A stretch of DNA of 64,000 nucleotides. Origin: Uranotaenia lowii (taxonomy: Eukaryota; Arthropoda; Insecta; Diptera; Culicidae). Numbering within the stretch: position 1 is the stretch's first letter; every line of letters starts with the position of its first letter. The translations under genes were made by a program, and so were the position numbers. Location: contig NC_073693.1 of assembly GCF_029784155.1 (NCBI RefSeq), positions 221,291,770-221,355,769 on the forward strand, read 5' to 3'. The notes beneath the pieces were generated by a model. That model made no database searches. It saw only the letters and a list, made by a program, of their open reading frames with translations, and was not told the DNA's origin. Positions 1-64,000 of the stretch are shown here, piece after piece.

Positions 1-2709
1 TGATCTAGTAGAGGTATGTGACAATGGCAGTGGCGTCGAGGAACGAAATTTCATCGGACTAACAGCCAAGTACCACACTTCGAAGTTGCGAGAATTTTCC
101 GATTTGGCGAGTATCGAAACCTTTGGATTTCGAGGGGAAGCTCTGAGTTCGCTGTGCGCCTTGTCGGATATGGTCATTGTAACTAAGCATGAGACAGCCT
201 CTCATGGCACAAAATTAGAACTCAACCATAACGGTGAAATCACAAGGAAAAGTCCCTGTGCGAGGTCAACTGGAACAACGGTATCGTTGACTAATTTGTT
301 TTCGACTTTACCTGTCCGCAGAAAAGAATTTCAGAAAAATATCAAAAGAGAATTTATAAAAATGTGCCAGATTCTACAGGCATATTGTTTAGTTTCCGTC
401 GGCGTCAGAGTAATTTGCACCAACCATAGCAAAAAAAGTGGCAAAACGATTATCATGAGCACGCAGGGAACGGGAACAGTAATAGATAACATTTCAACGG
501 TGTTTGGGTCAAAACAAACCTTAGAACTAGTACCTCTAAAGCCAGCGATTGGGAGAAATGGGAAAATCATTGATTTGAATGAAAGCGATTTCGATGATAG
601 CATTTCGTTAACTCAGGAAGAAATGGATAATCTCAATCTTTCTAGATACACTATTGACGGTTACATTTCGAGTTGTGCACATGGGTCAGGTCGTAGCTCC
701 AAGGATCGCCAATTCTTTTACGTAAATTCGAGACCATGCGAGCCAAAACAGATAATCAAGATGGTTAATGAAACCTATCATAAATATAACCCTAGCCAAA
801 ATCCGTTCGTTTATCTCAACCTCAAAATGCAACGTTCTGAAGTAGATGTTAATCTTACACCAGATAAACGACAAATTTTGGTGAACAATGAAAAAATTCT
901 ACTGTTAGCATTGAAAAAATCGTTACTGAAGACATATGGTAACATTCCATCTACCTATAAAATGCAGAATCTAGACTTGAGCACAACTACTCGTTTGTTG
1001 AATATTTCTTTCGCATCGGATAACGCTGATGACACGGATAAAGAACAGGATAAGAGCTTAACGACGCCCGACACCCCCAATCTTTCGACTACCTTCAATC
1101 AATGGAAAGCCTCCGAAAAGGCCGCAGACAACTCACCGCGGAAACCGACTACATTAAAACGAAAACGAGAGGAATTGCCAAAAATAAGTAGCTTTCTTGA
1201 TGTTGGATCGAATCGGGTCTCCCAAATATCACGGGCGGGCTCCCACGATGATAATGATGATGATGAGCTCAAGTCGCTTCCTAAGATAGCTTGTCGTACA
1301 ACGTTGGTTGGTGGAAGCGAGAGTGATAACATTGCGGATCATGTAGATGATTCTAATGATGCGCAACGTAAGGTTGCAGTTGCAGAACCTCAAGAAGCTG
1401 ATATCGGGAGGTGCTATGAAAAAGGTAGGTTGCATATTGAAAAGCTTTCAGAATATATATGCACTACCATTATCAAGAATTAATTTTCAAAATCAGTTGG
1501 TAGTATTTCTATATATAATTGAGAAATGTACGCTTTACGGGATTTATTATATAAGTATAAGAAAAACATAAATTAAATTTGGTTTCATATGATTATCTAT
1601 GATTAGATAATTCTTGTAAATTTAACACTGGATATTTGCGTTTTAATTCACCGCTTTCTTTCGTTTTCAGATTTTTGCAAAAAATTAAGTGTAACAAGAT
1701 GTATTAATAAAATTCCTGTTGTGGGTCCGGTTTTGAAATTTGAAAATATTTTATCACCCAACAAAGAAAAGGAATCTGAATCGAATAGCCCTCAGAAGCA
1801 AACCATACTAGAAAGCATTACAGTAGAAGATGCCAGTCACCATTCAGATGAATCGTTATATGGTAATAGGAGCGTTCAAATCGATCTACCATCTTTGGCG
1901 AAACTGATTGAACAAGAAAAAGAGATCGCTGAGCGGGAAGAAGAGTCACGTAAATGCAGCTTGAGTCGACTGAAGTTTAAAAGCAAAATCAATCCCGCCA
2001 GCAATCGATCGGCCGAAGACGAGCTTCAAATGGAAATATCCAAGGATAAATTTGCTCAGATGGAAATAATTGGTCAGTTCAATTTGGGGTTCATCATTGC
2101 GAGGCTAGATCTGGACCTGTTCATTATCGATCAGCATGCAACGGATGAAAAGTACAATTTTGAAGATCTTCAGCGGACGACTATTCTACAAAATCAAAAA
2201 CTAGTTGTACCCCAACAGCTTGAACTGACGGCGGTAAACGAAATGATTCTTATGGACAATCTGGAAATTTTCGAAATGAACGGGTTCAAGTTTGAGCTGG
2301 ACGGTTCGGCCGAGCCAACCAGGAAAGTCAAACTTCTAGCTAAACCATTCAGCAAGAACTGGGAGTTCGGGAAGGAAGACATCGATGAGCTAATTTTTAT
2401 GCTGCAGGATGCCCCGAATACAGTGTGTCGCCCATCGAGGGTGCGAGCAATGTTTGCCTCCCGAGCTTGTCGAAAATCGGTCATGATCGGAAAAGCACTT
2501 TCCATCGGCGAAATGCGAAAGTTGGTGAGCCATATGGGTGAAATCGAGCAACCTTGGGTGGGTGCACGTATTTGTGTTCAATGTGAGATAGATCAACTAG
2601 AATATTTTTTTTTTAGAATTGTCCCCATGGTAGACCAACAATGCGACATCTGGTCAATCTTTCCATGATCGAGCAGATCGAAGAATCAAATGAAAGTAAA
2701 GAGGATTGA
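1..2709 (+). CDS. PMS2: DNA mismatch repair protein PMS2 (MutL homologue), 5' end outside the window
   Basis: Three exons, 1-1424, 1671-2557 and 2617-2709, join in frame (introns 1425-1670 and 2558-2616, both GT...AG). The frame is open from base 2, so the start codon lies upstream. Visible are the GHKL ATPase motifs DNGSG and GFRGEA near the left edge, the MutL transducer domain, a long acidic low-conservation linker, and the C-terminal endonuclease domain with [12 protein letters not shown] (about 2131-2166) and the zinc-site stretch [18 protein letters not shown]. The last small exon encodes the conserved [10 protein letters not shown] motif, which confirms the 59-bp intron. The family partners MLH1 and nicks the nascent strand during mismatch repair. 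All catalytic motifs visible here are intact and no frameshift is seen. The gene ends 118 bp from the converging GRWD1 stop codon. Confidence 0.96.
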
Positions 2710-2827
2710 AGTTCTGTCTCTAGGTAAGTGATATTTGAAACTTTTATTTTTGAAAATAATATAAACGATATACAAGCTGTACCGATAAAATGGTAAATAT
2801 CTGAAGTGACAAAAAAGAAAGCCGTGT

Positions 2828-4262
2828 TTAAACACTGATGGTTCTGAAAACATTAAATCCACTGTGGGCCGTGGACAGTATAACTCCTTTCAGCTGCGGG
2901 TGCCAGTGTAATTCCTTGATTTCGTTCTGACCCTGGTGAATGAATAGCAGTTGTGGCGGCAAATCTTTGAGCTGTGGATCGTTCCGTTCGGTATCGTCGT
3001 CACGCTCTACCGAGAGATCCCACATGGCAATTTGATCGTCGTCACCACCCGAGGCCAGTATCGTTGATTCCTTCGGATGCCACTCGACCGTTGTTATGTG
3101 ATTCGTGTGGTGTTTGAACGTTGCAACTACCGACTTGGATTGAAAATGACGAAGGTCCCAAATGTTAAGAACACCATCATCGCCACCTGAAATTTTGTAT
3201 AAGGAATGTTGAAAAATGTTTTCGTTGCACGATTGATATGTAATTACCACTTGCTAGCAATGGTTCATTTCTATTCCAACTGATAACATTGACGTCACTT
3301 TCGTGAGAATTTTCAGCTGTAAGCATGCAAGCCTTCGAGGGGGGCGCTCTTACATCCCAGATCCTAATGGATTTGTCCACGGAGCAGCTGGCCAACACAT
3401 TTGGCTCGTTTGGACTCCACTGGATATCCTCAACAGAATCCGTGTGCCCAACCAGTGGCCGTTGGTCGACGGTCCAAGCGCCTTTGTCATTCGGTTTCCA
3501 AATGTGTATATCTCGGCGGCAATCTCCAGTAGCTAACATGCCGCGCGTTGTAGTGCACCAATCGAGGGCAAATCCTTCCTTCTGATGGCCAGAAAAGGTA
3601 AAATCTGGTTTAACGTCATCTCCGACCTTGTTCTTTTCGTACGTTTTACAAGCATGTTCATCATCTACAGCCGCCAATTGATCGCTTATGTTATAAATAT
3701 GTACACGACCCATTTCACTCCAACTGGCCACGTAATGCGTATTATTGAACGTTGTAGCCCGAATCCTATTGACGCATCCAGCATGTTTGATCAATGCACA
3801 GTTCATCTGTGGCTTTTCGTCCTCATCATCTGCATATTCTTCATCAGAGTCCGATTCTTCGTCCTCATCTCGCTCCTTAGAGGTTCTGTGAAGATTGGAC
3901 ATTTTCATTACAATTACGCTATTGACATGGGTCCGGGCTGCTTGGGTGCCGGCTACCAGAAAGGCAGTCAATGGAAACGTTTCTCGATCTTCTCCCAGCG
4001 GATCCTGTATGATATCGAAACTCAAACACGGAGCTCCGGTATGTGCTTGGTGTAGCATCACGTAAGCAGATTCATCACACACCAGCTCCTCGTCGTTGTT
4101 CAGCTTCCGACCGGGTAGGTATACCTGATCTTTATCATCTTCGTTATTCTCCATGGCATCATCTTCCTGATCTTCGTCGTCATCGCTAGCACCGGCTATC
4201 ACTGCATCTTCGATGTTCTGGTCCTCGGCCACCTCCATTCGCTCTTCATCTTGGGATGACAT
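2828..4262 (-). CDS. GRWD1: Glutamate-rich WD repeat protein 1 (GRWD1), complete, two exons
   Basis: Exon 1 is 4262-3248 and exon 2 is 3186-2828; the 61-bp intron 3247-3187 has GT...AG ends and joins SG to GDDG in frame, giving 457 residues, close to the family length. The N-terminus is very acidic (runs of D and E over about 45 residues), followed by a conserved GRWD N-terminal block (PGRKLNNDEELVCDESAY) and WD40 repeats with the DVR/DLR and IWD signatures, for example SVDKSIRIWDVRAPP and GGDDGVLNIWDLRHF. It ends in the family-typical SGFNVFRTISV. GRWD1 is a nuclear and nucleolar histone-binding and ribosome-biogenesis factor. The start is the first Met of the open frame, before the acidic region. 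It converges on PMS2. Confidence 0.96.
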
Positions 4263-4485
4263 TTTGGTTGGATGATTGCAAACTTTACTTTCGAGATAAA
4301 TAGCTTAAAAAGACGCTATAGTTTCCAAATAATTGAAAACGTCGATGCTAAGCAGCATGTGAACCCGGCAGCAATTTTTTACAGACTTTGGCGGCGCACA
4401 TGTTTTTATTATTGACAAACGTGACGCTTCGGTGACGGTTACAAAAGGTGCGCCATCTGCTTGTGAAATTTTACGCTAGAATGTA

Positions 4486-5455
4486 CACGGAAAATAAAAA
4501 AAAGGTAAAATTTACCTTTTTGCGAGGTGAATTTTTTCCAACCCTCTTTCGAGGTAAATTTTACCTTTTTTTCATTCACCTAACAAAAAGGTAAATTTTA
4601 CCTTTTTTCAATTTATCTAGCAAAAAGGTAAATTTTACCTTTTTCGCATTCACCTAGCAAAATAATAAATAATACCGTTTTCCCATTTACTGATTTAAAA
4701 GGTAAATGCTGGTTGGTTTGATTGTTTTCTTCAATAAGAATTAAAAAAATACAAAATTCTTTCAAATATGATATTTATTGGAGATAAATAGAGACTGGTA
4801 ATTCGGCTTCGCGTTCTTCTGAGCCGCTATGACCGCTGAATCCACCTGCGTTGCGTTCATTCATGGCCTCCTCCGTTCGACTAATCCGGTCAGGTTCGGC
4901 TTTTCCGGCTGGAGGATGACGTGGAATACACCTCAAAGCTCTATGGGCCGATCTGAAACAAAATCAATAGTATTATGACGAGAACCAGCACAACTAAATG
5001 ATATTTAAGAACACTTACCATTCTATTCCGATTTTCACATATTAGGCACAAAGCAAAACTTGTTCCTAGAATGACAAAACAGCTTAACCTCAATGAACGG
5101 GTTCGGCGAATAGTTACTTTTTTTTAAGAAGAATTGTACCGTTTTGTTTAGCTCAATCCAGGTCAATTACACCTCGCTACGAGGTAAGTTTTACCTTATT
5201 TGGATTTACCTTTTTTTCTAGCTGAATTATACTTTTTTTCGAGCTCAATTCACCTCGCTACGAGGTAAGATTTACCTTTTTTGGATTCACCTTTTTTCTC
5301 GGTGAATTGTACCTTTTTTCCAACCTCGATTCAGGTAAGTTTTACCTCACTGTGAGGTGAGTTTCACCTCGAAGAGGTAGAAGTTACCTTTTTGGCTTTC
5401 ACGAGCGTTCACCTTTGCTAACTCGGTAAATTTTACCTTTTTATTATTTTCCGTG
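4486..5455 (-). mobile_element. Family A element, copy 1 (GGTAAAATTTACC-palindrome transposon)
   Basis: The ends are inverted repeats beginning CACGGAAAATAA, and both termini carry several copies of the 13-bp palindrome GGTAAAATTTACC embedded in A- and T-runs. TA precedes the left end at 4484-4485; the right flank reads AT, so the duplication has probably decayed. The interior, on the minus strand, has two gene-like blocks separated by a 66-bp GT...AG interval (5018-4953) and a poly(A)-signal-like AATAAA near 4777. No transposase is present, so it is non-autonomous. Its internal order matches copies at 5638 and 7165, the latter in opposite orientation. Confidence 0.8.
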
Positions 5456-5637
5456 ATTTGTTTTTTGTATATGGTATACTCACGATTGCATTTGTATGTG
5501 TGCAACCGGTGCAATCAGCTGATTTGACTTATGCACGTTGAGATTTTAGACCTCAGTTTTTGACTCCTAACGCAACCCTACGCGCGAAATTTCTCGTTCA
5601 ACAATGATCCGCATTAATTGGGGAAAGGTAACTTCTA

Positions 5638-6687
5638 CACGGAAAATAAAAAAAAGGTAAAATTTACCTTTTTGCGAGGTGATTTTTTTTCACCCAGCTT
5701 TCTCGGTAAATTTTAACTTTTTTTCATTCACCTAGCAAAAAGGTAAGTTTTACCTTTTTTCAATTCACCTAGCAAAAAGGTGAATTTTACCTTTTTTGCA
5801 TTCACCTAGCAAAATAGTAAATAATACCGTTACCCCACCCTCTGATTTAAAAGGTAAATGTTAACTGGGTTTGGTTGGTTTCTTCCATAAAAATAAAACA
5901 GAATTCGTTCAAGAATTGGTATTTATTAAAGATAATAGGGACTTTTACCTTTATAATTAATGTTGGAATGCAGAAAATTATTGTTGCTTCCTCACGGTCA
6001 CCTTCTTTGAGTTCTTCCGAAGAACGTTGGCCGCTGAATCCTCTTGCAATCCTTCACGTCCCGCTCTTCCGGAATGATCTGTGTGATGTTCCGGAATGTC
6101 GGCCAATCTGTAACAAAAGCAAAGTATTATGACGAGAACCAGCTCTATTAAAGAAATCTAAGAAAACATTTACCGTTCTGTTCCGATTTTCACATATTGG
6201 GCACAAAGCAAAACTTGTTCCTGAATGACAAAACAGCTTAACCTCAATAAACGGGTTCGGCAAATTGTTACCTTTTTTCAAGATGAACTGTACCGTTTTG
6301 TTTAGCTCAATCCAAGTCAACTTCACCTCGCTACGAGGTAAGTTTTACCTTTTTTGATTAACCTTTTTTCTAGGGGGCCGTTCAAATATTACGTAACGTA
6401 ATTTTCGGTCATTCTGAACCACCCCCCACCCCCCTAAGTAACACATTCGTCTTAGATTTTCTATCCTAGTTCCACTAATCGTAACAAACTCTTATACCCC
6501 TCCCCCCCCAACCTCGATTCAGGTAAATTTTACCGCACTGTGAGGTGAGTTTCACCTCGAAGAGGTAGAAGTTACCTTTTTGGCTTTCACGAGCCGTTTT
6601 GCTAGGTGAAATAAAAAAAAGGTAGAATTTACCCTTTCGCTAGGTGAATGAAAAAAGGTAAAATTTACCTCGAAAGAAGGGTCATTG
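5638..6687 (-). mobile_element. Family A element, copy 2, rearranged at its right end
   Basis: It starts with TA + CACGGAAAATAAAA and repeats the palindromic motif as in copy 1. The interior on the minus strand again shows a candidate 66-bp intron (6173-6108, GTAAAT...CAG). The frame upstream of it is open for about 50 codons (6326 down to the donor) and ends in ALCPICENRNR, with a Cys-x-x-Cys pair. The right end is abnormal: after the block ending at about 6594 the sequence returns to an inverted left-end module (6596-6687) and the outer CACGG terminus is missing, so the copy is a rearranged tandem or was truncated. It carries a further insertion at 6374-6509. Confidence 0.72.
6374..6509. 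mobile_element. Short insertion with GGGGGCCGTTCAAATATTACG end
   Basis: Relative to copy 1, family A copy 2 is interrupted here by about 136 bp starting GGGGGCCGTTCAAATATTAC and ending in a C-rich run preceded by TTATACCCC. It replaces the segment CGGTGAATTGTACC of the empty site. This looks like a small MITE of the type common in mosquito genomes. No coding capacity. Confidence 0.5.
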
Positions 6688-7164
6688 AAGTAACTACAAG
6701 TTGCCAGCAAAGTCCAGTCTAGTCAAAACATTACTAATATATAGTCCGCAGCAGCACCGATTTCAAGCAAAATTGAATAGGTTCCTCTACATATCACCCC
6801 AGGTTCCAATTGCGTTTTACTTCAGTACTACATGCAATTTCGAAGGGAATTATTGGAGTTTAAGGTAAATACAATCTTTTTTAATGTTAAAAATTATGAG
6901 ATTACAAAACAACGTTAGCGCCAAGTAAAAGATGTGAAAGGTCGTAAGAACATTTTCAGTGAAAATAGTTAAACTGATGGCTATATCCAATGCACTTCCA
7001 TATTCTTAATGCATTTCGGCTGCGTATTCCGAAATTTTAAACAATATTTGATTATATTTAAAATACTAGAATTAAAAATGTGTTTGAAAACTTCGTCAGC
7101 GAATTTCTCGAAACAGATAAGGTGGCTCATACGACCTAATCAAAACAAACTCTAGAAATACTTA
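6688..7164. other. Intergenic sequence between two family A copies
   Basis: AT-rich, no open frame of note and no repeat motif recognised. It is the spacer between the rearranged end of copy 2 and the left terminus of copy 3. Confidence 0.6.
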
Positions 7165-7668
7165 CACGGAAAATAATAAAAAGGTAAAATTTACCGAGTT
7201 AGCAAAGGTGAACGCTCGTGAAAGCCAAAAATGTAACTTCTACCTCTTCGAGGTGAAACTCACCTCACAGCGAGGTAAAATTTACCTGAATCGAGGTTGG
7301 AAAAAAGGTACAATTCACCGAGAAAAAAGGTGAATCCAAAAAAGGTAAATCTTACCTCGTAGCGAGGTGAAGTTCACCTGAATTGAGCTCAATAAAAAAG
7401 TATAATTCACCTAGAAAAAAAGGTAAATCCAAATAAGGTAAAACTTACCTCGTAGCGAGGTGAAATTGACCTGGATTGAGCTAAACAAAACTGTACAATA
7501 ATTCATCTCGAACAAAAGTAACTATTCGCCGAATCCGTTAATTGAGGTTAAGCTGTTTTGCCGTTCAGAAGGGAAGTTATGTTTCGTGCCAATATGAGAA
7601 AATCGGAACAGAATGGTAAGTTTTTTCTTAGATATCATTTAGTTGTGCTGGTTCTCGTCATAATACTA

Positions 7669-8381
7669 CACTCAGAGGAAATCTTATTATAAATTTCATA
7701 AGATACATCTTATGAACCACTTTTTTGCGTCCAAACTAATTTTCCATAAGAGTCTTATGAAATTCTTTCAATTTTCGTACGATGTTCTTATGAAAAATAG
7801 AAGCAACGGCATTGTGAAAAAATGATGAACACATTCATTCATAGCATCAGTTTTTTTTCATCATCTAACAGTACGAAGCAATCGCCAGTTCAAAGTTATT
7901 ATAGTTTTCCTTCAATGTTCAATGTTATTGTTATCTCCGGAATGGTAAGTTCGATTCGATGTTTTTGGTGTGAACGTTGAATACATTAGTAAACTAAAAT
8001 ACATTATTTGTTTACTTTTCAGCAAGCTGATCGGCAAAAAACGAAAGGTCGAAGATTAAGATGCGGCAAGAAAAAACTTTGATGGAGTCGTCTGTTGATG
8101 CACTGCTGATGGTGACCATGGAGGATTTAATTTTAAACAAATTTGGCAAACAATAAAGTGAATGTTTTCAGCATGAAATATCGAGAATTTTTCTAATTAG
8201 AAAGTGATTTACTGTTTCCATAAGAATCTCTTATGAAAAGCAACAACCTCTCATTGAAGTAGGCGTTCATCTTCAGAATTCATTCGCGTCATAAGACAAT
8301 CTTATGAATTTCATTAATTTTTCTTATGGCGCCACTTCATAAGAGAATCTTATGGCATACATAATAGTATTTTTCTGAGTG
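7669..8381 (+). mobile_element. Family B element, copy 1 (CATAAGA...TCTTATG palindromes), nested in family A copy 3
   Basis: TA target duplication (7667-7668 and 8382-8383) and inverted ends CACTCAGA. The empty site is seen in family A copy 1, where the same intron continues without interruption, proving insertion. Several palindromes are present near both ends: CATAAGATACATCTTATG, CATAAGAGTCTTATG and CATAAGAATCTCTTATG. The interior holds an exon-like block ending CCGGAATG, a 78-bp GT...AG intron (7945-8022) and a second exon with AATAAA just after a 31-codon ORF. No transposase. Confidence 0.88.
8061..8156 (+). CDS. 31-codon ORF in family B copy 1 (equivalents at 11635-11540 and 13105-13203)
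   Basis: It begins MRQEKTLMESSVD and ends LILNKFGKQ, directly followed by AATAAAG as a possible poly(A) signal. The same ORF is intact in all three family B copies: 31 aa on the minus strand at 11635-11540 and 32 aa at 13105-13203, where an extra ACG codon keeps the frame. Differences among copies include E/K, S/P, A/V and E/K changes. It lies in the exon downstream of the 78-bp intron. A second short frame crosses the splice junction (MFNVIVISGM|QADRQK...). Whether any peptide is made is unknown; three young copies cannot prove selection. Confidence 0.3.
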   Translation: MRQEKTLMESSVDALLMVTMEDLILNKFGKQ

Positions 8382-8918
8382 TATGCTTTTGTTTCAGATC
8401 GGCCCAGCTTCGAGGTATATTTCACTTCATCCTCCAGATATCTTTCCGGAAAAGCCGGATCTGACTGGATTAATCGCCATTATGGGGCGGAGAAACGTGA
8501 AGCTGAATTGTCACGAGCCTGGCGAAAAAGGATTTACTTTATTTAAAGGATTTAAAGGATTTTTTTTAAATACGGTGATATGTACATTACAAAAATAAAT
8601 ATAACGAATAGTCCCTATTTATTTCAAATAAATATAAATATTTGAATGAATTTTGTTTTCATTTTTATTTAAGAAACCAACCAAACAAAATAGCATTTAC
8701 TTTTTAAATCAGTGAAAGGGAAAACGGTATTATTTACTTTTTTGCTAGGTGAATGTGAAAATGGTAAAATTTACCTTTTTGCCAGGTGAATTGAAAAAAG
8801 GTAATATTTACCTTTTTGCTAGGTGAATGAAAAAAAGGTAAAATTTACCTCGAAAGAGGGGTGGAAAAAATTCACCTCGCAAAAAGGTAAATTTTACCTT
8901 TTTGTTATTTTCCGTGTA

Positions 8919-11194
8919 TATTTTTCAAAAACTCACCTTTGCTGCATTTCATGGCTGTGAAACTAGGTAGAATAGTTGTGGAATGGTTGGAAGATTATTT
9001 TTGAACTGATTTCCTTGTTCAAAACCCTTTAAAATTGGTTTCATTTAAATTCCCTGAATTTTCACTGCGAAATATTTTTTCCGCGTTCACTGACATTCCG
9101 CTCGAAGTGTAAACACACTGAGCAAACGTGGAAAACGTAAAACGAACAACAGTGGTGGGTGAATATAAATTCCATGTTCATTTTCACGTCCGAATGGATG
9201 TGCATTCTGAAAGAATTGCTCCATAAAAATTTGTTTTTAAATTGCAAGCACATTTGAAGGCAATTAAAGACCAAAAAAAACTAAGAGTTTGAAATGAAAC
9301 GCATACGATAGTTTATTTTTAATTTAAAACCCGCTTGGGCATCATTTAGTTGTACCTGTTTGAATAGTTTCTCCACGAATAAATGTAAATGAGGATCATG
9401 CGAATGGCCTGAGTCCATTGAAAAAAACATAGATACCGCTCTGTATAAATATGTACTTCAGAAAAAGTATGGAGAAAATTTTGAGGCAAACGAAGCGAAT
9501 ATCAGTAAGCCTGGTTGTATGATTGTTTTTGTGCATTCAACTATAAATATGATAGACTCAACTATAATGTACGATTGATGTCATACATACAACAATAATT
9601 ATAGTAGATTCAACTATAATTATATGATTGGATATATGATTTTATTATAAATATGATAGATTCAACTATAATAGTATAATTGATTCAATTATAAATATGA
9701 TAGATGCATAAATAGGTTATGAAAATAATTTTAAATATAAGTAAAATTTTGAAGAATTTGTGTCTTTGTTTCATTTAATTTGGTGACTAACCAGAACAGT
9801 TTTTAAGAGTTCAAGAGTTAAAAATCTTTTAGAAGGCGAATGGCAAATTTGTACATAATCAAGAAGTGTTCCCAACTTTATGGAAACATTAAGACATTGG
9901 ATTTGTTACTTAATAATATGTTTTTAATATTTATTTATTATGAGAGTCCTTGCATTGACATGGGAATCGTCTATCAATACAATATATCATCAAATTTTGT
10001 AAAAAAATATTAGTCAATGAAATAAATTATCTAATTATACCAAAACGCTTCCGTATATTAATTATTTACAAAAATACTTCAAGGATTGTAAAAATTTTGT
10101 CAATTGTTTGTTAATTTTGTATGGGAGCCCCCCTCCCCCCTTCCCCGTTTGTGGATTCGGAGAGGTTTGAAAGTATTTAAGAAACCATTTCCAGAAAATT
10201 TTGATTCTATTTCTCTTTCAATCCTTTTAAACATGAATGATATACAACACCAAAGGATATAAAATTGAGAAAACAATATTGTTGCTTTTTCAATACATGT
10301 CTGTTGTTGTTTTTTTATTTTGAAAAAAAAAAAATCAAAAATAGAATTTTATGTATGCCATCAACGACAAAAAAAAACATTAAACTTTTTCAGTCTTACA
10401 ACCTTATTCAATTGTTTTTTTTTTCAAATCAGTTTTCTTTCTTTAATTAAAAAAAATGAACAATTTGGAACTTCAGAGGTTGAAGATAAAAAATTCAAAA
10501 CCATTTGCTGGTGTAAATTAAGGCGTAGGAGGGCAAATTAGTGAACATTTTTCAAAAAATGTTTCCTCTATATTTCATTACGTATAGCTCAAATTTCTGA
10601 AGTGTACAGTAGATAAATAATCAACAAATTTAAACTCAAAACTCTTAATAACTCAACAAAAGTGAAATTTGCCCTAGGATTTGCTAGTTACATGTGTTTG
10701 AGTTTGGAGGACCGACTTTTCTTCCACCTAGGCCTGTTTTGAAAATTCCACTAGGAAAATTTCTAGCTTTTCGAGCGTTTTCATGCATTTTGGTAGAGTT
10801 TTTTGCCGCTTGGGGGTCCCCCGTAAGACCGCGCATAATCAGATAGCGATACATTGTTTGATGACAGAGATACGCACGAAATAAAATTGCATGTTTCGCA
10901 TGATCCCAAACCTTTTGCCGAAACACCATACTGAGCACCCCTTAGCCCAAACTTTTGATCGATACCTGAAGTAGTTATTTTAACTAGCACTTTGCAAATT
11001 TTTTGAACAAAATGTGACATATGTGTTTTGATATTTATTTAAAAAAAATTCGAATGCAACTAGAATTTTGAAATTTTGTCCATCCCACCCTGAGCTCATC
11101 GGGTTTAAAATTAGAGTGTAAATTTTTTCAAAATTTCCAACTATAAGCCGATCAAAAGAAATGCGATAACTGAGATATGGCCGAACAAATTTGA
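8919..11194. other. AT-rich intergenic region with a degenerate tandem repeat
   Basis: No supported gene. At about 9530-9710 a degenerate repeat of the type GATTCAACTATAATTATATG recurs five or six times. Short open frames around 10265-10541 are low complexity (poly-A/T) and not credible. At 10901-10925 the sequence ATCCCAAACCTTTTGCCG resembles the mariner/Tc1 end found at 11211-11235. Confidence 0.55.
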
Positions 11195-11235
11195 TTGTTT
11201 TTGAGGGGGTGATCCCAAACTTATGGCCGGCAGTG
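11195..11235 (-). mobile_element. Terminal fragment of a Tc1/mariner-type element
   Basis: The string GATCCCAAACTTATGGCC, then GGCAGTG next to TA (11236-11237), matches the typical terminal inverted repeat style of Tc1/mariner elements (CACTGCCGGCC... read inward). No matching left terminus was found, so this is a solo or truncated end. Confidence 0.5.
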
Positions 11236-11314
11236 TATACGATCAGCAAATTCGAATTCAACTTTGTAGGTATAGTATCCTGACCTACGATTTAAAGGTC
11301 TTCAGTAAGTACCT

Positions 11315-12023
11315 CACTCAGAAAAATACTATTATGTATGCCATAAGATTCTCTTATGAAGTGGCGCCATAAGAAAAATTAATGAAATTCATAAGATTGT
11401 CTTATGACGCGAATGAATTCTGAAGATGAACGCCTACTTCAATGAGAGGTTGTTGCTTTTCATAAGAGATTCTTATGGAAACAGTAAATCACTTTCTAAT
11501 AAGAAAAAATCTCGATATTTCATGCTGAAAACATTCACTTTATTGTTTGCCAAATTTGTTTAAAATTAAATCCTCCATGGTCACCATCAGCAGTACATCA
11601 ACAGACGGCTCCATCAAAGTTTTTTTTTGCCGCATCTTAATCTTCGACCTTTCGTTTTTTCAGCTCGCTGAAAAGTAAACAAATAATGTATTTTAGATTA
11701 CTAATCTATTCAACGTTCACACCAAAAACATCAAATCAAACTTACCATTCCGGAGATAACAATAACATTTAACATTGAAGGAAAACTGTAATAACTATGA
11801 ACTGGCAATTGCTTTGTACTGTTAGATGATGAAAAAAAAAACTGATGCTATGAATGAATGTGTTCATCATTTTTTCACAATGCCGTTTCTTCTATTTTTC
11901 ATAAGAACATCGTACGAAAATTGAAAGAATTTCATAAGACTCTTATGAAAAATTAGTTTGGACGCAAAAAAGTGGTTCATAAGATGTATCTTATGAAATT
12001 TATAATAAGATTTCCTCTGAGTG
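11315..12023 (-). mobile_element. Family B element, copy 2
   Basis: Full-length copy in reverse orientation: CACTCAGAAAAATACT at the left and ...CTCTGAGTG at the right, 709 bp. The internal intron (11745-11668, 78 bp) and 31-codon ORF (11635-11540) are preserved. The dinucleotide flanking both ends is CT rather than TA, so either the target duplication is not strictly TA or both flanks have changed. Confidence 0.85.
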
Positions 12024-12145
12024 CTCAATAAAAGTTATTTGGTGAAATTCGGTCCAGGGAATTGCAAGTTACAGCTGTTTCTAGTAAATCAAATTTAATT
12101 TCTTTTTCAAGTTTAATTAGTATAAAATTCAGGTAAAATATTCAG

Positions 12146-13733
12146 TTAGGCTTCCGCTTTTCCAAATCCGAATTGCCGGGCCTTACGCTTAACACCTGCC
12201 ATGAGATTTTGTACAGCCACCTTGTCCACCTTCTTCGTCGCAGAAAGCCAGTTTGCCTTAAACTGCTGCTCCTCCTTAGCAGTTTTTTTGGTCTTCTTTA
12301 GGTTCCGCTTGACGATAGCCCAGTATTTCTCAATTGGGCGGAGCTCTGGCGTGTTGGGAGGGTTCTTGTCCTTGGGAACCACCTGCACGTTGTTGGCGGC
12401 GTACCACTCCATGGCCTTTTTACCATAACGGCAAGATGCCAAATTCGGCCAAAACAGTACGGACCAACCGTGTTTCTTCAGGAAAGGCAACAGACGTTTA
12501 TTCAAACACTCTTTCACGTAAATTTTTGGTTGACAGTCCCGGAAGCTACGAAAATGCTGCTTTTCAAGCCACAGGTACAGATGGCTTGCCAAACCAGATA
12601 TTTCTTCGCGAACTTTGACAGTTTCATGTGCTTGAAATTATCTGCTACCTTTCCCCTTCCTTTTGCCGTAAAAAACTCTTGTCCCGGAAGCTGCTTGTAG
12701 TCGGCTTTGACGTACACTCAGAGGAAATCTTATTATAAATTTCATAAGATACATCTTATGAACCACTTTTTTGCGTCCAAACTAATTTTTCATAAGAGTC
12801 TTATGAAATTCTTTCAATTTTCATACGATGTTCTTATGAAAAATAGAAGAAACGGCATTGTGAAAAAAATGATGAACACATTCATTCACATCAGTTTTTT
12901 TTCATCATCTAACAGTACGAAGCAATCGCCAGTTCATAGTTATTATAGTTTCCCTTCAATGTTAAATGTTATTGTTATCTCCGGAATGGTAAGTTCGATT
13001 TGATGTTTTTGGTGTGAACGTTGAATATATTAGTAAACCAAAATACATTATTTGTTTACTTTTCAGCAAGCTGATAGGCAAAAAACGAAAGGTTGAAGAT
13101 TAAGATGCGGCAAAAAAAAACTTTGATGGAGCCGTCTGTTGATGCGCTGCTGATGGTGACGACCATGAAGGATTTAATTTTAAACAAATTTGGCAAACAA
13201 TAAAGTGAATGTTTTCAGCATGAAATATCGAGAATTTTTCTTATTAGAAAGTGATTTACCTATAGGTTTCGTCGTCCATTACCACGCAGTCAAACTTCGT
13301 CAGCATCGTCGTGTACATCCTCCGGGATCGCGCTTTGGCCGTTGTATTTTGTTTATCATCGCGATTTGGAGTCACTACCTTCTTGTAAGTCGATAGTCCG
13401 GCTCGTTTTTTGGCTCGATGCACGGTTGTAGACGATACACCCAGCTTATTTGCGGCATCTCGGAGAGAGGGTAGGGTTGCGCTTGAACCTACCGGCAACT
13501 CTCTTTGTCGTCTCAGCGGCTTCTGGTTTTCGATTTCCCCCCGATCCAGACTTCCTGGCTGTTGAGAAACGTTCTTCAAACACTTTAATTACATTTTTAA
13601 CGGTTGATTTGGCAACTTTTAGCGATTTTGCCAGCTTTGCGTGCGAGTAGCTCGGATTTTCGCGATGCGCGATCAAAATTTTGATACGCTGCTCTTCTTC
13701 CTTGAAGGGAATTTTAACAACTGAAGAGTGCAT
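12146..13733 (-). pseudogene. DD37E mariner-type transposase, broken (ITmD37E-like)
   Basis: Read on the minus strand from Met 13733 (MHSSVVKIPFKEEEQRIKIL), it shows a helix-turn-helix N-terminal half, then the first catalytic Asp in CVVMDDETY, and, after an inserted family B copy (12715-13262), VKADYKQLPGQEFF. The second catalytic position reads WPNLASC where the family has WPDLASC, and the Glu is in LRPIEKYW, 37 residues further on, which defines DD37E. Besides the insertion there are at least two single-base frameshifts, near 13490 (NPTLS) and 12525 (VNQK|IYVKE). The Asp-to-Asn change alone would abolish catalysis. The outer inverted repeats were not located. Confidence 0.85.
12715..13262 (+). 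mobile_element. Family B element, copy 3, inserted in the DD37E transposase gene
   Basis: It begins TA + CACTCAGAGGAAATC at the left and splits the conserved DDETY|VKADYKQ codons of the transposase, so the empty site is known. The intron (12989-13066, 78 bp) and the ORF (13105-13203, 32 aa) are present. The copy stops at GTGATTTACC, where other copies continue for some 140 bp to the right terminus, so its right terminal repeat is missing although TA still abuts the host sequence at 13263-13264. Confidence 0.85.
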
Positions 13734-13797
13734 TCCAAAATCAAAATAGGAGCAACATTCTAAAAACACACACACACCTTCAAAATGAGGGTTAACA

Positions 13798-13813
13798 CCC
13801 CCCCCCCCCCCCC
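13798..13813. repeat. Poly-C run
   Basis: Sixteen consecutive C residues followed by more C-rich sequence, preceded by a short CA repeat at about 13768-13777. A likely slippage and assembly-error site just upstream of the DD37E transposase gene. Confidence 0.9.
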
Positions 13814-13877
13814 TCCCTCATTGAACCGTGAATGATCTGTACTGTGTGTCTAATATGTGTAGATACTTCCATATATA

Positions 13878-15537
13878 CAGTCAATCGCAAAATTTATCGT
13901 ACACACATGGTTTACCAACTTTTTTCATTTATTTGGTGTGGAAAAATGGTTCAACATTTATGATTTTGATGCACATTAATTGTTTACAAATTTAGCTATT
14001 GACCTGATTGCGACGATTTTGGAAAACATGTTTTGCTTTTTTTTATAAATCGAGAAGTTGATAAAAACCCCAAATGAGAGATATGCAAAAGACCAATGTG
14101 GATAAGCGAAGTTTTTTTGTTAGTGTTTCATGTCAACACCCAGCTGCTTCTTGGGCAGTGTTTGTTTTTGTTTTTTTTTGCTGAATTTCGAAGAGTTGTA
14201 ATCAAAATAGCAAACAAGCACAAGGAAACGGACATTGCGACGCGATCGTTGATAATAAGTATGTGTTGTCGCGGAAGGCCATTGCGGGAAATAGCAGAAT
14301 CTATCGAGAAACGCCACTCTTCAGTGCAGTACATCATCAAAAAGTGGAAATATGAAGGAACCGTGAAAAATATCGCTGGAACAGGCTTGTAAGTGGTCAC
14401 CATCGTTTGATTTTTTTCGGAGACATCCACAACACATCATTCGTGACAATCATGGAGAGCGCAATCGTTTGATCGGAGAGCAAAAAAATGTCAAATGAAA
14501 TTTTGACCTTTGTTGTGGTTAGTCGTTTGATTTTCATCCCTCTTGCGTAAATAATCATTCCACATTGTTCGACCAACACATCCAAACATCACCCGGCGTT
14601 GCAGAGTGGCGAATTTTTTTTCAACAGGAGGGAGTGAATAGAAAAGATTGCATTTGCTTATTGAGTCTGTAAGTTCAGCTGCGTGAAAGAAATAGGCGAT
14701 GTCGTAAACTAACGGGAATTATGATCGTTTGACCATCAAATTATCGCTCTCGTGTACCAAGACACGAAATTTCGTTCGACAATCACACAAAGAAGAATGA
14801 ATGTCGTTTCGTTTGATGGTAGCCTCTTTACCTGGAACCATTGAATTCATTGAATCAACAATGGACAAGATGGGTTATTTGAACATCCTCAAGCGTTACC
14901 TGCAGCCTTTCGTGGATAAATTGGGTCTACTTCGTGAATACTACTTCCAACAAGATAATGACCTCAAACATACCGCTATTGTCGTACGGAAGTGGTTGCT
15001 GTATAATACCCCTAAACAACTCAAAACGCCTCCGCAGTCTCCTGATCTGAACCCGATAGAACACCTCTGGTGGGAGGACAAGAATCGTCTGAAAAATAAA
15101 AAATCTAGGAACAAGGCAGAACTGTGAACGGCGATCTGGGAGAACCTTCCATTCCATCTAGTGTGACCAAAAACCTCGTTGAATCGATGCCACGACGCTT
15201 GCAAGCAGTGCTAAATGCCAAAGGCGGTCATACTAAATACTTATTTAGCTGTTTTTTGATATTTGTTACTTTCTATGAATTGATTTTTAATGAAATTTTA
15301 AGAAAAAGTAGCACTGTACGATCAATTTTGCTACGTTTGAAATGATGTTTTTTTGGTTATTTTTTCAAATATGACGTGAAAATGTAAATAATTTGTTTTT
15401 TTTTTTCACAGATTAAGAGTAAAACGAGGGTATTTTTTAATGGATTAAAGTTGTTTTTACTTATTTACTGTTAAACCCCGAAAAACTCAAAATTTTAGAA
15501 TTAATAATGGGTGTACGATCAATTTTGCGATTGACTG
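13878..15537 (+). mobile_element. Tc1-type DD34E transposon, full length, decayed
   Basis: Near-identical 27-bp terminal inverted repeats start CAGTCAATCGCAAAATT at the left and end ...AATTTTGCGATTGACTG at the right, each flanked by TA (13876-13877 and 15538-15539). The length of 1660 bp is typical for the family. The single gene inside is a pseudogene (see 14180-15250). Confidence 0.92.
14180..15250 (+). pseudogene. Tc1-family transposase pseudogene (DD34E)
   Basis: The N-terminal HTH part is readable at 14180-14392 (KHKETDIATRSLIISMCCRGRPLREIAESI, split here only by description). The C-terminal catalytic part is at 14801-15127 with YYFQQDND (second Asp) and LNPIEHLW (Glu), exactly 34 residues apart. 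Frameshifts separate the two halves, and an in-frame TGA at 15125 follows NKAEL where the family continues with TAIWENLP. Not functional. Confidence 0.88.
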
Positions 15538-15539
15538 TA

Positions 15540-16243
15540 AATAAAATTTCAAAACTATTGAAAATGTTTCAAACGTCGAACGTGTAAAAATAATTCACCA
15601 TTTCAGAGATTAATTTTTTAACTAGTTTTTTAATAAAAGTTTTTAAACAGAAATTTTTAAATTGGATTTTAAATTGGAATTTAAATTTTAAATTTAAATT
15701 GAAATTTATGTTCCAGCTTTATCGTTATGAAAAATAATTTCTCTGACGAGTTTTATCTTGAAATTTTCAAATATCCAAGGAAACGATTTTACCGGACTCA
15801 ATTACGCTGTAATAATGATGAAAAAATATTAAAACCCATAGTTTCGACGGTTTTTTTTTCGATGGAATTCGAATTTGACTTAAGTATTTTACTTTAAATT
15901 GGTTCTTTTCAAGAAATGAATCAATTTAAAGTAAAAAATACTACAATTCATCCGAATATACCGAATTGATATTTCTTATGTTACCAAAGATACAAGGAAT
16001 TGAAAATTTTACCTGTACTGTATAGAGATTCCTCTTGAACGTTTCGAAAGTAATTCATATTCAACCAAAGGTAAAACAGTGAGTAGGTGGTAATTTATTT
16101 TCCAAAAGATATCTTCACATTGCACTTTTTCTATATTTATCATAATACTATTTTATAAAAAAAAAGTTTTGAGTTGTTTCGATTACTAACAACCTAAGTA
16201 CGAATGAATTGTTTAAGTATAAGTTAATCATTTATTAGTATAT
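15540..16243. other. 3' flank of the bHLH gene
   Basis: AT-rich; short A/T runs such as AATTTAAATTTTAAATTTAAATT near 15660-15700. No gene or element recognised. On the minus strand this would contain the 3' UTR of the bHLH gene. Confidence 0.5.
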
Positions 16244-19200
16244 TTAATTGCTTCCCATCGTACTGACAAGATGCAAATTCTGCAACTGATGATGATAATT
16301 GCCCAGATGACCATCGGATTCGGCATCCATCATATGGCTGTGGATATGAAGATTGTGATTCTGGAAATGTAACTGCTGATGTCCCACCAGATGATTATGC
16401 TCTTGTTGATGCTGATGATGGTGGTGATGTTGCGTTTGGCTAAGCACTCTCATGGATCGAGTTTCCGCAAACGTGGGATTCGATTCATCTCTGGTAGCTG
16501 AAAATGATCCTTTATCAGCTTTACAGCCGCCAGATGTCTGACTGACTGACGATGGTGGTTGAGGCGAGAAGTTAGGTGATTTGATATTTTGATTTGTCGG
16601 CGTCACTTCGGTTCTGTTTCGACTTTCGGAAACTGTCGCGGAAAGCAGCTTGGGTTTGGTAGCCTCTAGTGGTTGAACCGGCTGGAAAACGAAGGGCCAA
16701 GCCTGGAACGGAAATCGAAGGATGAAACTGGTAAGATGGTGGTGATCCAATATTAATTTGTTTGTTTTGTTGTGTATGCAAATTGGATTCCAGCAGCAGT
16801 AACATTGAGATTGAGCGATTCAAGTGTTTCCTGTAGTTCTTTTGAGTTTGAAACTGGATACTTTTTGAGACCTTCTTTACCCTAAATAAATAGGAGGCAA
16901 GTTTGGCTGACTTTTTTTTTTTTTCGTTTTATCTAAAGTCATGTTTGATTAATAAATGGACCTATGAAATTCAGGAATTTATCCTTCAATTATTGCCAAG
17001 ATGAGTGAAGTCACCGTTTTTTATCTGACTTCAAACTTAAAATTTAAACTCTGATATGGAGTTTGATTTCTGAATTCAGAAATATTAATCTGAATTTTGA
17101 ATTTCAATTCTGAATCTGAATTCTGAATTCTTCCTTGATTCAAAATTCAGATTCAGATTCAGAATTCAGATTCAGAATTCAGATTCAGAATTCAGATTCA
17201 GAATTCAGATTCAGAATTCAGATTCAGAATTCAGATCCAGAATTCAGATTCAGAATTCAGATTCAGAATTCAGATTCAGAATTCAGATTCAGAATTCAGA
17301 TTCAGAATTCAGATTCAGAATTCAGATTCAGAATTCAGATTCAGAATTCAGATTCAGAATTCAGATTCAGAATTCAGATTCAGAATTCAGATTCAGAATT
17401 CAGATTCAGAATTCAGATTCAGAATTCAGATTCAGAATTCAGATTCAGAATTCAGATTCAGAATTCAGATTCAGAATTCAGATTCAGAATTCAGATTCAG
17501 AATTCAGATTCAGAATTCAGATTCAGAATTCAGATTCAGAATTCAGATTCAGAATTCAGATTCAGAATTCAGATTCAGAATTCAGATTCAGAATTCAGAT
17601 TCAGAATTCAGATTCAGAATTCAGATTCAGAATTCAGATTCAGAATTCAGATTCAGAATTCAGATTCAGAATTCAGATTCAGAATTCAGATTCAGAATTC
17701 AGATTCAGAATTCAGATTCAGAATTCAGATTCAGAATTCAGATTCAGAATTCAGATTCAGAATTCAGATTCAGAATTCAGATTCAGAATTCAGATTCTAT
17801 GAAATTATTTTGTCGGCTATATCGGTGAAATTTTATATTCTTTGAGGAAGAATATTTAAGAATTGAAAAAATATAGACGGATAGAAGATTAGAATAAGGT
17901 GAAAGATGTTGAAAATGAGCGGAAGGGTAATTTTAATTTGAAAAACTTTTCATCACATTTCATCAATTTGTTCCTCACGGGCCTACTACCTTGCAGTGGT
18001 TGATACCGATAGAGCTGTAGCAACCACCACACAATAGTAGGCCTAGCGTGGTTCGTCCCACAAGTGGAAACACACGTCTGGAGTATACGTGTTCACCACA
18101 TGTAGACTTCGGACCAACCAGATTTCATTGTATAGGTTAAGGTAGTGCCACCTCTATCCCGGTACTACTTCTCCTAAATAATGAAATGTTGCAGGGTAAA
18201 GTATGGTGTACGTTAATAAGTTTCCTCGCAAAAATGCTCTTTCGCTCTTTTCAACATCTGTAAATTTTCTCCTCACTTCTCTATCCATCTTTATCAATTT
18301 CAGAACTACTTTTCACCGATATGCCGAAAAATAAATTTACAGAATTCAGATTCAGAATTCAGATTCAGAATTCAGATTCAGAATTCAGATTCAGAATTCA
18401 GATTCAGAATTCAGATTCAGAATTCAGATTCAGAATTCAGATTCAGAATTCAGATTCAGAATTCAGATTCAGAATTCAGATTCAGAATTCAGATTCAGAA
18501 TTCAGATTCAGAATTCAGATTCAGAATTCAGATTCAGAATTCAGATTCAGAATTCAGATTCAGAATTCTGATTCAGTATTCAGATTCAGAATTCAGATTC
18601 AGAATTCAGATTCAGAATTTAGATTCAGTATTCAGATTCAGATTCAGAATTCAGATTCAGAATTCAGAATTCAGAATTCAGATTCAGATTCAGAAATAAA
18701 TGACGCCTAGATGTGATTTGTTGTCTAAAAAATATAAATTTAGTTCTGATGCTAATGAAATAATGGTATGACACTTTGCAGACAATTGAAAAAAATACTG
18801 AAAGTAAAAAATTCACATACAATTTTTTAACCTATTCGCCTACAAGGTTATTTTTTAATCATATTTATAACAGAAATATGAATAAGATGTTTTCTAGAGA
18901 GGTAGATCGGAAACATTTTGTTGAACATGTAAAAATATGCTTAACTGAAGTTTTATCAAGCGGCATTTAAATGTGTGGAAGGTATCAGTGAAATAAATTG
19001 ATTTTTATTGACCAAGAGGGAGGGAATTCATTTTCCGAAACAATTTTCATTCAAGGAGCATATTCAAACGTTCAACTTTTCTCTGCTACAAAAAAAAATA
19101 TGTTTCTTCTAGGAATTGTTACTTCGGCCCAAATACACAACGACACTGACGCATCTCAGAATAAGATTTGCATTTACACTTGCCCCAATATACGGGACAA

Positions 19201-22200
19201 ATGTTAACTTTGAAATTTGTTTTTGCCAACATTTTTGAATATTTGACTTTCAAAGAGAAAATAAAAAAACGCTCAACATTTATTTAGTGATGCAACATAT
19301 ATTTTTAAATACCTATATTTTTTGCTTTAATGAATTTATTAAAAAAAAAGAAATTTACACTGAATAAAATCGATTGTTTTCATACCATGACAAGTGCTGT
19401 TTGGGATAACTTGTAAGCTGTAATGTCTCATGTCCACGAGTTTGGCATATGGCGAAACATTTTCAACATAATTTTGACGCAAAAAGGATAGATATTCAAA
19501 CTGCTTCGAAGGGCGAGGATGGTGAAAAAAGCTGTTTGGGATGGTTATTAAAAATCTTTTTCATCGTTTTTTTTTTCAAATTTCTATAGCTTATTTTTTC
19601 AACTCCAAAAACTACACCATCTAAAGATAATCGGGAGCTGGAAGTGCTCATAATACAGAATATTAGGAATATACTCAAAAAACTGTCCCGATTCACGCTA
19701 TTGATCGGTTTTCAAAATTCTATTTCCATAAAGTACAATGTGCAATAAATTCCAATATGCGAATCTTTTTCTTTCAATTAGAAATTTATGTAAACTCAAG
19801 CCGGGTAAATCAGCCTACCTTCTTCAAGCAGTGGGGGACAAAATTGGAAAAGATGGGGGAGCTCCCATGTAAGTTTAAGATAAAGAGCTTTTCAAAGAAG
19901 GGACCATATTTTATAAGAGGGTTTGTTTTTGCGTACGAATATTTGGAACAACTCAAAAATAGATGTGACAAATGTTTTTAAGGAAGTTCGTAACTTCCCA
20001 CTTTGGGAAAAAGGTGGAAAATCCATAAATTTTGACATTATTTAAATCATTATGAAGCTTTAAAAACAGAGTACAAATCTCAGATCTTGAAAAACAAATT
20101 TAGAGATCAAGTTTCAGTAAATAATATATACCATCTTTGAATTCAGGGTGGCCACAGAACCGGGAAAACCGGGAAAACCGGGGAAAAATCGGGAATTGAA
20201 AATCGAATCGGGAAAACCGGGAAAAAACCGGGAATTCAGACCCAAAACCGGGAAAATTAACAAAAGGAAATCAAAATTTAGTTTTGGTTCTAAGACCAGG
20301 GATTCACCCCAAAATTCAAAATTAGGAATTATTATTTTAATTTCTATGCCAGAATACAAACGTTCAAAAAATGTGTGGTAAGAAAATCACAAGTTGTTAA
20401 ATTTAAAAACTACTAGGATCTCTCGTCAATTAACTTTGAAATGGTATCTCAATTTTCACCGGATCCCAGAGATCAAAAATGGATTGAAGAATGAGATAAG
20501 AAATTCGAAAAGTCTCTTAAATTTGTTCAACTATCGCATGTCAAAATCGCATGTTTAAAAAACCATTGATCATATAAAAACAAATGCATTGAAGTCAAAT
20601 CTAGAATTCAGATCTCTTTGTTATAAACTTGGAAATGTTAAAAAGAGGCTATAAAACTTTCAAGTGATAGTGTTTAATTCAAGAGTTAAAAACAAAACAG
20701 AAATTAAAAATAAACCCACATATTATCTTTGCGCATTTTTGTAGCATAAAAACAACAAATCAAACATTTCTTAAAATTTGAGGAAACGACCTTCTTTTTC
20801 ACACGCCCTGTTTGGGAGAAAAAATTCATCCGTAAACTATTTTAAAAGTTGATTTTTAAAATTTAATTTTCTCGAAACAAATTAGTAGTCATAATTTACC
20901 CAAAAAACTTCAAATTACACATTATAAAGCTTGAATATGTTACGAATTCAATAAAAATTTACAAAAATTTCGAATAAACAGATTTTTTACCTGATTAGTA
21001 ACATAAAATTTGAAGAAAATTTCTTAAAATTTCAGTTAATTTTTTTAAAAATGGCCTTGAAATAGGTCTTTTTAGTTACACTGTAAAGAGTTTTTAAGTG
21101 CTTTTGATGAAAATATTTCTAGACACAATGCTTAAAATACTTTCAAATTGTTACAACTATTCAACATTGATACTAGCAGCATAGCATAGCATAGGGTGAC
21201 TACACACATCTTGCATTGGCTGATACACGAGGTACAACTAATGATCAATCCCAACACAAGATGCCAAAACAAGTATCTGGATTCAATACTCGTTTCAAGT
21301 GCTGGTATTGAGTATTAGTGTGATACCACAATGCACACCGTGACAAGTCAATGTAATCATAGAAGGAATGGTCTGAAACAGCTAACTAAACTATTCAGGT
21401 GCAGAGAACTCATACGACCCTACGTACAATGGATGCTGTTTTCAGACAGGAGAGGGAAGGGTTTTTTATGTTTACGGGAAATCCTACTTGGCAGATAGGA
21501 TTGATGAAAAATAATGTTATGATTTACAAAAAATACAAAAATAAAAAAATAAAAATAAAAACAATGGAACGAGCTCACCAATTTTGTGTTGTACCCAGCT
21601 GAGTACATGGGGGCCTTTTTGAGATGTGGAACCAACTGACCACCTTTTGAAAACTAACAGCCTGACATACAACACCATTCCAGCAGCAAGTGACAATTCA
21701 TAGCAAGCCGTTTTTATTCTATCCAGGTTCAACGACAACAGCATTTTTCTCTACCTCGCTATTCTCACACAGAACTTGATTATTCTTTCACATAGATTTT
21801 TTCTCCCGTTGTTTGGAATTTGTATCAAAATTCATGATCAAGGAAATTTCATATTTCTTGGCTTCACAGTCGGCTGTCAAAATTGTTCCGAACTCGTACT
21901 CCTACATTTGCAATTCCCTTAAACCTATATCACGACTTCCAGCGATCACTTATTGAAATTCGGCTGCAGGTCGATATCAACTGAAAATTCATATCAGAAG
22001 ATTTTTCAATAAGTTAGAAGTTATCAATATTTTTTAAGCGCGAAAAGACCTCCAGCCATCTGTTAGTTATAATTAAAATCAATCACAGCAATCCGTATCA
22101 TTTTCAAAAAGTTCGTCACCACTGTCGTGAAACATGTCGATTGATGTTTAATTTTCTTCTCGTTTCATTCAAATTTATGAGAACACGTTCCAATTTTGTC

Positions 22201-25200
22201 AGTAGTCAGTAGCAACAATTTTATAACTTTTCTAAATCGATTGCATTCACTTTTTCACAACAGATCAAAATGCACACTTATTTTCCCTCGTATGATAGCA
22301 CAATCAATTTCACTGATTTCCAAGTCCCACTCACAAAACTGAAAGCGTACCCGTTTAAAGCCCTATTCTTTTATCACATAATTAGATTTCAATTGCCTTA
22401 ATTCGTCAATCACACAAGAAGTAACTAAGAATACACAATTCCATTAAATATTTTGAGCGCAACCAGTTGGCAAACAAATTTCAACACCGCTAAAAAAACG
22501 AGAGCTGGAAACTTGGTCATTCAATAGGAAGGAAAAATATATTTCGAAAAATCACGAAACAAAACACGACCGCCGAAAAATATGCGACCGCACTCGAGCA
22601 AGGCCAACTTTGTTCTGTTACAACTATTCAACATTGATACTTTTCTCAAAATATGTTTGTGTTTTAAGTGAAGTACTCAAGGAAAATATCATTGTATGTT
22701 ACTGTTTAAAAGAGGTTTTTTTAATTAAATCATTGCATTCGAATTGATTGTTTTTTTTTTTTGTTAAATTCACAAGGCAACAAAACTCGTGGTGCCAAAG
22801 GTTTACGAGCTAATTTTAACTTATTTGAGGGCGCTCAGTCCAAATATTCTTTTTGTTTTTTTCTTTCTACCAGCTACAATTTTAAAAATTCAAAAGTTAA
22901 CTTTTGAACGAAAAGGTAATTTTTTTTCAAAAATATCTTTTATAAAAAATTAGAAAATTTATAAGTTTCTCGAAACAAGTTTTGAACTACATAATGATCA
23001 CCTTTTTGAAGGCCACGTGTAGTTTTAACTAACTTTTAACAAGACCGGGATTTTCTTTTAGTCTATGTTATTTGTTTCTCTGAAACCAGAATGGTTAGTT
23101 TATATCTTAATCCTTGATCAAATGGATACAATACAAAGATTTGAAATCAGTTTTTATTTTTGTAGAGGATTGTCGGTTCATTTCTTATCAATGATTGATT
23201 GCTATCGAAACTCAATGGTTTTTCAATTTAAAAGCAATACCATCAGAGCCAGAGGTTTTAGACAGATTCTGACAAATACTTCGAACTCAAAACGGTATAA
23301 TTTTTCAAAATAAATTTTCGAAACAAAGGCACAACTGTTCCTTGCTGATGCCCAAATAATTTCTAGTTCCGTTGCTTTACAGATTTGAAAACATTTTCAC
23401 TGAAATAAAATCTACATGTTTCTGCATAACAAAGGTAAAAATTAAAATAAAAAATCTTATTTTGTCAGTAACTCAAAAAAGCGACACATATTGGCTTTGT
23501 AACATGGTAGAATAAATAGTGAAAAGTGAAAAGCTGAATTTTGAATCGATCTCTGTGTTTAAAGCTTCTTTAAACTGATTTTATTTCGATTCTCAATTCC
23601 AATCCCAATATGAGAAAATTTCCGCGGTAAAAATCGGGGAATCGAAATTCAAACATTTTTAAGAGGTTTTGAACACTTAAATTCCTTTAAAAAAAAAAGG
23701 TTTTGAACACTGAGACTAGTTCAAAATCCTTCCCCATCAATTCCACCATGTTACAAAACCAACTCATGTCGCTCTTTTGAGTTATTGACGAAATAAGATT
23801 TTTCATTTTCATTTTAACCTGTGGTGTACCGCGATCTTATTCAATTTATTCAAAAAAAATATTGAATTCTGTAAAAAGTGTAAGAAATAAGATAAATTTT
23901 ATAAACTTTGAAATTGGTTTGAAATGTTTTGCAGTACTGAATCAAGCTCTAAAGCTTCAAAAAAATCGAGATCATATATTGTATGCATCGTATGCAGAAG
24001 AGGATTTAAGAAGTTAAATTCAGCCCGAATATCCGGTACCGTTTTATACTGAATCATTGATTGAAAAACTGATCTCTGAATCTCATGGGTTCTTAATTTA
24101 GTGTTAAGATTTTTTTTTTAAATACAGTTAAATTCGAGTTTCAACCGATTAAAACGGCAAAGTTACAATATTTCTATGCTATGAAATCAATTATTAAATT
24201 TTTTCTAATGTTTATTGGTCTACGAACTTTGATTTTATCATAAATTTAAAAACCATAATTTTGAATACCTTTTCCATATGTATTTTGGAATTAAAATTCC
24301 TTGACTAAAAAAATACAGTGGGGGAACCTAAATTGAAATAAATATATCATTCTTATATTTTCATACGTCAAACTTTGATAATCCCCATAACTGTAAATCT
24401 AAACTGTGTGACTTGTTGCCCATATTTTTTTTAAATTTTCGCAATGAGAATTCTCAATTGAAATCGTGATTTCCAAGTTCTGAAATGAGAACTTTTGAAT
24501 TACGATGCAAAAACAATGTTTGATAAATATTTTACTACTTTAACAAAGTGTTAAAATGATCTAGATTTTTTGAATTTATTGGCTTTTTCCAAATAGAAAA
24601 AAATCTTTACTGAATTTTATAGAAAATATTTTTCGTTTTGAAACTCGGATTAATAAACAGAAGACAAGAATGTCGGAAAATGGTGGGGTCATCTTAGGGA
24701 AATATGATCATTATTACTTTGATTTCTTGTTAGGTTATAATTTTAAGTATTGGCATTTCTAGAGCATTGTTTCACTGCGTCTAGATACGATTTGTGATCT
24801 TTCTAATATAACCATTGATTAGTCATGGGGTATTTTCGTTTTGACATTTCATACGTTATGTAGAACGGTTTATTTTCAAGATCTTTATGGTTATTGGTAT
24901 TTTAATCATAAAAGGTAAGTTAAAGTATTCAAACAAATTTCCAGAGAAATGAATGTCGTGAACTCTGATGACACACTTGGTATCTGTAACTAAAAAAAAT
25001 GATTGAATATCACATTTAATTCATTTGATTTCTTTTTGGTTCTTACCGTAGCCATAATGACGAGTGATTAATTGTAAACATTGTTTAGCACATCATTTTT
25101 AAATGTTTTTGTGAACATGATTTAAAAATTGTTAATGTTTCTATTCTCATAACGATTTTGTTTCTTTATTTTCTAATTGGCATTTCAGTCTTAAGGAAGG

Positions 25201-28200
25201 AAATTACAGAGTTTTACAATTTGCCCGACGTTTCGGCCTTTGATCTTGGCCTTCTTCACGGGATAATTTGCATTATACTGTATATGTTCCTGAGTGTATA
25301 CTGTGTGAAGAGAATTTCAGTCGGATTTTAACCTATTTCAATGAATTTTCACAATTGTAGAAGTCGTAATAAGATAAAAACTGTTGAATTTTATGTGGAC
25401 ACATTTCTTGTAGATGACTTGTAAAGATGATTTGATGATGATGATCATCTTTACAAGTCATCTACAAGAAATGTGTCCACATAAAATTCAACAGTTTTTA
25501 TCTTATTACGACCTCTACAATTGTGAAAATTCATTGAAATAGGTTAAAATCCGACTGAAATTCTCTTCACACAGTATACACTCAGGAACATATACAGTAT
25601 AATGCAAATTATCCCTTGAAGAAGGCCAAGATCAAAGGCCGAAACGTCGGGCAAATTGTAAAACTCTGTAATTTGCTTCCTTAAGACTGAAATGCCAATT
25701 AGAAAATAAAGAATCAAACAATATCAGTCGTTGAAAATTACCAAAAAAAAAAATAACGATTTTGTGTGCGGTGTTTTTTTTAAATGATTTTGATAAAAGG
25801 TGATAAAAAACTGAAAATGGAACCGAGTTCGTCAAAATGTTAAAAGATATGAATGTGATGAAATAAGTTGAAAATTTTGCTTTTATTCGATGAAATTGGA
25901 CCATCAAAACCTGGGAAACCTTGAATTTATAACCGGGAAAATCGGAAAAAACCGGGAATTTCAAAATGAAAAAGTTGTGGCCACCCTGTGAATTGCAATT
26001 CGGAACTCCAGCTGCAGCTCTCATTTCAAAGTTGTTGGTTCTGAACTATAATGAGGTTTCATTTAAAAAATGCTTAAAAAATCAAATTTGAACAAATTTT
26101 TACAATTTACATTTATTTTTGGAAGGTGTAGCAAAGCACACCGGGTCAGCTAGTTCGTCTATAAAAAAATCATATTCCCAAGATGTCCTTACTAAAAAGG
26201 ACATCACTTTTTACCGATTTTCACGCAATTGGGTCCAAATCGTATAATTTTTGGAGCAATGCCTTTAAACCAGTTCTAAAAAAATGTTGATTTGGAACTG
26301 GTATCATACCGTTACTGGAACCACGGCACTGGTGCGTTTGATTTGGTCGGAGGGAGCGCTTCTGAGCTACAGTTGCTCTAATAATTGCCAAAGTTACCAT
26401 GTATGAAGTGATAAAGTCAGTAAAAAACATGTGCATCTCTGATCTTTCAGGGTGGATTTCATAAACAGGTACATAGGCATAAAGCCCCGATTTCCCTTTA
26501 ACTCCCTCTGAACCGGATACAGTTTTTCCAATATCCTAAATCTAAAATAGTTTTAACTTTTGGTAAATTCAAAATCCGAGAAAATACGCCTCGCTACAAA
26601 TTTAGCTCGGCACAACGCCGCGTCGTCTTTCTCGATAGTTAACAAACGAGACATCTAAACAGTGTCGATCTTTCAGACGAATCGTTGTTTACACTTCGAA
26701 GGGGGTTGTTTTCCTGTAATGGGCCATTCGTTTGTGTAAACATTGTATTGTTTTACCAATCCTTTATTTACGCATGCACCACTTTTCGGAATCATTCAAC
26801 ATGTTTGGTTTTTTTTCTATTTTATATGATCCTAGTTTGAAAAAACCCTTAAGGCAATAAACCTACCGCGTATTAATTCTCATATGGTTTGGATATGAAA
26901 TCCTGAAGGCAGCGTTATGATTGCGGATCTCCGAGAAGTCAAGTCGGAAGTGAGGGAGTAAGACGTCGGGTATGTCACAATCATCAAAACGACTCAACAC
27001 GGCCGTAATGAATATTTTACTTCGAGGCCCATTTGTATTGTGGAAATACTTGAACATCAACAAGACAACGCGGCACTTTCCGCTCATTTTTCCCTAATGA
27101 TCGTCTCGGCCGCGTCCAAGAAGGAAAACCCAGCTCAAGTAGTTTGGGAAATTTTAACGCCCAGACGTCTGATATGATCCACCTGGAATAAGAGCGTGTT
27201 ACTCATTTGTTCCCACCACCAAGTTGAAAGTCAATCTCGGCCGTTTATTTATAGCAATTGGTTCGAAATGTCCGTCTATTCACCTACTGCTCGCTTCAAA
27301 GGGAACTTGGCTGAAAAGGTTTTGAGTACTTTTGCGTTTGGTCCCTTGAATTTACCGTTTTCGGTGGCTGAGCCAGGTTGGTGGAAAAATCCTCCACCGA
27401 TTGGCCATCTAGCGTTGCGGCCAGGTAGCTGATGTAATTCTTCGCCAATCGGAGGGTATCCAGCTTTGACAGCTTCGTATCGACAGGTACCCAGGGGATG
27501 TTGCGCTTCAGGTTGAAGAAGGCCTTCGATAGGACCCTCATGCGGGCCCGTTCCCTCGCGTTGGCTGCGTTCCGCTGGATCGGGGTGCCTGGTTTATCGT
27601 CTGGAAGAAAAATCAATCGTAAGAGAATAAGTAAGAACGTCATACTAGGTGTGATTCTCGATTCTCCATATTCAGCTGCATCGTCATTTTGACTAACATT
27701 GTGAAAAGGTTTGGTTTTGTTCGAATTAAATTTTACTTTTTTTCTGTCAAAAATGTTTTAAAAGAAAAAGCATAAGGGTGCTGCATACATCCAGGGGTAA
27801 AAAAAATACTATTAAATATTCTACTAGTTGAAATCCTCGATTCTCGATTTTTTAAATTTTCTATGAGATTCAAAAACATAAAAAAACTAGACCATGATAT
27901 GAGAAACTATGTCAACATCATTTTGTTATCTAAAAAACATTATATTGAAATAAAAATTGAATAAGTGCTGTGGTATACAGATGTTGCATCTAACCCTGCA
28001 GCTGCAAATGCCCTGCCAAATCATAAATTTTCGTGCAAAATTTTCGGCAAATTTAAATTTGGCTGGGACATCCTCCTGAGCCATTGCCAAGTAAAATTTT
28101 TTCTCTGGGATTTGCTAGGAGTCAGCCATGACATAGATTTCATCGTCCGTCAGAAGACATCCTTCGAACTTGGTCAGCACTTGGTCGGATTTTGGCCACA

Positions 28201-31200
28201 CTATTTTGTTTTACTTAAGGTTCGATTTGGCTGACTTGATTCTTCCCTGAGTCGAATTTTCCTCACGGTAATAGTACCGTGGGGGCACCATAGGGGCAGC
28301 ACTGAATTCTCTAGCCAAATCACGGGTCGACAGATTGGAATTCCTCTTAATCGTTTTCAAAATCTTACCACACAGTTGTCAGCAATGTTCCGAAAATCAT
28401 TCAAAATAAACTTTCAGGATGCTATTCTTGTAGGAAATAATCTTATTTAGCACTGCAATATTACCAATCATCACAGCGTCGGCAGATTGTTATGCAAACA
28501 CGTCGGCAACTAGATTTATACATGCAAACTAAAGTTAAATGATATGGTTACAAGACGACGCAAGACGACGTCTATCAGAGGTGATTGAGATGCCTGCTGA
28601 TAGATTCTGGACGGCGATCACTCAGTTAAAATTGGTTACTTGACTACAGATTTTTGTTGATTTTTGTATCGGTGAAGCTTTCAATCAGTTTGCTATCAGA
28701 CGTCCAGAAGAGAAGATGAATGTATGTAATGTAATGAGCGGTCAGAAACGTTACCAGTGCTACCCCCTAGAACCGGAGTGCCCGGGGCAATTGCCCCCAT
28801 TTCCCCCCTCCCACTCCCTTAACCCTGCCTTGCACGTTTGCCTATAATTGTTTTTTATCTGGGATTACAATTGCCTTTAATATTTTGAACCTACAAAAGC
28901 AAAATCTTTTCAATCTCGTATCTTGCAGTTGGTACACCGATTGGAAGGTTATTAAAGTAATCGAAAAAACACCGTCAATCAGTTATCTTCCCTTTTCCAC
29001 CTAGTAGGGCCTCGGTGCGTTTGAACCGCAGTAATTCTAAAAGTAATTTTAGTACCTCTAAGGTCGTTGTAACAATGCATAACAATTTACAGGTTAAAAA
29101 CTGACATAGCCTAACTTGGGGGAAGAATAAAGAAATGACTGATGATAGCTTTCAAGAGCCGATCAGTAATCATACCTATCAATGCTGAGTGTGGACGTTG
29201 GAAGCGCCTCTCATTGCTGAGATACACGAATGCTACTGGTACAAATTTGTTTTCACTTCGAAGCAATGGCGCTGTGTATTGGATATCAACACGATGCTAA
29301 CTTAAGGTTGCCAAAAGTCATGGCACCCATTTGTCAACCGATTTTCGTTTCCTTTGGCGGGATTGTTTTCACCATCACCATGGGCCGGCCATTAGAAACA
29401 ACCATCCAAAGTTCACGTGTACTCGAAAGCATCAAAGCTTGCTGAGCATAAAAAATTTGAATGGAGAAATTTTGGCGGGTGTTTTTTCCTTCTACTGTTC
29501 AAAGCACGTGGTACCGGTGCGAAGCATTTGATTGCAATAATGAGCCTTCATTTGGGATAAAAAAAACTACGAGCCTATTAGAAATATATTGAGAAGAACA
29601 GTGGTTTTGAATCTAATAGAATATGCAGTGTGTAAAGTATGGATACGTTAATTCATGTTCATTATGAATTGACTTCTTCAGTTGAATAACTATTTGGACT
29701 GAAAACAAATGTTCCAGTTTTAAGGAACCATCCATTTTCATATTTTCGGAACTCCTGATAGGAAAACAATTAATAAAACTGAAGTTTGTAGGCTCAAGGC
29801 TGCTATCTCAACACTTTGATTGCCGTGTAGGAGTTTAATTTACAATAGGAATCAGACAACTAAACGTTCATTTTATGCAAAAAATTAAAACCAAATCCAA
29901 CGCACGAGACTTTAAGTAATTTAATCTGAAGTTTTTAGTTTTGTACAATTCAATTTCATTTGAAAATTTTTAAATTTAAAGTTATTATTGATCATCGATG
30001 TGTTCAATTCTACCATCCAATTATAAGAAAACTTAAAAAGCACATAGAAAACATGCAGAGGTTTCAGCGGAAATCTATTTAGAAATTTCTAAGTTCAAAA
30101 TAAAACTTAAATGGGTATTCCATTCTACGGGGAGATCTTGAAAAGAGGTCGTTAACATTTATTTACAAGCTTAATACATGGGATTTTCACTAGATCACCC
30201 ATGGAAAATATTAAAAAATATTATCATCTGATAAAAAATGGTAATTCAATTCAAGCTTCATAAAAATGGTGGGTGTAAAATAAGGTTGCCAGAATTGCCG
30301 TATCGGGACCGGACAAATCCAGACAATTTTATCGAAAAACCTGGCCAAATCCAGCATTTGATTTCAGAATGTTCAAAACCGCGGAATTATTCAGTAAAAA
30401 TAACTAAAAATATACTTGCAATATTATTTTTCAACAAACCACATCAGCAGATTTTAAATTGTATATCAAGCTTCCAAACACGGGTCATGATTATTTCTGA
30501 AACTTGCCATTTAAAACTTCTTTTTGAACGTAAAAATGGAAAATTATAATAATTATAAAATCTCAGTTAATGTTACGTTTTAAAAATGATGTAAATAAAT
30601 TCGAGCAAAATCCGGGATTTTTGCAACAACATCCGGGAAACCGGGCCAGACCGGACTTACCTCAAATTTTGATTCAAATGTTCTGGCAAATCCGGATAAA
30701 TCCGGGCAACCTAGCAACCTTAGATTGAAATGTTTTTCGTGATAGAATGTATAAGCATTCAAGGGAAATTATTTCAAATTTCTATTAGCAAACCTAATAA
30801 CTATTAGTTATTCAATAATATGAAAACGATAAACTTTGCTAATAATACCAATTAAATCTTTAAGAAGACTAACAAAACTTACAAAGCTCACATGGAAAAA
30901 CATGGTCCAATTTGTTATAATGATGAACAAAAAGCTTTCAAAATTTCAAAAAGTCAAACGACTCATATCGATTTATATTTTATGTGAACCCGAGCAAGGC
31001 CGGGTAAAATCAGCTAGTTAGCAATAAGATTCTCATCAGATCAAATATTAAAAGACAGAAACTTTTGTCAAATAGTTCTTCTAAATTGACAAAAGTAACA
31101 TTTGAAAACCTAGATCCGGAATGGAAATAGAATGATAGAATGTTCAAAACACAGTATTGCCAGAAGATGAGAAGGCGGTACTTGTAGAAGGTGGACGTAG

Positions 31201-34200
31201 GTTTTTGACAGCGAAATTGTTCGTGAATTATCCAAGCAAAGTATTTAGAATCGGTGGGCATTATGGTGTTAATGCAATTTGGACACGGCGAAACAATTAT
31301 TTAAGCTGCTACGACGCATTCAAGAAAAACTTATATTCACAAGTCTGAACTAACAGATAAGTACCATATTCTATACCTGAAAGGTCGAGGTAAAATGTTT
31401 CTTTATTCTAAAATAAAACCCCAAAATTTTGAAAATCTGTAAAAATATAGTAAGTTATAGTTTGATTTAAGTCATCAAGTTTTAAATTAAATTCTCACTT
31501 TTACCGTATTCGTTTGCTCCACTCGCTCAGTTTTGCACCCATCCCGACAAAAACGAACACAAATCGTCGTCAGTGTATTACACTCAGTCATACGCGCATC
31601 TGCAACACCAGTAATGCGTGACCTAGGATAAAACTGAGCATAAACGAATAAGCTATCAATTTCAAAAATGACTAAGTATTAACAATTTATGTTTGTATTT
31701 ATGTAATACAAAATTGTTGTTTGGTTATTTGTTAGGTTATTTTAATGAGAAAAAAACGACATGTGAACATAAAATTATTCGCCATGTTACCATTTTTTAA
31801 GGTTAACTGAAAAAGGAGTTAATATGTTGAACAAACGAAACAAGGATTTTTTAAAAAGAAATCTAGAACTAATATTACTAATGAATTTGAGTACGTAAGC
31901 TTGCAAGTTTTTGATTTTACTTATGATATCGTTAACGAGTTTTTTTTTAATTTTATGAAGGATTAATCACCGTAATTTATATTTCTAGATTTAATTTATC
32001 GGTGGCCCGTGAGGAACAAAAATTTGATATGTGATGATATGCTTCTAAATAAATTCTACCCGCTCATTTTCAACATCTTTCATTTCATCTAACCTTCTAT
32101 CCACCTAAATGAAAAAAATCATAATCTTTAGATGTCCCTACTAAAAAGGACATCACTTTTCACCGCTAGGCCGATAAATTTAATCTACAGTTTTTTTAAG
32201 TTTTTAATTTTAATTTGAATAATATTATTATTAACACATCAATCTATTTTCATAAAAATTCATCTACAATAACAGTTTTCACAATTTTGAAAAAGTCTGA
32301 TTATGTTTGAAGAAAAATATATAAGTTATTTTTTCGTGGTTATGTTTCACAAAAAGTTTATAAGATTTCAATTACATTTCATTATAAATTCATCGACGCG
32401 ATAGAGAAATCAGTTGGGGCAATCAGCTAGTTTAATTGGAATTCTCATTTTTATCATTTGAATTGCCACTGCCATTGCCTCAATATATGGGAATTTCCTT
32501 TAGAAATATAAAGGAGTGTTGGAGGTGTAGGTCAACCAAAATCGCACCATTTTTCCAAAAATGGCTCCTGATTCAATCCTCTCCCTTACTAAAACAATCT
32601 TTCCTGAGATACTTGAATATAGATTCGCAGACGTATAGACGGTTTCTATAGCTGGTAATACTGAATTATCATTGTTTCAGAGTTATTCAAAACAAGCTTT
32701 TGAAGAAAACTGGAATAACAGATTTATTGTTGATATGGAATAACAGATTTATGGTTGATCAGATTTATGGTTGAAATTCGAAATGCATTGAATGATTTGA
32801 TACAATATAATATTAATTTTCTATTGAAACCATGAGAAAATGGTGGTATTTTTGAAGATGAATTAAAGCATTTCGGGCTTAATGATTTAAGGTGGATATG
32901 AGTAGTCAAACAAGCTAAACTAAGCTAAGCTAAAATAATTTGAGAATGGTCGACTAGTAAATGTTACGCTGAATGAGGGAGATTTGCTTAAGTAGAGGAT
33001 AATTTATAAAAAAAGTACCTCATAATCAACAGTATAAAACTTGGGTTAAATTTGTTGGAAAAGTTTCATTTCGAATTTTAGAATTTCAGACTATAATTAG
33101 AATGAGAATTCAACAGTGGAACCAAGTGAATATTGCGATTTCCGATGTTTTTCCTTTATTTTTCATATTTTTTTATTTCAGTAACTCCTAGTTCGAGCTC
33201 AAGAGTAAACATCGAACACGGTTGTACCGGATAAGTTTTTCAATAGCTGTACGCCAACTGCATCGTCGTTGATATAAGTCGCAAATAACACAAAGATGTT
33301 AAAATCAATTTTTGAAACATTGGCATCAAAAATGCTGGTTTGCCCAATGTAATAAAGTTTTGTATGTAGTTTAGTTTTTTTTTAATTTCTTACTAACCTA
33401 TATTTCTTTGAGGTCTCGAATATTAAGCTAAAATCAGAAACCGGAATTAATTTAATGATTTTGTTGTTTCGATTATAGCCGTTTTACCATCTTTATGGCA
33501 TTCGCGACTTTATACCAACGTTGCAGTTGGTAGACTGCCCCAAATTTGTATGGGAAATTTAAAACCTGTGAAATGTTATGCGCTGCAGGCTAAAATTGAT
33601 TCTAGGCCTAGTTCAAGATCTCATGCCAAATTTGGGCCAGATCGGATCACGGGAAGGGGTCGCTCAACGAGCCTGAAGTTTGTATGGGATTTTGAGACAT
33701 TTTGTTCGGGGGAAACATGAAAAAACCTGTTTTCCATCAATAACATTGGTTCCCGTCGGTCGATTTCTTTCAAAAACGGTTTTTCTTAAAGCCTACATTA
33801 TGAAAAATATTTCATCCGAAGACTGTGTATCGATAAGAGTTGAGATAAAAAAGTTATTGGGCTTCAAAAAATGGGCTAACTTTTTAAGGATGGTATTCAT
33901 CACTGTTAATGAGTCTGGGCGGTCGAGCATATTAACAGTGATGAATACCACCGTAAAAAAGTTAGCCCATTTTTTGAAGCCTAATCACTTTTTTATCTTA
34001 ACTCTTATCGAAATGCAGTCTTCCGATGAAATATGTTTCATAATTTAGGCTTTAAGAAAAACAGTTTTTGAAAGAAATCGGCCAACGGGAACCAAAGTTA
34101 TTGATTTTTTTTGTTTCGATTATAGTCGTTTTACCATCTTTATGGCATTCGCGACTTTATCAACGTTGCAGTTGGTGGATCGTTATTGAAAAACTTATCC

Positions 34201-35171
34201 GGTACAACTGAGTTCGATGTTTACTCTCGGGCTCAAACTCACGGACATCGGCTCAGGAGACAACAGACTTGCTAACTGAGCTATATCACAAGCCCTAAAA
34301 AAGTTATTGATGAAAAACTGGTTTTTCATGTTTCTCCCGAACAAAATGACTCAAAATCCCATAAAAACTTCAGGCTCGTTGAGCGACCCCTTCCCGTGAT
34401 CCGATCTGGCCCAAATTTAGCATGAGATCTTGTACTAGGCCTAGGATCAATTTTAGCCTGCTGTGCATAGCTTTTTAAAAAGTCGAGTCATTTGGGGCAC
34501 TCTAGTGGACACTTATTGAAAAACTTATCCGGTTCAACTGTGTTCTTTGTTTACTCTTTTTGCTCGAACTCGCGGACATTGTCTCAATTTAAGGGTACTG
34601 AAATGATGTTGTCATTGATGAATAATCAATGATCTCTGTCAAATTTTAGTCAAAAATGATGATTATGCCACAAAAATTAGTGGTCATGGGTAAAATAAAA
34701 CAGCACATATTCAAAGGCGATAGAGAAATTTCGAAAAAAAACATTGGAAGTCAAAGAAAGGAAGAACGTTACTAATTGATTTAAAAGCAAAAAAGGAGTG
34801 CTACGATATTCGATTATCTCTCTGTGGCCCATGAAAACATCTTGTTTTTTTCAGAATTCAAGTGTCAGTTTAGTCGTTTTCCTGTAATTCAGAGATTCGT
34901 GGTTCCGAAGGAAATTTTTGAACTCTAAGTGTGTAGTTTTAAAATGCACCTTCTCCCAAACTTCCCTAAGAAAGATTTTTTAAATTTTTTAGACAACTGT
35001 TTAAAATTAGTTTTAATTTAAAAAGGATTGGAGAGGATTGGATTAAACAATTGTCATTGTTTACAAACCAAACCATCTTGCACTCTACATACCATTGGAA
35101 TCCAAATCATCATCGAATCCGTCTTCGATCATATCCATTATTGGTGATTTACTTCGCTTCTTTTTCGGCAT
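16244..35171 (-). CDS. HLH54F: bHLH transcription factor of the HLH54F / musculin / TCF21 type, complete, three exons
   Basis: Coding exons on the minus strand: 35171-35093 ([10 protein letters not shown]..., acidic, ends at a GTATGT donor), 27600-27356 (acceptor TTCCAG, donor GTAAAT) and 16702-16244. All junctions agree in phase (phase 1, then phase 0), giving 783 nt and 260 residues. Exon 2 encodes the bHLH domain with the basic region [20 protein letters not shown] and a helix 2 containing [15 protein letters not shown], which is diagnostic of the capsulin/MyoR group. Exon 3 starts AWPFVFQ, equivalent to the TWPF motif of TCF21, and ends in a His/Gln-rich tail ([13 protein letters not shown]). 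In Drosophila the orthologue specifies caudal visceral mesoderm; as a bHLH it should bind E-boxes as a heterodimer with Daughterless. The introns (27601-35092 and 16703-27355) are filled with repeats. Confidence 0.9.
17040..17142. repeat. Degenerate, inverted edge of the 13-bp satellite
   Basis: Diverged units of the type TGAATCTGAATTC, the reverse complement of the adjacent array unit. The repeat polarity flips at about 17135, so the array has an inverted decayed edge. Confidence 0.65.
17143..17797. repeat. 13-bp tandem satellite, array 1 (about 50 units)
   Basis: Almost perfect tandem copies of GAATTCAGATTCA, one EcoRI site per unit, with only one or two substitutions (for example GATCCAG near 17236). 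Because 13 is not a multiple of 3 and the unit lacks a plus-strand stop, a spurious 236-residue frame runs through it. It lies in the second intron of the bHLH gene. Confidence 0.97.
17798..18339. mobile_element. Family C MITE-like insert splitting the satellite
   Basis: Long imperfect inverted repeats: left TCGGC..TATCGGTGAAA... and right ...TTTCACCGATATGCCGA; both arms share GACGGATAGAA-like, GAAAGATG and TTGAAAATGAGCG blocks. The interior 17985-18200 contains a tRNA-like pair of motifs (TTGCAGTGGTTG, then GTGGTTCGTCCCAC about 50 bp on), so a SINE may be embedded. It separates the two halves of what was probably one satellite array. Related fragments lie at 26160, 31984 and 62262. Confidence 0.7.
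18340..18694. repeat. 13-bp tandem satellite, array 2 (about 27 units)
   Basis: Same unit as array 1 (GAATTCAGATTCA), with more substitutions and partial units towards the right end (TTCAGTATTCAG, AATTTAG, doubled GATTCA). Same orientation as array 1. Confidence 0.96.
18700..20143. other. Intron 2 sequence of the bHLH gene, with one repeat fragment
   Basis: AT-rich intronic DNA. At about 19130-19330 there is a decayed fragment of the GGGGCAAGTG element (TTTACACTTGCCCC at 19173-19186, then GTGATGCAAC as in 49936 and 58760). Nothing else recognised. Confidence 0.5.
21175..22615 (-). mobile_element. Non-coding retroposon flanked by 26-bp direct repeats
   Basis: Identical 26-bp direct repeats at 21149-21174 and 22616-22641 (beginning TGTTACAACTATTCAAC) bracket 1441 bp. 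The insert ends, on the minus strand, in a short tandem tail (TATGC)n seen on the plus strand as GCATAGCATAGCATAGGG. Its minus-strand 5' end is AAAGTTGGCCTTGCTCGAG. Long target duplication plus a simple tail indicate target-primed reverse transcription by a LINE. No long ORF, so probably a non-autonomous or internally deleted LINE. Confidence 0.65.
25160..25718. mobile_element. Near-perfect foldback element, arms about 270 bp
   Basis: The left arm (25160-25429) and right arm (25449-25718) are almost identical inverted repeats around a short TGATGATGATG-like loop. The outer arms carry the sequence AAGGCCAAGATCAAAGGCCG next to AAACGTCGGGC. Only a few mismatches are visible (for example CTTCACGGG against CCCTTGAAG, and GTAGAAGTCG against CGACCTCTAC), so it is young or kept homogeneous. 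Such palindromes are hard to assemble; its presence suggests long-read data. Confidence 0.85.
26119..26154 (+). mobile_element. Helitron-like 3' end (hairpin + CTAGT)
   Basis: A short hairpin (GGTGT...ACACC) is followed by GGGTCAGCTAGT and then T, the arrangement expected of Helitron 3' termini (CTRRT inserted before T). The matching 5' TC end was not identified. Confidence 0.5.
26160..26222. mobile_element. Family C MITE fragment
   Basis: AAGATGTCCTTACTAAAAAG, then GACATCACTTTTTACCGA, matches one end of the family C copies at 32130-32175 and 62280-62310. Confidence 0.55.
26863..27200. other. GC-balanced unique intronic block next to the bHLH exon
   Basis: Unlike its AT-rich surroundings, this stretch just downstream of bHLH exon 2 has balanced composition and no repeat motif. 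The open frame 27087-26863 (-) shows no recognisable domain. It could be a cis-regulatory region of the bHLH gene; this is inference from position and composition only. Confidence 0.3.
27970..28400 (-). pseudogene. Fragment of a second mariner-type transposase
   Basis: Read on the minus strand, pieces match the DD37E-type transposase at 12146-13733: KRNSNLSTR near 28340, [19 protein letters not shown] near 28175-28115, and [11 protein letters not shown] near 28025-27990. An in-frame TAG follows ADS and the C-terminal catalytic part is absent. It lies in the first intron of the bHLH gene. Confidence 0.7.
28401..30280. other. First intron of the bHLH gene, no gene recognised
   Basis: Mixed composition. 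There is a C-rich segment near 28770-28815 (GTGCCCGGGGCAATTGCCCC). Short frames at 29230-29531 have no domain I recognise. Confidence 0.45.
30281..30722. mobile_element. MITE-like element with TAAGGTTGCC ends
   Basis: Left end TAAGGTTGCCAGAATTGCC, right end CCGGGCAACCTAGCAACCTTA; the subterminal parts share Gly-codon-like CCGGACAAATCC / GGATAAATCCGG motifs in inverted order. A related partial sequence is at 53400-53500 (GATTGCCCGGATATAACCGG). Confidence 0.6.
30984..31018 (+). mobile_element. Helitron-like 3' end
   Basis: CCCGAGCAAGGCCGGG forms a hairpin, followed by TAAAATCAGCTAGT and T. Same CAGCTAGT terminus as at 26154 and 32431. Confidence 0.55.
31019..31983. other. Intronic sequence, nothing recognised
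   Basis: AT-rich intron of the bHLH gene with short frames lacking any domain signature. Confidence 0.45.
31984..32192 (-). mobile_element. Family C MITE, compact copy
   Basis: Short inverted ends (AGATTTAATTTATCGG at the left and CCGATAAATTTAATCT at the right) enclose about 200 bp containing CTCATTTTCAACATCTTTCA, TCTATCCACC and CCCTACTAAAAAGGACATC. The same blocks in the same order occur, inverted, at 62262-62450. Confidence 0.65.
32395..32431 (+). mobile_element. Helitron-like 3' end, decayed hairpin
   Basis: The terminus GGGGCAATCAGCTAGT followed by T matches the two other CAGCTAGT ends, but no clear hairpin precedes it. Confidence 0.4.
32432..33182. other. Intronic sequence, nothing recognised
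   Basis: AT-rich intron; one short direct repeat (TGGAATAACAGATTTAT) near 32710-32760. Confidence 0.4.
33183..33262 (+). mobile_element. SINE fragment
   Basis: Contains GTTCGAGCTCAAGAGTAAAC and CGGATAAGTTTTTCAATA, the body of the tRNA-derived SINE at 34106-34299, in the opposite orientation. Truncated. Confidence 0.6.
33535..34501. mobile_element. Foldback element with a second SINE nested in its right arm
   Basis: Outer ends CTGCCCCAAAT and ATTTGGGGCAC; the arms share, in inverted order, GGCCTAGTTCAAGATCTCAT-like, GATCGGATCACGGGAAGGGG, CTCAACGAGCCTGAAG and TTATTGGGCTTCAAAAAATG blocks around a centre near 33925. A full SINE (34106-34299) interrupts the right arm. Confidence 0.8.
34106..34299 (-). 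mobile_element. tRNA-derived SINE with 12-bp target duplication
   Basis: Perfect target duplication AAAGTTATTGAT at 34094-34105 and 34300-34311. On the minus strand it starts GGGCTTGTGATATAGCTCAG, whose TAGCTCAGTTAGC is a good A box, with a B-box-like GAGTTTGAGCCC about 50 bp downstream. A body shared with the two other copies follows, then a tail ending in A-rich sequence. It would be transcribed by RNA polymerase III and moved by a LINE. Confidence 0.85.
34602..35092. other. End of the first intron of the bHLH gene
   Basis: AT-rich, no repeat or gene recognised; ends at the GT donor 35092-35091 of bHLH exon 1 on the minus strand. Confidence 0.5.
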
Positions 35172-37138
35172 TTGTTGTGCTATTTCCCACACTAATCGAC
35201 AAATAATTTTCACTAATGGTCAAACGCCCGATCTGTTACAACAATTTGTCTGAAATATTATTATTTTGTCTCACTCGGTTTTGATTTCACTTGATGTCGT
35301 CGTAAGTCACAAACCCCTAACACATAATTTGTAGTTACTTCTAAAAATTACCACCGCGATTGACGGACAATGCACTTTCCCAGGACGACGTTCTACTAGG
35401 ACTGATTTGTGAAAAATTTTCCCGATGGTTTTCCTTCTAGGCGAGGAAAAATTCAAATTGACTTCCCGAAATGTTGCTCGATGCACTGAGACAGTTCAGA
35501 GAGAATCTTCCAACCTTACCAAAGCAACTGCGCGGGATTTCAAAAGCACAGAGAGCGAGAGAGGAAGCTCTCTTGAGTGGGAGGAGTTTGCTGGAAAACG
35601 TTTTCTATTGGATTGCAGATTTTATGGGTGAACCAATCAGGAGTAGATGGATTTTTTGCTATTTTCTTGCAACAGCGTTTTGAATTGGATGAAGAACTGG
35701 ATCGGAGGATATAAACATTTAACTGAATTCCATAGAAATTAAAATCTTCGGTTGGCTTCCTTTGGGAATCGATTTGAAAAATTCTTAGCTCAGAGTTGCG
35801 TTAATTACTTTCTGTTTGTAAGTATTTTTATTTTCTAATATTAGTATCAAAATAATGATTCAGGAAGATTGTTTCTACAAATCCCGCATATCGGTATCTA
35901 TAGTTATAGTTAAAAAAAATCTAACTTTTATTTTGGATTTTCATTTTAGAATTATTTGATAACCAGCCATTTACAAAGTTATTTACCATCAATTTTTTTT
36001 ACTTTGAATTTTTAAGACGCTTGAGTTATGAATCATTATTCTGGTTTCAATTATAATTATAATTATCTTTATTTATTACGAAAGTTCAATCAGATCAGTT
36101 ATCTTATATGCAAAACTGGGGTGTTTTCTTTGTTACATGTGGTTACATCATCACGTATAAACGGGTAGTCGGAATGAAGTGAAATTTGGTATCCGAGGGT
36201 TTTCCGGTTCAGAGATGGTTCGTATGAAGTTTCAAGAATCTCACTTTTTATGGAAAGGGAGCTCCTATACAAAATTAATTTAAAATGGGACGTACACAAT
36301 CAAGTTTGCCGAGAAAAAAATCTGTGTTTATGTGAAAAAAAATCTGACTTTCTGTGATTTTACCCAGAAATTATGTGACCCTTTTCTGTGATGAAAAAAG
36401 CATGCATTTAATTAAAAAGTCATGAGAAATCGTGTTTCTATAACATTTTAATTGAAAAAAAAAATTAACAATGGATTTCCAATACAAAGTTAGAAATCCA
36501 AAATTAATGTTTACATAAAAAATTAGAATTTTAGAAATACGTACAAAAATCTAAAAACCTGTGAAGTTCTGTGTTCTGTGACATAGATTTTGTGATGAAA
36601 ATTTTCTCAAAGTTCTGTGAAATTATAGATTTTTCAGAGATTTCGGAAACCTTGGACACAACTCAATACAAACATATTTCACGCGAACACAAACGATCAC
36701 AGGCGAAAATAGTAACTAAACTTTTTTTTTTTCTTGTTTCTGGGATGAATTTTCCAATAGGAAGAAAATCCCATTAAAATGTTTTCCTGGTTTCGCTTGA
36801 ATGTAGTGGTCATGTATAACTTTGGTTGGGAGCTCGAGTCCTTTATGCCAGTAGTGCTTTTTCAAACATATCATCTTTGGTACAGTGCATTTTCGGCACA
36901 GAGATAGGCATTGAATTTTTGCAACCTGTCCTATGGGTGTATGTTTAACGAGTTTTAATTTTGAATGGAAATTTGTATGGGAAAACAAAATTTTTCACTG
37001 AAAAATCACATTTAATGATTCATACTTCTTGGTTGCGCCACTACATTTTATGTAAACAAACTACAAACCTATCTTGTAATAAACACCTTTGCTTAGCCAA
37101 AAACGTTGTTTTTTTTATAGAACCCTTTATAGACTGAG
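35172..37138. other. 5' flank of the bHLH gene and intergenic DNA
   Basis: 35172 to about 35400 should hold the 5' UTR and promoter of the bHLH gene; no TATA box is obvious. The block 35400-35640 is GC-balanced, with a purine-rich AGAGAGCGAGAGAGGAAGC at about 35550, and could be regulatory. The rest is AT-rich and unassigned. Confidence 0.4.
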
Positions 37139-37815
37139 TCGATTTGGGGTCATTTTTGAATTTCTCAAACCTTGGGGTCTAAAAAGCTTCGTTTTGGTTT
37201 AAAACTCATCCATGATTTTATTGCAGAATTTTTAAGTAACGTTAACATGAGTAAATTTGAACTTTTTGGTTTGTATAAGAAAATTTAATATTTTGTACTA
37301 AAAAATCAACTTCACTTTTGTTTCTTCTGGGGAACCGAGCCTGCTAATAGTTTTTGTGCCAATTTATAAACTCTTTATAAATTTTATAAATTTTTCGCTG
37401 AACAACTTTGTTGAAGACTGTAACTGTAACTTCAACTTGAATGTCAATTAGTGTCAATTGAATTTATTGTTTTTCAATGCCAAAAGACATACACCTGTTT
37501 AACAGCTAATAACTTTTTTGTCCAATAAGATACGAAGTTACGTTCTTCGACAAAGTTGTTTAGCGGAAAATTCCGTTAAAGAATTTACAAATTGCCACAA
37601 AAACTATTAGCAGACTCGGTTCCACAGAAGAAACAAAAATGATGATGATTTTTCAGTACAAAGTATTCAATTTTCCCATACAAACCTAAAAATTCAAATT
37701 TACTCATGAAAACGTTACTTAAAAATTATGCAAAAAACCATGAATGAGTTTTGAACCAAAACGAAGCTTTTTAGACCCCAGGGTTTGAGAAATTCAAATA
37801 TGACCAAAAATCGAC
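37139..37815. mobile_element. Foldback element, arms about 240-280 bp
   Basis: Left GTCGATTTGGGGTCATTTTT and right ATGACCAAAAATCGAC are inverted. The arms share GGGTCTAAAAAGCTTCGTTTT and GAGCCTGCTAATAGTTTTTG (right arm: reverse complements with few differences). The centre lies near 37480. No coding capacity. Confidence 0.8.
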
Positions 37816-37992
37816 CTTTTATTTCAAAATACCCAAAATTCAAAAAGTGTTTTCAATATTTATTTTCTTTTCAATGCGTATGAAATCTTGATTCTAGGTT
37901 GAGAATTTCCAAAACCTTTATAATTCTCATATGAAAATTTATTACAGTCTAACGTTTTAAATTTTGGTTGAATACAGATGTAATATATATAA

Positions 37993-38397
37993 TAAGGCCG
38001 GAACAAATATCAAAATCTTCTTTTGTGACCTCCCCCTTCGACATTTTAGAAAAACCCGAAGGGGGGGGGATTAAAAAAGGTTAAGGTATTTAAGTGAAAA
38101 AAATTGTCAAATTCTTCGAAAACTCGAAAATTTGCTAGAGCGGAAGCCAAACTAGAGAAGAAGGAAATTGTATCGACTTTTGTATTCGAGAATTTTCAAA
38201 TTATCTATCTAGAATAACTCGATTTTTCAATTTCCCGCATGGTAGATTGAAGACAAGTTTGTTGCATACAAGCTTTTTGTCCAATTTGTTCTATTTGGAT
38301 TATTTTTTATCATATCCTCCCCCCCCCCCCCCCCTCCCTCTTGATGTTTCAACTCCAAGTCACAAAAGAAGGATTTCAAATTTGTTCCGGCTTTATT
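37993..38397. mobile_element. MITE with AAGGCCGGAACAAAT ends
   Basis: Inverted ends AAGGCCGGAACAAATATC and GATTTCAAATTTGTTCCGGC, then CTTCTTTTGTGAC shared by both arms and a G-run (38055-38064) facing a C-run (38318-38334). TA-rich flanks. Non-coding. Confidence 0.7.
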
Positions 38398-38972
38398 ACT
38401 GTTCTTTCTGGTTTGATTTAAAACTCACTTTAAATGTACATATGCATCCTGATTTTAGCTGACCAGCAATGTTTAAGCTTGGCTTAAATTGATCAACCTA
38501 AATGTATTGGAAAATTGATCTTTCAAATTTCAATTATTCTCTTATTTTTATTAGATAAGATATTAAATTCCAAATCACTCGTCAATTTGAGTTCAAAATT
38601 GTAGTTTTTGTTTAGAAATGTGATAAAGGTTCTGATCTATTATTTTGAGTAATGACATTGAATTCAAATTCAAACTATGATTCTGCATTGAGGTTTTTTT
38701 TTAAGTTGCTTTTTTTCAACTCTGATAAGTGTTTCATTTTTAATTCTGATTTATAATTCCAATTCCGAAAGTTATATTTCGAATAATCAATATTTTTTTC
38801 TGATGTTTACAATTTGTTCAGTTTAGAACATTGATTCAAGATTTTGATCTGATTTTATTTCAGTTCTGAAATTTTTAAACTTTTTTCAGAATTATTCCCA
38901 AGTTTTCAGATCTGATACAAACTCAATCATTTATGATTACATACATTACATTACTCGATCATTTAGGATAAG
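38398..38972. other. Intergenic, nothing recognised
   Basis: AT-rich sequence up to the target duplication of the LINE-like insertion. Confidence 0.5.
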
Positions 38973-39479
38973 ATTTGTGAATTTTATGTGTGGGGGGTTG
39001 GCAACTCTGATTGCTGTACGCGCATTTGTTTTACGCTCCGCAAAATTATCGTTTTTCGTGCGGTTTTATTCGGTTGAATCCGCGGAAAGTATAATCAAGT
39101 TGTGCAATTTTTCATAGCCTAATGGAAGTGCTTTGAAATTAATCGAAAAAAGCAACGGAAAGACCTGGAGTGATAACTTTTGGATTTTGCAAATCGCGTT
39201 TTACTTGCATTTTTCCGCGTTATTCCAGAGGCTGGTTTGTGTCGTTGTATGCGTTTTATGGTCTCCTTGCGATGAGTGATTTCCAATGCACAGCCTGCTA
39301 ATCAAGTGTTTTTGTGGGATGGTTGACTCAGCAAATTCGAACCGAATAGACGTGTGTTGCCAATTTTAGTAGAATTAAGCTGTGATTGTGCTATTTATTT
39401 TAGAATTAACCAATTTTGATCCGTACTACCAACTTGTTCGTCATTAATTTATTACCGTGCCGTTAAAATATAGTGTGTA

Positions 39480-40964
39480 TTGAGTGGAATGAGCGTAAAC
39501 AAAGCTGCCCCCGAGGGGGCAGCGGCTACAAACAATAATGATAACCTCAAACCAGTTCATACTCCGGACGACCAAGAGATGGTAGATATCATTAAAAACA
39601 TGAATGACCAACATAATCAACCTGATCAAGTAAGTCAAAATGAATTAGAAATAGAACCGGTGAGAAAAGTATACCAGAAATTTAATTACTGCGAAACAGA
39701 TAGTAGACCATACAGAGTTATTGTAGAGAACACAGACCTGAAAAGAAGAAAATATATTAATAGGCTTCAAATTGGGATTGTATTGAATCAATTAGGCTTC
39801 GACAAATGTATTGACGACATAAAAAAAACCGGACGTAATAAAGCTACTGTTTATGTTGGAAACATGAAGGATGCCAACAGATTAGCTGACTGTCAGAGTT
39901 TACTCTTGAAAGGATACAAATCGTACATCCCCAAAAAGTTTGTTACGGTAACGGGAGTTATTTCCGATATCCCTTTAGAACTGAATCCTAATGAAATTTT
40001 TGAAAATGTGATTTGTGATGTCAAAGTGGAATCAGTGTTCAGAATGACAAGGAGATATAACGAGGAAAGGATCCCAACCAACCGAGTAGGTATTGTGTTC
40101 AGAAGTAATATGTTGCCAAGGTATGTAAGATTGTTTTCTGTGATAAATCGAGTCGAACCATTCATACCACGTCCTATTATATGTTTTAAGTGTCTTAGGT
40201 ACAACCATCTATCCAAAAACTGCCAAAGTTCCGTACTTAGATGTAATAACTGCACTGACGAAGCGAATGATGGACACGAGCCATGTCCAAAGATAGCATA
40301 TTGCTTTCACTGTAAAAAAGAGGGCCACATTACCACGGACAGGACCTGTCCCCAGCGCAAAAAGGAAACGGAAACACTAGCGATTATGGCGAGACGAAAT
40401 GTGACGTACCAAGAGGCGAGAGAATTATTTAATATTCCAACAATCAATCAATTTGATGCACTTAGAAACGCAGAAGACTTCCCCGCTCTACCTGAAACCT
40501 TTGCTCAGGTATTAGCTAGTGGAAATCAAGGGCGATCAACAAACTTTAGAAAAATGAACGAATCTACAATAAATTCAAAAAACAATTTCCAGAAACAAAA
40601 TAAACAGTTCACAAATAATAGAAATACAAAAACAAAAGAAATGGAAGAAGAAGAAGCAGGGGTAGCTAGTTTATTGGGTATGTCTAAAAGAGATTTTTTG
40701 AAAAAAAGGAGGCTTGAAGAAGAAGAGGGAGAACAAATTAGCAAAAGAGTTAACAACAATCATCGCACTTCGGAAGCTGATAGATTTAGACACGAAATTA
40801 AAACACAAATTGTAATGAAACAAGACCATGAAACGTTGATTGCAGGTATAATAGGAAAAATTGCTAAGATCCTTCAAAATCATGGTATAGCAGGCGAAGA
40901 AATTACAGCCAGCATTGTTGGGGAGCTGAAAAACATTGCTGGAGGCCACAGAGATGGCACATAA
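39480..40964 (+). CDS. ORF1 (Gag-like nucleic-acid-binding protein) of the I-clade element
   Basis: 494 residues. The N-terminal third is acidic and polar; the middle (about residues 70-220) resembles the RNA-recognition region of LINE ORF1 proteins. Zinc knuckles follow at about residues 235-295: CFKCLRYNHLSKNC (CX2CX4HX4C), a CNNC...HEPC motif and CFHCKKEGHITTDRTC. The C-terminal part is Lys/Glu-rich. ORF1 proteins bind the element RNA and form the retrotransposition particle. The Met follows a short UTR, and ORF2 begins 12 bp after the stop, suggesting translation coupling or reinitiation. Confidence 0.88.
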   Translation: MSGMSVNKAAPEGAAATNNNDNLKPVHTPDDQEMVDIIKNMNDQHNQPDQVSQNELEIEPVRKVYQKFNYCETDSRPYRVIVENTDLKRRKYINRLQIGIVLNQLGFDKCIDDIKKTGRNKATVYVGNMKDANRLADCQSLLLKGYKSYIPKKFVTVTGVISDIPLELNPNEIFENVICDVKVESVFRMTRRYNEERIPTNRVGIVFRSNMLPRYVRLFSVINRVEPFIPRPIICFKCLRYNHLSKNCQSSVLRCNNCTDEANDGHEPCPKIAYCFHCKKEGHITTDRTCPQRKKETETLAIMARRNVTYQEARELFNIPTINQFDALRNAEDFPALPETFAQVLASGNQGRSTNFRKMNESTINSKNNFQKQNKQFTNNRNTKTKEMEEEEAGVASLLGMSKRDFLKKRRLEEEEGEQISKRVNNNHRTSEADRFRHEIKTQIVMKQDHETLIAGIIGKIAKILQNHGIAGEEITASIVGELKNIAGGHRDGT

Positions 40965-40976
40965 ATAAATATAACC

Positions 40977-43900
40977 ATGGATAACAATTTTAAAATTCTT
41001 CAGACAAACATACAAAGTTTAACAAAAAACAAAAATGAACTTATACATGAAATAAACACAAATAAATTCGAAGCCGTACTACTTACAGAGATCTGGGTAG
41101 ATCCAAACAATCTCAATTCAAAACGATACAACATCTCTGGATTCCACAATATATTAGCTCCACGTGAAGATGCCTACGGGGGAGTTGGAATATATCTAAA
41201 TGACCAGATTCATTTTAATAAAATCAAATTGACATCTACAGAAAAATTCGAAACATTAGGAATTAAATTGACCAAGTTAGACTTTGTGTTAGTTGTTGTC
41301 TATGTAAATCCTCGTTTAAGCGTCCATGAACTCAAAAGTGCCGTTACAATTTTATTTCAAGAACTAAACAATTATAATAAGGTAGTCATAGGTGGAGATT
41401 TCAACAGTCATCATGAGATATGGGGATGTCAAACAACTCAAGGAAAAGGTAGAGCAGTACATGAAGCTATTGTTGATTCAAATTTTGTTTTACTTAACAC
41501 TGGTGAGAAAACGTATATTCCTGGAATTCTTAATCAAAACTTTAGTGCTATTGATCTCTCATTATGTACAGCTAACTTGTACAGTAACACCAAATGGACA
41601 ACACAACAAAAATCTTTTGGAGGAAGTGGTCACCTATTTGTTATCATTTCTGTGAATTTGCAATGGAGGAGAAAAGCTAAAACTTACTTTGATAGAAAAA
41701 TGATAGGAGAACAAATTGCCAAAATACAACATTGGGAATTTGAAGACCTACAAGAACTCTCAGGAAAAGCTAAAAATATAATAAAAAACAATAAAAAGAT
41801 AAGTGACCATAATGCAAAGTATTATTGGAGCACAGAATTATCTAAACTATATACAGAAAAACAAAATGCACTAAAAAACTATCATACCTCTTGCAACAGC
41901 AATAACTTAATACAATGGAAAAAAGCTTCCGCCAAATTCCAAAAGGCTAAACTAGTTCACATTAGAGAGAAACTACAAGAATTGTCATCATCAATAGATC
42001 CTCTTAATATGAAACAAAATTGGAAACTTGTTAGGGGATTAAAAGGATCTTCTGTTAAAAATATAAAGGTCAATTGCATCAAAGAACATAGTCAGCTAGC
42101 TAACGAGTTTCTACTACTAAATTTTGGAGAAAGTAGAAGAGAAACCATAGCTCCTCCACATGAAAGGACAAGAAACAACATAATAGATACAACTAAATGG
42201 AAATCCATTATAAACAAAAAACCCAAAAGATCATCTCCAGGAACAGATCATCTAACATATGACATGCTTCGAATGTTAGATTGGAAAAGTACAGCGAAAA
42301 TTATTGAAATTCTAAATGAAATCTGGAGAAAGGGTAGCCTACCAGATCACTTGAAAGAGATTAAGATAATACCAATACTCAAACCAGACAAACCACCAGA
42401 AGAAGTAACATCTTTCAGACCGATAGCATTACTCTCCACCATAACAAAAACCCTCAACACCGCGGTACTAGAAGATATTAACAAAACTTTATATACATCA
42501 AAAATACTACCTGATACTTCCTTCGGGTTTAGAAAAAATATGTCCACAGAGAACTGCGTGGCATATGCCACTAACTTTATCATGGAAAGCAAAAGAAAAG
42601 GAATGACAGTAATTGGAGTATTTTTTGATTTTAAAAATGCTTTCAATTCGATAGATGTCAGCCAACTGAGAGATATAATGACGTCATATAATTTTAGTCC
42701 TGATTGTATAACATGGATATACAATTTTCTAATTAATAGAAAAACTATTATCCACACTGAAGAAGGACCAGTGGAACATGTAGTTTCAAGTGGATTACCG
42801 CAAGGAGATGTTCTTTCCCCTACACTCTTCAATATATATACTTCAAGCCTCCATGAAACAAACCTCGACCCAGATGAAGCTACCCTTCAATTTGCAGACG
42901 ATTTTTTTAAATTGATCAGATCAAAAAACGAAAACCAAGCTTTTATAAAAATGCAAAGAAGAATAGATTTGTTCGTTAGAAAAGCCTCAGATTTAGGACT
43001 CGTCATAAACTGCGCAAAAACGAAAGCTATGATTTTTAAAAACAGTGCGAAAGTTATTAATCTAAAAATAAACGGCGAAACACTAGAAACAGTAAGGAAC
43101 TATAAGTACCTGGGTATTACCCTAGACCAAACATTAAGATATGGCATACATATAAAAACAATGATTGATAAGATACACGATAGACAGAAAATGCTCAAAG
43201 TCATCGGAAGTATCAAAAGTGGAGCAAGCCCTCGTGTTATGATGCTATACTACAAAGCTCTGTATGGAGGTTTCCTCAATTACGGTTCAATATTTTATGG
43301 AGGAGCAAGCAAGACTTACATTGAGAAGTTAGAGGTTACAAATAGACAATGTCTTAGAATTGCGACAGGATGTTCAAAGTCGACACCTATAAACACACTG
43401 GCAGCAATAGCAGGAGAAGGGCCCTTATACCTCAAACGGATCTATTTAACGAAGAAGAGAATATTGCAACATGTATATAGGAATGACTTGATTGCTCAGC
43501 AATTACAAAGTTTAGACCAGCATAATGTAACTCACAAAAAACAAAACACTTATCTGGAACAAGTATATCTTGAAAACATGAATGAATTTCAACAGATATA
43601 CTTACAACACACTACGAACAACCAAACTCCCAATGTTTTAATCTTGGACCAGATACCACAAACACAAATAAGGAAAAAACAACAGTCAGCGGAAGTGATG
43701 AGGAAAGAAGTTATACACATGCTAAACACTCAATACCCAACATACACACAAATATACACGGACGCATCAAAACACGAAAACAAATGCGGAATAGGAATAT
43801 TCGAAGAAGATGACAGTAAAGAAACTAGTATGCAATTGGATAACGAAGTCTCTATAACCACAGCTGAAATGATTGCTATCAAAACCGCACTGGAAAACGT

Positions 43901-44582
43901 AAACACAATTATAGCAAACAGGACATTAATTCTTACAGATTCCCAAGCATCATGTAGAATCCTAAATCAGCAATTAGAAACAAACGAATTCGATGAACTT
44001 ACCTTCCAAATAATAAAACTAGCCGAATCGAAAAAAGCAACCATACAATGGATTCCTGCGCATATACAAATCGTGGGTAATGAAAAAGCAGACACTGCGG
44101 CTAAACAAGGGCTGTCGAGCCCATGCATACTAGTGAATAAATCACGGATCAGTGATAAGACACTGAAAGCAAAAAATGAGTGGTTAAATTCAATCAACAG
44201 ATGGTACCAGGAGTACGTACATACATCACAGAAAGGTTCGAAATTCTACCGCTTTCAAGCAGCTTTTAACCGAAAACCATGGTACTGGAACAGCAAACTG
44301 AAAAACACAGAAATTAGAACCATGAATCGAATATTAAGTGGGCATGATTATTCACCCTATTGGCTTGGTATAATGAGAGTTCGTAACTCAATATACTGCG
44401 AGCTCTGCGAAGAACCGTTCACAACCGAACACATCATCCTATATTGTATACAGTTTAACCATCTACGGAACTATCACGATTGGGACAAATTTACCAATCT
44501 TCTAGAATTATTTCGAGATTTCGATGAAGCACGTATGAAAGAAGTATTATCTTTTTTGGAAAAAACGAAACTAAAAATTTAA
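40977..44582 (+). CDS. ORF2 (endonuclease, reverse transcriptase, RNase H) of the I-clade element
   Basis: 1201 residues. AP-like endonuclease at about 1-230, with N11, E38 (TEIW), D141/N143 (GGDFNSHH) and D193; the last motif reads S217-G218-H219 where the family has S-D-H, so one catalytic Asp is replaced by Gly. Reverse transcriptase at about 430-720 with LPQGDVLSP and the active-site FADD at 639-642. RNase H at about 920-1045 with YTDAS (D929), TAEM, LTDSQ and NEKAD. A C-terminal CX2C...HX4C zinc motif (CELCEEPFTTEHIILYC) follows. RNase H plus the ORF1 zinc knuckles place it in the I group. Full length and open. Confidence 0.93.
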   Translation: MDNNFKILQTNIQSLTKNKNELIHEINTNKFEAVLLTEIWVDPNNLNSKRYNISGFHNILAPREDAYGGVGIYLNDQIHFNKIKLTSTEKFETLGIKLTKLDFVLVVVYVNPRLSVHELKSAVTILFQELNNYNKVVIGGDFNSHHEIWGCQTTQGKGRAVHEAIVDSNFVLLNTGEKTYIPGILNQNFSAIDLSLCTANLYSNTKWTTQQKSFGGSGHLFVIISVNLQWRRKAKTYFDRKMIGEQIAKIQHWEFEDLQELSGKAKNIIKNNKKISDHNAKYYWSTELSKLYTEKQNALKNYHTSCNSNNLIQWKKASAKFQKAKLVHIREKLQELSSSIDPLNMKQNWKLVRGLKGSSVKNIKVNCIKEHSQLANEFLLLNFGESRRETIAPPHERTRNNIIDTTKWKSIINKKPKRSSPGTDHLTYDMLRMLDWKSTAKIIEILNEIWRKGSLPDHLKEIKIIPILKPDKPPEEVTSFRPIALLSTITKTLNTAVLEDINKTLYTSKILPDTSFGFRKNMSTENCVAYATNFIMESKRKGMTVIGVFFDFKNAFNSIDVSQLRDIMTSYNFSPDCITWIYNFLINRKTIIHTEEGPVEHVVSSGLPQGDVLSPTLFNIYTSSLHETNLDPDEATLQFADDFFKLIRSKNENQAFIKMQRRIDLFVRKASDLGLVINCAKTKAMIFKNSAKVINLKINGETLETVRNYKYLGITLDQTLRYGIHIKTMIDKIHDRQKMLKVIGSIKSGASPRVMMLYYKALYGGFLNYGSIFYGGASKTYIEKLEVTNRQCLRIATGCSKSTPINTLAAIAGEGPLYLKRIYLTKKRILQHVYRNDLIAQQLQSLDQHNVTHKKQNTYLEQVYLENMNEFQQIYLQHTTNNQTPNVLILDQIPQTQIRKKQQSAEVMRKEVIHMLNTQYPTYTQIYTDASKHENKCGIGIFEEDDSKETSMQLDNEVSITTAEMIAIKTALENVNTIIANRTLILTDSQASCRILNQQLETNEFDELTFQIIKLAESKKATIQWIPAHIQIVGNEKADTAAKQGLSSPCILVNKSRISDKTLKAKNEWLNSINRWYQEYVHTSQKGSKFYRFQAAFNRKPWYWNSKLKNTEIRTMNRILSGHDYSPYWLGIMRVRNSIYCELCEEPFTTEHIILYCIQFNHLRNYHDWDKFTNLLELFRDFDEARMKEVLSFLEKTKLKI

Positions 44583-45014
44583 TATAAATTGGCAACACTT
44601 ATTCACACGCTGAAAGTCAGTCAAAAAGTCGAAATAGTGGTGTTATAGAGTGACATTCTCTGGCCATCAACATAAAACGAAGAAGAAGAAGAAGAAGTGT
44701 TTTTGTGTTCATTCATAACACCGCTAGGAACAACCGAAATTATTGCGCCCAGTGAAGGGTTGAAGAAATGTGTAAATAAAGGAAGGGTTTGTTTCTGCAC
44801 ACCCACTGCATGATAGAAATTATGGGAAAGGTGGAATTTTTTCAAAACTATGGGTCATATTGTAAGTGAAACACAACGGGGCAAAAATGCCAAAAAGATT
44901 CGTACGCGTGTGCAGTGAAGCAAAATTTCAATGTATGTGTGAAACCATGGGAGTCTGAAAGTTCATTCAAGAATGAGTGTCGGAACAACTAAAGAGATGT
45001 AAGAATGAACATCT

Positions 45015-46966
45015 ATGGGGTTACCGCGTATAGGTCGAAAAGTACTATTTAAGGTTGTAAATTCGGAAACATCGAAAAAAAAAATGTTTGAGCTGGCGTG
45101 GGAGAGAATAAAAAAAGAAGACGGAAAACGGGCAACTGATTCAATCTTCACATCAAATCAGCAGAAGCAGAAATCAGGTTGTATTGTTCAGTTTACTTTT
45201 AATGATATTGACTTAGGAAACGTTATGGAAAGTACCTACCGTATAGGTAGTTGATTGTGGAAAAATTAGAACCGAATTTTTCTGAACGATAACTTTATTC
45301 ATCCAATAATTTCATGTTAGTTACTGGTTTATTTTCCATCTTTTGCCAAGTTTTTTGGATTAGCGCTGACCGTTAAAAAATCGATTTGAATTTTGTATAT
45401 TTTGTTTTTGTTTCAGAATTACGAGTGTTAATTTTGCTATGTTTATGAAAAAAGAAATTTACCTTATTTATATTAAATCGGAAGTTTAGAAAATATTCTT
45501 TTTCCCATCATCTGTTTCTTCTTTAAAATAAAATAACGATACAAATAGTAAAGTAATTTGCAAAAATAGTTCTTAATAATCTAGTTTCATAGAAAAGAGC
45601 TTGTTGATGAATGACTGTTTTTATAAAAATCCATATAATAACCATAGGGGTAAAATCTCACCTAACTAATTAAATTTACAATCAAACATTTTTTTTTTAA
45701 GAATTACCAGCAGAATATCAATCCTTAAAAATTTTATGATAATTGATGTTCGTGTTATGCTCAATTCATGTATATATTTCAAAATTTGCTTTTCAGAACT
45801 TCTATTAAAAAAATCCTTCAAGTTACTAATCTTTAGATTTTTAGGTGTTGCTGAATCTGGTGGCTTTATTTATAATAGAAATAATTTTTTGTTGTATTGA
45901 AATTTCAGATTCGTATAATTCTTAGTTACTTATTTCAAATTAGGGTACTGGGCACCTTCTTGGTTTATTTTCCGGTGTTGGGATTCAATTTTTAAGTTCG
46001 ATGTAATTAGACTCAATTTTTTTACAATATTCATTCTGGGAAAAGTTTATATAAACATTAAAAATTCAAAATTCAATTGTGCTTAACTCTAATAGTTAAA
46101 AAAATTCTTGATGAATGTTATTGAAGCATGAGAAATAAGCTGCCTTAAGTCACAATGCACCAATTTAACAACTTTTTGTTCTGTAATTTTTTTAGACTCA
46201 GATCTAAAATTCTCAATATAAATATATCTGTATATTCTTGTTTATTAAGTTTTGCAATCATGGAATCTAAAATGTGTAAAAAGAAAGTTTTAATGATATT
46301 TATTTGGAAAAACGTAATACTGGAACTGGACGCAAATGGATATTTACAAGTGATTTTTATGAAGTATTTTGAGTGCAATGATTCAAATTGGATTTGAGTA
46401 GTCGATCTAGCTTAGCTAATTTTATATTATTGTAAAAAATAACTTTATATGGAAAAAAAAAATCTGGCTTACAATGATGATACCCATTGGCTAATAATTT
46501 ATGTTCCTACTTATTAAGTTAAAGTTTCAGCTTACTAGAAGTTATTCTGCTATCATCACTATCACCGATTATGGACGTGAATACAAATTATAATAGTTCA
46601 ATGTTTTCAGTTAAATTCCGCTAATGCGACAAGTAGAACCTGAGTGGCTTCATATTTAAAGGCAAATGATTTAATGAACTATGCATTTGATAGCCTTTTA
46701 CTATTTATTTTATTTTCAGTATCAATATTATAATAAGGTATATTTCAGCTTCCAGTTCCTTCGGCCAGCACTAAGATTATAAATTATTAACATTATTATT
46801 TTCATTACTTTTAATCATTATTTAACTATTGTATTCAATTATTTTATTCAATTGTATTCTTAAAACAATTATCCTTACAGGCATAAGTGTTGAAAACACA
46901 ACATATGCAGCCATACAGGAAAACAGTGACAATGTTGATAATCAGGCAGGAGACAATTCTATTTAG
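45015..46966 (+). CDS. Possible small spliced gene inside the outer LINE-like insertion
   Basis: The ORF 45015-45254 (start MGLPRIGRKVLFKVV) has coding-like composition in AT-rich surroundings. A GT donor after 45244 (ATAG|GTAGTT) and an acceptor at 46879-46880 (CCTTACAG) join in phase to a short exon 46881-46966 ending ENSDNVDNQAGDNSI and a stop, for a protein of about 105 residues. No domain recognised. An intron inside a sequence moved by reverse transcription is unexpected, so either the match is chance, the region is host DNA carried in, or the 45-47 kb part is a later insertion. Confidence 0.25.
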
Positions 46967-47584
46967 AAATTTATTAACAAACATATTTTTTCAGGGTATT
47001 TGGTGAACCTTAAAACATCTTAAAAAATAACTATACCTCATTATTTAACATTTTTCCTTCTTATTATATTATATTGCATTATTTAACATTTTTTCATTAT
47101 ATTATTTATTATCATAATGTTATAATCTTCACAATTAGTAGATATTATCATAGAATTAGATATCCTTATATTTTCATATTATTGTTTTTTTTTAAATAAC
47201 ATATTATATGATATATTTTCAGCCGTGTTTCTTATATATGTAAAATAAAATTTGGTCGGAATTCGACCAGACCGAATTGAACACCATCAGCATTTTTTCA
47301 AGATTGTGTGCAAAAATTTTCATCTTGAGACAAAATCTTTGATTTGTAATTGCTATTGTGCGCCTTCGTTCTAGAATGTGAATTAAAGTAGATTAAATTT
47401 CTGTTGTTTCTAAACTTTCTTATGGCGCTCAGTTTGGTCTGGTCGAAGCCCGTACGTGTACAATTTATGACTTTTTTGATATTGTACTTAATTATATTAT
47501 TTATACACAACATCATATATATATATATATTTCATAACATTACTATGCATATTATATTTCATTATATTATATATCTGTTTTATT

Positions 47585-47770
47585 ATATTAATATCTAGGG
47601 TAGGGGCATCTGGGTATCCTCGTTTTACAAAAAGAGCGGGTTACCGTGTATGCTAGTACCGCATTGAATACTAGACGTTCCTCAATTTATGTCAAGGGAA
47701 TTTGACACGGTTGAGAAAAATAAAGTATTTGATTACTTTTTGTAAAATAAGGACGCACTCTTTTTTCGGA
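47585..47770. repeat. Small inverted-repeat segment
   Basis: ATCCTCGTTTTACAAAAAGAG and CTTTTTGTAAAATAAGGACG face each other across about 110 bp. It may be a short MITE in the outer insertion. Confidence 0.45.
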
Positions 47771-48404
47771 AGCCTTGGCGGCGGGATTATAATTTGCATG
47801 CTATAGTGGTTAGTCAACAACATGTTTATAGCTTTTCGGGACTTTTCCCCTTTTCACCCTGGATACCGTTAGTGCCTCTGCTTACGATTCCATCCCCTTA
47901 GAAGTCTCATTGAGTGGTTATGATTGTGTTGCGTGGTAGCCAAGATGGACGTGTGGGTTATTTTTTTTGCCACAACCGCGGCGCTGCCGTAAACCCAAGG
48001 TGGATTCAATACATACATACATACATACAGATTTGTGAATTTTATGTGTGAGAAAGTTGAATTTAATATGATTTTTTGTCAATTGGTGCTTTGGATAGAA
48101 CGAAACAATTTTTTTAAAAGATGCCAAATTTTCTGTTTTAAAATTGTTCTAAAAAAGACACCTTTCATAGGGAGAACTCGTCTATGACCGGATAACATTG
48201 ACTTTTCGAAAACGCAATATGCAAATAATGTTTTAACACCATGGAAATAAAGTAAATAGCAGCCTGATATGTTGTTAGAAATATGGTGATCCAATCTGAA
48301 AAAGTAATCGTAGGCATCGAAAGCTTTTGCCTTGTAGTTCGGAGAGGATCGCCTAAACTTTGCATTTGTTTTGTGGTTTTTTCGGCTTGTCAAATGTGAA
48401 ATGT

Positions 48405-48640
48405 ATGTATGTATGTTGGTAATCCACCATGGGTGCACGGATTCACCGCAGTTTCTGCCAAAGTATGGGTTCACATGCATTCCTTAGATTATTAGGTTCG
48501 ACAAATCTCCAATGCAGCGCGCCACCATACCCGGACTCCATGGCTTCGTATGAACTGTTATGTGGTGAATGTAGGTATGTAGGTGATAAGAATATAAGAA
48601 AAATTAAAAATAATGCGATTTGTCTATGACCGGTCCCCAT
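48405..48640 (-). mobile_element. 3' fragment of a LINE related to the outer insertion
   Basis: On the minus strand the sequence ...GTGCACCCATGGTGGATTAC then CAACATACATACATACATT parallels the tail of the outer insertion (CCCAAGGTGGATTCAAT, then ACATACATAC). 5'-truncated. Confidence 0.55.
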
Positions 48641-49169
48641 ATTGTTGTCTATGACAGGGCAAGAAAGTTTTCAAAATTAAACATGATTTCAACTTGAAAC
48701 TTTAATTTTTTTTCATCTCTATAGCACCCTCAAATGGTTAGCAGAAAATAAGGATTGAAAAACGAAGATATTTCGATCCTCTGAGAATATTCAATATTTG
48801 CTGTCCGGTCATAGACAGTGTTTCTCTAGTTTTTGGAAACAAATGTTTCATTCTGGTTTGTCAAAAAAAATTTATGAATAGCTTCATAGAAAGTTCAGTA
48901 TTGAAAACACGTACTCACAAGACCTGTGCAAGTGATTTACGTCATTTTGCTACGTTTTTGCGCCATTGGTGACATTTTTGGTGATGGCGTATCTTCCGGC
49001 CATAGACAAAACTTTTGGAAATGAGTCACAAAACTAACATAAAATGATGTCTCTTACCACATGAATATGTTGTAGATTTTTTTTTCTAATATAGTTTAGT
49101 GATTATAATATTGATACTCTCCAAATCAGTAGAGGAACTAATATTTACAAAAATATTTCTTTGGAGTAA
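48641..49169. other. Intergenic, nothing recognised
   Basis: Mixed composition; CCGGTCATAGACA-type strings recur near 48620-48660, 48805-48820 and 48998-49010 but without clear structure. Confidence 0.4.
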
Positions 49170-50369
49170 AGATACACCGGGGCAAGTGCAAACGATCAAC
49201 ATTTCCCTGTTAAAAAAAAAAATTAAAAATATTTCTTCTTCTAGAAATTGTTCTTTAGGCTCAAACAAACAATCTGAAATAGATAAACTAAATTTTATTT
49301 AAATTATTCACTAAAAACACTGCACTGTTTGATTACACACGAATTCAAGTACGTACTAGACATGAAAAATGTGTTTTTGTTTTGCATGTTTTGGCTACAA
49401 AAAAGGACATTCAAATCCGTTGGAAGGTGACTGTTTGGAACTGATATTCAAGTATAGTAGAAAATTTATGATAAATTTTCAGTACACCCTGAGAGTTGTA
49501 AAATTATATACCCTCTTGTCAACCCACACTGCGGGGCAAGTGCAAACGCACCTTTAACCCATGTAACATCAGTCATTTTAGAAAATTCATCTTTTAAACG
49601 GCTTAGCATTATATTATTTAGAATGTTCAGAAAAAGTATTCAAAGTTCTGTTTCTGGGCGGATATTCAAAATTCCGTAATGCCTTGGTAAATGAAGGTCT
49701 TTTGCTTAAAACAACAGTTGGCAAAAATGAAGTCCCAAAAATTAATTAATATTGAAGGAAAACAGCTAATATGGCGCATCTGTGAATTAATTAAGTAGGA
49801 AAGTGCATATTGCGTTTGCACTTGCCCCCATAAACGGGGCAAACTTAGAATTTCTTTTCACAAAAGTACCGTTGCTGTTTATCAACATTTTTATTTTATT
49901 TTTCACTTTCAACGGGAATTTGTTGAGAACTATTGTAGTGATGCAACGAACGAGATTTGATAATTTTTGAAGCTATACCTACATATTTTTCTAGGACATG
50001 TGACAGTTGAACCACTGACCATACTGACTGGACACTCGATTTCGTTTTCTGGATAATTTTTCCAACAGTACGCAATGTCGGTTCCAGAGTGCGCATCGAT
50101 CGATTTGAAGAAATGCTATCCCAGTTAGGAAATGCCACCCAACTTTAAAAATAAAACACGCAATTTCTACGATAAAATCGGGCTAAACAGGACCATTTTT
50201 CCTACAGGGCATTTTTTGTCAAATTTTTTAGGTTCGCCACCTGCCGTCGGTATTGCGAACCTGCAAAATCTGACAACAAAAAGTTAGACAGAAAATGGTT
50301 GAAGTTTTGTTCTAAGTGTCAGTGGTTGAACTATGGTGAAATCCGTTTGCATTTGCATCGGTGTACCTT
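49170..50369. mobile_element. GGGGCAAGTG element, full copy
   Basis: Inverted termini ATACACCGGGGCAAGTGC at the left and GCATTTGCATCGGTGTACC at the right bound about 1.2 kb. The terminal motif recurs inside at 49532-49549 (CGGGGCAAGTGCAAACG) and as a hairpin at 49813-49845 (TTTGCACTTGCCCC facing GGGGCAAA). No ORF. Other copies or fragments are at 19130, 58664 and 62711. Confidence 0.65.
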
Positions 50370-51262
50370 ATCGCTTAAAAACCTTTAGTATCCGGTAGTA
50401 GACAAGTTCCCCCAATAACTTATTCAAATCAAGCATAAATGTAGAGCATAATATATGGAAACCAGAATAAAATGTACTGAGAACATGGGTTTGTACCGCC
50501 AAAGATCTGTTCAATGATCTTATTTTCAACCATTTTAACCTGGTTGTAAAGATCGTTAAAATTATATCCCAAATGATCATCACCTACCTAGTATCCCTGC
50601 AGCAATGATGATGTCGTTTGGCCACTAGAAAGCCATAAATATTTAAATACCTACTCTCGGCATGTTAATCCTCGGGATTAGAGCGTCGCGTGTCAGCAGA
50701 CTCACACGCCGATGTTTACTGACAAATTGTCTGTAATTTATTATGTTGTTTTCTCTCACCCCTTGGCTTCTGACCGCATACGTGGAAAAGGTTCATAATT
50801 TTGGGAAAATTGTGCTGCAGTGTGACTCCTTTCTTGGTTCTTTCGCTTTGTTCAACTGATTGCGCTTCAAGTGCTCGTTCCAGGACACTTTCCTTTCTCA
50901 CAGATATCTAAATCTTTTCAGGAATATCTTTTTGTGTTTCTTTTCAACCACTTGAAGTTGTTGGTTCGTTTTTCACAAATCCTGGTCCTGGCGTAGAAGA
51001 TGGGTGCCGTTTCAAGTTTCAACAAATTTGTGGTTGATCCTTTCTCACTTACAAGGATGAGTAAAGTGATGACCATAAATTTAGGTGGTGTTCGAACCTT
51101 CACGGTCATTAGACGTCGTTGACAGGGAAAGAAAGTCGTAAATTTCCAGCACCTCGGCGAAAGTCCACCGACACAGTTAACGAGAATCAATAAAATTTGA
51201 GGAAAATGTGATTTAAGTAAATAATTCCTGGGTACCAACCATTAATGTCGTTTGATGATAAT
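50370..51262. other. Intergenic 3' flank of the sarcosine-dehydrogenase-like exon
   Basis: No supported gene. The part 50650-51180 has balanced composition, and short minus-strand frames there lack recognisable domains. On the minus strand the first part would be 3' UTR of the gene ending at 51263. Confidence 0.4.
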
Positions 51263-51523
51263 TTATTTGTAAATGCCTAGAATACGTTCACCTTTGGGAT
51301 CGAAGGGACTCCTCAGATGGCACTGGGCGTCGTACAGTTTGCCCATGATTTCGATCTGATACTTTCCGCTCTTGATGTAGTCGTTGGTCACGAAATCGTT
51401 GTCCTTCCGGGTGATGTAGGCCTGGCCGATCGGTTTCTGCAGCGTGTATCCGTATTCGCCCCGCCGAAGGTGCCCAACGATTTCGCCGTTCCGGTAGACC
51501 GCTTCGAGACCCCACACCGGGAC
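51263..51523 (-). CDS. Last exon of a sarcosine dehydrogenase / dimethylglycine dehydrogenase-like gene
   Basis: The acceptor CAATTCAAG at 51525-51524 opens an 87-codon exon beginning VPVWGLEAVYRNGEIVGHLR and ending SPFDPKGERILGIYK, then TAA. This is the C-terminal barrel of the GcvT-like (aminomethyltransferase) domain found in mitochondrial FAD-dependent sarcosine and dimethylglycine dehydrogenases and in the PDP regulatory subunit; the SPFDPxxxRxxGIY ending fits sarcosine dehydrogenase best. The other exons must lie at higher coordinates, perhaps across the assembly gap or beyond the window; none was recognised. Confidence 0.75.
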   Translation of the reverse strand, partial: VPVWGLEAVYRNGEIVGHLRRGEYGYTLQKPIGQAYITRKDNDFVTNDYIKSGKYQIEIMGKLYDAQCHLRSPFDPKGERILGIYK

Positions 51524-54033
51524 CTTGAATTGTAGGGGAAAAATATAAATTTAAATGTGATATTTTAAAATATTTCTGAAAATTTATTTTAAAATCGTAT
51601 CTAGTTTCTCAACCCAAATTATATGGGTCATTGATATTCAACCAGAGAAGGTTAGATTCAACATTTGTATACCACAGAACTGATTAAATTTTTAATTTTA
51701 TATAATCTAATCAAGTTATCTCGTAATGATAAAAAAATGATAATGACATAATTTCTCACATCTCAAGCTACTTTTTTATGGTTTTTGATTTTCATATAAA
51801 TTTTAATGAATCGAGTAGGAAATAAAAGTACAAATTTTAACATTTTTCGATGGCGTGAAAAACTTTACCCAGTACGACGGATTGGCTCAATGATATTACC
51901 CACAATCTTTTTACTGGTTATTTCATCCTATACCAACACTATTGGTGTAAAAATATTTTCCGGACAATCACCGATTTTTAAAAATAAATATTTTTACTAT
52001 TCAGTTACCTGTCTGGGATACCATGCAACAAAATGCAAAACAAACAGACACTATTTAAATCTTGTTTCCATATGCAGATTATGATTGTTTCTGCATCACG
52101 CGTTTGTCAACATTGAAATTTCATTCATCTAAACATTTCTTTTTATGATTTTAGCTAGCAGATTTTTTGTAGTATTTTTTTACCCCTAAATGTATGCAGC
52201 ATCCTTGAAAAAATGAAAAAAATAAATAAAAATTAGTTAAATAACCAAAAACTATTGCAATTGTTGTTTTTATGCGTAATGGCATTAATGGAATAACATA
52301 TTTATCAAAAGTTACAAATTTTTGTACGTTTTCATTTGATTTTTCATTAAAATCAAAGTTTGTTGCTACTTACCCCTTTTTCGAAATATAGCGAAAATCG
52401 AATGTTTTTAGAAAATTAAAAATAACTGAAGAAACCTATAATTTTTGTGACTATGTCAATTTGATGTCCCATCAATCTTAAAACTTTTGATGCATAAGGG
52501 GTATGATTATCTGTGGACATAAGTTTCCTAGAAGCCATTGAAGTTGAAAAGTGTTGCATGTTGCCCCAGTTGACGGTATCAACTCTGTGGAGCTCTTTAA
52601 AAGACCCTGTAATAACAACGGAGTTAACTTAATAGAAAAAGCTGTTAGGGAAATTCGAAAAAGTACTCCATTTACAACAGTTAATGGTGGAGAGGTTTAG
52701 AAAGACCCGTAAGTTTTTGGTTACGCTCTAGACCATAGGTCGGCAACCTGCGGCTCGCGAGCCGCATGCGGCTCTTTTGATGTAAAGCTACGACTCTTTA
52801 GCTCACTGCGCTAATATTATATGTATGTATTTTTGAATAAAATATTCATAAAATCGTGCTGAAGCGATAAGTGAGTCTTGTGACCTGGCACACATATTTA
52901 CATAGGTCCAGAAGTGAAGTTTAAAATTTTATCCGCTGAAGGAACAAGCGTAAAGGACCAAATGGCAAAATAGAGTTTCGAAGCCTAATTTTACTTTTAT
53001 TTCCATTTTATAGGGATCTAATCATTAGTACTCGACCAAATTTTGCATTTTTGGCTTTTCACTGCTTTGAAGCATCAGCTGAAAGATAAAGATTTAATTT
53101 ATCAATAACCGAAAACTTAAATGAAATTATTTATTTCAAAAACTTGTGTTTATTTTTGAATCAATCGAACGTCAAAGACAGGAAACGATAGAGGAAAATC
53201 AAAAAAGTAGTTCGTGGGCAGCATCTGCGTAATCCTCATCAAATTTTATATTTTAAGCACTTGGAGTAACGTTTTTGCCCTCTATGAAAATTGATCAATT
53301 GAAATTTCTCAAATCACAACTTTGACGCGTAACAAAAAAATATTGGAAAAACCACCTTAATCCTATATAATTAATTTGAATTCAATAAAGATAACTCATT
53401 AGCATTCCAGATTGCCCGGATATAACCGGGCATTCTCAGATTTTCAAAGAAAAAAAATGGAAATGCCTCGTCCGGTCCGGATGCCCGAATATCGAGGAAA
53501 AAGGCCCTGTTTTTGTTCCAGAATCATTCACAATTTTCCAAATTCCAAAATTTTTAACTTGTTTCAGCGCATGCATTTTTTGAAATTGTGAATTAATTGA
53601 TATTAAGATTTTTGTTTGTTTGTTCATTTTTCAACTTTTCTCTTGCCTTTTAATGGAACATGCGTAGATTTTGGCTGGATTTGCTTGGATTGGCTTGGAT
53701 TAAAATTTATTAACCCAATGCCAAAATCTGGAATGCTTTTTCAATAAATATCGGGTTAAAAAGTCAATATATACCCGAAATTCAAATACAAAACTAAGAA
53801 TTGAGAATTTTAGATTAAAGTTTCGTAGCTTTTAAAACTCGTATCAGCATTGAGAATGAATGAAAACCTCAATTCTGAAAATCTATTTGAAATTAAATTA
53901 CAGACTAAATACTTGTAATCATTAGCAAAATTGACCTTTACACCTCGAAGCATTTTTTTTTAATAATTAAATCATATATGTATCATCATCATTTTTTTAA
54001 GTAAACCTTTGAATCTTTGAACATATTCGAAAT
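51524..54033. other. Presumed intron or intergenic DNA before the assembly gap
   Basis: AT-rich. It holds a hAT-like end fragment (52738-52780) and a partial TAAGGTTGCC-type MITE (53400-53500). Otherwise no gene recognised. Confidence 0.45.
52738..52780. mobile_element. Terminal fragment of a hAT-like element
   Basis: GGTCGGCAACCTGCGGCTCG followed by CGAGCCGCATGCGGCTC is a terminal sequence recurring in hAT-type elements of many animals, as I recall it. No second terminus or transposase was found. Confidence 0.45.
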
Positions 54034-54533
54034 NNNNNNNNNNNNNNNNNNNNNNNNNNNNNNNNNNNNNNNNNNNNNNNNNNNNNNNNNNNNNNNNNNN
54101 NNNNNNNNNNNNNNNNNNNNNNNNNNNNNNNNNNNNNNNNNNNNNNNNNNNNNNNNNNNNNNNNNNNNNNNNNNNNNNNNNNNNNNNNNNNNNNNNNNNN
54201 NNNNNNNNNNNNNNNNNNNNNNNNNNNNNNNNNNNNNNNNNNNNNNNNNNNNNNNNNNNNNNNNNNNNNNNNNNNNNNNNNNNNNNNNNNNNNNNNNNNN
54301 NNNNNNNNNNNNNNNNNNNNNNNNNNNNNNNNNNNNNNNNNNNNNNNNNNNNNNNNNNNNNNNNNNNNNNNNNNNNNNNNNNNNNNNNNNNNNNNNNNNN
54401 NNNNNNNNNNNNNNNNNNNNNNNNNNNNNNNNNNNNNNNNNNNNNNNNNNNNNNNNNNNNNNNNNNNNNNNNNNNNNNNNNNNNNNNNNNNNNNNNNNNN
54501 NNNNNNNNNNNNNNNNNNNNNNNNNNNNNNNNN
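54034..54533. other. Assembly gap, 500 N
   Basis: Exactly 500 N, the usual placeholder for a gap of unknown size. Gene order across it should be treated with caution. Confidence 0.99.
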
Positions 54534-55877
54534 TTGCAGGAGTCGAATTTTTATTCAGAGGTCTGCGTAATTGGTCGTCCATATTATCTGTTCACTGTTT
54601 TTGCTATATTGGGGGTTATTCTGCGAGTCGAGTGACGTGACTCTTAAAATTTCACTTCTTTATCCTGATTCCAGGAAATGTTTCAGAGAAGAAACGTTAG
54701 TATGAATGAGCTCCAAAAATCGATCACAGGACATTTGAGCTGAAACTTCTAGCCTAGAGTGGTGTCTGGAGTCGGCACAACGAGATGACGATTTTGCACA
54801 TCACGTCACGTGACTCTCAGACTAAGTCCCATTGTCTTGATTATACATCGGATTATAATGAAAATTTGCACATGGGAGTTTTACAGCACATGTAATTGAT
54901 TTCACGTGTCAAATTTTCACAAGGAATCAGTAAAAGCGTTTGTTTTAAAAAAATTTCGTTTTTTTTCAATAATTACGTTGTTAGGCCTCATATCGAGGCA
55001 AAAATTAAAACACGAGAGTTTTGCAGGACGCGGAATCGATTCCTGATAACAAACTTTCTATAAGACGACAGAAAAGGGGGTCGTCCACATTTACTGTTTA
55101 AAGATTTTTGCAATAATTGTTTCATTATGCAAGAGATCCAGACAAAAATTCATTTAGACATAATTTCGTTGTTATGCATCCGAAAAAGATAAAAATTCGT
55201 ACACGGGTGTTCTCTTCGACAGTCAATCAATTTCTTATTTGATTTTCCAATTGGTAGACAAGCAAATAGGTCGCTTGCAAATTCTGTTTAGTATTTTAAG
55301 CAATTTTTTGGTGAAAATGCGTCCAAATTACCAAACAAATACAAAATCATCAGCTTTAAAGTTAAAAGCGAAACGAAGTTCGTACGGGAATTCTATAGAT
55401 ATCGCATTCTAAGGTTCATGCCTGAAATATTGAACATCGCGTAGCTTTTAATCTCAACGAGAGAACTTTGAAAAATTTCAGTCATGTTAACTTTATATTT
55501 CAACAGTCACTCAGCAAAATTTCAATAAAACGCGTTGCGTCATTTCTGAGATAGAATTACTCTATCTCTGGGCAAACAATCTTAAGAAAGCTCAAATTTC
55601 GTGATATGATAGTGTGATAGTTGATCTTTCTTACGCAGAAAACTGGATCGAAAAATATCATCTGAAAAAAAAAGTTATGGAAGTTAAAAGTCAAAATGAC
55701 AGAGCGCTTAAAATTTCTATACAATTATGAACGGTACTGTAGGATCTCAATAAAACTAGATGTTTCTTCTAAGAGATTCCATTAACTTAACACTAAGCGT
55801 ACATATTTTGAAGGTATGATGATGGCTAGCATCATACATAGCAAATGCTTAAACCACCGACTCACAAAAAGTGTGTG
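54534..55877. other. Intergenic, nothing recognised
   Basis: No open frame or repeat of note. GTGACGTGACTC-like strings at 54628 and 54806 are isolated. Confidence 0.45.
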
Positions 55878-55955
55878 TGCCGTGACGGGGATTCGAACTC
55901 ACGGCTGTTGGTTAAGAAGACATGAACGCTATCCTCCAGGCCACAGGCGGCAGCA
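55878..55955 (-). mobile_element. tRNA-like sequence, probably a SINE head
   Basis: On the minus strand TGTGGCCTGGAGGATAGCG resembles a degenerate A-box region, and GAGTTCGAATCCCC is a good B box; terminal GCCG/CGGC can pair. The D and anticodon arms do not fold properly, so it is not called a tRNA gene. Confidence 0.5.
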
Positions 55956-56493
55956 TGGTTGAAATGGCAATGCACAGATTGACGAGACGCAGGGTGAAAA
56001 TCGTTAATAAGTCTTTGGCACCATATCTGAATTGCTGAAACAAACTTTAAAGATAGTCTCTGGAGCCACCATTGAAATTCAATTTTAACCTGGATTATTG
56101 ACTGAGTTCCAACCATCATCTTCAACATCTTATCCTACTTTTATTTGATCATTACTTATACACTGGATTCCCCTTCCCCTTTTGAACATTTTTTTCATTC
56201 ATAAATAAATAAATAAATAGTGTAGGAATAATGAAATGTGAAACATAAAAATGTTAGTTATTGATTACCGAAGAAAATGATAATGAAAGTTGAAAATGCG
56301 CAACCATTGGGTATCACACAGTATCTATATAACACCTTAAACGAAGAAAAGTCCCGTGTCATGCAACTGAAAATATTATTGGGTCCACTACAACTATTCC
56401 ATCATCCATTTAGTTGGTCCATCTGTTAGTTTGAATCGTATTTAAAGAATACAGAGTAACTATATGTCTATATACTTTACCTCGTTTCAACAG
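55956..56493. other. Intergenic or intronic, with a short AAATA repeat
   Basis: A simple (AAATA)n run at about 56203-56219, possibly the tail of a plus-strand retroelement. Otherwise nothing recognised up to the acceptor at 56492-56493. Confidence 0.4.
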
Positions 56494-56634
56494 GTTGCCA
56501 AAACCACTGCGCAAAAGGAAACCACCGGCAGCAGTAAATCCAGAGAAGTAACGCCCACACCCGCCGCCACTGCTCAGAACTACGCAAAAGGCGCAGCTGC
56601 ATTTTTCGGTTTGGACAAAGATTGGTTCAGGTAG
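56494..56634 (+). CDS. Coding exon of an unidentified gene (last exon, or internal with a GT donor)
   Basis: A pyrimidine-rich tract and TTTCAACAG precede an open 47-codon segment, VAKTTAQKETTGSSKSREVT...AAAFFGLDKDWFR, then TAG at 56632-56634. GC content and codon use are far more gene-like than the surroundings. GT at 56631-56632 (CAG|GTAGAG) could alternatively be a donor. No family recognised; Ser/Thr/Lys-rich then hydrophobic end. If terminal, AATAAA at 56771 would be its poly(A) signal and its 3' end would overlap that of the Gly/Lys gene. Confidence 0.5.
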   Translation, partial: VAKTTAQKETTGSSKSREVTPTPAATAQNYAKGAAAFFGLDKDWFR

Positions 56635-56925
56635 AGTTGAATACAATTAAAAAAAACTTATGAAGGTCAGTATGCAAAACAGATTTGCGTCTTTTTATTC
56701 CACCTAATTTAAATACACCTTAGAAGATATATACACAACACATATTCGTTTAACACAGCAGTACACAGAAAATAAATACTTTTGAAGTTCATAAGCTAAT
56801 CGAGCCATTGGAACAAATCCGTAGGCTAAAATTTCACAGTCCAATTGTTCTATCTTTTTCGAAACGGCATCATCTGTATCTCGTGCTGATTGGGGAAAGG
56901 GTTGAAGCTGACCACGGTTCCGTCC

Positions 56926-57209
56926 TTACTTTTTATTGCCACCCTTTTTTCCTCCCTTGTCTCCTGCCTTACCTCCAGGAGCACTTTTATTTTCATTTCC
57001 ACCTTTGGGTTTACCTCCTCCACCGCCTTTTTGCTGAAACAAGGTCCAAATAAAGTACCACGCCATTTCAAACTTCAAGAGAAAATAGCGAGGAACCAAG
57101 ACTCCCGTCCTTCAGGGATGTCTATCTGGTTCCTTCAAGTGATAATTACATTGCCACCAGGATTCGCTCCAGCACCACCACCTCCGCCTCCACCTTTGCC
57201 TTTACCCAT
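56926..57209 (-). CDS. Small Gly/Lys-rich protein, two exons, 55 residues
   Basis: Exon 1 57209-57150 encodes MGKGKGGGGGGGAGANPGGN; the donor GTAATT at 57149 and the acceptor TTGTTTCAG at 57035-57034 leave a 116-bp intron; exon 2 57033-56926 encodes QKGGGGGKPKGGNENKSAP, then GGKAGDKGGKKGGNKK and TAA. The phases match (0/0). A possible poly(A) signal (AATAAA on the minus strand) is at about 56693-56698. Strongly basic and glycine-rich, which suggests binding to RNA or another polyanion, or a nuclear location; that is inference. No homologue recognised. Confidence 0.6.
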
Positions 57210-58663
57210 TATCGGTGCACTTATTCGTACGTAGGCACTTCACAAACTGATTTCAACTGCTCGATCCGTCCAAACCAAGATCCGTTACTCAACTGTACCT
57301 TTTCTACCCCGACACCTTGGATATAGTCCCAAGCATTTCATCACATCACATCATCACCGGGTACCAAAAACAAAAACAACGCTCTCTTACGATGATGATG
57401 GTAGGTAAGAATAACCGTAACCAGAAAAATAGAGGACAAAAAACGTTAGTAAATATGTAGTCATTGGTCGTAAACACGAAATCCTGCACAAATGTACGAC
57501 ACAGAATAAAATAAATCACAACGTTGGATTGATTATTCGCAATGAAAAATGAATCCGAAAGCAGTTAAAAATAATAATTAGCTGCGGATTCCCCAGAAGG
57601 ATCAAACGAAAACAACCAGATCGTCAACCGCACGTATAGCATTGTGATCATACGTCCTTGTTTAGGCGTTAACATAATTCCGCCCGTCGTGTTGTTGACA
57701 CTTTTCGCACATGACACGCACCGATGTGATCACATTTATTAAAAACAGGAAGTGAACACAATTGCTCAAGCTACTAATAGACGTTGACAGGATCATTCAT
57801 CAGAAACAGAGCACTCATTGTCAGTATATGTATAGTTAAAAATAAGTCCACTTCAAAGAATCGTACACACGTTTGCGGTCTTGCACGTGTGAGAGTGGCA
57901 ACCACAAACCACTGCTTATGGCCCACTTTTCGTTCCCCGTTACCCGCCGAATGCGTGACCTTGATCTTGAATGAGTTCGTTCGTTTCATCTAGTTTCTTA
58001 CTACGTGTCATTCACTTTCTGGGATAGGGCCAAATTTTCGTTCGTTTATTTCGGTGAAAAAACAAAACCAAGCAAAAAGGGAAAACAGGATACCTAATTA
58101 CTTTGTTCTTCGTCTTACATACAAGATACGTTTATTCTCAGTCTACTATCAAGAAAATGAGATAAGGAACACATGTTCAACAGTAATTTGGAATGCATTT
58201 TTTTTTTCAATATAATCTGCAGGAACCTCAATACTCTTGATTCTAAATGCTAGAGGTTCCTAAAAAAAATTACCTTTTAAAAAAAAACCTTGTTAAAAAA
58301 ATAGAACGTCGATACTCTATGGAGCCACAAAAATTACACAGGGGAACAACATTTTTGGTGCGTATGTTTAAATAACTGATTATTGAAAATTTTGGCGTCC
58401 TGAATTCGAATCTTTTGTCAGTTCTATCACCTCTAATTTTGGTGATTTGAATTTGGAAATTTAAAAACTGATCAGTTTTGAGTGTAATCGGTTATCGATA
58501 GCTGATGAACCAATAACATGAAAACACAAAACAGATTTTGAATCTATCTATTATCCTTAGTCAAATTAAGGATTCGAATCTTGTCTAGATATAATAAAGT
58601 TTTAGAAATACGAGGATTTAATTTTTTTTCGCAATTTTTCGAAATTTTCAAAGAACACATAAG
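57210..58663. other. 5' flank of the Gly/Lys gene and intergenic DNA
   Basis: 57210-58010 has balanced composition and may hold promoter or 5' UTR exons. The short frames there lack recognisable domains. 58010-58660 is AT-rich. Confidence 0.4.
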
Positions 58664-58870
58664 GTACACCGGGACAAGTGCAAATCACCATAGTTTAACT
58701 TTTATGTACATGTCCTAGAAAAACATACATATATCTTAAAAATTATCAATTATCGTTCGTTGCATCATTAAAATACTTCTCAACAAATTCCCGTTGAAAA
58801 TGAAAAATTGAAAAAATTGGGTAAAAAGCAACGGTACTTTTTTGAAGTGAAAAAAAAATCTTCGAAGGGT
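58664..58870. mobile_element. GGGGCAAGTG element fragment
   Basis: AAGGTACACCGGGACAAGTGC at the left, followed by TACATGTCCTAGAAAAACAT, CGTTGCATCATTAAAATAC and ACAAATTCCCGTTGAAAATG. The reverse complements of these blocks occur in the same order in the full copy at 49870-50000. Confidence 0.65.
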
Positions 58871-59146
58871 AGAAAGGCAAAATCGCGAAGACCGCGGGGA
58901 AGCACTACAGTAATTCGCCTAAAGACAACTCTCTTTCTATTGTTAATAATAAACTTATTTCTCGCGGTATTCATTCAAAATATTTTAACAGAACATTTTA
59001 CAGCAGGAATTTCTCACCACATCAAATTTATGCTTTTCTTCGTGTCACCGTGTCGTGTCGTCGTGTTCTGTCAAATTTTCAACATGCCGGAAAAATCATA
59101 AAATTATACAAATTATATTATGTTGAATTTACTCACCGTTAGTTAT

Positions 59147-62100
59147 TTATTTATTTACATAGTATTCCGTCTCACGACATAACTTGACGAACATAATTCC
59201 TAAAATTCACTCGGTCCATGGCAATCGTTCTCCAATTTCTCGGACACCCCACGTTCGCCAGATCACGCTCCATCTGGTCTAACCACCTCGCTCGTTGCGC
59301 CCCGCTTGTCTTGTTCCTACCGGATTCGTAGCGAACACCTGTTTTGCAGGACAGTCGTCCGGCATTCTCGCAACATGTCCCGCCCAGCGTATCCGGCCAG
59401 CCTTTACCACCTTCTGGATACTGGGTTCGCCGTAGAGTCGCGCGAGCTCGTCCTCCTGTACGCCGCCAAAGATGGTTCTTAACACTCGTCGCTCGAATAC
59501 TCCGAGTGTACGCAGGTCCTCCTCGAGCAATATCCATGTTTCGTGCCCGTAGAGAACAACCGGTCTAATGAGCGTCATATACAGGTTACCCTTAGTGCGA
59601 GGGCTAAGTCTTCTCGACCGCAGTTGCTTGTGGAGTCCCTAGTAGGCACGACTTCCGCTGATAATTCGCCGCCGGATCTCACGGCTGGTGTCATTGTCTG
59701 CCGTCACCAGTGAGCCGAGATAGACAAAGTCTTCGACTATCTCCAGCTCGTCGCCGTCGACTGTGACCTTGTTATTGCTGGACAAGCGGGTTCGGTCGGT
59801 CTCGAATCCGCAGGCCAGCATGTAATTCGTATTGGACGTATTAATCATCAATCCAATCCTTCCTGCTTCGCGTTTCAGTTTGCGGTAGATCTCCTCCACC
59901 GCCGCAGATGATCTGCCGACTATATCAATGTCATCGGCAAAGCAGATAAGTTGACTGGATCTGTTAAAAATCGTGCCCCGCATTTCGCCCACCGCTCGTC
60001 GAATAACACCTTCTAGCGCCACGTTAAACATCATGCAGGATAGACCATCTCCTTGTCGAAGCTCCCTACGCGATTCGAATGAACTCGACAATTCACCTGA
60101 AATCCGCACACAGCACTGCGTTCATCCATCGTCGCCTTGATCAGGTTGATGAGCTTCCCGGAAAAGCCGTTCTCGTCCATGATTTTCCATAGCTCGTTAC
60201 GGTCGATCGTGTAGTATGCGGCTTTGAAGTCGATGAATAGATGGTGCGTAGGGACTTGGTGTTCACGGCATTTTTGGAGGATTTGCCATAATGTGAATAT
60301 CTGGTCCGTCGTTGACCGTCCCTCCATGAAGCCGTCCTGATGACTTCCCACGAATATGTTTGCTTGTGGCGTTAGGCGGCGTCGTATGAGATTCGGGACA
60401 ACACTTTGTAGGCGGCATTGAGGACAGTGATCGCTCGGTAGTTCTCACAGTCCAATTTGTCGCCCTTCTTGTAGATGGGGCATATTACCCCCTCCTTTCA
60501 CTCCTCCGGTAGCTGTTCTATGTCCCAGATCCGGACTATCAACCGGTGTAGGCAATCGGCCAACTTGTCCGGGCCCATTTTGATGAGTTCAGCTGCGATG
60601 CCATCCTTCCCAGCCGACTTGTTTCTATTCAGCTGGCGAATGGCTTCCTTAACTTCACTTATCGTTGGGAGCGGCTCCTCTGCGTCGTTGGCTACGCCGG
60701 CGATGTACCTTCCCCCACCGTCTTGATCTCCTGCATGTGCGCCGTTCAGGTGTTCATAGAAGTGCTGCTTCCACCTTATCCCGGCACATTTCGGCTTGCG
60801 GCATGAAGCCTTTGCGGGATGCGGAGTTTCTGACAGAACTTTCGTGTTTCTCGGGAACGATGCAGCTGCTCCAGCTCCTTGAGCTCCTCCTCCTCCAGGC
60901 GGCGCTTTTTTTCCTGGAAAATTCGGACTCGCTGCCTCTTCCGCTGTCGGTGATTTTCCACATTTCGACGGGTGCCTCTTTGCATTACTGCCGCCCGTGC
61001 GGCATTCCTTCGTCCATTACCCTCCTAAACTCCTCGTCATACCAGTCGTTCCGTCGAGTTCGCTCCACAAAACCGATGACGTTCTCCGCAGCACTGTTGA
61101 TGGCTGTCTTGATGGTATCCCAACAGTCCTCGAGAGGGGCTTCGTTAAGCTTGCCCTCTGCCGACAACGCTGCTTCGACCGATTGCGCGTAGTCTGCCGC
61201 GACCTCAGGTTGCTTCAGTCGTGCGATATTTAACCGAAGCGGGCGCGCCGGTTTCGTATGTTGTTCACTACGGCGAGTTTTGGGCGCATCTTTACCATCA
61301 CCAGATAATGGTCTGACTGGATGTTGGCGCCTAGACAGGATCTGACGTCGATGATGTCCGAGAAGTGCCGGCTGTCGATCAAAACGTGGTCGATCTGTGA
61401 TTGAGTTTGGTACGGTGATCTCCGGTGTACTTGTGTGGGAGGCGGTGCTGGAAAAAGGTACTACGTACGGCCATTCGTTTGGAGGCGGCGAAATCTATAA
61501 GTCTGAGGCCGTTTTCGTTGGTCAGCTGGTGCGCACTGAACCTTCCAATTTTCGGTTTGAATTTCTCCTCCTGGCCGACCTGAGCATTAAGATCCCCGAT
61601 GACGATCTTGATATCATATTTTGGGCAACGGTCGTATTCACGCTCCAGCTGCGCGTAAAATTCGTCTTTGTCGTCACCGGTACTTCCGTGGTGAGGGCTG
61701 TGAACGTTGATGATGCTGATGTTGAAGAACTGGCCCTTGATTCTCAACCGGCACATTTATGAGTTGATCGGCCACCACCCGATCACGCGCTTTTGCTTCT
61801 TTCCCATCACTATAAAAGCTGTTCTAAGCTCGTGTGTGTTGCCGCAGATCTGGTAGATGGCACGACCATCTGGGTACGTTCGTACCGTGGAGCCCTTCCA
61901 GCATACCTCCTGCAGCGCTACGGTGTCGAATTTGCGGCTCTTCAATTCGTTGGAGAGCACGTGGGTACTGCCTATAAAATTTAGAGATCGGTAGTTCCAT
62001 GTTCCAAGTTTCCAATCGCTAGTCCCTTTTCGTCGCGTGAGTCTTTGCCGATTTTCATCCGAAATTTGTTGTTCGTTGCTTATGTTGCACCACGGGGAGG

Positions 62101-62200
62101 TAGAGAATCGGAGTTGCAGACAAGAAGTGATATGACCACTACCCGAAAGTTGGGTGTATGGGGTCTCGAGTTACACATTGTCTACCGTTCGCTAGCCTAA
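59147..62200 (-). mobile_element. RTE-clade LINE, full length, 16-bp target duplication
   Basis: The 16-bp direct repeat ACTCACCGTTAGTTAT at 59131-59146 and 62201-62216 brackets about 3.05 kb, the usual length for RTE elements. On the minus strand it ends in a (AAATA)n-like tail (59147-59159). It encodes an endonuclease and reverse transcriptase, now broken (see the pseudogene entry). Its GC content is clearly higher than its surroundings. Confidence 0.9.
59172..62060 (-). pseudogene. RTE-type endonuclease / reverse transcriptase, multiply frameshifted
   Basis: Readable pieces from N to C: TLQEVCWKG-like endonuclease start (61960-61757, VALQEVCWKGSTVRTYPDGR), IVIGDLNAQVG and ENGLRLIDFA (61756-61379), FMEGRSTTDQIFTLWQILQK (60351-60031, RT), FADDIDIVG with LRQGDGLSC (60109-59639), and the C-terminal VLYGHETWILLEEDLR...RIRWAGHVARM (59578-59279) ending RNYVRQVMS. 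At least four frame changes separate them. JAM1-like RTE elements of mosquitoes have this layout. Confidence 0.88.
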
Positions 62201-62216
62201 CTCACCGTTAGTTATG

Positions 62217-62710
62217 CTTGTTAAATAATTTATCGGCCTTAAAGTCTCTCTAATAAAGACAAAAAAAAATTATCGGCCTTATCGGTGAAAAGTGATGTCT
62301 TTTTAGTAAGAACATTTCAAGGTTATGAAATGTTTAGACGGATAGAATGTTAGAAAAAATGAAAGATGGTGGAAGAAGCGCGTTAGATTTTTATTTAAAA
62401 GCATTATCATCACAACCAAATTTTTGTTCAACACGGGTCAACTACTATGAAGTCATATAGATACAATTAGCTTCATTTTCATACATTAGAAGATGAAGGT
62501 TGCATAAAACTTCTTTTGGTATGTTGAGGTGCATAACTTTTGTGGCTCCATAGAGTATCAGAGTATAGTACAAGGCAATAAAATTCATATTGTTCCGAAG
62601 TACTGGGGGTACTGGGGGGTGCTGAATCCGAATACGCAATTAGTTTTTTATCCAAAAGCCTTCGTTTCTGAGATTTAAGGATTAATGTTTCAGAATAGGC
62701 AAAAATTCAT
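62217..62710. other. Intergenic with a family C MITE fragment
   Basis: 62262-62450 carries ATTATCGGCCTTATCGGTGA, AAGTGATGTCTTTTTAGTA, TTTAGACGGATAGAATGTTA and GAAAGATGGTGGAAGAAGC, the same block order as the family C copy at 31984-32192 in reverse. The rest is unassigned. Confidence 0.6.
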
Positions 62711-64000
62711 TAAGGTACACCGGGGTAAGTGTGGACGATTGCTATTAAAACAATACTGTGCACTATTTTCTCAAACTTTTAATGCAGAATGTTCAATTTA
62801 CTTGTAACCTATCCAATAACTGTGAAAAGGATACGATTCAGACAATAACGGATGTTTACGGCGACTTTTTTTGGAATTTTCTATTTTTAACTACGATGTC
62901 GAGTTGATGTGCATCTTTTTCAATTGCAAATTTCTCGTAAGCTAGCTGGCTTTCGATGAAAAACTCTACATTGAAACAATCCTTATAGATTATATTATTT
63001 TAATGGCATTGCAGCGAGATGAACTTCTAAGGTAGAAATGTTTAAGTAATTATGAAGAATATAGCTGGATAGATGAAGCGAGTGCGCTTCGTAGAGGAAG
63101 TGAAAAGGTGGTGAAGAAGCGGCTGTCGGGTATTCTTTTGCTCGCTTAGGTGTGAATAGAATACACCTAAGCCACTCTAGGCTGACTGTGATGAGGATCT
63201 GCGATTGCTTCGCCTCCTCTACATAGTCAGTCAGTGAGCCTAGCAAAAGTTTACCCGATCAGTTTTGAGCTTTCTACACAAATTGCCCTCCGCTTGCATT
63301 CTTCACCACCTTTTCACTTCTTCTACGAAGCGCACTCGCTTCATCTATCCAGCTATATTCTTCATAATGACTTAAACATTTCTACCTTAGAAGTTCATCT
63401 CGCCGCAGTGCCATTAAAATAATATAATCAATAATTATATCGGCGATAAAAATCTTAAACAACAATCCTTATATCCCAAACAACCAGTTAGGAAAAGAAA
63501 CGGCCGTTAAAAATGAAGAAAAAAGAGTTTATTTTCAAAAAACTACAATTTTGTCTCCAACCCCTGCCTGGGGTAAGTGTGGACGGCTTTAAACAGACTT
63601 GATGTTTACACAATTTTTCAATTTTCTGTCCTTCATCCTTTATGAATTGTATTATATTCAGCTATTGCTATATTCAGCATTCGGATCATGAAAAGATGGG
63701 TAAAGTACTTGTTTGTTCTGTGTTTTTGATAAAATCGGATCTCGTGTGTTGCAACATAAATTATACACATTAATTATTGAAAGATGCCTTACTAACAGTA
63801 TCATGAAATTTTTTTCAAAATTTTGGACGGTTCGAGCAATAAAATAACGTATTCAACCAAGAGAACAAAAATTTTTTGAAAATTTCCTGAGAAATCAAAG
63901 GGAAAATCTACCGTCCACACTTACCCCATAAGCAGGGTAAGTGAAGACACCAGCAGTCCATAACAATTTACGTGATAGCTTTTCTAGCTTTGCTTCTATC
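62711..64000. mobile_element. GGGGTAAGTG variant of the GGGGCAAGTG element, runs off the window
   Basis: The left end TAAGGTACACCGGGGTAAGT is followed by GTGGACG. The motif recurs at 63569-63585 (GGGGTAAGTGTGGACGG) and as an inverted/direct pair at 63912-63947 (CCACACTTACCCC, then GGGTAAGTG). A foldback element (62989-63428) is nested in it. The right end is outside the window. Confidence 0.6.
62989..63428. mobile_element. Foldback MITE with about 135-bp inverted arms
   Basis: The left arm ATTATATTATTTTAATGGC...GTGGTGAAGAAGC and the right arm are inverted copies with only a handful of mismatches (for example ATTGCAGCGAG against CTGCGGCGAG). The arms contain GGATAGATGAAGCGAGTGCG. The two open frames found here are mirror images of the arms and are not genes. 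Confidence 0.88.

What the first reader, a model, noticed from the sequence alone, without database searches (positions are those of the whole stretch)
4486..13262. Two unrelated TA-flanked element families share one design: end-clustered palindromes plus an intron-bearing mini-gene
Families A (4486, 5638, 7165) and B (7669, 11315, 12715) have different sequences but the same plan. Each is bounded by inverted ends starting CAC, with TA duplications at the clear sites. Each is packed near both ends with a family-specific palindrome (GGTAAAATTTACC in A; CATAAGA...TCTTATG in B). Each carries an interior unit of exon, short intron, exon and AATAAA. Intron length is constant within family (66, 66 and about 67 bp in A; 78 bp in all three B copies), and donor and acceptor are conserved in all six. 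Ordinary MITEs do not keep a spliceable transcription unit. The units may be internally deleted autonomous elements retaining first and last exons, or a distinct class using repeated palindromes as binding sites.
Basis: partly seen in the sequence, partly recalled or inferred. Interest (0 to 1): 0.78.

Follow-up and report, generated by a model that had tools for sequence, protein, structure and literature searches.

The report
Mini-transposons carrying a spliceable gene remnant
These are copies of two abundant families of short DNA transposons in an insect-like genome; each still carries what looks like the two-exon stump of a lost gene, which is worth a note but fits ordinary transposon decay.

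Summary
The observation largely holds. A and B are two high-copy families (about 970 and 713 bp) with CAC..GTG ends, arrays of family-specific half-sites near both ends (26 against 1.7 expected in A, 12 against 0.14 in B) and an interior GT-AG intron plus AATAAA, rarely found in shuffles (36 and 6 of 2000).

Corrections: the target duplication is 2 bp but not only TA (TA in 9 of 17 matched A sites and 22 of 31 matched B sites). In the window B2 has CT, A1 has no matching duplication, A2 and B3 lack an end, and B1 is nested in A3's intron.

Best reading: internally deleted derivatives keeping exon 1, intron, scraps of exon 2 and the poly(A) signal, mobilised by a transposase that binds the half-sites (B half-sites 84/84 conserved against 163/198 elsewhere). 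No autonomous partner was found. The ISL2EU family, and the three Transposase_21 families, whose ends I could see have other ends. Superfamily is open; CMC-like by termini. No reading frame is kept across subfamilies, so selection for a peptide is unlikely. Splicing is untested.

The parts
4486..5455 (-). Element A1 (family A), unit on the minus strand
   Evidence: End motifs at both ends; about 98.8% to the A consensus; flanks TA and AT, no matching duplication
4953..5018 (-). Intron of A1, 66 bp
   Evidence: Sequence; consensus intron
4774..4779 (-). AATAAA of A1
   Evidence: Sequence, read by eye; distance from the acceptor (consensus)
5638..6690 (-). Element A2 (diverged family A relative); inner end truncated or scrambled, with a foreign insert near 6375-6507; 6690 is my working limit, not a shown end
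   Evidence: One end motif only; alignment
6108..6173 (-). Intron of A2, 66 bp
7165..8916 (+). Element A3 (family A subfamily), split by B1
   Evidence: End motifs at both ends and TA on both sides; alignment
7616..8397 (+). Intron of A3, 67 bp when B1 and one TA are left out
7669..8381 (+). Element B1, inserted in the intron of A3 with TA duplicated
   Evidence: empty-site comparison with L076 and L077
7945..8022 (+). Intron of B1, 78 bp
8152..8157 (+). AATAAA of B1
   Evidence: Sequence, read by eye
11315..12023 (-). Element B2, target duplication CT
   Evidence: CT tally
11668..11745 (-). Intron of B2, 78 bp
12715..13262 (+). Element B3, right terminal part missing, lying within a Tc1/mariner-like transposase gene; right limit approximate
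   Evidence: Left end motif only; D9 repeat ends at 13259; ORFs on both sides (gene named by eye)
12989..13066 (+). Intron of B3, 78 bp

Best explanation
Families A and B are two non-autonomous, cut-and-paste DNA transposon families (large MITEs) that arose by internal deletion of longer elements. SHOWN: each has CAC..GTG ends, a 2-bp target duplication that favours TA, and clustered half-sites at both ends. INFERRED: a transposase supplied in trans binds the repeated half-sites, pairs the ends and moves the element. What was kept between the ends is the first exon (probably mostly untranslated), the first intron, scraps of coding sequence from the start and end of the lost gene, and the poly(A) signal. 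These still look like a gene because the 5' and 3' regions lie close to the ends and are copied with them. Copies may be transcribed and spliced, but nothing here shows that the transcript does anything.
For: Ends and 2-bp duplications; half-site arrays and their conservation in B; high copy number and near identity; direct empty site for B1; subfamilies share ends, exon 1 and intron but differ by deletions in exon 2; in B relative L105 exon 2 begins right after the acceptor with MLTGKKRKVEESDAAKKLRWN in a 73-residue frame, and related frames ending LLMVTM..K or LLMMTM..K stop at the AATAAA in the B consensus and L098, which reads as the start and end of a lost protein.
Against: No element with these ends and a transposase gene was found: the 34-residue B'' start had 2 matches; the A exon-2 peptide had 149 matches (150 of 607 candidates scored), with open frames up to 143 residues, apart from one of 235 whose flank reads N. 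No Pfam match above cut-off for the pieces (one sub-threshold hit, PF04082, E 0.056). The frame spanning the junction is not the same in all subfamilies, so the claim that the scraps are coding remnants rests mainly on L105. Conservation is not simply coding-like: the intron is more alike than exon 1 in A3 (95% against 83%) and in L105 (89% against 74%), less in A2 (86% against 92%).
Confidence: 0.68

Rival explanations
1. The unit is a working mini-gene kept by selection: it makes a short nuclear peptide (a truncated DNA-binding part of the transposase) that binds the half-sites and represses or helps transposition, as the KP product does for P elements (recalled).
For: Unrelated families share the layout; splice sites and AATAAA are kept in 10 of 11 subfamily representatives; L105 has a 73-residue frame with KKRKV, L107 a 72-residue frame, A3 61 and 67, L109 77 and 86, the B consensus 60.
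Against: The abundant A1 consensus is closed in all three phases (38, 7, 7 codons stop to stop), A2 has no start in any, and the phases that are open differ between subfamilies. Most copies are too young to tell selection from recent spread.
Confidence: 0.1
2. The unit is kept for its RNA or DNA, not for a peptide: exon 1 and intron hold cis signals (promoter, enhancer, or further transposase contacts) that spreading copies need, and splicing is incidental.
For: The intron is as conserved as, or more conserved than, exon 1 in several comparisons (95/83, 89/74, 73/59, 69/55%) and more than A exon 2.
Against: A2 shows the opposite order (86/92%); alignments are few, not independent, and misplace the donor in B'; no motif was tested in the intron.
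Confidence: 0.15
3. The exon-intron-exon reading is a coincidence in A-T rich repeats.
For: 36 of 2000 shuffles of A contain such a unit; I found no transcript data.
Against: 6 of 2000 for B; both families have it; donor and acceptor are kept in diverged subfamilies.
Confidence: 0.07

Closest known systems
Animal CACTA/EnSpm relatives (TRC elements) and the wider CMC/CMCT group
   Same: CA..TG type ends and 2 to 5 bp duplications are given for CMCT, and CAC..GTG for EnSpm (PMC12730594, passages); 2-bp duplications for animal TRC elements including one in Aedes aegypti, and spliced transcripts thought to come from truncated copies (PMC1636069, passages). Repeats near the ends as transposase sites are recalled for plant Spm.
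   Different: TRC ends start CCC; the three Transposase_21 families here whose ends I could see (L096/L100, L097/L101, L098/L102; 6 of 15 matching places) end in CAATTG (left) or CGGG (right), not CAC..GTG. No A or B transposase is known.
Tc1/mariner-derived TA MITEs of mosquitoes
   Same: Short, high copy, TA favoured (recalled for these MITEs).
   Different: 8 of 17 matched A sites and 9 of 31 matched B sites are not TA, whereas Tc1/mariner duplications are TA (recalled).
ISL2EU (PHIS group)
   Same: 2-bp duplication.
   Different: AT duplications and GG ends in print (PMC4482050, passages); the family here with visible ends starts AT|AGGAGGCGG in 4 of 4 loci shown; A and B consensus found no match in the 17 PF13613 loci.

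Membership tests
MITE (non-autonomous short TIR element) | Short, high copy, defined ends, target duplication, no transposase | tested here: met
   970 and 713 bp consensus; 2501 and 2203 first-look candidates, 40 scored each; ends and duplications; longest junction-spanning frame in the two consensus sequences 67 codons stop to stop
Tc1/mariner | TA as the only target duplication | tested here: not met
   17 of 48 matched sites are not TA; that TA is strict is recalled
ISL2EU | AT duplication and GG ends (PMC4482050 passages) | tested here: not met
CMC/EnSpm (CACTA) | CAC..GTG ends and 2-4 bp duplication | tested here: met
   definition from passages of PMC12730594 and PMC4482050. Not specific on its own
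CMC/EnSpm (CACTA) | Transposase of this kind carried by, or sharing ends with, the elements | tested here: inconclusive
   PF02992 gives 15 matches; 7 of the 15 places were fetched; 6 show an end and none is CAC..GTG; no end was found for L099; 8 places not examined
Deletion derivative of a given autonomous element | A longer element with the same ends and matching first and last exons | tested here: inconclusive
   Not found with two peptide searches and stretches behind 20 A3-type 5' halves; the searches score only part of the candidates

The most novel reading that the evidence does not exclude
Two unrelated transposon families have converged on the same kit: end arrays of dyad binding sites plus a self-contained, intron-bearing mini-gene whose spliced product (a short nuclear DNA-binding peptide or an RNA) controls the family's own transposition, so that these are regulated selfish cassettes, not dead remnants.
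Probability: 0.08. Interest if true: 0.7.

Novelty: new member of a known kind. Interest (0 to 1): 0.33.

Why it matters
If the deletion reading holds, these families are fossils that keep the 5' gene structure of their unknown parent, so exon 1, intron and half-sites are handles for finding the transposase and for placing CAC..GTG, 2-bp elements of insects. If the mini-gene reading held, it would be a transposon family carrying its own regulator. The 2-bp, TA-favouring but not TA-only duplication also warns that such families may be filed as Tc1/mariner by mistake.

Tried and rejected
ISL2EU: first suggested by the 2-bp duplication and a fancied THAP-like stretch in A exon 1. PF13613 gave 17 matches; none of those loci matches A or B, visible ends are AT|AGGAGGCGG, and Pfam finds no THAP in the A peptides. 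Rejected.

Transposase_21 element as parent of B: L098 carries a unit 67.7% identical to B, 2.5 kb from a Transposase_21 frame and in the same orientation. I first took it for the parent. It lies inside a stretch shared by two copies (L098 and L102, 99.8% over 1-5983), whose right end is CGGG, and it is related to B' elements found elsewhere. Rejected as coincidence of nesting. The left limit of that stretch was not reached (L103 read by eye only).

Long frames behind A exon 2: C2:224338718, C1:114646541 and C2:212984025 were fetched (L107-L109); they hold A-type short elements, partly replaced or interrupted, no transposase-length frame in the stretches fetched.

Foldback at 33648-34398 as a third family: long inverted arms, no such unit seen by eye. 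Rejected.

Literature: eight searches. A search for the end motifs as text found 83 papers, 20 listed; I saw none on transposons among the 20 titles. No paper on these two families was seen in these listings; that is not proof that none exists.

Unanswered: genome searches with joined exons, meant to find intronless copies, a search with the L098 transposase and one with whole L105 all met a busy machine. A long list of other busy answers concerned requests that were later answered.

Known flaws: the A consensus was built with two of 21 rows in the wrong orientation (L011, L023, about 50% identity); it is a majority consensus and the other 19 rows lie at 0.986-0.995. A first try had seven wrong rows and was replaced. 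The half-site sets were defined on the A and B consensus.
Full report
WHAT WAS CHECKED. Three very long contigs (216, 437, 370 Mb) and insect-type transposons make a mosquito likely; this is inference. The finding concerns six elements between 4486 and 13262.

THE ELEMENTS ARE REAL. Exact end motifs lie at all six start points. Element A1 is one of a large family: the genome search gave 2501 first-look candidates and scored 40, the best 96-98% identical over the whole 970 bp. B1 likewise: 2203 candidates, 40 scored, 97-100%. The B consensus from 25 complete copies is 713 bp (copies 98.2-99.9% identical to it); the A consensus is 970 bp from 21 rows, two of them in the wrong orientation. These counts are lower bounds or rough, as the tool says.

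ENDS AND TARGET. Both families have CAC..GTG ends. The duplication is 2 bp and favours TA, but not strictly: A 9 TA of 17 matched (22 end pairs), B 22 TA of 31 matched (35 end pairs); three matching bases occur in 2 of 22 and 0 of 35 pairs. For B1 the empty site is seen directly: A3-type copies L076 and L077 read ACTATGC where A3 has ACTA[B1]TATGC. So B moved after A3 had arrived. In the window B2 has a CT duplication, A1 has TA on one side and AT on the other, A2 and B3 have only one end.

END ARRAYS. Across B subfamilies they are better kept than their surroundings: 84/84 against 163/198 in L105 (p 2e-6), 81/84 against 161/198 in L104 (p 6e-4), but 70/84 against 151/198 in the decayed L106 (p 0.21). 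In A the trend is weak: of 8 comparisons one has p below 0.01. The spacer of the B dyads varies while the half-sites stay, as expected of protein-binding sites; that a transposase binds them is inference.

THE INTERIOR UNIT. Donor GTAAGT, an acceptor ending TTTCAG, and AATAAA follow each other in 10 of 11 subfamily representatives; A introns are 65-69 bp, B and B'' 78, B' 67; L106 has lost the pair. Among copies both dinucleotides are intact in 19 of 21 (A1), 5 of 5 (other A), 30 of 30 (B). Shuffles meet a rule of this kind in 36 and 6 of 2000 cases; the rule was set after the fact. A curious shared detail is that exon 1 ends in ATG, or once ATTG and once ACG, just before GTAAGT or GTAAAT.

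IS IT CODING? In B relative L105 exon 2 opens with MLTGKKRKVEESDAAKKLRWN in a 73-residue frame. In L104 the same start is followed by MLTGNKRKVKDPDV and a stop after 29 residues. In the abundant B the start codon reads AAG and the frame stops after KLIGKKRKVED; its longest junction frame (60 residues) is in another phase, which the relatives do not keep. Frames ending LLMVTMKDLILNKFGKQ (B) and LLMMTMHEVIPHKFAIK (L098) stop at the AATAAA. In L098 start-like and end-like parts are in one frame, so a complete micropeptide of about 40 residues is not excluded. In A the A1 consensus is closed in all phases; A3, L107 and L109 have frames of 61 to 86 residues in one or two phases; A2 has no start. 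Pfam finds nothing above cut-off. I read this as remnants of the two ends of a lost protein, with L105 nearest to the original; no constraint on a peptide is shown.

Conservation by segment does not look like a gene under coding constraint. Between A1 and A3: 5' region 97%, exon 1 83%, intron 95%, exon 2 64%, 3' UTR 83%, 3' region 94%. Between A1 and A2: 73 (includes a foreign insert and a scrambled end), 92, 86, 44, 83 and 90%. Between B and L105: 86, 74, 89, 80, 89%; L104: 83, 59, 73, 74, 87%; L106: 79, 55, 69, 72, 79% (5' region, exon 1, intron, exon 2, 3' part; the alignment misplaces the donor in B').

SEARCH FOR A PARENT. Three lines failed. (1) PF13613 loci are ISL2EU-like (second gene and THAP part named by eye); visible ends differ and neither A nor B matches them. 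(2) PF02992 gives 15 places with open frames of 289-842 residues. Seven places were fetched. Where comparison of two copies shows an end it is CAATTG.. (left, L096/L100) or ..CGGG (right, L097/L101 and L098/L102), not CAC..GTG. A B-like unit beside the L098 gene looked like the proof, but turned out to be a nested B' piece. (3) Peptide searches: 2 matches for the L105 start (61 candidates, all scored); 149 for A exon 2 (150 of 607 scored), longest open frame 143 residues apart from one of 235 whose neighbourhood reads N. The parent may be absent, too diverged, or simply not reached.

PLACE AMONG KNOWN THINGS. CAC..GTG ends and a 2-bp duplication fit the CMC/EnSpm group in print (PMC12730594, PMC4482050, PMC4298943, PMC1636069: passages seen) better than Tc1/mariner or ISL2EU; but ends alone do not prove membership and the transposase test is open. 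Spliced transcripts thought to come from truncated copies are in print for the animal CACTA element SmTRC1, so a spliceable deletion derivative is not a new kind of thing.

VERDICT. A sound observation with minor errors; interpretation partly supported; two MITE families of unsettled superfamily that keep a gene stump. Interest 0.33. The bold reading, a selected mini-gene controlling the family, is not excluded (0.08).

Noticed in passing
window 39480-44582: Two long overlapping open frames (494 and 1201 codons), the second with reverse-transcriptase-like sequence by eye: a nearly intact LINE-type retrotransposon.
   Followed up: no
window 17135-18710: Tandem repeat kept open over long frames, translating as repeated RFRIQIQNSDSEF.
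   Followed up: no
window 12146-13775: Tc1/mariner-like transposase frames (named by eye) on both sides of B3.
   Followed up: partly
window 6375-6507: A G/C-rich insert (GGGGGCCGTTCAAATATTACGTAACG...) inside A2, with no counterpart in the A consensus.
   Followed up: no
window 33648-34398: Element with long inverted arms and matching outer flanks, foldback-like.
   Followed up: no
window 54034-54533: Run of 500 N.
   Followed up: no
L064, L065, L066, L070, L074; L071-L073: ISL2EU-like families with long open transposase and nuclease-like frames and copies 94-99.9% identical over long stretches, so recently active.
   Followed up: partly
L098, L102 (also L096, L097): Transposase_21 elements with frames of 634-705 codons; L098 seems to carry a second, divergently transcribed spliced gene (by eye) and ends in CGGG, as TRC elements with CCC ends would.
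   Followed up: partly
L106 74-1151 (reverse strand): A B' element followed within 20 bases by a diverged A element; L022, L023 and L028 hold clusters of A copies.
   Followed up: partly
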